Part shown: in pieces, positions 1-64,000 of the stretch
Numbering within the stretch: the first letter of the stretch is position 1
Layout: each line of letters begins with the position of its first letter
Assembly: GCA_000697665.1 (NCBI GenBank)
Contig: KL197740.1
Span: forward strand, 330,441 to 394,440
Length of the DNA stretch: 64,000 nt
Direction of reading: 5' to 3'
Source: Jaapia argillacea MUCL 33604
Taxonomy: Eukaryota; Basidiomycota; Agaricomycetes; Jaapiales; Jaapiaceae
Position numbers and translations under genes: made by a program
Notes under the pieces: generated by a model
Database searches by the model: none
Told to the model about the DNA's origin: nothing
What the model saw: the letters and a program-made list of their open reading frames with translations, nothing else

Positions 1-452
1 AAGTAACAGTTGTATTCCTGCAGTGTGTATTTGCTCGCTATCTCGTCCCGATTGATCGCGAGGCATACGTCGAGGATGAATTGAAGGTCCAAATGCACGT
101 CCCGCCCGAATACCATCTCCGCCAAGCACGTATGCTCTTCTATTTTGCACAAGTCGCCCTTCAGGTCGCGGTCGAGGGTATCCCACGCTTCGCATCCGCC
201 TGGCTGGAAGGTTTGGGTTGGGCTGGCTTTGGGATCTGGACTTCTTTCGAACCGCATGATAGTCCCTGTGCGGAGTTGGACGAATATGTATTCGTGCGAG
301 AAAAAACCCTTCTCTCTCATCCACCTGATCTTGGCAATATCCGTCCTCTCCTTTTCCTTCAGTCTCGAAAACCAATCAAATACTTCACCTTGGCCCCATA
401 ATATCCGGTGAAGACCCTCGGCTGAGCCGGATAACAGTCTTAGGCTGGCCAT
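1..452 (-). CDS. Unrecognised protein, N-terminal part, cut by left edge
   Basis: An open frame of about 150 codons runs from an ATG at 452 to the window edge with no stop. The visible protein has a block around SHEYIFVQLRTGTIMRFER, a glycine-cysteine step (GGCEAWDTL), and ends in YTLQEYNCYF. This arrangement, a His in a strand followed 80-90 residues later by an Asn-Cys-aromatic motif, recalls proteins I associate with Agaricomycete genomes. It is also loosely like papain-fold families (LRAT/PPPDE/NlpC type), in which a conserved His and Cys are catalytic. That assignment is inference; the family is not firmly recognised. Further exons may lie upstream, and the C-terminus is outside the window. 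Open frames on the opposite strand here have no recognisable protein. Confidence 0.6.
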   Translation of the reverse strand, partial: MASLRLLSGSAEGLHRILWGQGEVFDWFSRLKEKERTDIAKIRWMREKGFFSHEYIFVQLRTGTIMRFERSPDPKASPTQTFQPGGCEAWDTLDRDLKGDLCKIEEHTCLAEMVFGRDVHLDLQFILDVCLAINRDEIASKYTLQEYNCY

Positions 453-1807
453 GCCTATGGATGGCGAGAGATGCGCGGGTAGATGAGTACCCCTCACCCA
501 TTCCACACCATGAGTCACGTGCTGCACGAGGCGGCCAATGTGCTTGTGCGGGTGTTCGGCGTCGCGATGAAACAGAGGGGCGAGCAAGGTTTCGAACATG
601 TTGGCAGGTTTGGGAAGAGGGTGTAAATGGGATCGCGCAGTTTCGTGGGCCTGCAACTTCTGCTTTCTTATGGGTCAAAACGTATGTTCTCCTCGTTGCC
701 GAGCCAGCGTTTGAACCTTAACATAGGTCCCTTCTTCAGAATCCTGCGTGTGACATTTTGACAGTGTTTGTCGTCAGCTGAGAATGACGATCCGGTGATT
801 TAAGGCACCGGCGTGTTCGTGCATGAACATTTCGAAGTTTCCGGCCTACGGACATGCCCATCCTCCCTTCGACGAATTCGAACCAAAGTCGATCTCTCAT
901 CATCTATATGTCCCCGACCGCGATACCTCGTGTCGCACCATCGACACCTGGTCCTTCAATAACGTCCCACAGCTCTTGCGAGCCGCTCTGGTTGAAAAGG
1001 CTGTTCCTATCCGATATCATGATTCGGATCGATCCTCGATATTAAACCCACCCGGCCTTCCAGCAGGATTGGCACATACTTATTCCGCGCAAGCACCACT
1101 CCCGTTGATCTCTCGCTTTCGAGAGGGCTCATGCTCGTGTCGTCGACAAAGCCTGCGATACGGCTTGATTGGTACTTAATAGGTCCAACGCAATCAGACA
1201 ATGAGTTCAACATAACCATCGGAGTTAACAACCACCGGACCTAGCTCGTCGAATGCCAACGGTTGGTCGGGGGTTGACTTTGCGACCGACTGAGAGGGTC
1301 GCGTATCGCCGTCGATGCTGGTGCTGGAGGCGCTAATGTCGGCGCGTCAGCGTCCATGTTTGTGGGGCAGTCAGGGAGCAGTCAACAATGACGGCACAAA
1401 GTAAATGACTGGTATCGCCCCGATCACAACGTGCCAATCGCCTGGTGAGGTTAGGTGTTATCTTCGCGACTTCACGCACGCCTTGCCTATTTCCTTATTT
1501 TTGCCATGTCTGGCGTTCCTGAATGTCGAGGGTCATCCCCTCAATGACCGAAAAAATGGCCTAGCGATTGGCAAAGTATTCGATTGGCGGAAGTGCAGCT
1601 GCTTCTCTCAAGCCTTATCGCGCACTTCTGTTCGTGATGTTCTTCTAATTTCGTCATCTCTTTCTTTAGCTCACCTACATATCCACGAGAACATGCGCCC
1701 CTTCGGCATTTTCGCTCCAGAGGCTCTGCTCTTATCGTGACGATCTTATAAAGTCTCGACGGCTGCTGAGCTGAACCATTGGACCATTTGACGTACTCCT
1801 GCGAACG
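453..1807. other. Intergenic stretch before the urea permease
   Basis: About 1.35 kb with several open frames of 60-118 codons on both strands, none with a recognisable domain, splice pattern or homologous block. The right-hand 400 bases serve as the promoter of the downstream permease and are described separately. Part of the left end may hold an undetected 5-prime exon of the minus-strand gene at the edge. Confidence 0.5.
1458..1753 (+). promoter_or_regulatory. Putative nitrogen-responsive promoter of DUR3: GATA motifs and TATA box
   Basis: A TATAAAG box lies at 1747-1753, 55 bases before the permease ATG. Upstream are three reverse-oriented GATA-factor core motifs: TTATCT at 1458-1463, CTTATC at 1614-1619 and CTTATC at 1731-1736 (WGATAR/GATAAG on the other strand). 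Fungal urea permeases are commonly activated by AreA/Gln3-type GATA factors under nitrogen limitation, so this fits. The motif is short and occurs by chance, so regulation is inference. Confidence 0.4.
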
Positions 1808-4800
1808 ATGTCAACGCCGGGAGAATCGGAGTTTAGGCCGCTGCTAGGTATCGTCGCATCTGCGAATTCATCTATCTGTCTCAATTGACTCTTGCTCTAG
1901 ATCAGAGTGTGGGATACGGTGTTGTCGTTGGTAGGGTTCCGCCCCGAAGGGATCCTGACACTCCTTGACATTCTAATTGACCTTTTAGGTGTCGGGTTCT
2001 TCTTTGCAACCCTGATGCTCATCTTGACAACACTACAAGCCAGATTCTCGAAGTTCTCCCCATCCTCTTCGGAAGAATTTTCAGTTCGTACAAATATCTG
2101 GTTGCTTTCTATCTAAATTCATACACCTCACAGAGTGCGTCAAGAAGTGTCAAGGTACGCCACTTCTAGATCAGCCACCGTGACACGCATTTTGATAACT
2201 GATGGATCTCATCGGCAGCCCGGGCTGATATGTTGCGGCATGTGAGCACCCTCGATTGCAGGCTTTGAGGACGCCCCCTCAACTTCCTTTGAATGCCAGA
2301 GTTAGCGCTTGGACTTGGAGTGCGACTCTCCTCCAATCCAGCACTGCAGCGTACACGTTCGGTTCGTTACTCCAACTTGGGCATGGAGTTAAGTTGATTG
2401 TTTGTTGTTTCTATGTTCTCCAGGTTTGAGCGGACCTTGGTGTGTTTCCACACGGCCGTTGATCCCGGTCCGAACGTCTGATTTTTTGCCCAGGTGGTAC
2501 GGCGTTGGTGGGACCATTCAAGTTGCCATGTTCGGCATGGTCGCTGCGAAGGTCAAGATGAACGCAAACGGCGCCCATACATTCCTGGAGGTATGCAATA
2601 TGACTAATTCGCCACTTTAATGTCGTCCATAACCTTGTCTGTAACAGATTGTCAAAGCACGCTTTGGAACAGCGGCCCATCTTCTCTTCACATTCTACGC
2701 CTTTCTGTGTATTCTGGTCGTTTGTGGCTCTCTTCTGCGTACGCCATTGTTCTCTAATAACATTCCCCCCTTCTCTGACCAAAACTATCTAGTTGGGGGG
2801 GCTGCAACAGTCACAGCGCTGACAGGGATGCCGACGATTGCAGCTTGTTTTCTCTTACCGATTGGCATCGCGGTATATGTCGTGTTTGGCGGCTTAAGAG
2901 CAACCTTCGTCTGCGATTATAGCCATACATTGATCCTATTCACCATTATCTACATATTCATCTTTCGCGCCTAGTGAGTACCCATTCTTCTGACCCACGG
3001 CGCAGGATTCTTACTCTGATGAAGTGGGACGTCTCCCGCATTGGGCTCGCCATCTGTGCTATACAACCTGCTGGTGCAAGCGGGAAATGAAACACCTGTT
3101 GTGGGTAATGAAGGAGGGAGTTACTTGACGATGAAGAGTAATCAGGGACTCGTGTTTGGGGCTGCTACAATCCTGAGCGGATTTGCAGGAGTTTTCTGTG
3201 ATCAAAGTATTGCCTCTTGTCACGAACTCAGAAGCAGCATTTGTTTAACATACAATCCTGATTTTCTGTGATGCATAGGTTACTGGCAGCGGGTGAGAAA
3301 TACGTCCCCTCCCACAGTCGTACTTGTACTGTGGTAGCTAAAAGACACCGGAATCTATGCAGGCCATCGCCAGCCACCCGCAATCGACGACCAAAGCGTA
3401 CATGCTCGGTGGACTCTCGTGGTTTGCGGTACCCTGGGCTTTTGCGTCTTGCATGGGTTTATCTGCCAGAGCCCTCATTCATCACGTTCGCCTCCCTTCT
3501 CCCTCTTGCCGATAAAACGACTAATCTGATGATTTCTTCTTTATCTCAGCCCGATTTCCCTACCTATCCTAATCCGTTGTCTGCGTCCCAAGCTAGTGCG
3601 GGTTTAGCTGCTCCTGCGGCGGCGGCTGTTCTGATGGGGAAAGGTGGAGCCGTTGCCGTTCTGTTGGTCGTTTTGTGCGTTGGACCCGGTTTTCCCAGTG
3701 GCTGTTCAGAGCCAGGCTAATCTTACTATAGCATGGCTGTGACTTCAGCTGCAAGCGCGGAACTTATTGCCGTGTCAAGTCTCTTGTGAGAATATCGTCG
3801 GCTCTTGCTCGCTGTCATGACTGACATTTTCGTCGACGCGCCTAGTTCGTACGAGTGAGTATCTTATCGGTTCCACATATCATCTGCCTCATTCTCAACA
3901 TAGCATATACCGAACTTATTTTCGCCCCAAGGCTTCTGGAGCCGAGATCGTCAGAGTCTCTCACTATTTCATATGCTTTTGGGCGGTTTGGATGGGGTGT
4001 TGGGCTACGATAGTCGGTACCTTGTTTTTGTGACCTTTTGTCCTATTGACTCCCATCCTCCCCTTCCAGCTGAACAAAGGTGGCATAAATCTGGGATGGG
4101 TAAGGAATTCTCACTGAAGTACTGTATTCGGTTACGTAACTTATCTCCCCATCCCTACAGCTTTTTTATGTTCAGTCAGTATTTTCTTTCGTATTGCTCG
4201 CTCAGTTGCCATAGTTGACTGGGCTACCCAACCCAGAGGAGTAGTTCTGAGCCCAGCCGTCATCCCAATCGGTCTAACGGTAACGTGGAGTAAACTTACA
4301 AAAGCTGGCGTCTTCTGTGGCGCGTTGATTGGTGCTTGTTTGGGTATGATAGCGTGGATGGTTGGATGTTGGAAGATCTACGGTAAGGAGTCTTTCGTTC
4401 CCCTTCTCGAGAGATTTACTAATCGACACCAATTCCATTACCCATTCAAAGGCGAGATCAATGTGGCGAACCTGGCTGAGCCGTACTCTGCAGTGTGCAG
4501 CGGCCTTACCGGGTTGCTGTTTTCGGGGATTATAACCATTGTTGTGTCCCTGATGAGTTAGTGAATCGTTTCCTACTCCTTGCTTCCAAAACTTATCTTC
4601 GAGCGATGGCAGAGCCCGCAAACTATGATTTCTCGGGTACTCGAGCAATCGCCATCCTAGAAAACACTGCACCGTTACCCCCGCGCTCCGTTACAGAGAT
4701 CCCTGCTCCGGGTACAGGAGACGTGGAGAAATCTATTTTTACATCCCACTCCATTCACCCTGCGAGCTCGGATTCTGTATCTGTTGCGGAAATTGACGAC

Positions 4801-5191
4801 TTGGATCCTTCATCTCTCATGCGGATATTCAAGAGAGCGGCATGGTATTCTTCTATCCTCACATTTATAGTCGCGATTCTCGGTCAGTGAGCTTCCGTTG
4901 TTCTTCCTGCCACCTAGATTGATAAATCGGTAGTCCCGCTTCCCATGTTCTTCTCTCATTATGTCTTCAGCGAGAAGTTCTACGCCTTCTGGATTGCTTG
5001 CACAATGTGAGGCATATCTCTCTTGAGATCAAGTTTCGCTGACATAGTTATCAATGATCAGAATCTGGGTCTTTATGAGTGGGACATTCTGCGTAATTCT
5101 TCCGCTCTGGGAGTCCCGCCATGAAATTTGTACTATCCTTGCGGGATTGTTTCGACTGCTAAAGTTCCAGAGACGGAGTCACCACAAGTGA
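1808..5191 (+). CDS. DUR3: Urea active transporter (sodium:solute symporter family)
   Basis: Spliced by eye, the gene gives about 684 residues, matching the usual 650-730 of fungal DUR3 proton/urea symporters of the plasma membrane. It starts MSTPGESEFRPLLDQSVGYG, and TATA at 1747 supports this start. Family blocks appear in order: GVGFFFATLMLILTTLQARF, VSAWTWSATLLQSST, NGAHTFLE, VFGGLRATFVCDY, SAGLAAPAAAAVLMG, AVTSAASAELIAVSS, YFRPKASGAEIVRVSHYF, WMVGCWKIYGEIN and PLPMFFSHY. Many hydrophobic segments fit a multi-pass (about 15 TM) transporter. About 23 short GT-AG introns split it into some 24 exons, several tiny (9 nt at 3846-3854; 14 nt at 3280-3293 and 4161-4174; 16 nt at 2424-2439; 21 nt at 2134-2154). 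All predicted joins keep frame, so it appears intact. It would import urea as a nitrogen source; no urease or amidolyase gene is adjacent. Confidence 0.9.
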
Positions 5192-5604
5192 CAACGTGTG
5201 GGCGTTTGTTGGTATCAGACTGTCTTGCGCTGGTGTTATATACACGTATTTCTTTTCCCTTGGTCTGTGAACCTGTCGCTTCTTAGAACCTCAGAGCTTC
5301 CGATTTCCGCTGGCAGGTTTTGGATGGAGACGACGTCGCACGCAAGTGACAGTACCACGTGGGAAGTCAGAGCGTCTGATGGCTTTTTGCTCGTTGCCAC
5401 CATGATTAAGCAATTGCAAAGTTGATATCGCAAACCACCTACAGTACTTAGTGTATCAACAACTTATCTCTGCCAAACCACTGGAAGCATCGTCTGAGCT
5501 AACTCATCTCTCAATTCTTTACAAAATACAGATACATCGTAAGTAGACGTGCAGTCAAATATCAACCAATCTCAAAACCTGTGCCTTTAGAGTGATGACT
5601 CGAA
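5192..5604. other. Intergenic, convergent 3-prime ends
   Basis: About 410 bases between the stop of DUR3 and the stop of the minus-strand coiled-coil gene. Presumably the two 3-prime UTRs and terminators. I see no gene, repeat or RNA structure. Confidence 0.5.
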
Positions 5605-7013
5605 CTAGCGTGTCTCGATGACCGCATCCCGTCCGTTCGATATGACCTCGGGTTTGGAATTGTTACTTTCACGACGCTGTGAAACGTGAAGCACGGAGGC
5701 TAGTGCAACCTTGGGCTTGAGAAGGACTCGAGTGGAGGTCGGCAAGTTTGCACCGTCGCTCTCTGACCCGATTACCTCGTCTCGTCTCAACCCCAGCTCT
5801 GTCGTGCAGAGCAAACGAACAGGCACCGCCCCGCTGCCAATCTCGCCCTTCTTGTCATCCAGATCCATGTCGTCCATCCTGTCATGGTCGTACACACCCT
5901 CGGGGCACTCCCACAAAACGACCATATCGCACGAGGTGGTCTCTTCTCGAAGGACCTTATTCAACTGCAGCGCCGACTTGACGATGCCATCCAGCTGGTT
6001 TCCGAAATTCTCACCCACCAACCTCCGGATCTGATCAGGGTTTCCTTGGCCATCGGCACCGATTATTAGGATGTTGGATATGACATCGCAGATTTGAGTT
6101 TTGAGGTGAAGTTTCGTCTTATGTGGATCGGAGAGCAGTCGACTGTGCTGTTGGGTTAAAGATCTCCATCTTCCAGCCACCGCTTGGACCTCTGTAGCAG
6201 GTTCGTGACTCATTGTTCGTTCCGATGGGGATGATATCACTTACCTTTTCCCTGCAGACTGGAATAGATCTCACTGTAGATCTCATTCGCTGCCTGAGCA
6301 CCGGGTGTAAGCATTGGGAGCCATGACCCAAGCATCCACTGGACGTAGTAGGTCATGACCCCTTGGAGCGCGATTTGCACCAAGGTCGAATCGTTCCAGG
6401 ATATCAGAGCCTGGACCGTTGTCGGTCCCAAAGCGCCTGCGAGGGATTCGGCGATCTGGGTATCCCAATAGTATCCTCTTGCCCTCTGGCCGTTCCTCGT
6501 CTCGAATGTATCAGCAAGTGCAGCCGCAGCTTGGAATATGTCGCTGTTCAGGTCCTCCAGCATACGTGTAATTTCCGCTCCAGATACCGTGTCTGCTCTC
6601 AATAAGAACGTCTGCGCGACTCGGAGTTCCGACGTGCGTGCATCCAGGGTCGCGGACGTGTCTTCAAAGCGCTTATTGAGCCCGGATTGATTCCTCTGAA
6701 GTTCTGCGATGAAACTGTCTCGTTGGGCTAACCTCCCTCCAACCTCCCGAAGCCTCCTTCTTTGGTCCAGCACATCGCCCTTCAACTTTTCCATCTCTAC
6801 CTCCATCCGACGTACCTTGGCAGTCAAGTCGTCGTTGGCTTCCAAAGCTTCCTTCAATTTCCTGCCCTTCGTCTTGGCCTTCGCCTCGGAGTTTCGGAGA
6901 TCTACCCTCAGCCTATCCATTTCCGGTTCGTGTTCGCTGATCGAATTAGATGTCGTAGAAGGAGCCGTCCAGTCTTTGACGACTTCCTTCAGACCTTCGA
7001 AGAGATGCATCAT
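5605..7013 (-). CDS. Coiled-coil protein of unknown function
   Basis: Two exons (7013-6245 and 6191-5605), joined across a 53-nt intron with a GTAAGT donor, encode about 451 residues. The first exon starts MMHLFEGLKEVVKDW. Residues about 30-140 form a long Lys/Glu/Arg-rich heptad region (for example KLKEALEANDDLTAKVRRME), a probable coiled coil. A mixed helical domain follows (TQIAESLAGALGPTTVQALI, VQWMLGSWLPML). The second exon begins EVQAVAGRWRSLTQQHSRLL and ends in a charged, flexible tail with an acidic patch (MDDMDLDDKKGE). I have the impression that similar proteins recur in mushroom genomes as uncharacterised lineage-specific families, but I know no function. No membrane segment or signal peptide is visible. 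It lies divergently from the first Hsp70-like gene, with 175 bases between the two starts. Confidence 0.75.
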
Positions 7014-7188
7014 GGCGATAATGTGGATGAGAGGACGGAAGTCCCTCTATCTACCCATCCATTCGTGCAATTCCGGCATAATATATCTTCCGAGCCCCTA
7101 TTCTCCCTCTGTGGCTGATAGATGTGGCACATCTGGTGTTCATCAAGTCTTCTCCTGTCTTAGCCCTTCTTTGCAGTCTATCATCACG

Positions 7189-9517
7189 ATGAACCCATCC
7201 AACAACCGGAAACCTTACCATGGAGAACGACGCAAGCTCGTCTTCGCTTTCGACGTTGGGACCACGTTTAGTGGTATCTCCTACAGTATTCTTGACCCTG
7301 GCGAGGTGCCCAAAATCTGGACCGTTACAATGTAATTCACATTATCTGTCTGTGTAGATGTCTGACCCCTAATGTTTCGCAGGTATCCCGGTCAGGGAAC
7401 CACAGGAGGTGACTCCAAGGTGGCTTCGATTCTCGAGTATGATGCAAATGGCTCCGTCTGCGCTATCGGAGCGGAGGCCAGTCAGTACAGCGAGAACGGT
7501 GTCGCGGAAGAGCGAGGATGGACGAAGGTTGAATGGTAAGGACCGTATCTCGTCCTGTTGGCTCAGGAGTTACAACTTCTTTTTAGGTTCAAGCTCCATC
7601 TCCGTCCTAAAACTTTCGGGCCCTCTCGCATTGAAGACGGAAGGATTCCACCACTCCCCGGAAACAAGAGTGTGGTTGATGTTTTCGCGGATTTTTTCTC
7701 ATATCTTTATCGATGTGGACGGGAACACATACAGAACACACATGCGGCAGGGGACCATATCTTGCGTTCCGTGGAAGGACACATCGAATTTATCCTAGGT
7801 CACCCAAACGGATGGGGAGGCGCTCAACAAGCTCAGATGCGGCAGGCTGCGATCAAAGCAGCCCTGGTTCCCGATAATGAACTAGGCCACGCAAGGATCC
7901 AGTTCGTAACTGAAGGAGAAGCCAGTCTGCATTATTGCTTGAATAGCGGGCTTTCCATGGATGTGCTAAAGGTGTGCAAAATAGTTCCTCCCGGATCGTA
8001 TAGATAAATGCTGACGTTGACCAGGAGGGAGCCAACATCATGGTTGTTGATTGTGGGGGAGGGACCATAGACCTGAGTTCTTTTCGGTTTTTATCAGCGA
8101 ATCCGATCGCTGCGACTGAAATCGCTCCGCCAGGATGTGAGGTACCTCGTTTGACAATCCACCTGTTCCTGACATGCTTTCAGGTCGCCTGCAAGGCTCC
8201 GTTTTCGTCAACCGAAGAGCCTATACCTTCCTCCTTGAGGGTAAGTTCCCATTTCCCTCACAAGTTTCGATAAATTTATGGCATTACATAGAAAAATTGA
8301 AAGGTTCATCATTTGACGACCCCCAGGACGTTGAGCGAATTGTGGACCGGTTCGAAACTATCAAGCGAAGATTCAAGGAAGGGAACGGCCCAGTGTACAT
8401 CCGCTTCGGCACAAGTCGTGATGACGACCCTGAGTTCGGCGTGAAGAAAGGCGTCCTGAAGTTGACCGAGTGAGCATGGCGGAAGTCTTGCCCTCCCTTG
8501 TCTCTTCTCATCTTACACTCTAGAGACGAAGTGGCGGGGCTGTTCAGACCGTCCCTGGATTCCATCGTAGAGGCCATCGACGAGCAAATCCGGCTTGCAC
8601 CCTACGATATTCAAGTAACTATGAATGACTGTTCGTGCACCAAGTATTGAATACTTCACATCAGGGTGTTTTCATGGTCGGAGGATTTACCAGTAACGAT
8701 TGGCTCTTCAGCACATTACGGAACCGCATCACAAGCCGAGGCCTGTCTTTATGTCGTCCGGATGGCTTTACGTGCGTACATTCCCTGACAGATGGATGAG
8801 TACCCACCTTATGCCAACAGCAGTAACAAGGCCGTTGCGGATGGGGCCTTATCCTTTTACTTGGATCATTTTGTTTCGGCACGTGTCGCGAGGATGGCAT
8901 ATGGGTCTCCTTGCAACGCACTTTATGATTCTAGTGACACAGAGCACGTCTCTCGCGCCTCCCAAATATACGTCGATTATGCTGGCTACGATCGCCTCAG
9001 GCATGGATTCTCCCTCATCCTTCCCAAGGTATGTTACCGCACAACTAGAGGCTTCGGACATAATTAACCGTTTTCGCCAAGGGAACAAGGGTTCAGGAGG
9101 AACAAGAGTTCAGATGTCGGCTCTGCAGAACAGACAGGCGATTATCGCGACTGAAAAACGTATCGGCGGCCATAATGTCGTATATTGGCGCCAAGAACGA
9201 CCCGAAATGGACTGACCTCGAACCAGGCAAGTCTATGCTGGGTTTCTCTGTCAACCCGCATTTATTCCATGACTCCAGGAGATTTCGAGACCCTGTGCAC
9301 CGTCACCGCTGATACGTCACAACTATTGCCCACCATGAGTCGCCGTCATGGCCCGCGTGGTCACGCGTACTATGTGATTAATTTTGAAGTGGTCCTTCTA
9401 TTTGGACTCACCGAGCTGAAAGCATTCATATCCTGGACAGAAGAGGTGATTGCCTTCAACCAGCCCTCCAGTTTCCCGGCGTGACCCATTCTTTCACAGG
9501 GACGAGAGCGAAGGTAA
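7189..9517 (+). CDS. Hsp70-like ATPase (HSPA12-type actin-like fold), copy A
   Basis: About 585 residues in 12 exons. The nucleotide-binding fold of the Hsp70/actin superfamily is shown by phosphate loop 1 (LVFAFDVGTTFSGISY, about residue 20), phosphate loop 2 (MVVDCGGGTIDLSSF, about residue 235) and the adenosine motif (VFMVGGFTSNDWL, about residue 375). There is no Hsp70 substrate-binding domain or EEVD tail; the C-terminus is a divergent segment (DFETLCTV, VVLLFGLTELKA) ending GRERR. This architecture matches HSPA12-like proteins that are multiplied in Agaricomycetes; client and role are unknown. The tenth intron has a GC donor (GCAAGT near 9227) where the tandem paralogue has GT. Start at MNPSNN: the next conserved residues match the start of copy B. 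The frame is open throughout when spliced. Confidence 0.87.
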
Positions 9518-9892
9518 GATACCGCTGAATCATTCTCCAACAATTCATCTGAGAGCTACAAATCTGAAGGAGCCCAGCTTCGGTCGTATACGACGTATTG
9601 GGCAGTGAGACTTGCCTCCCTGAATGAGGTAGATGATGGGATGATAAAGACCCGTCCATTTGTACTTGTATCCAGTTTTCTCCAGCGCTAGCAATGTGAA
9701 TCGACGTTTTGGATGAAGTTAGCCCTCCTTCCCATTCAATGTGATTCATTGGTACGTGAATAGATCTAATTTATGCGTGAGGTTGATAGGCATATCTATC
9801 AGGAGTATCCCTTAGCACCGACATAAGAGGAAGCTGTGCACAATATCACCCCTGAAACACTTCCTTGTTCCCGCCAGACGGACTCTTGAACC
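9518..9892. other. Intergenic between the tandem Hsp70-like genes
   Basis: About 375 bases holding the 3-prime UTR of copy A and the promoter of copy B. No clear TATA box or other element was recognised. Confidence 0.5.
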
Positions 9893-12232
9893 ATGGCTTT
9901 GAAACTCGACAGACTTCCCTACCATGGCTTGCGTCGCAAACTAGTGCTTGCCTTTGACGTCGGCACCACATTCAGCGGGGTATCCTACAGCATCCTCGAC
10001 CCAGGAGAGGTGCCTAAAATCTTCACTGTGACGATGTACGAAAAGCGACATCCATCCGTCTTCTTAGTTCCTTAACTTCTTCTAGGTATCCTGGTCAGAC
10101 AAGCTGTGGGGGTGATTCTAAGGTACCCTCCATTGTTGAGTACGACGCCATAGGAGCGGTGCGCGCGGTTGGGGCCGAGGCGAGCTATGCCAGTGATATA
10201 GGGGAAGCGGAGGAGAAAGGATGGACCCGGGTCGAATGGTTCGCAATTAGATCATTCCTCATGTCCACTGTCGCTGACTCTTTGGTTATCAGGTTCAAGC
10301 TTCACCTTAGTCCCCAAACTCTCCGGCTGTCTCTCGCTGATAGCGAGAGGATACAACCTCTTCCCCAGAACAAGACAGTTGTAGATGTTCTCGCAGATTT
10401 TGTCTCCTATCTCTATCGATGCGCAAGGGACCATATTCAACGGACGCACGCGGCCGGCGATCAACTCTTCTCGTCTCTTCAGAACCAAGTTGAATTTGTC
10501 TTCGGTCATCCGAACGGCTGGGGTGGTATGCAACAAGCACAAATGAGGCGAGCTGTGGTGGTTGCTGGTCTTGTTCCGGATATGGAGACAGGACACTCCC
10601 GTGTCCAATTCGTGACTGAAGGAGAGGCCAGCCTTCACTATTGCGTCCATCATGGCCTTTCAGAGATGCTCACAGTTCGCCATTTTCTGTACTTCTATTG
10701 TGTGGTAATGACCTTCGTCCTAGGTTGGCTCCAACGTCATGATTCTTGATGCAGGTGGAGGCACCATCGACATCAGCTCGTTCTCATTATCGAGTACAAG
10801 CCCCACAGTCATCAAGGAAGTTGCTCCCGCAGAATGTAAGACAGTAATCTTCGAGTTCGTCGTACTCATTGCCAAATCGTTCAGGTCGACTTCAGGGCTC
10901 TGTCTTTGTCAACCGACGAGCATACGTCTATCTTCTGGAGGGTATGTCATTAAACGCCAAATTCTCTGCTCAGCGCTCTGAAATGGCCCCTAGAAAAACT
11001 CAAAGATTCCGCCTTTGACGACCCTCAGGACGTCGAAGGCATAGTGCAGCACTTCGAGTTGATTAAGAGGCGGTTCAAAAGCCAGAACGGACCAGTTTTT
11101 ATTCGCTTTGGGACGAGCCGTGACCACGACCCTGAAGTTGGCATTACTCGAGGAGTACTGAAGCTCGCCGAGTGAGTGTACGATTCGTTCCGCCCGATGT
11201 AAACCTTGACCCCATGTTAGAGATGAAGTTGCGCGGCTATTCGTTCCTTCCCTAGAAGCTATCCTGGATGCTGTGTATGAGCAGAAGCGTCTCATTGGAG
11301 GAAACCTTCCTGTGATCCCCTTCTCCGGGCTCTTTGAGCTTCATAGGCTGATAGATCATGTGAAACAGGTGTTCATGGTCGGTGGTTTCGCTTCAAGTGA
11401 TTGGCTTTTCACCTCGTTACAACAACGTCTGAGGACCTCGGGAATGAAGTTGCTCCGACCTGATGGATACACGTGAGTTGGCTGTGGACTTTGTGCTTCC
11501 ATGGACCTCACCTCGTATCCCGTCTGTGCCTAGGAACAAAGCAGTTGCAGATGGTGCCCTTTCGTTCTACCTCGATCACTTTGTCTCCACCCGTGTAGCC
11601 AAGACAGCGTATGGGACATCGTGTAATCGAATCTATCGGCCAGATGATCCTACACACTTGGCACGTTACCCTCAGAGCTTCGTGGACGCCGAGGGGTGGC
11701 TACTTCTCCCAAACGGATTCACCGCGATTCTTTCCAAAGTGATCTTCTGCTTGCAAATAATAATGACTTGAAATTTACCTTAACTTTAGGGGACCAGTGT
11801 CTCGGAGGATCGAGAGTACAGATGCTCTCTCGTCTTCGACGTGGCTCATGCACAGGAGTTAAATTCTGCCATAGCGGACATCACAGTGTATCGAGGCGCT
11901 GACCCTGTCCCTCAATGGACAGATATCAATCCAGGTCGGTGCCTTCACTTTACGCGTCACAACACAGCTATATCAATCATAGGAATGTTTGAAACGTTGT
12001 GCACTGTGGTTGGAGACACTTCGGGAGCAGCCGCTTCTGCCCTGCCCCGTCGTGGCCGCCATGGTAAATTATACTACAGGTTAAAATTTCAGGTCGTTCT
12101 ACTGTTCGGCCTCGCCGAGTTGAAGGCTCAAATCGCTTGGAGGGAAAAAGTTCGTGCCAATGCCATTGTGATCTCTATATGCGATTTTATTATAACGTTT
12201 GTCTGGGTTGACAGGGAAAGGAACTGAGGTAA
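9893..12232 (+). CDS. Hsp70-like ATPase (HSPA12-type actin-like fold), copy B
   Basis: Tandem paralogue of the gene at 7189, starting MALKLDRLPYHGLRRKL. It carries the same motifs: LAFDVGTTFSGVSYSILDPG, GHPNGWGGMQQAQM, MILDAGGGTIDISSFS, GSVFVNRRAY and VFMVGGFASSDWLF. It ends AWREKGKELR, parallel to the end of copy A. Most intron positions are shared, showing duplication of an already intron-rich gene. One difference lies before VFMVGG: the region at about 11295-11370 is open in frame in copy B (IGGNLPVIPFSG and onward), whereas copy A has an intron there. Copy B is therefore either longer by about 20-25 residues or spliced differently. Length is about 585-610 residues. No substrate-binding domain is present. 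Function in the cell is unknown; ATP binding is inferred from the intact phosphate loops. Confidence 0.87.
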
Positions 12233-12449
12233 GTCTCGTAGTCGCGTGGATCTCGCAGTTCACGTCGCTCAGACTCGACGTATTCATCAGGAGTCCTGCA
12301 AAGATCGTTTATGGTTAGCGTTGCTTGTGCAGGCTGGAGTGAATAGCCTCAAAGAAGAGAGACGATTGGTTACAAGGTCAACAGAAGAGCAAATGCATTC
12401 AAACGAGGAAAGAAGATGCACAATCGAGTAGTACCACTAAAGAATATAT

Positions 12450-15168
12450 TTACTCTACAATTTCCTCCTCCACTTGCTCGATCAATTCTTCAACCCATAC
12501 TTCAATCTCTTCCTTAGCTTCTTCCGCATGCTTCTCTCCATCAACACCTTTACCCTTAGCCTTCCTCTCTTGCATAAGATCTTCCTTGCACCGGCTTCGC
12601 CAAGCATTCCACTCGTCCACCAGTCGTTTCCTATGGGCAATAAGCTCCGCGCTGACAGTGCTCTCCTGAGCAGCATCTTCCTCGTCAAACTGACGACTAT
12701 ACTCGCGGAGGTTCTTGCGGATGAGGCGCTGCTGTTCTTTGGTGAGCAAGGTACGGGGTCGAGGACGCCAGAGGAATTGTTTGAAGTTATCTTGGATGTG
12801 TTTCTCGACTTCTTGACCACGGAAGTCCCAAATAGCGAAACCGTTCTCCACCTAAGCAATTTGGATGCCACTGTAAGGCGTCGTAGCCTGATATAAACAT
12901 CTGGATGGGACGTACCCTGTGTTTCCACACCGTGGCACTCGTCGCGAGATAACGACCACTTGGATCCCACTCGACATCGGTGACGCCAAAGTGATCAGCC
13001 GTACCAAGGTGCTGGATACCACTACCCCACTCATCTTTCTGACCTTCCTTACGACCAACATCCTCCGCGTTGAAATCGAGGTCCCAGAATTGCAATTCTG
13101 ACTTGGATGAGGAACCAACGGTGGCAAGCACGACGAATCGTCCTCGAGGGGACCAACGAATCGCGTTGCTCGTACGTCCCGTCAGAGTTTCTGAGGACGA
13201 TGTCAGTTCTATCAAAAAGGGATGATGCACAAAGGGTCACTTACGAAGCAATCTAAAGTCTCCCTTGGTTTTATGTAGCTGGTAGAATGCCACGTCTGTC
13301 TTGATCGTCACTCCAGGTCCAGGGTTACCCAAGTTGGGATCCGAGCTGGAAACGATGGCAAAGCGTTCGCCTTTGGGCTCCCATGAGAAGTCAAGGACAC
13401 TGTCTGGTAGTGGGATTAGGGGATTGAATCATTCAGTGTCAAGAATGGACAGTTACCTTTCAATTCGACAACTTCGACAGGATAGTCTTTCTCGCGCAAA
13501 CGGAAGATCTCCAAGTTGCAGAACAATGTCTTCTTCGTCTTTGTGTGGCGGTCGACCTTGACGCAAAGGAAGTCACCTTGATTTTGCCAAAAGAGTTTAC
13601 ACTAAATAGAGGAAACAGATTTGAGCTCGGTAGGTGAGAAAAGAGGGGTCGAACACACTAACCTCGCTAACGTTGAATAAGTTCTTCTGCCTCAGTACGG
13701 TCCTACTTGGGAAGCTCATGAGAGTAACCCTCGCCGGTTGGTTGGCCATCTCAGGTGTCCAATATGCCAAAATGTTTTCTCTAGCCTTCTTCGTCGTAGG
13801 CTTCGACCCATTCGCACCGGCCTTCGCATCCTTTTCTGCATCCTCTCGGTCCTTATCGCCCAGCGGACACCACTCGAAATCAACCACGCCATCGATCTTG
13901 ATACTCTTCTTTCCCTGGAGACCCATACCAGGTAGCTCGTACACGCTGATTTGTTGCCCGGGCGTGACTCGTCCGACGAACTTGTCGTCAGCGCTCCAAC
14001 GCAAAGCGGGCCATTGCATTTGTTTCTTCTTCGACGGATCCGAATCACTCTCGGATGGGATGGCGGGGAACGTGCGGAGAAGGTTCCCAGTTTTGATATC
14101 CCAGACTGCGAGTTGGTTTCCTTCATCTGCGGGGGAGATGAAGTTGGGGCCTTGGGGTGCACCTTCGGGTACGACCATAGGTTCATGTGACCAAGTAACG
14201 ATGTAGTTCTCGCAAGGGGAGAAATCGATGAGGAGAACGAACGGGTGGGCGAACCGTTCTTGGGTTTGGAAAGAAGGGCCTCCCCATAATCGGATACCCT
14301 GACGATAGAGGGTTGCGAGGTACGTGCCTTGGGGTGACCATGACACGTACATTTCAGTCCACGGTTTCGGGTTTTCCTTCGATTTCTCCGGAGAGTCAGT
14401 ACATCTTGCTGAGGGGGATCGAATAGTGGAGGTTTTTGGCTTACCGGACGCTCATAGGCAACCTCGCATTGTGAAGGCCTCCCGTGCCAGTGGATCACCA
14501 CTTCGTCCGCACGATACGTGGCATATTGATCACGCCCGTACGGATCGGCTAACCAAGCTCTGAGATGCTCCTGCGGCAATGATGAGAGCGACATCCATGA
14601 ATATATGACGAAAAGGTCGCACCTTAGGCTCAAACACTTCGGGTTTAGCTTCTACAAACGTCTCATCCATATCGTTGAATCGCTCGATGTCTGTGAAATA
14701 ATTGATTGCGAATCTGTGCCTTGCATCGAATGGATGGCCATCCATCGCATTGAGTGCGAACGTTGCATCCTGGGCGTTCGCGAATTCAACGAACATGTAC
14801 CTGTATTCGAATTGCCATCAGTGTGCATATGATGAGAAAGAAAGCCGCTCCAGTGCGCACCCTTTGCTCTTGCCGGTGGAATCATTCCAAGGGAGATAGA
14901 TATCATCGGGCTTGATTGGAATGCCCTTCCTCGAAAACTCTTTCGCTACTTTGATCAAGAGCTTCTCCAGCTTGGATTTGTCAATAACTGGGACATTGTC
15001 GACGACGAGAATGTGCTCAAAGCCCTCTTCTGCTTGCACCTGATACCTGGGTTTCAGATTTCCATCAGTACATCGGCTTCCTGGGCAAATTTGACGGACG
15101 AACTTGGCTTCAATATCAGAATAATCAATCTCCTCGTCGTCATATACAACTTGTGTTGGTACAGGCAT
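12450..15168 (-). CDS. PRT1: Translation initiation factor eIF3 subunit b
   Basis: The scaffold subunit of eIF3, acting in the cytoplasm on the 40S ribosome. The N-terminus ([20 protein letters not shown]) leads into an RRM with the blocks [20 protein letters not shown] and [23 protein letters not shown]40-like propeller follows ([91 protein letters not shown]). The C-terminal helical tail has [16 protein letters not shown] and an acidic end (EEEIVE), as in PRT1 proteins that bind eIF3i/g. About 10 short introns; the blocks recovered suggest about 740 residues, normal for the family. The start was chosen at the ATG before [10 protein letters not shown]; a longer open frame upstream is not conserved-looking. 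An essential housekeeping gene with no sign of damage. Confidence 0.93.
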
Positions 15169-15721
15169 GATTCTGGTCACGTCCCAGTGTACAGCAAGTT
15201 TTTTTGGGATGAGAGTGAGTCGAGCTCGGGGAAACAATTCTGTGTTGCCATTCTGGGTTGCTGACCTCACATGTCTGGTGGCTGAAATTTAGAGTTGACG
15301 TGTTTTTTTGCAGCTTCTACAGCTCACTCCCTTGTCAATCCTCAAGATTCAATTTACATCCGTGCCTTGCTTCGTTGTCCATGTCGATGGTTTCCAAAGC
15401 CTGATCGCTTCTGCTGTTGGAACTGGTGAAACATCGCAGGGTTCAACTTCAGATCGAACCAGTATATCTACGAAGTACCTCCACCTCTAGGGAATGGCTT
15501 GTAGGACTCCGAGCCTTTCAAACGAGTGGATTCGTTTGTCGAGCGTCTGTGCCAGAATTTCCTTACGCCGTCTTGCCACGTTGATCTTTTATTATGGTGC
15601 AATCTACTATCTCCGTCTTTACCGTCACTCGGTAGGCCACACTGACATCCCAGGCCTTTCGCTCCTAGGATGCTGAGAGATGTACTCAGCACCACCATCA
15701 CAAACAATAACGCTACGAATG
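15169..15721. other. Intergenic upstream of eIF3b
   Basis: About 550 bases between the eIF3b start and the end of the next minus-strand gene. A 79-codon minus-strand frame (15468-15707, ending KPFPRGGGTS) could be a last exon of the upstream gene under another splice model, but nothing else supports it. Confidence 0.4.
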
Positions 15722-16746
15722 TCAGAGTGTAGCTTCGCTCACTTCCGATTTCGTCTCCGGTGGTGCTCCACCATCATCAACCCTTTTATCCTCCACCTTA
15801 GTATTAAGCGCAAGGCGCTGGGACTCTTCATCCAAGAAAACGTGCCCGTTGCGTCGTGTCTTGATGGAAATTGCATTGAGGAGAAAAACGTCCGAATCCG
15901 CTGAGGGAAGGGATGGTAACTAGCAATGAGCGGTGAGGTTATGCTCTCACTGAGAAGCGAGAGAATGAGGCTGACCTGCTTATGGATGCTTTCGGCTAGG
16001 GAGGCTACAGATCCTTTTACTAATTGTCGAACATTTCCTGCCGGATCCATGCCGTCCTCGGATAACTTCGCTCGAAGGACCCTTATGTGTTCCTCCATCT
16101 CGAAGATACGCCTCTCACGCACGTCCTCTTCCACTCCCCATCTATCAGCTTTGATCTCTGCATCTGATGGATGCCAGCCATATTGAGCATGGGTTGGCTG
16201 ACATAAATCCCGAACGTTGTGCGCTCACCATGTCTGCTTCTCTTCCACCCTCGCTGGTCCATCATTTTTCTCTCCGCATCTACTACCTTCTCTGCCTCAG
16301 CTATCTCCGTTTGAAGAGCACTCGTTGGTTCATCCAGCGCGCGGGGATGTCGGCCTGATCCTTCCCCTCCCAAGTCCATCGGCTGCTTCTCGAGCTCTTT
16401 GGGGATGGGATCAACATCAGCCGTCGTGATTATCAGAACACCGAAACGGTGTCCACTCACCATCTCTGCTTCTCTTCCGGCCTCGCATGCCGTCATTCCA
16501 CTTTTCTCCTCCTGCCACCTTTACTCGAGCGGCGCAGATCTGGTCCTCCAGCTCATAGATGCGCTGGTCCAATACCTGCTCTTTCAATTCAAGCAATCGC
16601 GCACGCTCAATGAGAGCAGGGAGATGTGCGACTATCGATGAAGCCAGAGGGGTGAGCGTCAGAGCTGGCGTCGTTGCAGGAGGCGTCGGGAATTTTTGGA
16701 GCAGGCTGCCGGCTGAGCCCAGAGGGTAGAGGAATGAGTGCGCCAT
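15722..16746 (-). CDS. Coiled-coil protein with repeated exon ends, unknown function
   Basis: Exon 1 (MAHSFLYPLGSAGSLLQKF...) carries a Glu/Leu-rich helix (LLELKEQVLDQRIYELEDQI) and ends GRKRSRDG at a GTGAGT donor. Exon 2 starts ELEKQPMDLGGEGSG, has TALQ-like helical sequence and ends GWKRSRHG at a GTGAGC donor. Exon 3 starts DAEIKADRWGVEEDV and continues through MEEHIRVLRAKLSEDG. The ends of exons 1 and 2 and the first bases of their introns are clearly related, so an exon-intron unit was duplicated internally. The 3-prime end is uncertain: a 75-nt intron-like segment (multiple of three) can be kept or removed in frame, and two endings (15722 or 15739) are possible. Estimated 230-270 residues. 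Domain and function not recognised; the KRSR clusters could be basic nuclear signals. Confidence 0.55.
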
Positions 16747-16948
16747 TGTTGCTCAACCAGAGGGAAGGAAGGGGGTAAGGAAGGTGAGGATATCTCAAAT
16801 GGGCTTTGTAGCGGACGGAGTGGCTGGCAGTCGAAACTCCAATCGCACGGCGGCTGGCATTCCGTGAAGTCAGCTTCCTCATAAGTCGACTTCGTTCTGC
16901 ATCGGTCTCTCAGCCTCTTCACCTGAAGTCATTACGACCACATCTCTC

Positions 16949-18010
16949 ATGACGTCCTTCCTCGCCGTCTCATCGACTCCTTTGAAGCCTCCTGCGTCGA
17001 TGCTACCTGCGAACATCATCGACTCTTCGTCCGTCTTCGGCCACACCTTCTCGAACCGTCGCGAAGGCATCGACGCCATTCCAGATTCAGTCAAGCAGAT
17101 GTCTACTCAGCCTCATCTTGAAGTCTTCAACACCGCATGCATGTTGGAGGACCAGGTCAGGACGCTGGAGCAACATTGCGTTGAGACTCAAATCAGGTGT
17201 GGTACCAAAACGGAGAGGGTGGTCGATCTCCAAGAGGAATTGGGGCTCTTGATGCTGGAAGGGTCCTCCGGCCATCGTGGAGGATGGATGGATCCCGTTA
17301 AACAGGCGCTCGACCATAGCTTCGACGATGACGAAGGCCGAAGTAATGTCAGCCACAGCGCTGTTTTCTACAATTCGCCTGGCGAGATGAACGATTCTAT
17401 GGATGAGACCACTGCTCATGGTCATGGTTCCCCCACCGTTTCATCTTTGGTCCACATGGAGAATATTGCTACGATGAGGGATGGTGGACTTCCTTCAGGG
17501 CCTCGCGGCCTAGGTTTCTTTGGGATGTCAACTCCAGGCGGAGATGTGTCGACAATGTCTACCGGAAGGCTCTCTATCATCGCAGCGATGGCGAAGAAGT
17601 TCTGTGCCGACCACGACGCTACACTCCACGGCACCGCACAAGTACCCTCGCCTCGAAGGGTCACCTGGGCCTCTCCAGAGCCGCGTAGAAGGGGCAGCCA
17701 ACGACGAAGACTTTCGTCAGTCTCGGTGGGGGCAAAGCAATCATTTACCAAGAAGCTGCGGAAGAAGATCATGTTGAACGCACTCGGTCGACGCGGAAGT
17801 CAGAGAAGGGAAAGTGCAGAGGGATCAGCTGCCGCAGGGCGGATGCAGGGCAGCACTATGAAGGGTGTCGCAGCTTTGAAGAACGGCGGAGGCAGCGTCC
17901 CCGCCAGGTATGGACTGCGTATTCCGCCCAGAACATGTTCATATGACAGAGACTTCACGGGTATGATGGAGGGAACAGTGTCAGGATTTCAGACCCCGCA
18001 GAGGGTATAG
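16949..18010 (+). CDS. Single-exon low-complexity protein, unknown function
   Basis: An uninterrupted 353-codon frame from MTSFLAVSSTPLKPPASM to FQTPQRV. Residues about 55-105 are a short amphipathic helix region (ACMLEDQVRTLEQHCVETQI, VVDLQEELGLLMLEG). The rest is Ser/Gly/Arg-rich and probably disordered. Two basic phosphosite-like clusters, RRRGSQRRRLSS (near residue 248) and GRRGSQRRESAEG (near residue 278), match the RRxS consensus of cAMP-dependent kinase. It starts 202 bases from the divergent coiled-coil gene, so the two probably share a bidirectional promoter. Lack of introns is unusual beside its intron-rich neighbours. No family recognised. Confidence 0.65.
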   Translation: MTSFLAVSSTPLKPPASMLPANIIDSSSVFGHTFSNRREGIDAIPDSVKQMSTQPHLEVFNTACMLEDQVRTLEQHCVETQIRCGTKTERVVDLQEELGLLMLEGSSGHRGGWMDPVKQALDHSFDDDEGRSNVSHSAVFYNSPGEMNDSMDETTAHGHGSPTVSSLVHMENIATMRDGGLPSGPRGLGFFGMSTPGGDVSTMSTGRLSIIAAMAKKFCADHDATLHGTAQVPSPRRVTWASPEPRRRGSQRRRLSSVSVGAKQSFTKKLRKKIMLNALGRRGSQRRESAEGSAAAGRMQGSTMKGVAALKNGGGSVPARYGLRIPPRTCSYDRDFTGMMEGTVSGFQTPQRV

Positions 18011-18212
18011 ATCTTGTTGATTATCCCTGTAGTGTTTGACCATCGTCCTCGCGTAATCAGAAGCCTTTCGTTTAGGCTCGTACCACAGATCTGTAAGAGG
18101 GGTTGGTAAACAGCCCCAATGACTTGGGACAAGAGGCAAGGATATATATTCAAGAAACCATCGTGAAGATCGTATATATGGGGCTCGCCCTGCCCCAGGT
18201 CGTCAGTTCAGC

Positions 18213-20614
18213 TCAAACGAAATGTAGTGGAGTCTGTTGGCCATCAGGAGTTTGTGCGAATGCATCACCGATGGAACCATCGAACCCCTCGTTCGGCGCG
18301 TACCACCACAAGGTCGTGACGCCGACAGGAAACGTGTAGGTAGCCTCGAAGAAAACATCAGCTGAGCGAATCAAGGAAGTCACTGGGGAAGATGGATCAC
18401 CTGCATCCCACGAAATTCAATGGTCGTTTGAACTGGTTGAGGATTCCACCCCCCAACACTGTCGTCCCTGTGGCAGTTTCCAAAATAAGTTGGGTCCTGA
18501 AGGCAAAACAGATGGAATCTCACCAATTCAAAACAACGAGACTGTAACGAAGCCAGTCTGTCGAAGATACTCGTCCAGTTACATAGGCCCCTACGATAAG
18601 TGCCCAACTTAATTCCCCTCCTACTGTAACACCGATCCGTTGACCCCATGGTCCGCCTTGGTCGCGAGGCAGGATTGCTTTCGATGCTTGAGCCATTGAA
18701 TAGACTATCGAAACAATCGGTCAAAAGTTGGTCCACGATGAAGTGAATAAACACGAACATTCTTGGTTGACACTGTAGCTCCCATCACTGTTGACAGTCA
18801 CAATGGGACGGCATCCAGCGCCTGTTCAAACGATAGTCAACAAGTATCGAGCCGAGGATGGTATCCTTTGCGAACCTCCACAACTGTTTGTTGTCGGAAG
18901 CTTGGGGTTCCCACTCCCATCTAGAGCAATATTCCACATCAGGCCGGATTGTGAATAATACTGAATAGAGCCGATGAATCTAAGACCTATCAGTGAGACA
19001 AAATCGCGACGGGTCCTGCTGGAAGGACGATGCGTACAGATTATCCATATACCACTGAAATAATACAGATGTCAGGTCTAACAACCGCCCACTATATGCA
19101 CGAACATCGACATACCTTGATATCACACCACCAATCGGACCCATACGTGCCAGAGCATTCAGTGAAGTATATCTCCTTCTGAGGATATTGTGCATAAAAA
19201 TCGGCCTGTTCGTCAACGGTCCCAGCATAACAATGAAAAGACACTCCAGCAAATGCACTGCTAGCTTGTTGCATCTTTGGGGTCGTGTAAGAAGCAATAA
19301 CGGTTCAACTGAATCAACTGAGAATCACTCACGAGCTGTACAGGATAGCCTGTAGCGTCATTCCAGTTGTGGTCATAGCCAATTATTATGACGCCGGAGA
19401 ACCCATTGTCGTCCATCAAAGGCCTGAGCACCAAGCCAATCTGGGCCTCTTGAGAGGCTGTTAAATTGCATGTTGGGTACGTGGGGTTGCTGTTCTCCGG
19501 CTCGTTCTGTAAGAGGCGGAGTTCAAGGAATAAGAGTGAGTAGGGATGCCGAAAAGATGGGGTTTCACGAACCTGGATGGCAATGGCATAGACATTGACC
19601 CCTTGACTCTGAAACCCTTGTAAGCACTTGAGCAAGTAATTGGCATCTGTGATACAAGACTGAGATGTTTCCTGGGAAGGAAGTCCTTGGAACTAACAGA
19701 CTGTCGTGTAGGCAGACAAGAAATTCCCGCCCGTCATAGTTCCGCTGTCCTTCATCCAGCCAGGCTATCCAAAATGTCAATGGGAGCGTGAAATTTTGTG
19801 AAGGAGTGCACATACTGGAGACCACGGGGTAATGAGGACTCTCAAGTAACTGTTTACTGACTGGATGTCGCGAAGGACAGAGAACAGGTACGACGGAGCG
19901 GCATTTATATTGAAGTCAGCCAGAGCATTGTCATCGGTCGTATCGTCAAAGCTGTATACTAATGGCATAGCGTGTCAGGCGGAAGGTGGCGATGAAGGCG
20001 GACGACGCTGAACTCACGAGCAGCCGAGAAATCTGACGCTCCCAGGGGGACACGGACGAACGTCAGACCGGCGCTGTCAGCGCCATCGGTCGCTAGAGGC
20101 CATATCAACACATTGTAATCGGGTGAATAACCGAACAGTGCGAACGATTGAAGAGATAATCAAGAAGTGTCCAGTAATTGCTAGAGTTTTGCGTCTTTGA
20201 AACAGGATGAGAGGGGCCAGGCCACAGCAATTCGAACCTTCATACCTTCAAGTTATTGAGGAGGAGCGCCGACGAGTCGGCTGTGTTCCAAGTTTTTAGC
20301 CACTTCTCAAAACAATAGGCTTTGCACTCACTGAGGGATCCACCAAAACCTAAAACCGACTGGTATACCTGAGTATCGTTCACGACGATATCCGCTTCGC
20401 CAATGGTGGAAGGTGATGTAAAGTTGATCACCGGTGAGGGTTGGAAATAGGTGAACAACATATCCCTATCCCAGGTCGTTTGCCACTGAGATTATATATA
20501 TTTAGAATTATCCCAGGAATCGCAGGAAGATCCACTCACTATATCCCATATCTGCTGCGACACTACGGGCCTTACAACCACAACAAATGCGAGAAATGCG
20601 AAGTCAAGCCGCAT
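18213..20614 (-). CDS. Secreted GH30 glycoside hydrolase, probable endo-beta-1,6-glucanase
   Basis: The start MRLDFAFLAFVVVVRPVVSQ is a clear signal peptide followed by QIWDI. Family blocks in order: ADIVVNDTQVYQSVLGFGGS, LTDSSALLLNNLK, VLITPWSPPGWMKDSGTMTG (across a junction), NEPENSNPTYPTC, GYDHNWNDATGYP, HCYAG and EIYFTECSGTYGSDWW, then the C-terminal beta-domain ending GQQTPLHFV. The acid/base Glu is in NEPEN and the nucleophile Glu in YFTECSG, both present. The PPGWMKDSGTM motif and overall layout are typical of fungal GH30 beta-1,6-glucanases, which cut beta-1,6-glucan in fungal cell walls. About 10 or more short introns; estimated 480 residues, normal for the family. It appears intact. 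Likely role: wall remodelling or mycoparasitic/autolytic glucan digestion outside the cell. Confidence 0.85.
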
Positions 20615-21320
20615 GATCTTGAACTGGACAGCACTGGGAGGATCTTTGCAGCATGGCGTGTGGTTCTTATTCTCCTGCACCCCGCCTCTAGCTCCCCACC
20701 TCCCGCAAATCGTTCAAGTTTGACGCATCATGAGAAAAGTCAAGCTCCAAAGGGTGAGCAGCGTGCATGTGGTGCGGTGATACACACGAGGTGTGATGTA
20801 GGCAAGAAGCCATGGGTGCCATTTGCTTCGCAGCAACAATGGTGAGGGTTCTTCATTTGAAGAGAGTGATAAATAGAACGAAGCAGGTGAAGACCAGGGT
20901 TCTGCTGATCGTTCTCGAGAAACGAGTTACATACAGTCCGACCTTGACGCTGGTTGCCGTCCCACAGCTCCCTGGCCGCCTGGCAGAGGCACGAAGGCGG
21001 AGAAATCTGAGAAATGCGAGAGACTAAACGGGTTCCAGGACAATCGCAAAGGTTTTGCATGTGAGTATCAGTTTGTCATTCAAGATGGTGGATGCATGTC
21101 GGACGAGCGGGGGAAAGTTCGCTTCGGAGTATCATCCCGAACCGAAAAAGTCTCCTGGGCGGGAGTGCTGGCCACTGTGAATTCTTTGCGAATGACAGTA
21201 ATAGCTCAAAGCCCTCCCGCTTTCGCAGTCACTCCCCAGAGCATTCCTTTCAAGTCAACAGAACACCTCCAAGTGCTCCTATATGTAACAAAGTAGATAT
21301 ACAACAAAGAAAAAAGCACA
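20615..21320. other. Intergenic, promoter side of the GH30 gene
   Basis: About 700 bases between the GH30 start and the beta-adaptin stop. Several short open frames on both strands show no recognisable protein. It presumably holds the GH30 promoter and the adaptin 3-prime UTR. Confidence 0.5.
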
Positions 21321-24048
21321 TCAAAACAATCCCAAAAGGTCATCCTGCGGTTTCTGCGACACAGGTGACCCAACACCGGACCCAAATCCACTCTGAGGAA
21401 CAGCAGAAACAGGTGACCCAACTCCATTCCCAAACGCCAACCCTCCCAAAGAATTCTGCGACTGGGTCGGTGCCATCGCATTCCCAGTATTCCCAAATAT
21501 CGACACTAAATCATCAAGAGGGTTGGTAGAAGTACCAGCGATGAGACTGGCTGCAGCAGGAGTCTGTGGGATAGCAGTGGTAGCAGCCAACCCAAACGGC
21601 TGACTAACACCCGCATCTGGTACATCATCGAAATCGAGGAGATTCTCAGATTGTTGGCCGTGAGCGACAGTTTGTAACGCTCTCTGCGTAGCGAGTTTGT
21701 CATCGGCGCTGAGAAGAATACGTTAAGACGATATACCACAACCAAACTCATTGAGGATACGTACTCGAGTCCTTTCCGTTGTACCGAATCTGCACCGACC
21801 CGCCCTCGTCCGATAAACGTCTCTTCGGGTTTATGATACATACTCGCAAGTGACCCAACTTCCCCAAGGAGCTCTTCTAACAAGGCTGGTGAAACCGTCG
21901 TTCGTGCAAGCGATATGGGAGGTCGATGAGCGAGCACGACAGCCTGGTCAATATATTAGTCACCAACTATCACTTATGAATGATGAATGATGAACGGCGT
22001 ACCTTCGCAGCAGCAGGATCCGAAGACAATAATCGCCAATAAATGTAAGCCCGGTCACGGACATCTGGCGAATCACAATCCTTCGTCGCTGTATTCAAGA
22101 TTCGCTGAACCAACGCTTGTGAGACGTCTGGTTTCTTCAGGAATAACTTGACGACGGCCGTCAGAGTCTGCAGCTGCACCTGCATTCCACCCACACGATA
22201 TCAGGAATGTGGTCAAATGTGGCGATTGGGAATGCTTACGGGGTATGACTCCTCTGTGAATGTGTCGACGAACATGCTGAGGAGTTCATCGGCGTTGTCG
22301 ATTCTGCTCGCATACTCGCCGATGATCCAGATGAGAGCGGCTTTCGCTTCGGGTTCATCCAATTCATCGAGGTTCGCACAGAGAGTGGGGATAATCCCTT
22401 CATACGTGGCGGGGTATCTCCGGAAGATGTCCTAAGCATTCACGATGAAATCAGTCATCAATCTAGCTCATAAAGAGAGAGACAGAGAATGAGGCGAAGT
22501 ACCTTCATCACGACCATAGCTTCTTGGACGACGTAACTGACACGAGTAGCGATGAGGTCCAACAACACATTCACACATCGTTCAGCAGCCGAATCGATCT
22601 TGATCGCAGCTTGCCCGATAGCCTTAATACTCTTGCGCACAAAATCAACATCAACCTCCGATGCATACCTACACCCAAATTCAGTGCCGCAAAAGTAGAA
22701 TCAACATGAATAGGACGTACTCTTTGAGTTCACTAAGCAACGCATCCACATTATTCTCATGTGCCAACCGGACCATGATATCCAACTTCTCGATCTTCAC
22801 ATACAACGGATCGTTATACTTGCAGAAGAACACCCTCATCTCGTTTTGAAGGAGGTCGGATCGTTTCTGTAGAAGTAGATTCACGTTGCGCAAGGCTACC
22901 CATTGGACTTCTGGTGGGGATGAAAGGAGAGTGACCAATGGAGGCGCCATCTTTCGTATGAATTGTTTCTGTAAGTCTTCCCTGTGAACTCCACGCATAT
23001 GTATCATGACGACCTGAACATATCCTAAAGTCAAACCAACATAGCGAGGTACGGTGTTGAAAGGCCTTACCTTCACTGCAGCGAGAACGACACTCCCGTT
23101 GACATGCTGGAACTGCGGGACTACACGTTCACAGATATGCTCCCTCTCCTTCTCGTCATCGGTCTTATAACGAGCCAACGCCGCCAAGATAGCAACTCTC
23201 CCCCATTCCGAACATTCATTTAGGGCGATGAGAAGTTTGTTGAGGATATTAGTGGTGACGACGAAGATGGCCGGATCTTCAGGGTTGTAACCCGGATTTG
23301 AAGTAACAGCAGTATGAATATCGCTCAACGCTGCGACAGTGTTGGCCACGACCTAATCGCAATCTATCAAACACCAGAGAAACGGATGAACATGAGGTTG
23401 ACCACGTACCATTGGGTTACTATCCGCAATCATCTCCTGCAACTGCTCCAAAAACCCATTCTCAATAACCAACTCCGGTTTCAAATCATACAACTTCGCA
23501 ACACACAACGCCGCCGTCTTCCTCACATAAGGGTTTTCATCTCGCAGGCACTTTTGCAAAGGGTCGCAAAGGTAATCGATGATCTTCTCTGCACGAAGCA
23601 TGCCCATCGTCCGTATCGATAATGCACGAACCAGTGGATTTGGGTCGTCGGAATCCTTGACGAATGTGTTGACGGCGAGGATGACGAGTTCCGGTTGGGT
23701 CTTTGCGTAATTCATTAGATAGAGATAGACGAGTTTCTTTTGTTCGAGATCGTCTGTTTGCATGTTCTTTAGGACATCGGGGAATAGACCGCTGACGTCT
23801 AACACAGGCGACAATGTAAGTTAAAGACTGAAAGATACTTGGTCTCTAGGGTTGAAACACAATCACCTTTGCCAACGGTCATGGACGCTATGACACGTTT
23901 GATAGCATCTTTCCGCTTGTCTCGATATTCACTGTTGAGGTCCTGGCTAAGTTCAAAGTTCTCGCCTGCGTGAAAGGTCAGAATTGATATGGGTGGTGTA
24001 GGGTTGAGAAGGGAGACCACCTTTTCTGGGGCCCGCCCGAAAGCTCAT
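21321..24048 (-). CDS. APL2: AP-1/AP-2 complex beta subunit (beta-adaptin)
   Basis: Large chain of a clathrin adaptor complex acting in vesicle budding at the trans-Golgi/endosome. The start [20 protein letters not shown] is followed by HEAT/armadillo repeats typical of beta-adaptin: [112 protein letters not shown] and [12 protein letters not shown]. The tail is Gly/Ser/Pro-rich with NLLDFDDV and ends PQDDLLGLF, resembling clathrin-box sequence. The trunk is followed by a hinge but no large ear domain, as is common in fungal beta chains of about 730 residues. About nine introns. The family is certain; the symbol (AP-1 beta rather than AP-2 beta) is my best guess. Confidence 0.9.
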
Positions 24049-24601
24049 CGGGTTAAGGAAAGATTAGTGGAAGGTGTTGGGTAACTTTCGCGGAACAGTT
24101 GGGTGGGATGAGACTGCTTCGAGGGGCCGAGGGTTAGAGCGAGATGAAGGCGTTTGTCAAATGCGTTGATTCAGACGTTCGGAAGTCGCGCAGTCGATCG
24201 CTATCTGCAACCACCACCATTGGCCAAGGTGTCGACTACCACCTAACCTCTGATTCTGTTCACCGCAACAGCTATCCTTTACGGGACTACTACCCCAACA
24301 TCGCCAGGCGATCAAGTCCACTTCTGTCTGGGGTTGGTCATGTCATCCGAATGATTTGCGTACTGCTCATTCGAAACGGACTTGGAACACGTCTCTTCAT
24401 ATCCACACAACACCTGATGCGGTGGAGAAGGGGCTTCCAGACAGCTTGCTACTGATCACACACGACGATGATAGACCATCGCTGGCCACATCCAGTCGGC
24501 TACATATTCACCAAATGATACAGGATACATTACAACGCATGGTATCGTCACAAAGCACGAGGAACTTTCATACACATACATCTACTCGTCAAGGGGTATA
24601 A
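24049..24601. other. Intergenic, promoter side of beta-adaptin
   Basis: About 550 bases between the adaptin start and the stop of the next minus-strand gene. Short open frames on the plus strand have no recognisable content. Confidence 0.5.
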
Positions 24602-25163
24602 TCAATCATGAGCAGCCCTAGCTCCCCCCTGCACAGCAGCCTTCCCACCAGACTCTCTCAGCTCTCCCTTCTCATGCATCTCCGGATTCGTCGAAACCTT
24701 CCCAATTAACTACACAGTCCGCGCGGTGGTCAGTCTCACTTCCCCCCTCACCAGATCAGGATAGGTCTTACCTTCTGAGTCTTCCCAACCATCTTATCGG
24801 CGAAACTGGCTTTGCCTTCTGGCAAGTCCTCCTTACCATCAACAGCCACACCTACAGCGCTCCAACAATCGATACTCAAAGACCCACCATACCAAAATGA
24901 ATAGTAGACTCACCTCCAGAAACGGGCTGCGTATTCAACGGTCTATCCTCATCAACCTCCGTCTCTCCCTTCGCACTCTTCGTCCTTGGAACCCCAGTAG
25001 GAGCATGCGCTCCCCAATTCTCCGTAGCCTCGGTACTATAATCATCTGCTTTTGGGACACCGTGGTTCCCGGGTAGAGGATCGCCTGAGTGGTGCATGTG
25101 GTGATGAGGGGGACGGTCTTGTTCCATTACGGATGTGGGGACGGCGGATTTGGGGGTGGACAT
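24602..25163 (-). CDS. Small hydrophilic fungal protein, unknown function
   Basis: Three exons give about 146 residues. Exon 1 (MSTPKSAVPTSVMEQDRPPH...) has a His-rich run (HHHMHHSGD) and a basic/acidic linker ending QPVSGG. The spliced remainder reads VDGKEDLPEGKASFADKMVG, then KTQKLIGKVSTNPEMHEKGE and LRESGGKAAVQGGARAAHD. The central KMVGKTQKLIGK helix followed by HEKGELRESGGKA is a pattern I associate with small stress-type proteins in basidiomycetes; it loosely resembles CsbD-like sequences, but I do not assign that family. No signal peptide or membrane segment. A TATATAAA box lies 75 bases upstream of the ATG. Confidence 0.7.
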
Positions 25164-25237
25164 GGTGGTAGTGATGTTTGATGTTTGATATGTTTAGTGG
25201 AATTCGATGATGTTTGGGATATATGGAAATGCAGGGG

Positions 25238-25245
25238 TTTATATA
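25238..25245 (-). promoter_or_regulatory. TATA box of the small hydrophilic protein gene
   Basis: TATATAAA on the minus strand, 75 bases upstream of the ATG at 25163, at a usual distance for a strong fungal core promoter. Confidence 0.5.
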
Positions 25246-25634
25246 GGGGTTGGGAACGCCACGAAGGTTGAGTGGAGAGATGATGTCACTGGATGAGCGA
25301 CGTCATGGTACTACTAGTCCTGCCCAGTTGCTGCCCAGAGGTATGGGAGTGTACAAGGAGGACCAATGGAAGCCGTTCGTTCGTCATTGTAACCAATAAC
25401 TCGGTTTACAAGGTTTAAGATAGAAGGGACGAGCTACGTCCAAGTCCCATGTGGGGTATGTGAACTCAGCAGATCAAAATACAACTCAACGCATACCAAG
25501 TACATCAGGGATGGCAACAAACGATCGCAGAAGAAGCTCATGAATAATATAAGTAAGTAGTAGGTTGGTAAAGAAAACCCATAAGAGCAAGTCGAGAACC
25601 CATAGCACTCGCAAACGGCCACGATACATCCAAC
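25246..25634. other. Intergenic between the small protein gene and H2A.Z
   Basis: About 390 bases; contains upstream promoter sequence of the small protein gene and the H2A.Z 3-prime UTR. Nothing further recognised. Confidence 0.45.
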
Positions 25635-26192
25635 TCAAGGCTCTCCAGCCTTCTTCGCAGCAGCGTTCTTTGGAGCGGTGAGAGCTTTGTGGATAAAGGG
25701 CAAGACTCCTCCTCCGGCTATCGTTGCCTTTACCAACGTATCCAGTTCTTCATCTCCACGGATCGCTAGTTGTAGATGGCGAGGGGTGATACGTTTCACT
25801 CGGAGATCCTTCGATGCGTTACCTATAGGTTACATAAGTAAGCACTCGAACGTTAGAAGACACCGTAGGAGACGCACCAGCTAACTCCAGGACCTCAGCT
25901 GTGAGATATTCGAGGACGGCAGAGGTATAGACGGCAGCTTTAGCTCCTATCCGAACATTGTGCTGTGTTCGTTGTTTCAAATATCTGTGGATACGTCCTA
26001 CAGGGAACTAAATGACAGAGGTTAACGCTTCTCGATATTGGGTTTCTGTGGCGGAGAAAGGATGAAGTGGGGTAAACACACCTGCAATCCCGCCTTTTGA
26101 CTCCGAGTGACTAATGTCCTGGGTTGTTGAACAGTCGACCCAGCATCAGGTCCCCCACCCGCTTTCGATTTTCCTCCTGTCTTTGTCGACAT
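25635..26192 (-). CDS. HTZ1: Histone variant H2A.Z
   Basis: Spliced protein starts [20 protein letters not shown] and contains the H2A core: [52 protein letters not shown] and [20 protein letters not shown], then [18 protein letters not shown] and a tail [13 protein letters not shown]. The variant-specific features are the [10 protein letters not shown] and [22 protein letters not shown] segments and the intron-containing gene. About 140 residues in four exons. It replaces H2A in nucleosomes at promoters and boundaries, acting in the nucleus. The start is fixed by a single ATG before STKTGGK. Very likely essential or near essential and intact. Confidence 0.93.
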
Positions 26193-26900
26193 CGTCAATC
26201 TCAGTAAATTATCGCCGCTTAATTGCCTGGATGCAACACGGGTAGATCAGTAAGAGTTTCCTAAGATTAGATACGCCCAGTATAAGTAATAAGATGCATA
26301 CGTTGAGAGAAAGACATACCTGAGGGGGTGGAAACGCGAAAGTGGCTGAGGATGGTGGTGGTTCAGGAGGAAGAAGTGGACCCGCAAAGGCGTGGGAAGT
26401 GATAGGTGAAATCAACGAGAGATGGGGCACGTGCTCAATGAAACGCGTCGCGGGCGCGTCGTTTGGGAACTGGGCTCAATCATCTTTGGGATTGGACTCG
26501 TGTGTTCGCGTCTGTTGCCTGGTTTTCTGTCTTGGCTGATTGTTTACAAACGATCGTCGGTTGGATCGCGGGAGTGAGTTGGAGGTCGTGGTGAGGCCAA
26601 CTCTGTAGCATTTCCTTTTAGGGAATTAGGATTGCCGCCCCTCCACGGAGATGATTTATGCGCATCTCTCCTCTATCGGTCAGCTCGATGTCTACCGAGC
26701 AGGAACCCTTCGTATAGCATCTCTCGCCTTCAATTGATGTGACCTGTCGCAATCGACTTTGTCATTGATGATTTACCCGTTCAAGCCTCTCGCTGACTGA
26801 TGTCCTTGGCCTCCTGACTTCACCCACTGGGGCATCGACTTGGACGTATAAAGTCTGGTTGGCATTCGCGATGTTATGTATCTGCATTCAACTCCACTAA
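26193..26900. other. Divergent promoter region, H2A.Z and dehydrogenase-like gene
   Basis: About 700 bases separating two starts. The right end has TATAAAG at 26847-26853, about 50 bases before the plus-strand ATG. Plus-strand frames here (for example 26342-26539) lack recognisable content. Confidence 0.5.
26847..26853 (+). promoter_or_regulatory. TATA box of dehydrogenase-like gene 1
   Basis: TATAAAG about 50 bases before the ATG at 26901, in a position suited to a core promoter. Confidence 0.4.
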
Positions 26901-27760
26901 ATGTCTTCTCCAGTTGCTCTCATCCTTGGTGCTGGTTCTGGGATTGGCCAATCCGTTGCAAAGACCTTGAAGGGCAAAGGTTACAAGGTCGCCTTGGCCT
27001 CTCGCACACCATCGACAGACGATGAATTCTTTCATCTTACCGTCGACCTTACACACCTGGAATCGATCGATGCGGTATTCAAGAGCGTGGAGAAGGAGCT
27101 CGGAGCGCCTCCGAACGTCGTCGTTTACAACGGTGGATTGTCTTCACATCCACACCTTATCGTATACTAACGAAGCCTCTCTTTACGTGCAGCGGCTCTA
27201 TTCAAACCACTCCCCGTTCCAAACGATCCCTTGTCTCTCCCCCTTTCAGAGTTCGAAGATAACCTGAAGTTGGGAGCTGGGGTGTTCCCAGCGGCCCAGT
27301 CTGCATTGTCAGGATTCCGTCGGCTCCCTGGTGATCTACCAAAAGTATTTATCAACACTGGGAACATCCTCCCCTTCATCCCCGCCGTTCCATCATACTT
27401 TGGTTTGGGCATCCAGAAAAAGCTCGAGTCACATTTAGTCGAGTTGTTTGATGCTGCATATAGGAAGGATGGTTTCAGGTGAGTTGTTCCCGAGCTAGGG
27501 TAGTGTGGTTTGGAGTCTAACAGAATGGTGTAGGTTCTACTTTGCGTCGCAGGTGAACGCGGAGGGTGGTATTCCAGGACCCGAGTTTAACCCGGCTATC
27601 CATGGTCATGTTTATTGGGAAGTGATTCAATCGAAGGATCTCCCCGGTTGGGATTTGCGGTGAGCATTTTTTCCTGAACGGCTACGAGTATACAATGCGA
27701 GGACCAATCCTAATGCCGCTTGATAGGTTCACGAAAGATGGAGTTTTCCTGCCAGTGTAG
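26901..27760 (+). CDS. Short-chain dehydrogenase-like NAD(P)-binding protein, copy 1
   Basis: The start MSSPVALILGAGSGIGQSVA contains the Rossmann glycine motif GAGSGIG. It is followed by strand blocks (YKVALASR, FFHLTVDLTH, NVVVYN), and a TACTAAC-bearing intron leads to AALFKPLPVPNDPLSLPLSE. Later blocks are LPKVFINTGNILPF, a helix with FGLGIQKKLESHLVEL, FYFASQVNAEGGIPGPEF and WEVIQSKDLPGWDLRFTKDG, ending FLPV. About 240 residues in four exons, the usual SDR size. The canonical YxxxK catalytic pair is not seen: the aligned position reads SYFGLGIQKK. The protein may be a non-classical reductase or only a nucleotide-binding protein; substrate unknown. It forms a tandem pair with the gene at 28270. 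Confidence 0.8.
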
Positions 27761-28269
27761 TTTGATCAATCCGCTATGTCAATCCTGTGCCATGATTTGT
27801 CGACGAGGCATTGGTTTGTGATTACCTCTTAGTCTCCAGACTCTGACGATGTACCACCACGAAATGAACGAAATCGGACTTGGGACAACGTTTCGCCTGC
27901 TTGTCTCGACCACTGCTGAGTCCTCGATGCGCCGGCGTGGCAGAACCCTGCATGATACATGGTAGTCAGCGCGTACAATCGTTTACCCCAGAGTCATTTG
28001 AATCACAGATTCACAGCGCGCCTGTTGACGAAATTGAAGGCCCTCTTCAATGCGACGCGCCTCTTTACGTAAATTATAACTTTCTGTCCTGACCACCACA
28101 TTGAAACTCGAGTACGAAGGACTCCGTACTCAGTGCGAACGCTGACGTGCACTACAACCTCATCGACAAGGCTGGCTTTGACGTGAATTCCACGACATCT
28201 TTTCTCTAGCATAAACCTGAGCATCACAGCCTTGCGACAGAGACCGACTGTCACCGGTGGGCGAACCCA
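27761..28269. other. Intergenic between the tandem dehydrogenase-like genes
   Basis: About 510 bases with the 3-prime UTR of copy 1 and the promoter of copy 2. A minus-strand open frame (28003-28254) has no recognisable protein. Confidence 0.45.
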
Positions 28270-29137
28270 ATGACCTCTCCAATTGCTCTCATACTTGGCG
28301 CCGGATCAGGGGTTGGCAAAGCTGTTGCACTGAAGCTCCACCAACACGGTTACAAAGTTACCTTGGGCTCCCGAAATCCTGATGTCAAGATTGTCAGAGA
28401 GGGTGGATTCTTACCGCTGACTGTGGACGTGACAAAACCTGACACTATCGAGAATGCGTTCACCAGGGTTGAGAAAGAGATGGGATATCCTGCGAGTGTT
28501 GTGGTGTACAATGGTATGTCCGCTTCAACTCGATCTCGTCATGAAACTTGTCTACTGATACCCCAGCCCCATAGCGGCTTATTTCGCGCTACTCCCAGTT
28601 TCAAAGGACCCGCTTTCTCTTCCTCGCTCAGATTTTGAGGAAGCCATCGCAGTTGGCACTGGTGTATTCACAGCTGCGCAACAAGCTCTAGCCGGCTTCC
28701 GTTCCTCCCAATCAGACCTCCCAAAGGTATTCATCGTGACTGGAAATATCATGCCATTTGGACGCGCTTCGCCTGCTTTCATGACCGTAGGGGTTCAGAA
28801 GAAGTTATCTGCACATATCGTTGAACTTTGTGCTTCGGCGTATGCGAAGGAAGGATTCCGGTCGGTCCCCTCGCCGACATTCTGTGACTGCGTCGCTTAC
28901 TATTGCGCGACTCGTAGATTCTACTTTGCTTCGCAGGTAAACTCGGAGGGAAAGCCACCAGGGCCTGAGTTCAGTGCCGAGGCGCACGGGAGGGCGTACT
29001 GGAACTTGATACAGTCGAAAGATCAAGTTCGTTGGGATCATCGGTGCGTCTGCATGCTATTGGGGAAGCCGTCGACACTCATGAGACCCGTCGTTCGTAG
29101 GTTTACCAAAAACGGTTCGGTTTTTGGGGGGTATTGA
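28270..29137 (+). CDS. Short-chain dehydrogenase-like NAD(P)-binding protein, copy 2
   Basis: Tandem paralogue of the gene at 26901. It starts MTSPIALILGAGSGVGKAVA with an intact glycine motif and continues YKVTLGSRNPD, LPLTVDVTKPD and SVVVYN, then across an intron AAYFALLPVSKDPLSLPRSD. The acceptor used is the second of two nearby AGs, since the first would meet an in-frame stop. Later blocks are LPKVFIVTGNIMPFGRASPA, FMTVGVQKKLSAHIVELCAS, FYFASQVNSEGKPPGPEF and WNLIQSKDQVRWDHRFTKNG. About 245 residues. Here even the Tyr of copy 1 is replaced (AFMTVGVQKK), so classical SDR catalysis through YxxxK is doubtful. The C-terminus differs from copy 1 (VFGGY). Role unknown. Confidence 0.78.
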
Positions 29138-29988
29138 AGCATCGCTCCCGACGGCGTGACGGTGAATGATAGGCTTCTCTGAGGTTCTCTTCCAAGGTCT
29201 GCTTATCAGCGGCAACCTGAAGACGATGGTACAGAAAGGCTAAATCCCGAAGTCACGAAAGTGGAGATCAGATTTCTCCATAGAAACTGACTCGGTCGAT
29301 CGTTGCGACCCGTGGGGAAGCCCGCCAAGCATCGCCAAGCCCTTGTATGCGGTAATATAAATGATTGCCGAGATATCTATGCCGAGTTTTCCAAGTCCCA
29401 GCCCTCCTCACCACCGTCTACTACTCTTCTCCTTCAGTTGACAGTGAAACTTTTTCTGTCAAGTCCATAGAAGGTGTCGCTCGCCACACGCCCTCTGCCA
29501 CCTGACTTTCCATAATCACCACTTCTCGAACTCTCCACCCCTGGTATCACCTTCCACCTAGTTACGAGGGAAGCAATGATGGTAACATGTACTTAGGGAA
29601 CGCACCCTATCTGTGACTCGCTATCGATCACCTCGGAGCCGTAAACGGGTACGCCTCTGAGTGGATCGAAAGCACTCGGCCATTGTACCAGCCTGGGTGT
29701 AGATGCCGTACTATGGGACGTTCCTGCCGGGGATATATCTCCTTGTGTTGGAAATTTTGATGTACCCAGGGGCGGGGCGGGTCAGCTGTGGTTAGGACGA
29801 TGGGTAAGGAGATCCGGGCAGTATAAAATCTCCTCTCGCATCGCCTCGTTTCCTTGCGAACTCCAACCTTCGTGAACCACCCTCTTTCCTACCTGCTGCC
29901 GACCCATATCTGACATTATACCAGCAGACTCGATCAGTTGCTCAGACTTGATCAGTTGCCCCGTCTCGACGAAGAAGCCTACGCGACA
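29138..29988. other. Intergenic, promoter of SUR7/PalI gene 1
   Basis: About 850 bases, with TATAAAA at 29822-29828, about 160 bases before the next ATG. No gene recognised in the rest. Confidence 0.5.
29822..29828 (+). promoter_or_regulatory. TATA box of SUR7/PalI gene 1
   Basis: TATAAAA about 160 bases upstream of the start codon at 29989; a long 5-prime UTR would be expected if it is used. Confidence 0.4.
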
Positions 29989-30936
29989 ATGTCATATCGC
30001 ACGTTTTGTATACCCGGAGTCGTACTCCTTGCTTGTGCCTTCGTTCTCAGTTTTTTGGTGTCGATATCGGTTCCTCATCTGAGAGACTTCGATATCGTAC
30101 GCGTTTCCCAAGTTCAGGATGGTCAGACGCTGAAGCAATTCCGTGTAAGTCTTCCACAAGATGTTGTTCCGTCGTTTCTAACATCGTATGTACCATTTAG
30201 ATGGGTATCTGGTGAGTAAAATTTCAATCACATACCATGTCGAGTGACTGAAGGCGAGCTATTCACGAAGGGGTTACTGCGTTGGTTCTCAATGTGAAGA
30301 TCCCGGTAAGTTCCCTCCAGTATAGCGAGTCAACGTCGTCTGTTGCAATGTCTCATGTTACCTTCTCCAGGCCACGGTTACGAGCTTCTGCTTTTCAGTC
30401 TTCAAAATGGTAGTTCTGCCATAATTGGTTCCTCGTGGACTCGTGGGCTAGCCGTCCACCCAGTGGGTAAGTGTTGTCGGATACGGGAAGTGCTCGCGAA
30501 GTTCATTATTCTTCCATGTAGCAACCGGATTCATCTTCGTCGCCCTCCTTCTGTCCCTGTCTTCTCACGTCACCGTGACACTGGCTGCTTGCATTGTCTC
30601 CTTCCTTGCCGCCTTCTTGACCTTCCTCGCCTTCATCATCGACATCGTCCTGGATGCGTACGTCCATCATCAAATTGGAAAGATTTCGGGCGTGGGCGAT
30701 GTTACAGTCGCCGCTGGGCCAGGTGAGTACTCCTCCTCAACCCCTTTCGAACGGCAGTACATGGATGTGAACATCTACTCTTAGCTTTTTGGCTCACGCT
30801 GGTGACCCTGATCCTACTTCTGCTTGCCGGATGTACGGTTTGCTTTGGCCGTCGACGAGCATACGGTGGCTCCAGTGATTCGTTTAAAATGAGCGAATTT
30901 GGCTCGGGCGGCTTCTTGTCTCGTTTTAGGCGTTGA
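29989..30936 (+). CDS. SUR7/PalI family plasma-membrane protein
   Basis: Starts MSYRTFCIPGVVLLACAFVL, a first membrane segment. After an extracellular stretch comes MGIWGYCVGSQCEDPGHGYE, matching the GIWxYC signature of the SUR7/PalI (Rim9-like) family. Three further hydrophobic segments follow (TGFIFVALLLSL, ACIVSFLAAFLTFLAFIIDI, LTLVTLILLLLAGCTVC), giving the expected four-TM layout, then a short basic cytoplasmic tail ending FLSRFRR. Five or six introns; about 215 residues. Family members organise eisosome-type membrane domains or act in pH signalling (PalI/Rim9). A paralogue with a near-identical N-terminus starts at 63445. Frame is open when spliced. Confidence 0.82.
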
Positions 30937-31571
30937 ACACCCATCCCTATCGCGTATTTTCAGAGGGGGGGAAAGGGTTGTACAGTTCGCACTTACGTTG
31001 TAGTCGGCATTTGTGGGAAAGAAAGCATTTGTCTTGCTTTTCCGCGCCCTCTCGTTCGCACTTTCTATTCAGCACGACTTCATCTGCTGTGCACCGTGAA
31101 GCACGGGCTAGGCTATTGTCTCTCCCTTAGGTCAGATAATTAGCGAGGAGGCTAGGTGTACAGCACTCACCCATCTTCCCATCAGACCTGAGTCCTTCTG
31201 GCAACCTATTTTGATCTCGCATTTCCCCTTGAATTCTCCCAAGCGCCCAGGTTCGTTACGTCTTCCCTTCGATAGGCGCCTTCTGCAAGTCCGGGAATCA
31301 GACTACGTTTGGTGTCCATTGACCACCTGGTAGCACACTAACAGCCCCCCTACCCACTTCGGTCAGATTACCATCGTTCGGCGCAATCCTCTCCACAGCT
31401 TCTTCACACCGGCTGCTATCGTAAGCCCAGTGTTAATAAACATTCTTATGGACGTGTCCTGCCCCATGCTATGATTGAGGGAGGTTCTCAAACGTTTTCG
31501 TGGTACTTAAAAGCGGCGCCCTGAGCTGGTTCAACGTTTCCCACTTTGCTGTTTCGCAGCTTCACGACAAA
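30937..31571. other. Intergenic, SUR7/PalI to kinase
   Basis: About 630 bases of 3-prime UTR and promoter sequence. No recognisable coding or RNA feature. Confidence 0.45.
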
Positions 31572-33405
31572 ATGGAACAACATCGGTTTCCCGAAACGGC
31601 GAAGATCTATCAGGTATGTCAGTAATCAGATATCTAGGTAGGATAGACGCTGACGATGGAATCGCAGTCTCTTACCCTGCTGATCATAGAGAGTGTTTCG
31701 CGACGCAGTCCTGTCTTGGACGAAAATCATGGAAGGTAAAATCGCGTTCCTCGAATCTTCCTTCGGAATTAACAGCGTTGAAGGTTCTTAGAAATTCTTG
31801 CCGAACAATCCGAGGAAATGTCCAAGCAAGATGTCATTGTGACCCTTGCAAAAAGCCGTCGTTATCGCACTCAGCTCTTGGCAGTATGTGCCCTGAAAGG
31901 TTATCTACGTCGGCTGACCCTCTGTGGTTGTTCAAGTTAGCCCGTCAATTCCACATTGATGTTAAGGAGCTCGAGGACGCTATTCAGACGGACGAGTTCT
32001 GCCTTTCCGCATACGTTTTAATTCTAGTGATCTCACGTCACAAACGCGATCTTATCTGCGGGCTTCGTGGCGAGGAGGCTCAGAGCTTCCTTGACCTGAT
32101 TGTCCTTGTAAGTCGTCCGTGGTGATACCTACTTCATCATGTGACATCCTTTTGCCTCGAGGCTTTGGAGGGTCCCACATTCCACGATATTCGATCGCGG
32201 AAGTCAGCATATCGTTTGCTCATCAAACTCTCCAGTGCATCAAATCGCCTTCCTTCAGCTCTATTCGTTAGGGGCATTGAGCTGACCACGAATACCCCGG
32301 TCTGTGGTGGCGGCTTCGCGGACATTTTTCGTGGGGTTTATACATCACGGACATCTCAAGACGTCGCACAAAGCGTCAACGTTCCGGCAACTCAGGTCGC
32401 CATCAAACGTCTACGGGTATTTCAGTCGACGAAACAACAGATTGTCACATATAGAGTATGTATAATTCGTCAACCTTTCGACGCATGTGTAACGAATTCC
32501 ACCTGCAGAAATTCTGCCAAGAAGCTATCGTATGGCAACAACTTGGCAATCACCCAAATATTCTTCCCTTCATTGGTGTGGATGCCAATACATTTGCGCC
32601 CCTCCTTTGCATGGTGTCCCCATGGATGGCGCATGGTAATGCTCTCGTGTATCTCGAAGACCGACGCTCAGACCCCAGCACCGTTGATCGACTTGTAAGT
32701 TCACTATGTTGTTACGAGTGGTTTCTATCACGACTGTAGCTCTTTCTCAGTTAATAGAGATAGCAGAAGGCCTCCGGTATCTGCACCGACAATCCTTGGT
32801 TCATGGCGACTTGCGTGGTGTATGTCCCCACTCTCTGCTCCCGAATATATTACTTCGTATCTCAAGAAGTTGAAACAAATATCTTTTCAGGCAAATATTC
32901 TCATCGATGATGACGAGCACGCCCGACTTGCAGACTTTGGGCTGGTCGGTCTTGCAGACACCAGTGCCATGACACACAGCACCAAAAGGGATGGTTCCGT
33001 CCGCTGGATGGCTCCCGAACTTCTTAGTCCTGATTCTTTCTGCGGTGTGGTGGAAGGCTTTCAGCGCACTTTTGCCAGTGACATTTATGCATTCGGTTGC
33101 GTCTGCTTGGAAGTTGGTTCCCTTCCCTCCACTGTCTCCCCACATGCGCTAAGCTTCGTTCGTAGCTGCACACAGGAAGACCTCCGTATTCGGAGATTGC
33201 CAGCGACATCGTAGCTGTGTTGGCCATCTTGAGGGGTGACCAGCCACGTCGTCCTGCTACTACAGCAGCACCCATGATGTCGGACGCTGTCTGGGAGCTG
33301 GCGAGAGCTTGTTGGGGACATTTACCTCAATCTCGGCCGAAAGTTCGGGAGGTGTCTCGTGTCTTAAAGGACTTGATGTCTTCGGTTGATCCTACATGTT
33401 TCTGA
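31572..33405 (+). CDS. TKL-like protein kinase, unusual HGD catalytic loop
   Basis: The first exon MEQHRFPETAKIYQ is followed by helical exons (SLTLLIIESVSRRSPVLDE, SEEMSKQDVIVTLAKSRRYR, LARQFHIDVKELEDAIQT). The kinase domain then has a glycine loop CGGGFADIFRGVYTS, ATP-binding VAIKRLRVF, LGNHPNILPFIGV, catalytic loop LVHGDLRGANILI, DFGLVGLADTS, SVRWMAPELL, DIYAFGCVCLE, and helix ELARACWGHLPQSRPKVREV. The loop is HGD instead of HRD, but the catalytic Asp and following Asn are present. This is the pattern of tyrosine-kinase-like Ser/Thr kinases expanded in mushrooms. About eight introns; roughly 450 residues. The N-terminal helical part may be an adaptor or regulatory module. Target unknown; exon edges near 31720-31900 are uncertain. 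Confidence 0.75.
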
Positions 33406-33897
33406 ATTTGGATCCCAGGTTTCTACTCGACCTCCCTTTTAGATCGTGTCCCCCATCTCTTATTCACTCCAACGGAATTATGTCGATCTCTCTCTACTCT
33501 CCACATTCACCGCAAAGTTGTATTATTAACCTACAGTTTACGTAGTCCTGGCTTATGTACTATAGGAGTCAACAAGGATTGTACCAGTACTAGTACTTGA
33601 GGAAAGCTATCGACTCCACACTGCTCGACGACTTTGAGGAGGCTTTTGGGAGGATTGGTGCTGAAGTCAACTTTCCCACCATGTGATTGGGACGCGACAG
33701 TTAAAATGGCCTGAACGGCTTCTATGCGCTGCAGACTCTCTCTTTCTCCTTGTATTTATCTTCTGGTGAGTCATTCTATCCGATAGCTTCATCGACTCAG
33801 TGTCTGATGAATATCTATGTTCTCAGTACAAATATATCTTATAGACGACCATAACGACACTCCCTGAGGACGACACTCCTTCTCTCTCATTATCAAC
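33406..33897. other. Intergenic, promoter of the zinc-finger protein gene
   Basis: About 490 bases between two plus-strand genes; pyrimidine-rich near the right end. No other feature recognised. Confidence 0.45.
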
Positions 33898-36237
33898 ATG
33901 TCAGCACGACTGAGACGCCAGGAGCGTCGAAGGTCAACATCTAATTCTAAACCGTACTCAAAGCCCAACTCTCCTACGGTAACTAGCCCTTCACCTCCTT
34001 CAGCACTCCTGTATGTGCCTCCGCATCCCTCCACCCGGCCTGCAATCGCTTCTGCGTCCTTGCCTCTCAAAGCCTTAGACCGCGTTCCATCGATCGTTAA
34101 ACCTGCGTCGATGCACGGGTTTCCAACCTACGATGAATTTACAGAGCTGGTCAACAACTATATCGCGTCCCTTCATCCGCGCAAAGCACTCAAAGCCCTC
34201 ATCGACCAGGAGATGTATGCCAAGATCCTTCGTACGTTACGATATCCCGACGACGTCAGCGTTGGGAACGCGCAGTTTCGGTTCTGGGCGAGGAAAATGT
34301 TCCAGTTGAAATATCCCCCAGGTTACTCGCCGAAGGTCAAGAGCTCTTCGACAAGGAAACGCATGCGAGCTACAAATGCTGATGAACACGATTCGGAGGA
34401 CGATGACGATGACGACTATACCTGCTTCAATTCCGAGGAAGAGCTGGACCCTCAGTTCATCCCAATCCTAATCCACGAAACCCGTCCAGTCGCAATCAAA
34501 CATGACATATACTCAATCCTCTGCCACTTTCACTCCCTCTGCACTCATGGTGGTCGTGATCGTACAACGGCACTCGTACGGGACCACTACTCATACGTCC
34601 CGAAAGTCTTGGTTGCGGCTTTTGTGGCGAAGTGCCCGACGTGTATGTATAGGAGAACTGGGGATGCCGATTTGCTGGGAAAGATAGAGCTTCCGAGCGT
34701 TGTGAAAAAGGAGAGGATGCTGAAGCCGCTCGATGAAACGGCCAGAGTGTCGGAGGATTCCGTAATCGGAGGTCAGGAGGGGGAATTCATCGGACAAGAG
34801 TTCGAGTTCCCTTATTTTGGCCATGGACCTAATTTTCCGATTTATCATGAGCATCATCGTCCAGGCGTGCAGGGGGCTATCGGCCACCTGTCCAACTCAC
34901 ATTTCCCCCCCCATTTAGCCCTTCGGCCACCCTCTTCCCTCAGCGAATACCCCACACCAAATATACACCCCGCTTCGTACAGTCTATCACCTGCGTCGAC
35001 ACTTGGGATCCTAACTCCCTATTCTGAAGCACACCTTCCTCTCCCTCTCGCATTTCCTCCTTTCCCTGCTCGCTCTCTGGGTGGGTATCCGTTTTCGCGG
35101 ACAGCATCTATGAACTCGGTTGCGGCCTCCTCCTCGTCATCGTCCGTGAATATTGTCGGCTGGAACCCCACTTCCAACCCTGGTGCCATCGATACAATGC
35201 TGCACGGAAGTCCCCCTCAGCTCCCGCCGTTGCACTGCGGGAAGGAAGAAGATGTCGAGAGACCGAGGTTACCTGGGATCGAGGAGATGATGAGGATGGC
35301 TAGTGCCGACTCCGTCTTTCTCCCTCCGTCTTCTGGGGCTTTCCTCCCATCCGACTTCAACTCTACCGGGACGAAGGGGAAAGGACGTGCTCTGCCCCCT
35401 TTAATGAAAGCACTTTCTGAAGGAGCAGGCGGTTCTGCTTGGGGCATGAACTTCCTGGGACCTGCCTTGAGTTCCAGGACAGGGCTACTGAGCATTCGAG
35501 AGGCACCGGAATATGGACATGTTCCTATCGATCCACGCTTGTTGGGTGAAGGAGGAACTTCGTCTTCGTCTTCACCTGGGCCTTCCTCGAAGGTGGCGGG
35601 AGGATCATCGGCGCATATACCCAGTTTTGAGCGTATGGACATCGACCCTCCTCAAATTCATGGCTCTTTCACGACTTGTTCATCCTCGACTCCGGAAAGA
35701 TGGAAATCGAATTCTCATGGAAATACTGGCGATATCTTCCGTGGCTATATGCATTCCCAGTACCAATCGTATTCAACAAGCGACTCTCGTCTCTCGTCCA
35801 GCTATGGTTTCGGGCCACAGGATCAGAACGAGCCCAGTTATCCCTCGTCCACACATCACAATCTCGAGTATCCTCGTCAGCCGTACTCGGACAGGTCTAT
35901 GTCGGACGAACACCTAACTTATACGGGAGCTGACAAGAGCTCCTCCAGTGGTAGTGGTACCAATGCGAGCTCTGGCCCATTGACTTCGGACCTATCAAAT
36001 CTGAACCTCAGTTCCAGTTCCAGCGGGAGCGGAAGTGGAAGTATGGGAGGGTCGTCTTTCTCTACTTCTACTTCAGGAGGGAGAGATAATGAGAAGAGGG
36101 CGGCGTTGATGGATACGGGTGGGGTGAAGAAAGCGAAACCCAGAACGAAGGCAAAGGGAAGGGCGAAGGAAGGCTTGATTCTTAGCGACATTAACCCTCT
36201 TGTGCATGAAAGAGGGTTGGGGGAAGTTTCTACCTGA
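33898..36237 (+). CDS. Large low-complexity protein with integrase-type HHCC zinc finger
   Basis: Uninterrupted 779-codon frame, MSARLRRQERRRSTSNSKPY to ERGLGEVST. Residues about 75-145 form a folded helical region (YDEFTELVNNYIASLHPRK, FRFWARKMFQLKYPPGY). An acidic run lies at about 165-185 (DSEDDDDDDYTCFNSEEELD). Residues 202-249 match the zinc-binding module found N-terminal to integrases: H212, H217, then GGRDRTTALVRDHYSYVPK, with C246 and C249 (KCPTC). The remaining 500 residues are Ser/Pro/Gly-rich and probably disordered, with a basic patch near the end (KKAKPRTKAKGRAKEGL). No integrase core, transposase or reverse transcriptase accompanies it, so I read it as a host gene carrying a zinc module, perhaps binding DNA or chromatin in the nucleus. 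It has no introns, unlike its neighbours. Confidence 0.75.
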   Translation: MSARLRRQERRRSTSNSKPYSKPNSPTVTSPSPPSALLYVPPHPSTRPAIASASLPLKALDRVPSIVKPASMHGFPTYDEFTELVNNYIASLHPRKALKALIDQEMYAKILRTLRYPDDVSVGNAQFRFWARKMFQLKYPPGYSPKVKSSSTRKRMRATNADEHDSEDDDDDDYTCFNSEEELDPQFIPILIHETRPVAIKHDIYSILCHFHSLCTHGGRDRTTALVRDHYSYVPKVLVAAFVAKCPTCMYRRTGDADLLGKIELPSVVKKERMLKPLDETARVSEDSVIGGQEGEFIGQEFEFPYFGHGPNFPIYHEHHRPGVQGAIGHLSNSHFPPHLALRPPSSLSEYPTPNIHPASYSLSPASTLGILTPYSEAHLPLPLAFPPFPARSLGGYPFSRTASMNSVAASSSSSSVNIVGWNPTSNPGAIDTMLHGSPPQLPPLHCGKEEDVERPRLPGIEEMMRMASADSVFLPPSSGAFLPSDFNSTGTKGKGRALPPLMKALSEGAGGSAWGMNFLGPALSSRTGLLSIREAPEYGHVPIDPRLLGEGGTSSSSSPGPSSKVAGGSSAHIPSFERMDIDPPQIHGSFTTCSSSTPERWKSNSHGNTGDIFRGYMHSQYQSYSTSDSRLSSSYGFGPQDQNEPSYPSSTHHNLEYPRQPYSDRSMSDEHLTYTGADKSSSSGSGTNASSGPLTSDLSNLNLSSSSSGSGSGSMGGSSFSTSTSGGRDNEKRAALMDTGGVKKAKPRTKAKGRAKEGLILSDINPLVHERGLGEVST

Positions 36238-38294
36238 GAAATGGAGGATTGGTTGTATTTTTTTTTTCGTATTTGTATCAACATGGATTTGTAGCGATTA
36301 GACACATACTGTATCGAATACATATTACCTAGAGACAAGCGTTGTATTATTTGACATTTGTATTCTGAAGTGTCCAGATGACAGGCCATCGGAATCAGAG
36401 TCGCGATCCGGATCGTGGTTCTCTCCAACACAACGTTGATGCCAAAGTCTCCCCATGCACAATTGCAAGTCTTGCGACACTTTGCTCGCTTTCGGCTAGT
36501 CCGTCAACGACTGCAATTTGCGTTCTTCTACTCGTGACTGTTATAGTCGGTTATGCCACCATCCTTGGACTCAATGTGGACTTGTTCTAACTTGCCTCGT
36601 TGACTCGTTGACGTCTACACTGGGCCTAATGCAAGCCAACTGGGATTCGCTCTATTATTCGCTCTGGCTCGCTGAATCTTCAATTAGCTTTGGTCCGATA
36701 GATCGACCTCGGCTGGTCGTTGGCTTCCGGGACATATGCTTACCTTCAACTGTTACCCATGGCACGGGCCAAGAGACCGTTTGGGAGACACCCTACGAGG
36801 TTGTTCGAACCAACCTACCCGGGGTTGATTTCTTCTTCCACAAAACCCCTCTGTGGTCTTGATGTCGTGGCTTCAATACCTATCTGGCGTGTTTCATGTT
36901 CTGTGATCATACCCATGCTAGAGCTCTGTGACCCATCTCCTTGAGGTATGGTGCCTTTTACCCCCGGCATGTTCTGATAACTCGGCGGCAATCCGTTAGT
37001 TTCTCCTTCTCGCTCTTCGAGCGTATTTCTTCGCGCCCTAGAAGACTTGTGGTGGACAGAACTCGGACTAACCTCACGCGGAGCTTCAAGCCTCTGTCTC
37101 GATCATGAATTCTAGGGGTTCTGGTCCGCGAACCTTTGAACTGCGATATGTCCAATTCCAAGACGACAGCGTGGTTGTCCCGAAACCCTAGTGCGTCCCC
37201 TCTTGCAGTTGCCATCACTGATCGTTTTTGGTTATTCGCTGGGACTTGCTAGCGTTACTACCGTCCAGCCCAGAATGCAGACAGTGTGGCCCTACACCAC
37301 AAGCAACCGCATCAAGTCGAACTGCGTCCGTGTTATCATTCGTTGGAAAGATGTTTGAAGGAGCGGAAGAACAGTGCCTCCTTATGGAATAGTGTGGGGA
37401 TGATGACATGGGATACTATCTTCTGTTTCCGGCGCACAGAGAGGCACAGAGCTTATGGACCGCGTTTGGTTTGTGCCCTGGGGTGATGACGCAAACACGT
37501 AGAGTTGCAGAAATTCCGATGAGTGTAAGGTACAAAGTGGAATCGATAAAGATTGACGATGTGAAGCAATCAGCATCCAAGCGCCTTCCTACCCCCTCCT
37601 CCTCATGCCTCTCCAAGTTTTGTTGAAATGGATGCCGAACGGCAACAAGATAGAATTCAAGAACCGCGAGCCATGTGAGCCACGAGGGTACAGGCTGACC
37701 TAAGCAGTGAAATCGTTGCCACAACCAGAAAAAAAGGACCAAACGGAATCTAATTGACCTCCGCATTATCCTGTTGTATTCAAGGCAACCTCCCACAAAA
37801 GTACTTCAAAGTATTAGAGACAGCTTGCAACCGGTGAGTAGAATTATTGTGCAGGGTCTGAATGGAAGGGGATGAAAATGGAGAGTTGTTACTGAATTTA
37901 CACCAAAAGGGAAAGTCGGGCGCCTGCAATCGCTGTGCACGTTTCAAGCCTTTGTTGGTGGGCTGAACTGATCTGTCACTCCGCCGCTCATTCTCCGATT
38001 TCTCTCTTCCTCGCTGTTCTAAACGACGACGACGACAACTGTTGGCCTTCAACATCGGCAGAGATAGCGAGGACGACTACCACGACGAGCCTCTCTGCTG
38101 GCAGTGAAGCGCAGCTGTTTGTTTATTCCCCCGCTTTACATTCTCGGTTGGTTTTGGTTTCGGTTACGGCCATGGAACCAGCGTCTGACCAAACTTTTCT
38201 TCTTTTGTTCCTTTCCTTTACTAGTCCGCCTCCAACAACTCCATCCTCTTCCTCCTGCTCGCTGTCGCCATCGTAGGACGCCCACGTTGTCATC
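36238..38294. other. Long intergenic stretch upstream of KIN4-like kinase
   Basis: About 2 kb, the second-longest gene-free stretch in the window. Several open frames of 60-126 codons on both strands show no motif, splice pattern or repeat. The last 350 bases are CT-rich with a short GAC repeat (38020-38040) and probably form the promoter and 5-prime UTR of the kinase. Long upstream regions are common before regulated kinase genes. Confidence 0.45.
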
Positions 38295-41200
38295 ATGATG
38301 GAGGTATCAACAAGTCTCCAAATCCCGGACTCTGCCATGGCTGGTTCATCTCGACAACCAGGCTACTCACGTCCCGTCTCCGTTTCCGTACATCCATCCT
38401 CCACATCATCACCCCAAGCACCCACACCTGCATCACGCCAGCGAGCTTCCCACCAAGTCGTCTCCACATCACAACAAGAATCCCAAGTCGCTGCTCAGAA
38501 CGAACAACCAGCTTATAGAGATGTCTATGCTCACCCCGCCGCAATAGCTTACGCAGCAGCGCACCCGCGCCGTACTATTCCCAAATTCGGTCCATATTTA
38601 CTACTGCAGACCCTCGGTGAGGGCGAGTTTGGGAAAGTCAAGCTGGGGTTGCATAGTCAATGGGGAGAGGAAGTAGCTGTCAAGTTGATCAGGAGGGGAA
38701 ATATCGATTCGACCGTACGGATGTCGAAGGTTGAGCGGGAAATTGAAGTTTTACGGGTGTGTTTTACCTTTTCCTCTTCATCGTTGCTGCGATCCTGATA
38801 CGTATCTGTCGACGTAATGTAGACCCTGAAACACCCCAACATCGTCCGTCTCTACGATGTGATCGAGACCGATAAATACATCGGTATTATCCTCGAATAC
38901 GCTTCCGGTGGTGAACTCTTCGACCACATCCTCGCCCACCGTTACCTCAAGGAAAAGGACGCCTGCAAACTCTTCTCACAACTCATCTCCGGAGTCTGGT
39001 ATATCCACCAAAAGAAAATCGTCCACCGTGATCTCAAGTTAGAGAACTTGCTCCTCGACCGACATCGCAATGTCATCATCACCGATTTTGGCTTCGCCAA
39101 CAGGTTCGAGCATCGGGCGGACGATTTGATGCAAACCAGTTGTGGGAGTCCTTGTTACGCCGCTCCGGAGTTGGTCATTTCGGAAGGGCTGTACGTGGGA
39201 AGCGCAGTGGATATCTGGTCTTGTGGTGTCATCTTGTATGCCATGCTAGCCGGGTACCTTCCATTCGACGACGACCCCGATAACCCCGATGGCGACAACA
39301 TCAACCTACTTTACAAGTACATCGTCACCACTCCCTTGACCTTCCCCTCGCACATATCACCCGAGGCGAGGGACCTGTTGGGATTGATGTTGGTCGCTGA
39401 CCCGGTGAAGCGAGCGGATCTGAACGCGATCATGAGGCACGAGTGGCTTGCGCCCTATCACCACCTATTCTTGAAGGCCGTAGAGGATTTGGAGAGGGCT
39501 GCTATGGAGCAGCACCAGATGAAGAGGATGGCCTACCAAAGGCAGATGAGGACCGTCGAAGGGGGTGCCGCCGCGAATGGCAAAGGAATGTCGAGAAGTC
39601 AGAGTGCAAGACCTGAGGCGACGCCCGGTGGTGGTTCATCCAGGAGTCGGTCGCATCAGGTCCAACAAATCGAGGAGAGAGGACAGCCGGAGTACTTGTA
39701 TGAGACTTCTGCCGATCAGGCTGTTTACTCCTCGCCACCGCCCCCTTCTGCTGCTGCTACCAGACGAGGATACAATTCCGTCATGGTCTCCCCTACCACT
39801 GCCAATCATCCCGTCATTGATGATGATCCCTTCGCTCCGGTCCACCCGCCGACGACACGGGATTTAGCTCCTCCCCCGACGTTGGCGATCACTGAGCATG
39901 TTGGGAGTGCAGGCCAGATTGTGACGTCGCCTCTTGAAGAGATTGGTGAGAGCCGAAGGGACGAGGTTACGGAGAGGGAGCAGAGGAGGGGAGAACCTGT
40001 TCCTCCTTCCAGTGGCGCCGCTGCCGCTTCCGCCGCGAGGAGCTCACCGGAGAGTCAGAGGAAGAAGGGCGGTTTCAGGCACACCATCCAGGTGGAATAT
40101 GGCCAGGATGGTCAGGATCAATCCCAGTCAAGGCAGGGCGTGCCCGCTACGAATGGGATATCACCAAACGTCACCAAATCCTCCACTTCACCGGAACGCT
40201 CTAGGTCTTCCAGGAAACCTCCCGTTAATCCCGAGGCGGAGAAGAAGCCTCTTCCTGCCGTCCCTCCTATCTCGGATGTCGTTACTTCATCTTCTGCTCG
40301 CCAAGGATTGGATACGCTCGGACCCGCTTCTGGTGCAGACCTCAGCCGTATGCACAATGGGACGGGTGGATCTGGTTCATCGAAGCAGAGTGGTCATCGC
40401 AAGGGTCTTTCTGTTGATAAGTTGACGATCGGCAAGATATTCAACATGGGACCGGACTCGTCTGGTGCTGGGACAACACACGTCAATGGCTCTTCGTCGC
40501 GCGTCCCTTCGGAGAGGTCGACTGATGGAGACCAGCAACATTCGCGCAATGGAACCTTCAAGTCGTACATGGGTATCAACAAGCGCCCCTCGACGTTACA
40601 AACCACTTCGCCTACCTCCGATGCTGAGGCGAACGGCAAGCAGCAATCCTCCTCGTCGACCTTGTTGAGTCCTTCCACAGACCCTTCAGCCAAGAAGAGC
40701 AGGAGGAATACGTTGACTGTCATGGTCGAGCCTATTAGCCGGACTATCAAGAACAGAACTAGAGGTCGGGTTGTTACCACGGACACGCCGTCCAAGGATT
40801 TGGCTGATATGGAGAAGACACCTTCCTCAGCTATGCCGCCTTCTGGAATATCACATGGTGAGACGGAGGCACAAGTTACAGAGAAATCAACCTTGCCTCC
40901 ACCGACACCTTCCTTTGGAAATGTCTCGAATACAGATATTGGCAGTATTGGACTGGGAATGCCCGCTTCGACAAGTAAGGCGAGGAAAGTTATGCAGTGG
41001 TTTAGGTCGAAGAGTAAGGGGAGGGAGTCACTTAATGGGACATATGAGAGCGACTCTGGGTTGCTTGGGCCTTCTGCAAACCAGATGGGAGAAGCTACAC
41101 CCAGTCGGGGAGCATTGCCGTCGTATAGATCTCGCGCTGGCGCGGCGTCTTCATCAAGTACTATCAATGCTGCTTCGCCTGCCGTCCAAGTGTACGTCAC

Positions 41201-41958
41201 GACACCCAACGCCAACCGTGCCCCTATTCATCCACAGCGTACCGCCTCCGCCGACACTTCCTACGGACTTGCTGAACGAGTTAGGTCCGTCGTCGCCAGT
41301 ACACCCAATCCAAAGGGTTTGTTGCGTGTGCATCACGGCGCTGTCGACCAGACTACTATAACTACTCGTGCACCACCCGAGGTTATGAAGCATGTGAAAG
41401 ATATCTTGGAGAATATGGGTGTGGAGATACAGATTGAGAGTGATTATAAGTATCGGTGTATTAGACATAAGAGGAAGAAGAGTACAGCTGGGCTTGGGGG
41501 AAATGGGGGCTCGGGCAGTTTGGCTGCATTCAATGTTCATGGCACTGCTGCGTCCAATGGGGTGTGTACTCGTCTTCGTTCTCCGCTTGCCACTACTAAC
41601 GAGTTCGAGTTAGGTTGATAAACGTGGATTACCTATCCCATCTCCTTCAACCTTCAGTGGAGGGGGTATGCTGCGTGGTCTCCTCATGCGCAGACAGTCA
41701 TCCCAAGTCTCTTCTATTGGTCAACAATCGTTGGAATCGGATAGTGCTCTCGATACTTCGATCTCTCCCGAGCCAATTACCCCCAACCCCCTTGAAGCTG
41801 TCTACGGTGACCGTACTCAGGATGTTGGAGATGAAGTCCGATTTTCCGTGGAGCTCACTCGGCTAGACCGGTTGAATGATACATATAGTTTGGACATCCG
41901 TAGGTTGAAAGGTAACCTAAGAAGTTATAAGTTTTTGTACGACACGCTGAGAGAGTGA
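38295..41958 (+). CDS. KIN4: KIN4-like CAMK-family protein kinase with C-terminal KA1 domain
   Basis: Three exons give about 1180 residues. After a disordered N-terminus the kinase domain starts FGPYLLLQTLGEGEFGKVKL, with VAVKLIRRG (Lys), IVHRDLKLENLLLD, TDFGFANRF, SCGSPCYAAPELV and DIWSCGVILYAMLAGYLPFD; all catalytic residues are present. The insert DNPDGDNINLLYKYIVTTPL is typical of fungal KIN4/KIN1 kinases. About 600 Ser/Pro-rich residues follow. The C-terminal end (DILENMGVEIQIESDYKYRC, then VRFSVELTRLDRLNDTYSLD, YKFLYDTLRE) is a KA1 membrane-binding domain split by an intron at about 41567-41616 that contains ACTAAC. KIN4 relatives act in the spindle-position checkpoint or in polarity at the cortex; which applies here is unknown. 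The last third is duplicated immediately downstream. Confidence 0.88.
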
Positions 41959-42391
41959 GTGTCATCCATTTGTTCTGAAATTTACTCTTCATCTGACAAC
42001 CCAACCCTCCAGTCGTGCCGATCTCCAGCGATAGATTTTACCGTCCCGTCCATCCATTTCAATTTCTCGCAATCGTTGATCGTTCTACTTGCGGCGCATC
42101 GGAGCTTTCTATCCACATACCCTAATACCTTCCCCCATTCTTGGCGTCAATGGTCCTAATATTCCGCTTCCTCTGGTCCATAAATCAACCGCGGTATTGA
42201 ATGAAATTCCATCTGCCTATCTTTCCTCGTCACTGTTCCATCACCACATTCGCCGTGTTCCACTATTTTTGCAGTGTGCAACGCTCTCTGCTCTCGATCG
42301 TCCTATATACACTCTCCTTTCTCTTTGTCCATTGTTTGCATACGCAATTGTCCCCCATCTCAGGTCGCTCATATGTATATCCTCTATTTGA
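40806..42391 (+). repeat. Tandem duplication, unit 1 (kinase tail and 3-prime flank)
   Basis: The segment from GATATGGAGAAG in the last third of the kinase gene, through its stop and about 430 bases of downstream DNA, has a diverged second copy starting at 42831. The similarity is seen in coding sequence, in the intron before VDK, and in the downstream flank (for example CCATTTGTTCTGAAA and CAGGTCGCTCATA). Unit ends are approximate. Confidence 0.75.
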
Positions 42392-42830
42392 ATGGTTCAA
42401 TGACACTATCGTGCTGTAGTAGGAAGTACGCAATTATGCTAGGACTTGCCGGTGCAAGTTGACCTCCATGACGTGGGTGTCGTGAACAACTTCGCCTTCA
42501 ACAGGACACAATCTGGCAACATCCTTCAAGCAACTTGTAAGTACTGCACTGTTCTGATGGCTCTCCCCATACCTCTGTCCGGCCTCTCATCAATGGCAGA
42601 TGGATTTACATCGACTTTTCGGCTTGCCACCACATCGATGTGACCCACGCCGTCCTGGTACAGCCTTGGACCACAAAGTCCAACCTAAACCTTCGCGCTC
42701 TGGTCTGGATCCGGACTTGCAACGAGGACAAGATACCACAAGCTCGGAATCCACTGGGGCGATGAAAATGAGCGCTGGAAGTAGGTTGCCGATACTCAGA
42801 GTTCATCCAAGTCTCAAGGTTCCACCTTCT

Positions 42831-44148
42831 GGTATGGAGAGGTAGCCTTCAACTCCACTATGATATCCTCTGGCATTCCCCACACTAAAGCGAACGTTTC
42901 AGAGAAGTCGGGTTCGCAGCCTCCATCGAAATCTTCGTCTGGAAATGTTTTAAAGTCGGGTGGAGAATCGGGCCTGCCTTCGCCGACTTGTAAACTTAAG
43001 GCTTGGAATGTGCTGCGGTGGTTTAGGTCAAAGAGGAAGGAAGTCCATCCCGCTACACCCACCGCTACACTCGCTCGCATCCATTCTCAGCACACCGCTT
43101 CTTCCGACACCTTGTACACAGAAGTTGAAAGCGCTAGGTCACTGGTCGCCTGTACACCCGCCCTTAGGAGTCCGCCGCGCGTCTACAATGGTCCGATCGA
43201 CCACCTTACCGTGACTTATCGTGCACCGCATGAAGTTATGCGGCAAGTCGGCCAAATTTTGGAGAATATGGGTGTGGAGATCCGGGTCGAGGGCAACTAT
43301 AAGTATCGATGCATCAGGTACAAGAGGAAGCGGAGCGCGGCCGGGCTTGGATTGAAGGATGGGAATGGGAATTGGGGCTCGGAAAGTTTGGCCAATGATA
43401 ATATGACTACTGCGTCGAAGGGGGTAAGTTTCTACAGCGCCCATAGTCTCTTTAGCATTCCTGATGCCTCTGAGTTAGGTTGACAAGCCCCTTCCGACCC
43501 TACCCTCTGCCCCCACTTTCAGCATTGGTGGAATGCTGCGCGGTCTCCTCAAGCGCGAGCGACCAATTACTCCCAACCCCGTCGAACCTGTCTACGGTAG
43601 CCCTGAGGAAGACGCTGGAGGCGAAGTTCGGTTCTCTGTGGAGCTCACTCGGATAGCCCGGTTGGAAGATACATATATTTTGAACATCCGTAAATTGAAA
43701 GGTAGCCTCAGGAGTTTTAAGTTTTTGTACGACACGTTGAGAGAGTGAGTGTTATCCATTTGTTCTGAAACCCACTCTCCCATCTAACAGCACATCCTCC
43801 CAGAGCCTTCCAGTCGTGCCGATAGATTTCACCGTCCCGTCGATCCATTTCAGTTTCTCGCGGTAGTTGATCGTTCTACCTGCGACGCACCGGAGCTTTC
43901 TATCAACACACTCTAATACCTTCCCCCCTTCTTGGGGCCAATGGTAATATTCCGCTTCCTCTGCTGCATAAATCAACTGTGGTATTGAGTGAAAATCCTC
44001 TGCCTTCCCTCATTGCTGGACTTCCATTGCATTTCGCGTATCACCCAATTTTCACTGCTTTCCACGTCCTCTCCCGACATGGTCTCCATCCCCTTTGTAT
44101 ACAGTGTCTCCGATGCAGGTCGCTCATACGTATATCATCTATTCCCCC
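42831..44148 (+). repeat. Tandem duplication, unit 2
   Basis: Second copy of the segment at 40806, shorter by about 270 bases, with substitutions and indels throughout, so the duplication is not very recent. It includes the truncated KA1 gene and the matching downstream flank up to the CAGGTCGCTCATACGTATAT block near 44117. Ends are approximate. Confidence 0.75.
42860..43748 (+). CDS. Stand-alone KA1-domain protein, partial tandem copy of the KIN4-like kinase
   Basis: Two exons (42860-43423 and 43479-43748) encode about 277 residues with no kinase domain. The blocks follow the parent kinase: LKAWNVLRWFRSKRK (parent ARKVMQWFRSKSK), ILENMGVEIRVEGNYKYRCI, then across the conserved intron VDKPLPTLPSAPTFSIGGML, VRFSVELTRIARLEDTYILN and FKFLYDTLRE. 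The intron position and phase are the same as in the parent. The ATG at 42860 corresponds to an internal Met of the parent (AMPPSGIS); upstream of it the parental frame meets a stop, so this is the first plausible start. The frame and splice sites are kept, which argues for expression, but it could be a decaying duplicate. A free KA1 domain could compete with the kinase for membrane sites; that is speculation. Confidence 0.6.
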
Positions 44149-44603
44149 ATATCATCATGATGCCTTTGCTGCAGGCTAATTTCTTCGCTACCAATGGCGA
44201 CCTATCATAGACGATTAGGTCTCTACCATTCAGTCGTCAGTCACTCTTGGACAACGAACTTTGATTTTAACTGGTGTGAATGGACCATCCGGCTTCTTCT
44301 GTTGCTCGAAATGGATCCAAGTAAGACTAAGGCCAGAGTACTCATGACGGACGAACGTCACGGCGAGCCACCTACGACTGCTCATACAACTCGATGCGTT
44401 CCTCTTTGACCAACGGTGCTCAGTTCCTCTGGTTCGTGACTCCGTTGGATGCAATTGTGTTGTCAATGTCCATAGCCATCTGATGTAGTCTAATGTTAGG
44501 AGGCGTTTCAGATTCAAACCATCGGGGTCACCAGCATCCAAGTACGCTCATCACATTCCACTCGGACCTTCTTAGCAAATTCAAACGCAAGATAGTGCAA
44601 AAC
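44149..44603. other. Intergenic upstream of caspase gene A
   Basis: About 450 bases between the duplicated flank and the first exon of the caspase gene. Open frames here (44194-44409 and a minus-strand frame) have no recognisable content. Confidence 0.4.
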
Positions 44604-46948
44604 ATGGAAGTTCAAAGCCTAGCAGCTCGAAGGATGGGTGCGTAAGTTTCGACACCTGTCTACACCGGACTGACACTAATATGCAAGTCCAAGTTCCATC
44701 GCGAGGTACGGAGAGTGCTTGACACTACAAGGACCTGGCTTATTCCACAACTTCAGCACGGATTCTCAGTCGGGTGTACCCTCCACTGCTCTAAACAGGT
44801 CATTTTCTTTCACTTTTGCTGCCAGGCATCTGATAACTTCAATCTATGGAAGTGCCCACCCTCGCCTTTTTGCGCTCATCATCGGAATCAACACGTACAA
44901 GAGAGTTCCCGATCTCCATGGGGCTGTCGCGGACGCAATTGCGATGAAAGATTATCTGGAGAAGGACCTGCAGGTTCCTAGTCACCAGATTTGTATTCTT
45001 TGCAATGAAAATGCATCAAGGTCGGCGATAATACGGGAATTCCAAGCGCTTCAGAACAATCCCCACATTCAGCCAGGAGATCCAGTCTTGATTTTCTTCG
45101 CCGGCCATGGGTGTAAGGTTAAGGCACCACCCGGCTGGGTGGACGGAAATGTCGACGGTGAGGTTGAAGGGATTGTATCGCAGGATTACGATGGAAAAGG
45201 AGTGCACTTCATTCCGGACCGCACCATCGGAGAGTTGATTGAGGGAATAGCCCGAAACAAGGGCGATAATATTGTGAGTGTGCCTTATCGCCGTTCAATT
45301 AATATTTATACGTTTCAATAGACTGTCATCTTTGATTGTTGTCATTCTGGGTCGGGAACCCGGGATCCAGATCGTTTGATTCGCTGTGCAGAGATCGAAG
45401 ATAAAATATCGCTGGATCTCGACCAACGAATATGCGGAACCGACGCTAGAGGTTCAGTGACGCTACCTGAGTTCCGCCACACCGGCCTAAGCTCGCATAT
45501 GCTATTAGCTGCATGCGGTGCGGATGAGACGGCCGGAGAAATCAATCAACGTGGCGTTTTCTCCAAAGCCCTCTTGAAGTTGCTTCAGAGCGTAGGGGTA
45601 GAGAAGCTCACCTACCGGGACGTCTTGACATCTATCGATGCAATGCCGGAGTAGGAAATTCTCTTGAGTAGCTTCTATCCAGTCGACTAATACCTTGATC
45701 CAGCCAAAATCCGCAATGCGAAGGGGTCCACCAGGATCGTCTCCTCTTCCAGGCAAAGATTACCTCTGTCGAGTGTCCCTACTACTTGGTACGCCTCGAA
45801 GACCGCCGCTATGTTATGGCTGCTGGCTCCGTTCACGGAGTCACTAAAGACGCTACATTCGCCGTGTACAAGGACAAAGACTCACTCTTGAAAACCTCCA
45901 TTCTGGGCACTCTGATTGCAGCTGGGGTTGAAGCATTCTCGACAACCATGGTGCTCCCCTTGGATGTAACCCCTTTTGACCTTCCAAGTTCGGCAGTCGC
46001 TGTGCAGATCAAAGCTCTCGAAGGTGACCTTGTTCTTTACGTCCCACGGAAAGACAAAGTCCTCCTCGGATTCAAAGCCGTCGAGAAGCAGATAAAGGAG
46101 ATGAAGGATACTCCTTGGCAAATCATTGTCGTATCAGGGGAAGAGAAAAAGTCCAAAGCGCACCTGGAGATTAAGATCGAGGACGATAAACTAGCTTTCA
46201 TTATCCTGGACGAGAAGACCGCACAATATGGGCTGACTCGCATTCCTTTCCTCGTCTACCCTGTTGTCGACGACGTCCGCCCTATACTGTCTTCTGTGGC
46301 CCGTTACTACTGGCACCTTAACCGACCAAGCCTCAATTCGTGTCTGCTGAACGGTGTCAAAATCGAGTTCAATAGGCTAAAATCTTCAGTCAATAGGTTT
46401 GACAATCCCACTCCTACCTTCCGAGTCCGCTCCCCAGACGGACCGAATCTTTACCGCGATGATGGGGTTATCCAACTCATTGCCGATGGGAAGGACATTT
46501 ATGGTATCACGATTACCAACGATACAGCGGTGAACATGTTTCCCTACGTATTCTTCTTTGACAACAGCGACCTTTCTATTCGTGGGTACCTCGCGCTAAT
46601 ACTTGTTACAATCGTAATAATACCACGCGGTTAGAGTCATTCTACATGCCGCCGACTGCTGGAAAGTACAGGATTGATCCACCTCTCCAGGCGAGGGACT
46701 CGTTGGCCATCGGTTATGGATCTGGAGGTTCCAAACCGTCCACGTATACATTGAGGGATGGACAGGAAGTAGATGTTGGGTATCTGAAGTTCATTTTTAC
46801 CACAGTGCCTGTCGATCTTTCAAAGGTTCCTCAGTGTTCACCTTTCACCCATCACCGCGGACCCGGCGAAGACGACGAAAAAAAGGTGATTGAGGCTTGG
46901 AGTAGCATCCTCATTCCAGTGGTCCAGCATCGGTTTCTGCCCTCTTGA
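44604..46948 (+). CDS. Caspase-domain (C14, metacaspase-like) protein, copy A
   Basis: Exon 1 (MEVQSLAARRMGA) ends at a GTAAGT donor at 44642. Spliced to 44691 or nearby, it continues in frame into the caspase domain: LFALIIGINTYKRVPDLHGA, VADAIAMKDYLEKDLQVPSH, LIFFAGHGCKVKAPPGW (catalytic His), then across an intron TVIFDCCHSGSGTRDPD (catalytic Cys). The p10-like part (GLSSHMLLAACGADETAGEI, KLTYRDVLTSID) is followed by QNPQCEGVHQDRLLFQ and a long C-terminal region ending in SFYMPPTAGKYRIDPPL and DVDVGYLKFIFTTVPVDLS. This layout is that of caspase-like proteins multiplied in Agaricomycetes. About 650 residues, five exons. Expected activity: cysteine peptidase, probably cleaving after basic residues as metacaspases do; the C-terminal domain is of unknown role. 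Neighbour to a TPR-CHAT gene. Confidence 0.85.
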
Positions 46949-49371
46949 GAAATGTTACTCTTACATATTTCTACATTGCTGTATAGTCGACTGAGAAAAA
47001 TAGTAGTCACTGCGTGAAGGACGTGGCTGCTCGATTTCTAAATAGCTGAGACTAGATAAGCTGGACTGGGCTAATCGGAGACCTTACCTCTCCAGCTAAT
47101 CAAAACCCTATTTCCTTTGGTTCAGCTGTGAATGCTCGTGGAGTTTAATGGTCTGATCAGCTATGTTCAGGGTATCTAGTCAGGCTCTGTTATGCCAAGC
47201 AGTCTCAGCTACTCACGGCATCAAGCAACCGAATAATGGGGCGCAAAATTCGGTATTAAAATCATAATATTAAATAATATATATTCTTAGAATCTCGCAT
47301 GTCCCTGTCAATTCGTTTTACAACTGGCTGTACCGTAGTCTCCTTACACTACTGCTTCGACATGGATCCCCAACTCCCCGGAATGTCGCGCATACTTTGA
47401 GAGACTCTTGACCTTCCTACCCGTCCTCCGGCCGGGCTACGAACGTGTGCGGCATCTACACAAGTCCGCGATGATCAGGTTTTAGTCAGATAACGGTGGT
47501 GCGGCTTACCCACTGCAACGAATACTCTGCCTTCACCAAACTTCTTAACTACGGGTATGTTGAAGCTAATCTGAAATCAGGCATCGTAAGCAGTGAAAAA
47601 GAATGACAACGGACCGGTAATGGGTGAGATTGAACACTTCAACTAGCTTGATAGGGAGGCCAGTCAAAAGCCGGGTATGTTGCGATGATTGGAATATAGT
47701 TGACCATGACTGGTCCCACGACCCCCAGCCAATATCCAGACTACGTCCGCCTTCTCTGTCGATCAAATCGAGACTCTGTGTAGGCGGGTGTCAGTTAAGT
47801 AACGGCGGGTGGAGAGCTGTTGTCAGCGACTTAATTTTGAGTTTGCGTTGTAGGTCATACGCATGATCTTCGCCTCTGTTAGGTGGGGATTGATGCCGGA
47901 AAGACAAATGTGCAGAACTTACGGAGCATATATCCAGTCTTCTCAGCAACAACCAAACCTCTTCGACTTCACCATCACGAGGATTGAAACAGCTTCAATC
48001 TCCCTTACGATGCTCTTCCCCGGGATTGTAATTCATACCTCAGATTGTGGCCGGCCTGCATCAGCTAACTTTCTCCCGAGAACCTTCCGACATCTCCTAC
48101 CGGCTACGTCCTAAGGCATCCTCTACGGTTTCCAGCAATGCATATACAGTGAGCACAGACAGCCGCAAAAGGGAGGTCAGCGGCAGAAGCTCAGCGGCAG
48201 AGACGGAAGTGACCGGGTTGGTGGTGGTGGTACTGGTGAAGGTGGCAGAGCTCAGGGTAGAGGGCGTCTTAGAGAGAGAAATCATTCTAAGTCAGCTTGA
48301 CATTACTAGAGAAGCGAATCACAGCCTGAGTAGGGCAGCTAGCAAGGGCTGATCAACGTTGAAGAACGCTGGCAGAAACAAAGTCTGATTAGATAGAATC
48401 GGCCAACCAGATCACGTCTAGTCCTCTCAATGTTCGCACGACCTGCTTCCTGAATCTGATTACCTCAGACCTGCTGAGACCAGATGGACTGATGAGACTT
48501 CGAGCAGAAAGGCCTTTCACGCAGTGAGTTACTGAACGGCAGGTGAGCGAAGGTTAAGGTGGCAGGTAGCCGAAATCGTGGTGGCTGCGAATAAACTTGA
48601 CGTAGCTCAACAATTGAATGGCCTCCCTAGAAGGCGCTGTGAGATGTTAGCGACTTCGACAATGGGAATGCGCTAGAGTTGAGTGGTATTCTTACTAGAA
48701 GACATCAATGCTTCGACCGCCGGGTCGATGCTTACTGCAACAACATTGGTTACATGAACGCAACAGAACAGCAAATAATCAAGGCTACGTAGTGTGTTCC
48801 TTGGTCCTTGTCGCGCACTCCATCATGACGAGCCGATCGAAAAACTTCCTGGAGCTATCAGAGATAGTAGGTGGCCCGACTTCTGTATAACGCGAAAGGC
48901 CGCATACGGGGCAACAGCCCGTTACGACAACCCATTATTACTCCATAAATACCATAAATTTCAGGAAAGGAGCGTATTTACATCGGTCGAGAATACAAGG
49001 TAAGTGGATGTAGAAGGCATATAAAGGGAGGTTCAGCCGTGAGGGGGATTGAGGATGAAGCGGCGCGAGGTGGCAGATCATTATGTGCATACATGCGGCC
49101 GCGGGCGAAGTTGCACTTGGCTGACAGCACGAGTGGAGAATGGGTAAAGAAAGGGACTGCTGTAGACTGCTGTATGTCGAGGAGGGTATTGTGCCATACT
49201 GTACCATGAGAGGGAGATGATACAGGCGGGATAAGGTCACGGAAGCACCCTCAAGTTTCTGAGCTCAGACGTCACAAGAGACATGTCTCATCTTTGTAAT
49301 CGAGGAAAAAATTGGCTGAGAACCTGTAAAGCATACAACGATACAAGACCCACTACTAAAGTAGCGGGAAT
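46949..49371. other. Gene-poor stretch between caspase A and the TPR-CHAT gene
   Basis: About 2.4 kb, the longest gene-free stretch of the window, between two convergent stops. It has an AT-rich patch (47250-47300, TATTAAATAATATATATTC) and scattered short open frames on both strands without recognisable protein. It may contain decayed repeat or gene sequence, but I could not identify any. Confidence 0.45.
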
Positions 49372-52300
49372 TTACAAGCCGTAGTGAACGAACGGCACCC
49401 AGCGCATAAAGGAGGCCCCGCTACCCCTCAACTTCAAGACAGCGGTGTGCAGTGCTCGAGCTGCTTCTGTGGTGTCGGGACAGAGCAGAGACTCGGATTG
49501 TGCAAGATTCGATCTAGAAAAGAGGTGGCCATAGAAAACAGCAGCAACCTCTGGTCCATCGCGATCAAGAATCGGCCTGGACAATAATCAATAATTATCA
49601 GGCTAGTGAAGAAACAGTAGGTTCGATATTACCACTCACCACATAGTCGCAACTACGCCACGGAATCCAGCAAATAACATCGCTGCAGCAAGATGCATAG
49701 ATTCGTCCGGATTTTTCTCATCTCCTGCCGCTGTCTGACAGGCGCTAAGGAAGGCGAGAGCCGCGTCCCGGAGAGGTAGTCGCATAATGTCCGATATCTT
49801 CAACTTCTGGCCTCCCTCGAGGAACAAAGCACTTTCCAGTGGGTCCCCCGCGTTTTGCTGGCCATGACAGGCGAAGTGCACAATTAATGCAGATGGGAGC
49901 TCCTTAAGAACACGATCTGAGGATGCTGGTGCAACTCGGATGAGAGACTCTTTGGGCACGTATCTCTCGATTCTCTGCAACTCTTCCCCAGCCCCGCGAA
50001 GACTTCGAAGGCCTTTCGTCTCCGTTTGAACAACCGCCAGCATTTTAAAAAGGTTAGGGTCTGGTCCAGTGGGAGGAGATTGGCTCTTCAGAAGTGTGCC
50101 GAGTGTTGGTGTATAAGAGGAGACGGCATAATCGAGCAAACATTCGGAGGTTGTATCTTTATTGTACATCCCAGCTGCATGAAGCGGGAGAGAGGTAAAT
50201 GGTCCAGTACAGCACCACCACAAACGGGGCGGGGTGTCAGATTCCTGTAGAACAGGGTCAAGCCGTGCGTTACTTCACTTGGAAGAGGATGTCTTACCTT
50301 CAGGCTCAGCCGCCGGACAACAGGCTCGACTACCGACTCCCATAGTTCTTTCAAGACAAGTCTAAAGATCTCGTCGGAGGATCTTGGGACATCATCAACA
50401 AGAATAGCCCCTCGGTTATCTTGGTCGAATGCTAAGGCTAGTGATGTTGGAGTATCAGCAGCGGACCCATGGGATTGCGGAAGGGTGTCCGATTCGTCGG
50501 TTGGTTTGTTCAATTCAGAATTCATCCCAGCTTGTTCTAAAGCGTTCTTGAGCTGTGCAGCAAGGATTTCAGCTCGTCTGTAAGAGAACAGATGGAGGGG
50601 AATGTGTGTGATGCGTGATGAAGTGATGATTACAGCAGCACATTCCGATGTGTCCCGTGTGGCAATTAACATAACAACTGGGTCATTGACTGCCACTTTC
50701 TGGAGCTTCGCACAGGGCTGCGGGAGCAAGAAGTCCTGAAATCCGTCCAACCCGCGGATCTCATCAAGAACTGCCTGTCGCTCCTCAATACTGCGTCGGC
50801 GAAGTGACAATTGTCCGTCGACCTCTTCTCCTGAGCCCCTGGATAACAGCTCAAACGAACCAAGGTCCAGCGTCCGAGAGACTCGCTCAAGGGTTTGAGC
50901 AAGGTCGCTCCTCACCGCCTTGAGATTGTCCAAGGGAGTTCGGAGATGGAGAGCCTGAGACCAAAAAACTGAACGCCCCTCTTCAAGGAACTCAACCGCC
51001 TTCTCAATCTCACCGGATCGAAGACAAAAGAACGCCGCGTCACTGGCCAATCCAACACTTCGCGACCGCAGCGCGACCAGCTGTGAACGGATATTGGAGC
51101 CGAGCATGGCAATGCGAGGTAACAGGCGAATTGCCGTCTGAAAGGCCTCAACCCCCGAAGTGTGGTTGGATTTGCTCGCCATTTGCGACCAGTGACATGC
51201 ATGGATAAAAAGCTCAAATTCACTAGCTGCTTCATGCGTGGCTGAGGCACGGAAGGCTTTGACGGCCTCCTCCATGTCGGTCATCTCACCAGTCAGCTGA
51301 AACCGCGCGAAGAGTCTCTGTGCCATGTGATTGAGTGAGAGGGCTTGCTGGGGATGGGGTCGGAGGTTAAGGATTTCGCGCTCCAGCTCAACCAACTCCT
51401 CCACGTCTGCTAACTTCCTCCCCTTCTCTAAAAGCGCGCCGAGACTGGATGCGAGGTTGATGAGTGAACTGACTCCATCGGGGTGCTCTGCGGGCAACAA
51501 ATGCAGAGCTTCGCGACTGAGCTTAACTGACTCATCCAAGTCTGCCGTCTCACCCGTCTGCCCAGCTCGTAGCTGGAGATGACCTGCTAGGAGATTGAGG
51601 AGACTGGCTCGACGAAGATGGTTTGTCGAATCTAAAGTGAGGGCTTCACGGTCCAGCTTAACCGCCTCATCCAAATGCGCTATCTCGCTCGTTTCCTCAA
51701 ATAGGCTCCTGTGGATTTCTGCCATATTGAAAAGCGAAGTACCTCGAAGGGGGTGTGGTACTGGTCGCAGACAGAGGGCTTCACTGTGAAACTTGAGGGC
51801 TTCCTCTAAGTCTGCACGCTCCCCCGTCTGTAGAAACCGCAGCCTGAGGTCAACTGCCAAGTCGTTCAGTGCGTAGGATCGAAGAGGATGCGGGGGCGGT
51901 AGCAGATGGAGGACTTTTCGGTTTAGATTGAGGGCCTCCTCCAAGTCGCCCATCTGCCTGGTCTGATCAAAACGTGCCTTGAGGTCTATTGCGAGGTTAT
52001 GAAGGGCGATAGCTCGCTGAGGGTGATCTACCGGTCGCAATCGGACGGCTTCACGGTGTGATTTGATCGCCTCCTCTAAGTCTGTGATTTCGCCCTTCCG
52101 CTCGAAACGTAGTCGGAGGCCGTCTCCAAGGTTATTAAGTGAGCTAGCCCGTTCTGGGTGTGACGGTCGCAATCTGAAGGAGGCACGGTAAAGGTCGAGC
52201 GCTTCATCTAGGTCTTCTCTCCTATCCCAGACCTCAAAACGCATTATCAGACTAGCACCTAGGTTGTTAAGAGAATCAGCTCGACCACTATGTGGTTCTG

Positions 52301-53105
52301 GTCGCAAACGGAGGGCTTCGCGGTCAAAACGAATCGCCTCCTCCAGGTCTGCATGGTCACCCTTCTGTTTATAACGTTCCCTATAACCATAGGCCAAACC
52401 GAAGAGTGTGTTGCTCCGATTAGGATGTGGCTCCGGTCGCGAAACGAGCGCTTCCCTATCGAGCTTGAGTGCCTCATCCAGATCAGCCATGTCACCAAGT
52501 TGCCGAAAGCGTGTCCGGAGGTCGATGGCCAAATTGTTGAGCGAGGTACCACGATCGGGATGCAATGGCGGTCGCAAACCGAGGGCTTCACGGTCCAGTT
52601 CGACCGCTTCTTGAAGGTGGGATAGCGTGGAGGCGCGACGAAAATGTGTTTTTAGAGATATGGCCAGATTGGTGAGCGAGTCTGCTCGTTGGGGGTGTCC
52701 CACCGGCCGCAAAGCCAGCGCTTCGCGGTCAAGTCGGATAGCCTCCTCCAGGTTTCCCAAAACACCTGTATTCCGAAAAGTCGCTGCTCGGGCGTGGAGC
52801 TGGGAAGCTATGGGATCGGGAACTACCTCCTGTTGTGAAATGGCGGCTTGGGGAACTGGCTCGGGCTCTTCATCGATACCTTGCTCTATTAATGGTTCGG
52901 GGTGGTTGGGAGCTGACAGATCGACGCCTCGTCGGATCCATACACGTCGTGCAACGTGACCAATAAAAGCAAAGAAGTTGCGGACCGTCTTGAAGGGGCC
53001 TTTTTTATCTAAAGCCCGTCTTGCTATGGATGTATCCTACATCTTGTGCTCAGTCCTAACCCCTGCCGACAAATACAGTCACGGGACATACTTGACGTTC
53101 ACCAT
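49372..53105 (-). CDS. TPR-CHAT protein (caspase-like CHAT peptidase with repeat array)
   Basis: About 1170 residues, four exons; start MVNVK spliced to DTSIARRALDKKGPFKTVRN. An N-terminal linker is followed by about 11 full and one partial helical repeats of about 45 residues, consensus DLEEAIKLDREALxLRPxPH PxRxxSLNNLA, extended TPR-like units. Then come a helical linker and the CHAT domain: WWCCTGPFTSLPLHAAGMYN, ALIVHFACHGQQNAGDPLES (catalytic His), LAFLSACQTAAGDEKNPDES (catalytic Cys), MLFAGFRGVVATMW and, after the last intron, DGPEVAAVFYGHLF and MRWVPFVHYGL. The CHAT domain therefore looks complete. CHAT domains are clan CD peptidases related to caspases and separase; TPR-CHAT proteins in bacteria are proteases activated by partner complexes. 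Target and trigger here are unknown. It faces caspase gene B head to head and caspase gene A tail to tail. Confidence 0.87.
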
Positions 53106-54738
53106 TACCAATCAAAGTCTTGTTGGATTGATCATTGGTGGTTTCATGGTTTGAATTGAGAGCAGATCCCTAGTGGTGTCGATTCGCGTCAGAGTGCGAA
53201 GGATTGGAATATGAGAAAGACAAACGGGGATCTGGGATTTTTGGTCTGTCATGCTTCTGCGAAAGGTTGAGAGCCACTCGCAGGGAGGAGACCTTGATTT
53301 ATTTGGATGGCGTGACAAGCTTCATCGATGATCGTGACCATGTGCTGGCCTGAATGTTGTGTGGACTTCATTGCGGCCATTTCCGTTCGCCCCCGAGAAA
53401 CTTGTGCATCACGGCGATCGCGTTGTGGGCTTATGGAAGTATCAGATTAAGAAACACGCTCTGTGCACGGGTCAAGAGGTGGCCTTGTCGCAATCGCGTG
53501 GCAACGGGCCATTCGGACACGTTTTATATGCTCTTCGCTCATAGCGCAAGGTCTATTGTATTGACTGGCCCCTTGATGCGCTGACTCTGTAGATCTGTCG
53601 GGCATAGTTACCTGCATGTTGGAAGGGCCGCGCGAACTTGAATACCAGACGACCCTATAAGCAAAATGCTCAGGGTTAGTCCCATGTGGCAAGAGGTCGA
53701 TCCTTCGAGATCCAGAGATAAGTATCGAGGTCAACGCAGGTGCAAAGAGATCCACGGTATCCCTGCCTGGGCGAATCCTCTACATTCCGTCCATATCCAG
53801 AAGTCTGTACGTACAATGTGACATAGTGTGACATCCAAGTGTACCAGGATTCGTCCAATACGAAGCTACTTGGTTCCGTAACTTGGCTGAACGCCCCTCT
53901 GGAAGTGGAACGCCGCAAAAACGAGGCTGCTCATGGCCACATTCAGTACGCAGATTCGTGGCACAGGTCAGCAAAGAGCTTAATCATTAGCTCTATCGAT
54001 CTACAATCCGACACGACTTGATGGCACTTGAAGCTTCAAGTTTGACGCTGAGGAAATGTGGCCAAGAAAGGGCTCCTAGCTTATCAATCTACCTCAAGGC
54101 CGTATGATAAGTCATCCCTGCGACCCAAGGTATCGTTCATAAGCGCTGGTACCTAAGCTATGTTTTTTTATGGCGAAAGATACTGTAGATTTTTAATTTC
54201 GCAATTGCGCGTGTGTCCTCAGTGGTGGGTCTTCCGGTTCTTGATATGTATGTCTTCCAGATCGATTTCCCTGAGGGAACAAGGCTCAATCGATATAGTA
54301 GGCGCGTTAGATTCAGAAGGTGACAACCTGAATGGCTTCAGGCGGCGCTTCCAGCAAGGTTCAAGTTTCGGAACACGCATCTTCTAAGATACACGGCGTG
54401 TGTGGGTCTGAAACTCAACTTCGAACATGGCAACAAGTCGAAATCACCCAACGGCTAGAGCGCTTCGTGAGTACCTCACGGCACAAGCTCTCCAACCTAC
54501 TGTATCAATTGAACGCTGACTCATCAGGTATATCGATCTAGAAGCAAGTTGAACGAAATTGGATGGACCCAAGGAAGTCTACCCAGACATTTTGTAGCTG
54601 GACTCCTTTAAAACCGGTACTGCTCAGGCTGATGGAATACTCACTTCGCCGAACACCCCTCTGGCAATTCAATGACTGATATAACCAATCTTCCTAAACT
54701 CCGCCGGTTCATGAATTGGTTGGCGGATCCTGTTGTTT
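53106..54738. other. Divergent region between TPR-CHAT gene and caspase gene B
   Basis: About 1.6 kb. It should hold the promoter of the TPR-CHAT gene and the promoter and 5-prime exons of caspase B. A possible first coding exon starts at 54332 (MASGGASSKVQVSEHASSKI), with a GTGAGT donor near 54469, but I could not connect it in frame to the caspase domain. Other open frames (53354-53584, 53676-53918) are without recognisable content. Confidence 0.45.
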
Positions 54739-56913
54739 ATGATCATAGACGTCCGACTTACGTCTGTTTGTAGGGGATTTTGGCGACGGAAACCGTTACC
54801 ACCATCCATTCACTTTTTTGCGCTGATCATCGGAATCAACAAGTACAGGTGCGAGGATATATCGAATCTCCGTGGCGCTGTCCCGGACGCGAATGCCATG
54901 AAAGATTACCTGGAGAAGGACCTGCAGGTTCCCAGCCACCAGATTTGTGTTCTTCGCGATGGAAATGCATCAAGGTCGGCGATTATACGGGAATTCCAAG
55001 CGCTTCAGAAGGACTCCCGAATTCGGCCAGGAGATCCAATCCTGATTTTCTATGCCGGCCATGGCTGCAGGGTCAAGGCACCACCCGGCTGGGCGCACGG
55101 AAGTGTCGACGGCAAGGTTGAAGGGATTGTATCTCAGGATTACGATGGAAAAGGAGTGCACTTCATTCCGGACCGCACCATAGGAGAGTTGATTGAGGGA
55201 ATAGCCCGAAACAAGGGCGATAACATTGTGAGTGTGCCTCGTCGCCGTTCAACTAATATTTATACTTTTCGATAGACTGTCATCTTCGATTGTTGTCATT
55301 CTGGGTCGGGAACCCGGGAACCAGATCATTCGATTCGCTGTGCAGAGATTCAATATGAAATACCGGCCAATCTCGACCAACATATATGGGGAACCGATAT
55401 CGATACTAGAGGCTCAGCGACACTACCTGACTTCCGCCACACCGGCCTGAGCTCGCATATACTATTATCTGCGTGCAGTGCAGGCGAATTCGCCAGGGAA
55501 AGGCGTCAGTGCGGACGTTTCACCGCAGCTCTCTTGAAATTACTCCAGACTGTAGGGGTAGCGAAGCTCACCTATCGGGATGTCTTGACACTGATCGACT
55601 CGGATACCATTCCAGAGTAAGAAATAATCTCGAGTATCTTCGACCCAATCACTGAAACCTTGATCCAGCCAAAACCCGCAATGCGAAGGGGTCCACCAGG
55701 ATCGTCTCCTCTTTCAGACAACGGTCCCCACTGTCCAACGTCCCTACTACTTCGTACGCCTCGAAGACTGCCACTACGTCATGGCCGCTGGCTCCGCTCA
55801 GGGAGTCACTAAAGACGCTACATTCGCCGTGTACAAGGACAAAGAATCACTCTTGAAGACCCCTGTTCTGGGCACTTTGATTGCAGATGAGGTTGAAGCA
55901 TTCTCGACAACCATGGCGCTCCCTTTAGATGCAACCCCTTTTGACTTTCCGAGTTCTGCAGTCGCTCTGCAGATCAAAGCGCTCGAAGGGGATCTTGTTC
56001 TTTACGTCCCACCGGAAGATAAAGTCCTCCCTGGGTTTGGAGCCGTCGCGAAGCAAATACAGGAGATGACGGACGCTTCTTGGCCAGTCGTTGTTGTATC
56101 GGCAGAGGAGGAAAAGTACAAAGCACATCTAGAGATCAGGATCGAGGACGACAAACTGGCTTTCATTATCCTTGGCGAGAAGACCACAAAGTACGGGCTG
56201 ACTCACATCCCTTTCCTCGTCCCTATTGTCAACGACATCCGCCCTATATTATCTTCTGTGGCCCATTACTACTGGCACCTTAACAGACCCAGCCTCGAAT
56301 CGTGGCTCCCGGACGATGTCAAAATTGAGTTCAATAGGCTACACTCTCGAGTCGATAGCTTTGGCAATGGCGGTCATTCCACCCGATTCCGTTCCCCCGA
56401 AGGGCCCAATCTCTATCGCGACGGGGCAATTCACCTCGTTGCGAATGGGAAGGACACCTATGGTATCACGATCACCAACGAGAGAGAGGTGAACTTATTC
56501 CCCTACGTATTCTTCTTCGACAACAGCAATTTTTCTATTCGTAGGTGCCTCACGGTGATACTTGCTGTTATTGTACTAATACACTGCGGTTAGAGTCTTT
56601 CTACATGCCACCAACTGCCGGCCGGTTCAGTGTTGACCCACCTCTCCGGGAGAGAGGCTCATTGACCATTGGTCATGGATCTGGAGGTTCCAAACCGTCC
56701 ACATATACATTGAGGGATGGACAGGATGTAGATGTTGGATATCTGAAGTTTTTCTTTACCACAGAGTTCGTCGATCTTTCGAGTATCCCCCAGAAGTCTC
56801 CTTTCTCCGAACACCGTCAGTGTCAACTAGTCGAGGAACAACTCGAGGAGGGGAGTTGGTGTAGCGTCGTCGTTCCGTTGATTCAGCATCGTTTCGAAGT
56901 GCCCTCAATTTGA
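54739..56913 (+). CDS. Caspase-domain (C14, metacaspase-like) protein, copy B
   Basis: Direct-repeat paralogue of the gene at 44604. The stated start is the first in-frame ATG before the domain (MIIDVRLTSVCRGFWRRKPL); one or more 5-prime exons, perhaps from 54332, may be missing. Blocks: HFFALIIGINKYRCEDISNL, LIFYAGHGCRVKAPPGW (catalytic His), TVIFDCCHSGSGTREPD (catalytic Cys), GLSSHILLSACSAGEFARER, QNPQCEGVHQDRLLFQ, a long C-terminal region, and finally SFYMPPTAGRFSVDPPL and DVDVGYLKFFFTTEFVDLS. Intron positions match copy A, and the first part of the caspase domain is about 90 percent identical at nucleotide level by eye. The loop after the Cys is more diverged. Likely a cysteine peptidase; trigger and substrate unknown. 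Confidence 0.83.
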
Positions 56914-57224
56914 ATGCAATACAGTACAAATACAGTACATACAGGTCAATTTCTCAGCCTAATCGCACAAGTTGGCCAGGCTCAATCCGACTAATATTGA
57001 GCGATACAGTACCTCAATTGCATAACAGCTCCTGGCCCACCCGAGCGTAGCACACACCCTATATTTCGGATGCATAGATTACATGGTGCGTCCCTAAATC
57101 CTAGTCAAGAGCATGTGGCACGAAACACGAGTGCAGTATCACAAAACGCCTTCCTTGTTACACGGTACCTATTTCGGCCCCCTCCCTTAATGGCCGAGAA
57201 TGATGAAGATGATCTCTGAGTATG
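56914..57224. other. Convergent intergenic, caspase B to MetE-like gene
   Basis: About 310 bases of two 3-prime UTRs. Nothing else recognised. Confidence 0.45.
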
Positions 57225-59044
57225 TCATCCCCAAACCTCCTTCGCAACCTCAGCGACCAAAGCCAACTTGTTCCTTTCGTCCTACAAATACCAGCCAAGT
57301 AATCAACATGAAAATATAAGGGAAAAAGACAAGAATATTACACACCTCTTCTGTTAGGGGATTACCCTCCCAGCCAGATGCGAAACCGCATTGCGGACTC
57401 AGACACAATCTGAATAACGCGACCACGCATCGAAATTAGTATTGTTTTGCTGATGTTCCAATCAAATCACCAAGACGTACTGATTCAGAGCATTCTCCTT
57501 GGATCGCTTGGGTACGCCCTCAGCAATGATATCGGCGGCTTCATAAATCCTCGCCTTCAACTCATCGACGTTCTCCAATTGGGGCTTCTTGGTCGTAACG
57601 AGGCCCAAGACTGCAATTTTGTTAGGAGGAAGGTATTTGAGAGGTTGGAAATCCCCTGAACGGTCGGTGTCGTATTCAAGCTATCGATCCTTTAGATGGT
57701 TAAAGACAACGAGTGGGGAGGAGATCCGAACATAGAAACAATCGAAATTGAGCTCTTGGAAGAGTTTTTGTGCGATAGGCGCATACCCTCCTTCTGAACA
57801 ATGCATTCCTCCCTGAAAGATTCGTCAATCTCGAATCTCCATGGAGGGATCCCAAATATCCCACTCACCTTGATGTTCCCCCGACACATATGAATGCCTA
57901 CAACCAGATCCGGCTCCCGTCCTTCCACGCACTGATTCATAGCCTTAATATAAGTCTGGAGTAGGGAACTATGGTCGACGCCATCTTCCTTCAAACCGGA
58001 GATCATGCGGTCATCGCACAGGAAACAGAAGGTTGCATCATCGAATTGAATGTTTCCTACAGGTTTGAGTGGAAACGTGTCAGGTATGCGGCCAGGAGTC
58101 AAGGAGGAAAGAAAGTTAGGGCAGGCGAGAGGGACATACGACATCCAAGAGAGTAGAGATGAGCTATCTCCTCTTGATAAGCTTTGGCAAGGTCGGTGAA
58201 GTATTCATCTGTGAAGAATGAACCAAGATGCTCAGCCTGAGGTTCGCCATCAAAGCCAAGGAAAATCGAATCGTACCATCATTCTTGTAGATCGAGAGAT
58301 CGTATGTCAAGTCCGATCCATGACGTTGATGGAACCAAGTCGGAGGGCAAACGGTTATTTTGAGGTTCTTCACTTCCTACAAATTCTCTTCGTCAGGATC
58401 ATAGGACGTAAGTGAGCGTGAATGAGGGTACCTCAGGTGGGACAAGAGTCTTGAGGTACTCGAATTGCTTCGCATACCAGGGGACGGTGCGCTTGATCTT
58501 ACCCTAAAATCGCGGTGGGATGTGAGCGTCGGTTCACGGGGGGTCACGCTCAGACCTACAGTACAAAATATTGACGGGAACTCTTTCATACCGAAGGCAT
58601 TCATCAAAGAGACGAGAGGAACATATTGCTACATTGGCATAAGAATAAGCTTGGAATTACTGCGGAAGAGAAGTACATTCTTACCTTGAACTCTGTGAGT
58701 GGACCTGGGAGGACCTCAGTGATATGATAAATATGCGAGTCCCCACAACAGATTCATTAGCAAAAATACGTACGGCGAGGTATCACAGTCATTCCCTCCA
58801 TAGTCTCAAAGACACCCTCAAAGAACATGCCCCTCCTCAACTCCCCATCCGTTATCCCCTTGAACCCAAGCTCCTCCTGCATCTTAACGACCTTCTTGAT
58901 CGCCTCGTCCTCCAAAACCTCAAGGTCCTGGCGCGTACATTTCTTTTCCTCGAACAGTGCACGTTTCTGGAATAATTCTTTTGGGCGGAGTAAAGAACCA
59001 ATGTGCTCTGCACGGAAAGGCGGTTTCGAGCGAGGTGCGGGCAT
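57225..59044 (-). CDS. MetE-like (cobalamin-independent methionine synthase C-terminal domain) protein
   Basis: Starts MPAPRSKPPFRAEHIGSLLR, a typical start of stand-alone UROD/MetE-like barrels. The following blocks are KMQEELGFKGITDGELRRGM, VCPPTWFHQRHGSDLTYDLS, RMISGLKEDGVDHSSLLQTY, LVVGIHMCRGNIK, ELNFDCFYVEYD, KIAVLGLVTTKKPQLENVDE and LCLSPQCGFASGWEG. The zinc ligands expected for this family are present (His and Cys in GIHMCRGN, Glu in YVEYD, Cys in SPQCGF). The large N-terminal half of true MetE is absent, so it is not the main methionine synthase; such short proteins are thought to be methyltransferases of uncertain substrate. About 11 introns; roughly 400 residues. An in-frame TTG lies upstream, but the ATG at 59044 fits the family. 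Confidence 0.85.
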
Positions 59045-59472
59045 GGTAGAGACTACCAAAGGTGATTCTTATAACAGGACTGACGATGTGGGTGACCAGT
59101 GGGTCGAGAGTACACAGGGCTTGACTATGTTGGGGGACTCAGGAAGTCCCTGACAAGAAGTGTAGGATGTTCCGGTATGGGGCGTCGATCATCGGGGATC
59201 ATCGTAACTGAAAGGAATTCTATGGACGCTGGGAGGCCCGACCCCGGCGGCCGTGTATCGAATGGGTGAACGTCTGTTACAGCTGGTTCAACTGTAAGGG
59301 TGGACATGGGAAACTGATAGCCACGAGGTCCAGGAGGAAGCAGAGTCTACGGACTCTACGTTTAAATTGTACATCAATGCATATGGAACCCTGATAGTCC
59401 TCGATGGATTGAATCCCATTGATTTCAACGATACAACAGTTATATAACTTCTACCACATCTCCCTCCACCTT
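59045..59472. other. Intergenic, MetE-like promoter
   Basis: About 430 bases between two minus-strand genes, holding the MetE-like promoter and the ADE13 3-prime UTR. Nothing else recognised. Confidence 0.45.
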
Positions 59473-61575
59473 TTACACATTAAGCTCAGCCTTACCTCCC
59501 TTCTTCAACACATCCTCAAACTCCTTATCACTCAAAGCAGGCTCAACCCAATTCTTCAAGAACGAATCCACCTGTTCCGGTGCCCGTCCAATGAAACTCT
59601 TAGGATCAAGCAAAGAGTCCAACTCGGGTTTGATAGGATCAAAGTAAGCTGTGGCTCGGATGCGTTCGATGAGGTCGTTCTCGAGACCTAGGCCTTTGAC
59701 TTGGTGGGCAGCTTCATGCGACAATACCTAATAAAATACGGAGATGAGTTGAGGAGGAGGAGTTATGGGTGATTGGGTGATGGGGTGCAACGTACTCGGA
59801 TCTGCTCATGAGCTTCCTGTCTGTCTCCTCCCTTCTTGACAAGAGCCATGATGACGTTCTCAGTAGCCATGAAAGGGAGTTCTTGAGCGATACGGCGGGC
59901 GATGACCTTGGGATAAACCACGAGTCCCTCGGATACATTTTGGAGTGTCGTGAGTACGATATCAGCGGTCAAGAAAGCTTCCGGTAAGGTAATACGACGA
60001 TTTGCGCTGGAAAAACGGACATATTCAACAGAGGCACTTGGGCGTGAACGGCATGGGGGGGGACGCACCTATCATCGAGAGTACGCTCAAACCACTGTAC
60101 ACTGGCAGTCATCAAAGCATTCTGCTGGATGACCATCAAGTGGCGAGAAAGACTGCAAATACGTTCGGAGCGCATAGGGTTACGTTTGTACGCCATAGCA
60201 GAAGAACCGATTTGAGTGGATTCGAAAGGCTCCTCGACTTCCTATATCGCGAATACACACACATACGTCAACAACACGCTGTCAAACCAACGAGAACGAA
60301 CTGACCTTCAAGTTAGCCAATAACCTCAGATCGGTAGCGATCTTGTGTGCTGTCGCACCGAATGATGCCAAAGGAGAGAGGACGTCGATGTCGATCTTGC
60401 GGGAGTAGGTTTGAGAGGTGACGGGGTAAGCATAGCTGAAACCAGAGAGCTCGGTCACGAGCTTGTCCAATTCCTCGACCTAGATGGGGGGGTCAGTTAT
60501 GAAATGGCGAGAGGAATGCGATTGGAGGACCTTGTCATGATCACCATCGAAAAGTGCAAGGAAACTAGCTTGAGTCCCAGTGGTACCCTTCACACCTCTA
60601 AATCCAACATCATCTCTCGCACGCTTGATATTACGAAGATCCCACAACAACTCCTACATCCCACAGTCAGTAACCCGTACCCCCGATGGAAAGGTGCAAA
60701 CAAACCTGGAGCCAAAGAGTACACCTCTTGCCAACAGTCGTCAACTGCGCAGGCTGGAAATGTGTGAAGCCGAGAGTGGGTAGATCGCGGTATTGACGAG
60801 CAAAGTTCGCGAATCGGCTGATTACGACTGCGAGTTTGGATAACAATAACGTTAGAGCCGTTCGGATGAAGATCAAGTCGGCGTTGCTGATGCCCCACAC
60901 AAACAACAATGGAACTCAGAACATCAACAGGTTGGTATATATATAAATATATGAGAATCACTTACTCTGTAACGTAGCAAGAGGTAGCGCCCAAACTAGA
61001 CAGGTCGCCGGAATCCAAGAAGTGGTTTTAAGCAGTTTAGTTTGTGAAGGGGGGTGAGAATGTGGTGGGTGGAGACGGACTGGATGATCCCTGCAGCTGC
61101 GGGCGCGACTTGGCCGAATGTATGGACGTGAGCCATCACATCATGACGGCGTTTCTTTTCTTCAAGAGCGGCGATCTCGAATTGTTTGGCATCGAGGTGC
61201 TGGATGTACGATCGCACAACAAAAACGCGATGAGTACTTGGCTTGTTTCCTGAGGGGGTGAGGGAAGACTCACGAGATGAGCATCCATCTCTTTGATAGC
61301 TTCATCGCTGATGGGTAACCCAAGCTGTTTCTCAGCGATGGCGAGGTTCAACCAAAGTTTTCTCCAAGTATAGAAACGGTTCTACATCCCAAAACCACGA
61401 AATGAGTTGCGATCCTAGAAGCAAAGGACCATGGCGTACCTCTGCCGAAAACAAATGAGCCATCTCTTTACTCGCATACCGACTACCCAACGAACATTCA
61501 ACATCGCAGCGACACAAACCAATAGATCGGTCCTTACCTGGAGAGAGGGGTCTGGTAAGTATTGAAGTCCTCCAT
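59473..61575 (-). CDS. ADE13: Adenylosuccinate lyase
   Basis: Cytosolic enzyme of purine synthesis that splits SAICAR to AICAR and adenylosuccinate to AMP, releasing fumarate. Start [20 protein letters not shown], then (across introns) [40 protein letters not shown] (catalytic His region), [10 protein letters not shown]-like turn, [40 protein letters not shown], the signature [14 protein letters not shown], and [20 protein letters not shown]. The C-terminus reads [20 protein letters not shown] and ends GGKAELNV. About 480 residues, as usual, with about nine introns. All main catalytic blocks are present, so it appears functional. An essential housekeeping gene in the absence of purine supply. 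Confidence 0.93.
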
Positions 61576-62337
61576 TTTGTTCGCGAAAGATCTGATCTGA
61601 GAGAGGGGTTGGGGGTTGAAGAAATCCGAGCCATCATGACCTTTATGTAGTGGCGCGTCAATTGGACCTTTTGAATTTGGAGGTTGTCTCGACCGTTATG
61701 ATCCTTACCCCGTGCTTTCACGTATTGAACTCTTGCATGGTAGATTTCAAACTCGTTGTAGTTCAATCAATGTGCGACGACCTGGTCCCTTAGTTGTGGC
61801 TCTAGATGATCCTATACGATACGCCCCCTCACTTGCGGATGTCCGAGACGCGCTTTTGCGGAGGAGGTTTGTTTCGTCCTCCTTGATCTTCCGGGTGTTG
61901 AGGAGGGTGTTATCACCTGGTCGGAACGCATGGGTTTCATGATCGCACATTCGTTGATACCTGATGGTCAGCGCTAACTGCAAACGATTCCGATGATGTT
62001 GGATGAAGTCCCGAATCTCCAATCTTTGGGACCTCCTTGTTGTCATGTCGCTGTGGCGGGTCTTCACGATCTCACTCCCCTCCCGGACCCCTCAAACCAA
62101 TCCTAAGGTTCCACTCAAAACATATAATCGGCGCTCATTAGAGGTCAACAGAACATACGCTCCCCCCCCCGCACCGATACAACCCTTCAAAATACCCCGA
62201 GGTGACGGCGTTCCGGACCTATCGGGCATGCTCAATTGCAACGTATCTCTCTCATCGCAATGATTCACAATCAGATCCCGCTACCTTTGAAGTTTAACTT
62301 TGAACTCTCCTAACATAAATGGCCACAGCAAAACGCA
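61576..62337. other. Intergenic, ADE13 promoter side
   Basis: About 760 bases between divergent starts. Overlapping open frames on both strands (61712-61942, 61747-62067, 62003-62263) have no motif I recognise. A run of nine C lies near 62162-62171. No TATA box is clear. Confidence 0.4.
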
Positions 62338-62827
62338 ATGTACACATTGATCCTCCCAAGATCGAGGGTACCGTCCAGCGAGTACCGCGCCCTTTTTATA
62401 CGCGAAGAGGTATTCGACCACAAGATACATGCAAGTGTCCCAGCTGTTAAAAACGCCGTTGGTACCGTCCGATTCCGTACATTCTCTTCCCAACTCATTG
62501 ATGAGTTGTGCAGCGTTGGCTTCACCTTGATCCGCGAGAACTGGATGGTGACACGGGACTGGCCCAAGCCCAACACATACCCTGTAGGTCTTACCGCAAA
62601 GCGAAATACTTAATGGTGATTGATTGATTGCCCCTGAGCCTCAGGCCCTCCTCGCCCTCGTCGACACAGTGCGAGATAGGCTTGGTCTCTCAGAGCAAGA
62701 CAAGATCTGTCTTAAATCCGGGAATACTATCATTGATAGTCGAAACTGGGATGTATTCTTGAAAGTGGCGAGCGATGGTGTTGCCGAGGGTGTGCTTATC
62801 AAGATCACAGTGGTGAAGGTGGGATGA
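62338..62827 (+). CDS. Small protein of unknown function
   Basis: Two exons give about 142 residues. Exon 1 starts MYTLILPRSRVPSSEYRALF and continues EEVFDHKIHASVPAVKNAVG, TVRFRTFSSQLIDELCSVGF and TLIRENWMVTRDWPKPNTYP. A donor GTAGGT at about 62584 and an acceptor after CCCCTGAGCCTCAG lead in frame to ALLALVDTVRDRLGLSEQDK, ICLKSGNTIIDSRNWDVFLK and a C-terminal strand (GVLIKITVVKVG). Alternating hydrophobic strands and one amphipathic helix suggest a small alpha/beta fold; the second part, with LKSGNTIIDSRNW, vaguely recalls ubiquitin-like domains. No family is assigned. No signal peptide or membrane segment. Confidence 0.55.
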
Positions 62828-63444
62828 AGGAAGTCTGGTACACTGTTTTTGTCGCGTAGGTGATATCAGTTGTATCAAAGAAGGGTCCACAACGTATTGA
62901 GTTGTGTTCGCACGTATCAAACCCGTAACTGGATCTAGATGATAGACCCGACGCCGTTGGGTGTGGGATACCGATACTGTAGGTACCCACCGCGAATGTT
63001 TTTGGCTTGCCACCGACAGCGGGAGTGTGCCTGGCTTAACACTGCATAATGGATCGATCTGCATACGACGGGTGATGTATCTTGAAGAACGATCGACGTT
63101 CCTGTTAATGTACCTTCCATTACTCCGAAATTCTCACTGCTCCATAGCAGATAAGCGCTTCGATGACGAGCAGAAGGGAAGGTTAACCGTGAGAAAAACG
63201 ACGTCAGCCACAAGAAGCATGCAAATGGCGTGTTTTTAACCTTGGGCTGAGGCTCAGGCCCATACAGTACAAGAGGGTCGAACAATCGAACACTACTCAA
63301 CCGTCTTTGCTCCGCTCTAATCCTCCCCCGGGCTTGCATTGTCCCCACTTTCACCCGTACCCTTCAAAACTCCTTGACCCCTCTGTCCTTGACATTGTCA
63401 TCTACCCTAAACCATCCGTTCACCCTAGCACATTCACGAACACA
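62828..63444. other. Intergenic, promoter of SUR7/PalI gene 2
   Basis: About 615 bases with pyrimidine-rich sequence near 63310-63430, as often precedes fungal start codons. No gene recognised. Confidence 0.45.
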
Positions 63445-64000
63445 ATGGCTTACCGAACGTTCTGCATCCCGGGTGTCTTCTTCATATTCTCTGCTTTTGT
63501 CTTGATGTTCATCACTTCCATATCCTTACCCTATTTGACGGGGGTGGATTTTGTGAGGGTTCATTTTAATGGGGGAGGGGCTGGGGCGGGGAGTGGAACT
63601 GGGTCTGCTGTTAGCCAGTTGAGGGTGAGTTTTTTTTAATTGTTTTGCGTTGGGTTGGTTGGGATTGAGTGAGGTTGTGTCGGGAGTGAATGACGGCGAT
63701 GTCTTGGTTTCCTCTGCTTCGCTTTGCTTTTCTGCTTCTGAAGACAAATATATTGACTCCTATGTTTTTTCTTTCGTCCTCTCGTCGCCTAGTTTGGAAT
63801 TTGGTGAGTCTACATCTCATATCAATGAACTCAAGGCTGATTGTTCTGTTGATTAGGGCGTACTGTTTCAACGAGATTCCTTCTGGGAACAGGGTCTGTA
63901 GCCCCTCAGGTTCGTACCTCCACCCCGCTTCCCTCCTACTTTTCATGGAATTGACGAAAGTTCATGGTGACTAGGACATGCATACTCGGTCTCGATTTTG
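63445..64000 (+). CDS. SUR7/PalI family plasma-membrane protein, cut by right edge
   Basis: Starts MAYRTFCIPGVFFIFSAFVL, clearly paralogous to the gene at 29989 (MSYRTFCIPGVVLLACAFVL). After the first membrane segment and a Gly-rich external loop (GGGAGAGSGTGSAVSQLR), short introns lead to FGIWAYCFNEIPSGNRVCSP and HAYSVSI at the edge, the GIWxYC signature of the family. The remaining membrane segments lie outside the window. The second copy keeps the longer loop with two Cys, closer to the usual family pattern than copy 1. Confidence 0.78.

What the first reader, a model, noticed from the sequence alone, without database searches (positions are those of the whole stretch)
44604..56913. Caspase - TPR-CHAT - caspase locus: three clan CD peptidase genes in 12 kb
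Two caspase-domain genes in direct repeat flank a TPR-CHAT gene in opposite orientation. All three keep His (AGHG or ACHG) and Cys (DCCHSG or SACQTA) motifs. CHAT and caspase domains are related cysteine peptidases, and bacterial TPR-CHAT proteins act with sensors, sometimes by cutting other caspase-like or gasdermin-like proteins. The arrangement suggests a protease cascade in which the CHAT protein senses a signal through its repeats and activates the caspases, perhaps in incompatibility or defence. Adjacency is seen; the cascade is inference.
Basis: partly seen in the sequence, partly recalled or inferred. Interest (0 to 1): 0.85.

Follow-up and report, generated by a model that had tools for sequence, protein, structure and literature searches.

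The report
Paired TPR-CHAT and caspase protease genes
A fungus-like genome keeps genes for two related protein-cutting enzymes, a repeat-bearing CHAT protease and a caspase, side by side at several separate places, and some bacteria keep the same kinds of gene in tandem, which suggests a two-step protease switch that remains to be tested.

Summary
Two metacaspase-like C14 genes in direct orientation (74% identical protein, dN/dS 0.39) flank a TPR-CHAT gene on the other strand; all three keep their His and Cys motifs. The grouping is not chance. I found 9 C14 genes at 8 loci and 51 CHAT places. A CHAT lies within 5 kb of 4 of 8 C14 loci, one of them a decayed remnant (3 of 7 without the window, P about 8e-5; 2 of 7 without the remnant too, P 0.0035). 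Besides the caspase, TPR-CHAT is the only family that recurs among the ORFs fetched around these loci. Two other pairs are tail to tail, 113 and 179 bp apart. All 5 linked caspases keep the catalytic dyad; 3 of 4 unlinked ones have lost the His. Of the 80 closest bacterial relatives fetched, 21 have a CHAT ORF within 500 bp on the same strand (0.7 expected). Best reading: a TPR-CHAT sensor protease working with a caspase, as in known bacterial protease relays. Order of action, substrates and any role in incompatibility or defence are inference. Only one fungal genome could be examined.

The parts
44604..46949 (+). Caspase 1 (C14, metacaspase-like).
45100..45111 (+). Catalytic His motif AGHG of caspase 1
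   Evidence: sequence; aligned
45334..45351 (+). Catalytic Cys motif DCCHSG of caspase 1
   Evidence: sequence; aligned
46960..49360 (.). Spacer between caspase 1 and the CHAT gene; about 1,965 of its 2,401 bases match other places in the genome (72-95% identity), and its last ~120 bp match 16 other places in whole or part
49372..53036 (-). TPR-CHAT gene. Exons 53036-50298 (open frame; start codon not fixed), 50244-49640, 49576-49372; TPR array then C-terminal CHAT
49861..49878 (-). Catalytic His motif HFACHG of the CHAT domain
   Evidence: sequence
49729..49746 (-). Catalytic Cys motif SACQTA of the CHAT domain
   Evidence: sequence
53040..54735 (.). Spacer between the CHAT gene and caspase 2; matched only its own place in the genome
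54739..56913 (+). Caspase 2 (C14, metacaspase-like). Exons (54739 or 54811)-55227, 55276-55616, 55669-56540, 56594-56913
55054..55065 (+). Catalytic His motif AGHG of caspase 2
   Evidence: sequence
55288..55305 (+). Catalytic Cys motif DCCHSG of caspase 2
   Evidence: sequence

Best explanation
The locus is one of several copies of a two-protease module: a TPR-CHAT cysteine protease whose repeat array probably serves as sensor or scaffold, and one or two metacaspase-like caspases with a conserved C-terminal beta-rich module. Most likely the repeats bind a signal or partner, the CHAT domain is released, and the CHAT protease and the caspase act in one pathway, with the CHAT protein upstream and the caspase as the executing protease; the outcome is probably regulated cell death or growth arrest. 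Shown: the anatomy, intact catalytic motifs, constraint between the two caspases, recurrent linkage in this genome, tandem same-strand pairing in bacteria. Inferred: joint action, the order CHAT before caspase, the sensing role of the repeats, and the cell-death outcome.
For: Linkage at 4 of 8 C14 loci within 5 kb (window, C5, C3 and a decayed CHAT remnant on C9) against 0.013 per random place. On C3 (2.07 Mb) and C32 (443 kb) the only CHAT place found is the one beside the caspase. ORF against ORF over 24 kb of the window and 10 kb at each of the 7 other loci, only caspase and TPR-CHAT recur, apart from two pairs of overlapping-frame shadows of caspase ORFs. The linked CHATs of C32, C3 and C5 sit in three different CHAT clades (bootstrap 99 each; one search agrees) and linked caspases in three caspase lineages, so the linkage is not one recent block duplication. 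Dyad kept in 5 of 5 linked caspases and 1 of 4 unlinked (Fisher 0.048 by gene, 0.071 by locus). Bacteria: 21 of the 80 best relatives have a CHAT ORF within 500 bp, all 21 on the same strand, 0.66 expected. Caspases 1 and 2 dN/dS 0.39.
Against: One fungal genome only. The C9 CHAT partner is a remnant of about 117 codons with an in-frame stop. 47 of 51 CHAT places lie more than 5 kb from any caspase, so CHAT proteins do not need one; CHAT counts are lower bounds by the tool's own statement, and more CHATs would weaken the P values. Caspase C61 is intact but unlinked. The bacterial loci are redundant (L071, L073, L075 are 76-81% identical to L074; several Nitrospira). A CHAT like the fungal one occurs in 4 of 396 actinobacterial genomes; it is beside a caspase in 1 of 4, the one that led me there; in the others the nearest C14 is 11.4 kb off, far off, or absent. 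No expression, binding or cleavage data; caspase 1 lacks a clear start codon.
Confidence: 0.5

Rival explanations
1. Inherited neighbourhood without shared function: an ancestral CHAT-caspase pair was copied around the genome, partners were lost at some copies, and the remaining pairs are leftovers.
For: The three linked CHATs in the tree fall within one larger group of 20 of 37 (but that node has support 43); caspase 1 and the C5 and C3 caspases share the tail-to-tail orientation to their CHAT; one linked CHAT is already a decayed remnant.
Against: Caspase identities between the linked loci are 27-43%, so linkage has outlasted long divergence in a family that otherwise disperses; bacterial pairs occur with CHAT upstream (9 loci) or downstream (12 loci); caspases without the catalytic His are found only among the unlinked ones.
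Confidence: 0.27
2. The two proteases act together but in the other order, or in parallel on a third protein such as a pore former encoded elsewhere: the caspase may cut and release the CHAT protein, or restrain it.
For: Fungal CHAT proteases activate gasdermins encoded nearby (passages of PMC10197012 and PMC12881547); both enzymes here keep their catalytic motifs; two caspases per CHAT would fit a regulator as well as an executioner.
Against: No gasdermin match by Pfam PF04598 in this genome and no recurrent third family at the 8 loci; PF04598 may miss fungal gasdermins, so this is weak.
Confidence: 0.17
3. Chance grouping of two expanded families.
For: CHAT is a family of 51 places found, with clusters on several contigs.
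Against: P about 8e-5 with the window left out, 0.0035 with the remnant also left out; contigs C3 and C32 hold no other CHAT place; bacterial tandem pairs.
Confidence: 0.03

Closest known systems
SAVED-CHAT protease of type III CRISPR systems (Steens et al. 2024; paper not held; described in passages of PMC11229360 and PMC11417357)
   Same: A CHAT protease that starts a cascade of proteolytic activity. That its target is a caspase (PCaspase) is recalled, not read here.
   Different: Its sensor is a SAVED domain that binds a cyclic oligoadenylate; here TPR repeats, no CRISPR system, and a eukaryote.
Fungal CHAT (TPR-bearing) - gasdermin two-gene clusters (passages of PMC10197012, PMC12881547)
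   Same: TPR-CHAT sensor protease encoded beside its effector in a fungus.
   Different: The neighbour here is a caspase; no gasdermin was detected with Pfam PF04598.
Craspase TPR-CHAT (Csx29) (abstracts in the listing)
   Same: TPR repeats fused to a CHAT protease.
   Different: Csx29 works with Cas7-11. Only the TPR part of the window protein was scanned against NCBIfam, with no Csx29 match; the bacterial L072 and L092 CHATs match that model only weakly (23 and 31 bits, cut-off 300).
Metacaspases / orthocaspases, incl. pseudo-orthocaspases (start of the abstract of PMC6426788 in the listing)
   Same: Catalytic fold and His/Cys motifs; paralogues with His to Tyr, as in pseudo-orthocaspases.
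   Different: A conserved C-terminal part of about 390 residues; no long N-terminal prodomain if the nearest ATG is used in the single-exon paralogues C61, C11 and C9_444470.
Canu caspase-nuclease and EACC1/VMAP caspase systems of bacteria (passages of PMC12799240 and PMC7159879)
   Same: Caspase encoded beside a second component in bacterial conflict systems.
   Different: Partner is a nuclease, an EACC1 protein or an alpha/beta hydrolase; the search for words beginning with CHAT gave 0 in the main text of both papers.

Membership tests
Peptidase C14 (metacaspase-like) | C14 domain above Pfam cut-off | tested here: met
   65.7 and 70.2 bits, cut-off 21.4
Peptidase C14 (metacaspase-like) | His-Cys dyad | tested here: met
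   AGHG and DCCHSG in both window copies
Peptidase C14 (metacaspase-like) | Metacaspase fold | tested here: met
   A profile of five fungal caspases, both window copies included, matches yeast, C. glabrata, trypanosome and plant metacaspases; the model of a close bacterial relative (L074, pLDDT 78) matches AtMCA9, AtMCA4 and YCA1. The window catalytic domain itself was not modelled.
Type I fungal metacaspase | N-terminal prodomain (recalled criterion) | tested here: inconclusive
   In C61, C11 and C9_444470 an ATG lies within about 10 residues of the domain; starts of the window genes are uncertain
Metacaspase | Arg/Lys cleavage, calcium dependence (recalled criteria) | not testable with these tools
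   needs enzyme assays
TPR-CHAT proteins | TPR array followed by CHAT with His and Cys | tested here: met
   TPR_12 90.1 bits; CHAT 102.4 bits; HFACHG and LSACQT
Fungal CHAT-gasdermin cluster | Gasdermin gene next to the protease | tested here: inconclusive
   PF04598 finds none in the genome, no third recurrent family at the loci; fungal gasdermins may escape this model
SAVED-CHAT cascade | SAVED sensor on the CHAT protein | tested here: not met
   only TPR families reach their cut-off in the 819 residues before the CHAT exon
SAVED-CHAT cascade | CHAT protease starting a proteolytic cascade | not testable with these tools
   adjacency to a caspase is met; cleavage needs experiment
Bacterial tandem CHAT/caspase pair (counted here) | Caspase relative with CHAT ORF within 500 bp on the same strand | tested here: not met
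   21 of 80 bacterial loci show it; the window pair is adjacent but on opposite strands and 2.4 kb apart, C5 and C3 are adjacent but tail to tail

The most novel reading that the evidence does not exclude
Fungi of this kind run an initiator-executioner protease relay, a TPR-CHAT initiator acting on metacaspase-like executioners, built from the same parts as bacterial CHAT/caspase tandem genes. It would be a counterpart of the animal caspase cascade in which one of the two proteases is a CHAT enzyme, and it would give fungal caspases an upstream activator.
Probability: 0.35. Interest if true: 0.85.

Novelty: new variant of a known kind. Interest (0 to 1): 0.63.

Why it matters
What switches fungal metacaspases on, and what they do in cell death, is an open matter (my own knowledge of the field). 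A gene neighbour kept at several loci and matched by tandem genes in bacteria names a concrete candidate activator that can be tested with two purified proteins. It would also widen the known partners of fungal CHAT proteases beyond gasdermins.

Tried and rejected
Chance grouping: rejected. Shared fast-evolving compartment as the cause: unlikely, since contigs C3 and C32 hold no other CHAT place that the searches found. One recent block duplication: rejected by 27-43% caspase identity between the linked loci and three separate CHAT clades. Transfer of the pair as one unit from an actinobacterium: suggested by the CHAT tree (the 37 fungal CHATs with L072 as sister, but the bacterial CHATs in that tree came only from loci fetched for their caspases), not supported by the wider search (1 of 4 CHATs beside a caspase); where the fungal caspases join the bacterial tree is unresolved. 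Gasdermin as partner: not found with PF04598, inconclusive. Fold of the C-terminal module: window model poor (pLDDT 62.6); Foldseek best E 0.014 with none at 0.001 or below, FlgT fifth among mixed hits, in line with a weak FlgT_C match in L071 below its cut-off; only suggestive. Bacterial catalytic survey: 80 of 80 have His and Cys, but one of the two search patterns contained the Cys motif, so this says little about the Cys.

Papers: no paper in the held library has both 'CHAT domain' and 'Agaricomycetes'; the listings show none, by title and start of abstract, about a fungal CHAT-caspase pair. That is absence from those ten searches only, and most subscription papers are not held.
Full report
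Setting. The window is contig C32, 330441-394440, of a 43.7 Mb genome in 95 contigs; the genes studied have introns of 48-63 nt. No relatives of it are held.

Anatomy. Caspase 1 (+, about 44.6-46.95 kb), a TPR-CHAT gene (-, 53.04-49.37 kb) and caspase 2 (+, about 54.7-56.91 kb) lie in that order. Both caspases have a C14 domain of about 250 residues with AGHG and DCCHSG, then about 390 residues with no Pfam match. The CHAT gene has at least 1,090 codons: a TPR array, then a CHAT domain with HFACHG and SACQTA. Caspases 1 and 2 share three introns, are 74% identical over 639 codons and evolve under constraint (dN/dS 0.39, dS 0.38, no internal stop). DNA similarity (82.9%) starts at the first strand of the caspase domain and stops before the end of the gene, so the 5' ends are not shared. 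Of the 2.4 kb between caspase 1 and the CHAT gene, about 1,965 bases match other places in the genome; the spacer before caspase 2 matched only itself. Caspase 1 is tail to tail with the CHAT gene, caspase 2 head to head with it.

Is the grouping chance? C14 searches with Pfam and with caspase 2 give 9 genes at 8 loci, plus one weak fragment on C61 that I did not count. Three CHAT searches (50, 51 and 66 rows) merge into 51 places, fragments included; the tool calls such counts lower bounds. A CHAT lies within 5 kb of 5 of 9 genes, 4 of 8 loci: the window; C5, tail to tail with 113 bp between frame ends; C3, tail to tail with 179 bp; and C9, where a CHAT remnant of about 117 codons with an in-frame stop lies on the 5' side of the caspase. 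A random place has a CHAT within 5 kb with probability 0.013; P is 2e-6 for 4 of 8, 8e-5 for 3 of 7 with the window left out, 0.0035 for 2 of 7 with the remnant also left out; at 10 kb the same three are 2e-5, 4e-4 and 0.010. ORF-against-ORF comparison over 24 kb of the window and 10 kb at each of the 7 other loci finds no recurrent family other than caspase and TPR-CHAT, apart from shadows of caspase ORFs in other frames.

Shape of the evidence. The CHATs of C32, C3 and C5 sit in three clades with bootstrap 99, each also holding unlinked CHATs (one search agrees). These trees hold 37 of the 51 CHAT places; the C9 remnant is not among them. Linked caspases are spread over the caspase tree. All 5 linked caspases keep the dyad. 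Of the 4 unlinked, C61 keeps it and three have lost the His (AGRG on C9, AGYG on C11 and C18), with a changed Cys region on C11 above all. With nine genes this is suggestive only (P 0.048 by gene, 0.071 by locus).

Bacteria. One scan of a collection of 84,980 bacterial and archaeal genomes with two peptide patterns gave 438 matched stretches, 350 confirmed relatives, of which the best 80 loci were kept. 21 of 80 have a CHAT ORF within 500 bp, all 21 on the same strand, 9 upstream and 12 downstream; the density of 9 other CHAT ORFs in 1.09 Mb of flank predicts 0.66. Counting only the 64 loci with at least 1.5 kb on both sides, 20 of 64. The four best are cyanobacteria (L071, L073, L074, L075) with 76-81% identity to L074, so one lineage; others are Nostoc and related cyanobacteria, a Mycobacterium species, Bacteroidales, two planctomycetes, Arenicella, Uabimicrobium, Humibacillus and several Nitrospira (titles). 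L071 and L073 match the first fungal query (C61) over residues 30-677 of 688, so the C-terminal module is shared with them. Against the idea that fungi took the pair as a unit: 4 of 396 actinobacterial genomes have a CHAT like the fungal one (E 1e-25 or better), and only the one that led me there is beside a caspase; of the other three, one has its nearest C14 11.4 kb off, one far off, one has none.

Structure. The L074 caspase model (pLDDT 78) has a metacaspase fold; nearest solved structures are plant metacaspases 9 and 4, a Geobacter protein, yeast YCA1 and MALT1. The window's caspase 2 exon 3 model is poor (62.6) but by eye has a similar order of strands and helices to the L074 C-terminus; a FlgT-like barrel is a weak hint.

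Mechanism. The parts suggest a sensor protease and an executing protease. The order CHAT first rests on the repeats of the CHAT protein and on the bacterial SAVED-CHAT cascade (passages of PMC11229360; that its target is a caspase is recalled). Fungal CHAT proteins activate gasdermins encoded beside them (passages of PMC12881547 and PMC10197012); here the neighbour is a caspase. PF04598 found no gasdermin in the genome, which does not exclude fungal gasdermins.

Verdict. A real, recurrent gene pairing and a plausible two-protease module, not seen for fungi in my searches of the held library, built from known kinds of protein. The cascade itself is untested.

Noticed in passing
G000 C9:444470-445249 (L062), C11:206761-207216 (L064), C18:199284-200027 (L063): Three C14 paralogues with the catalytic His replaced by Arg or Tyr, long open frames kept on C9 and C11, resembling bacterial pseudo-orthocaspases.
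   Followed up: partly
L071-L075, L077, L080, L088, L092, L121, L124, L126-L128, L130-L132, L135, L139, L140, L147: 21 bacterial caspase genes with a CHAT ORF within 500 bp on the same strand; 2 of 3 of the caspases scanned (L071 and L072, not L074) also carry a DUF7379 domain.
   Followed up: partly
window 38277-41615 and 41202-44005: Protein kinase ORFs; stretches at 41202-41563 and 41773-42218 are repeated at 43055-43425 and 43563-44005 (66% and 82%), the second copy in an ORF without a Pfam match.
   Followed up: no
window 46960-49360: Mosaic of dispersed repeats between caspase 1 and the CHAT gene, its last ~120 bp matched at 16 other places; one repeat match lies about 1 kb from a CHAT gene on C34.
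   Followed up: partly
G000 C34, C81, C4, C48, C18: Clusters of CHAT genes far from caspases, some in open frames of 1,499-1,857 codons on C4.
   Followed up: no
window 33868-36234: Long ORF with a weak integrase zinc-binding match below cut-off, like a retroelement.
   Followed up: no
window 7213-8474 and 9917-11176: Diverged direct repeat (about 65% identity), unexamined.
   Followed up: no
G000 C61:22383-22769: Weak caspase fragment 5 kb from the C61 caspase, not counted as a gene.
   Followed up: no
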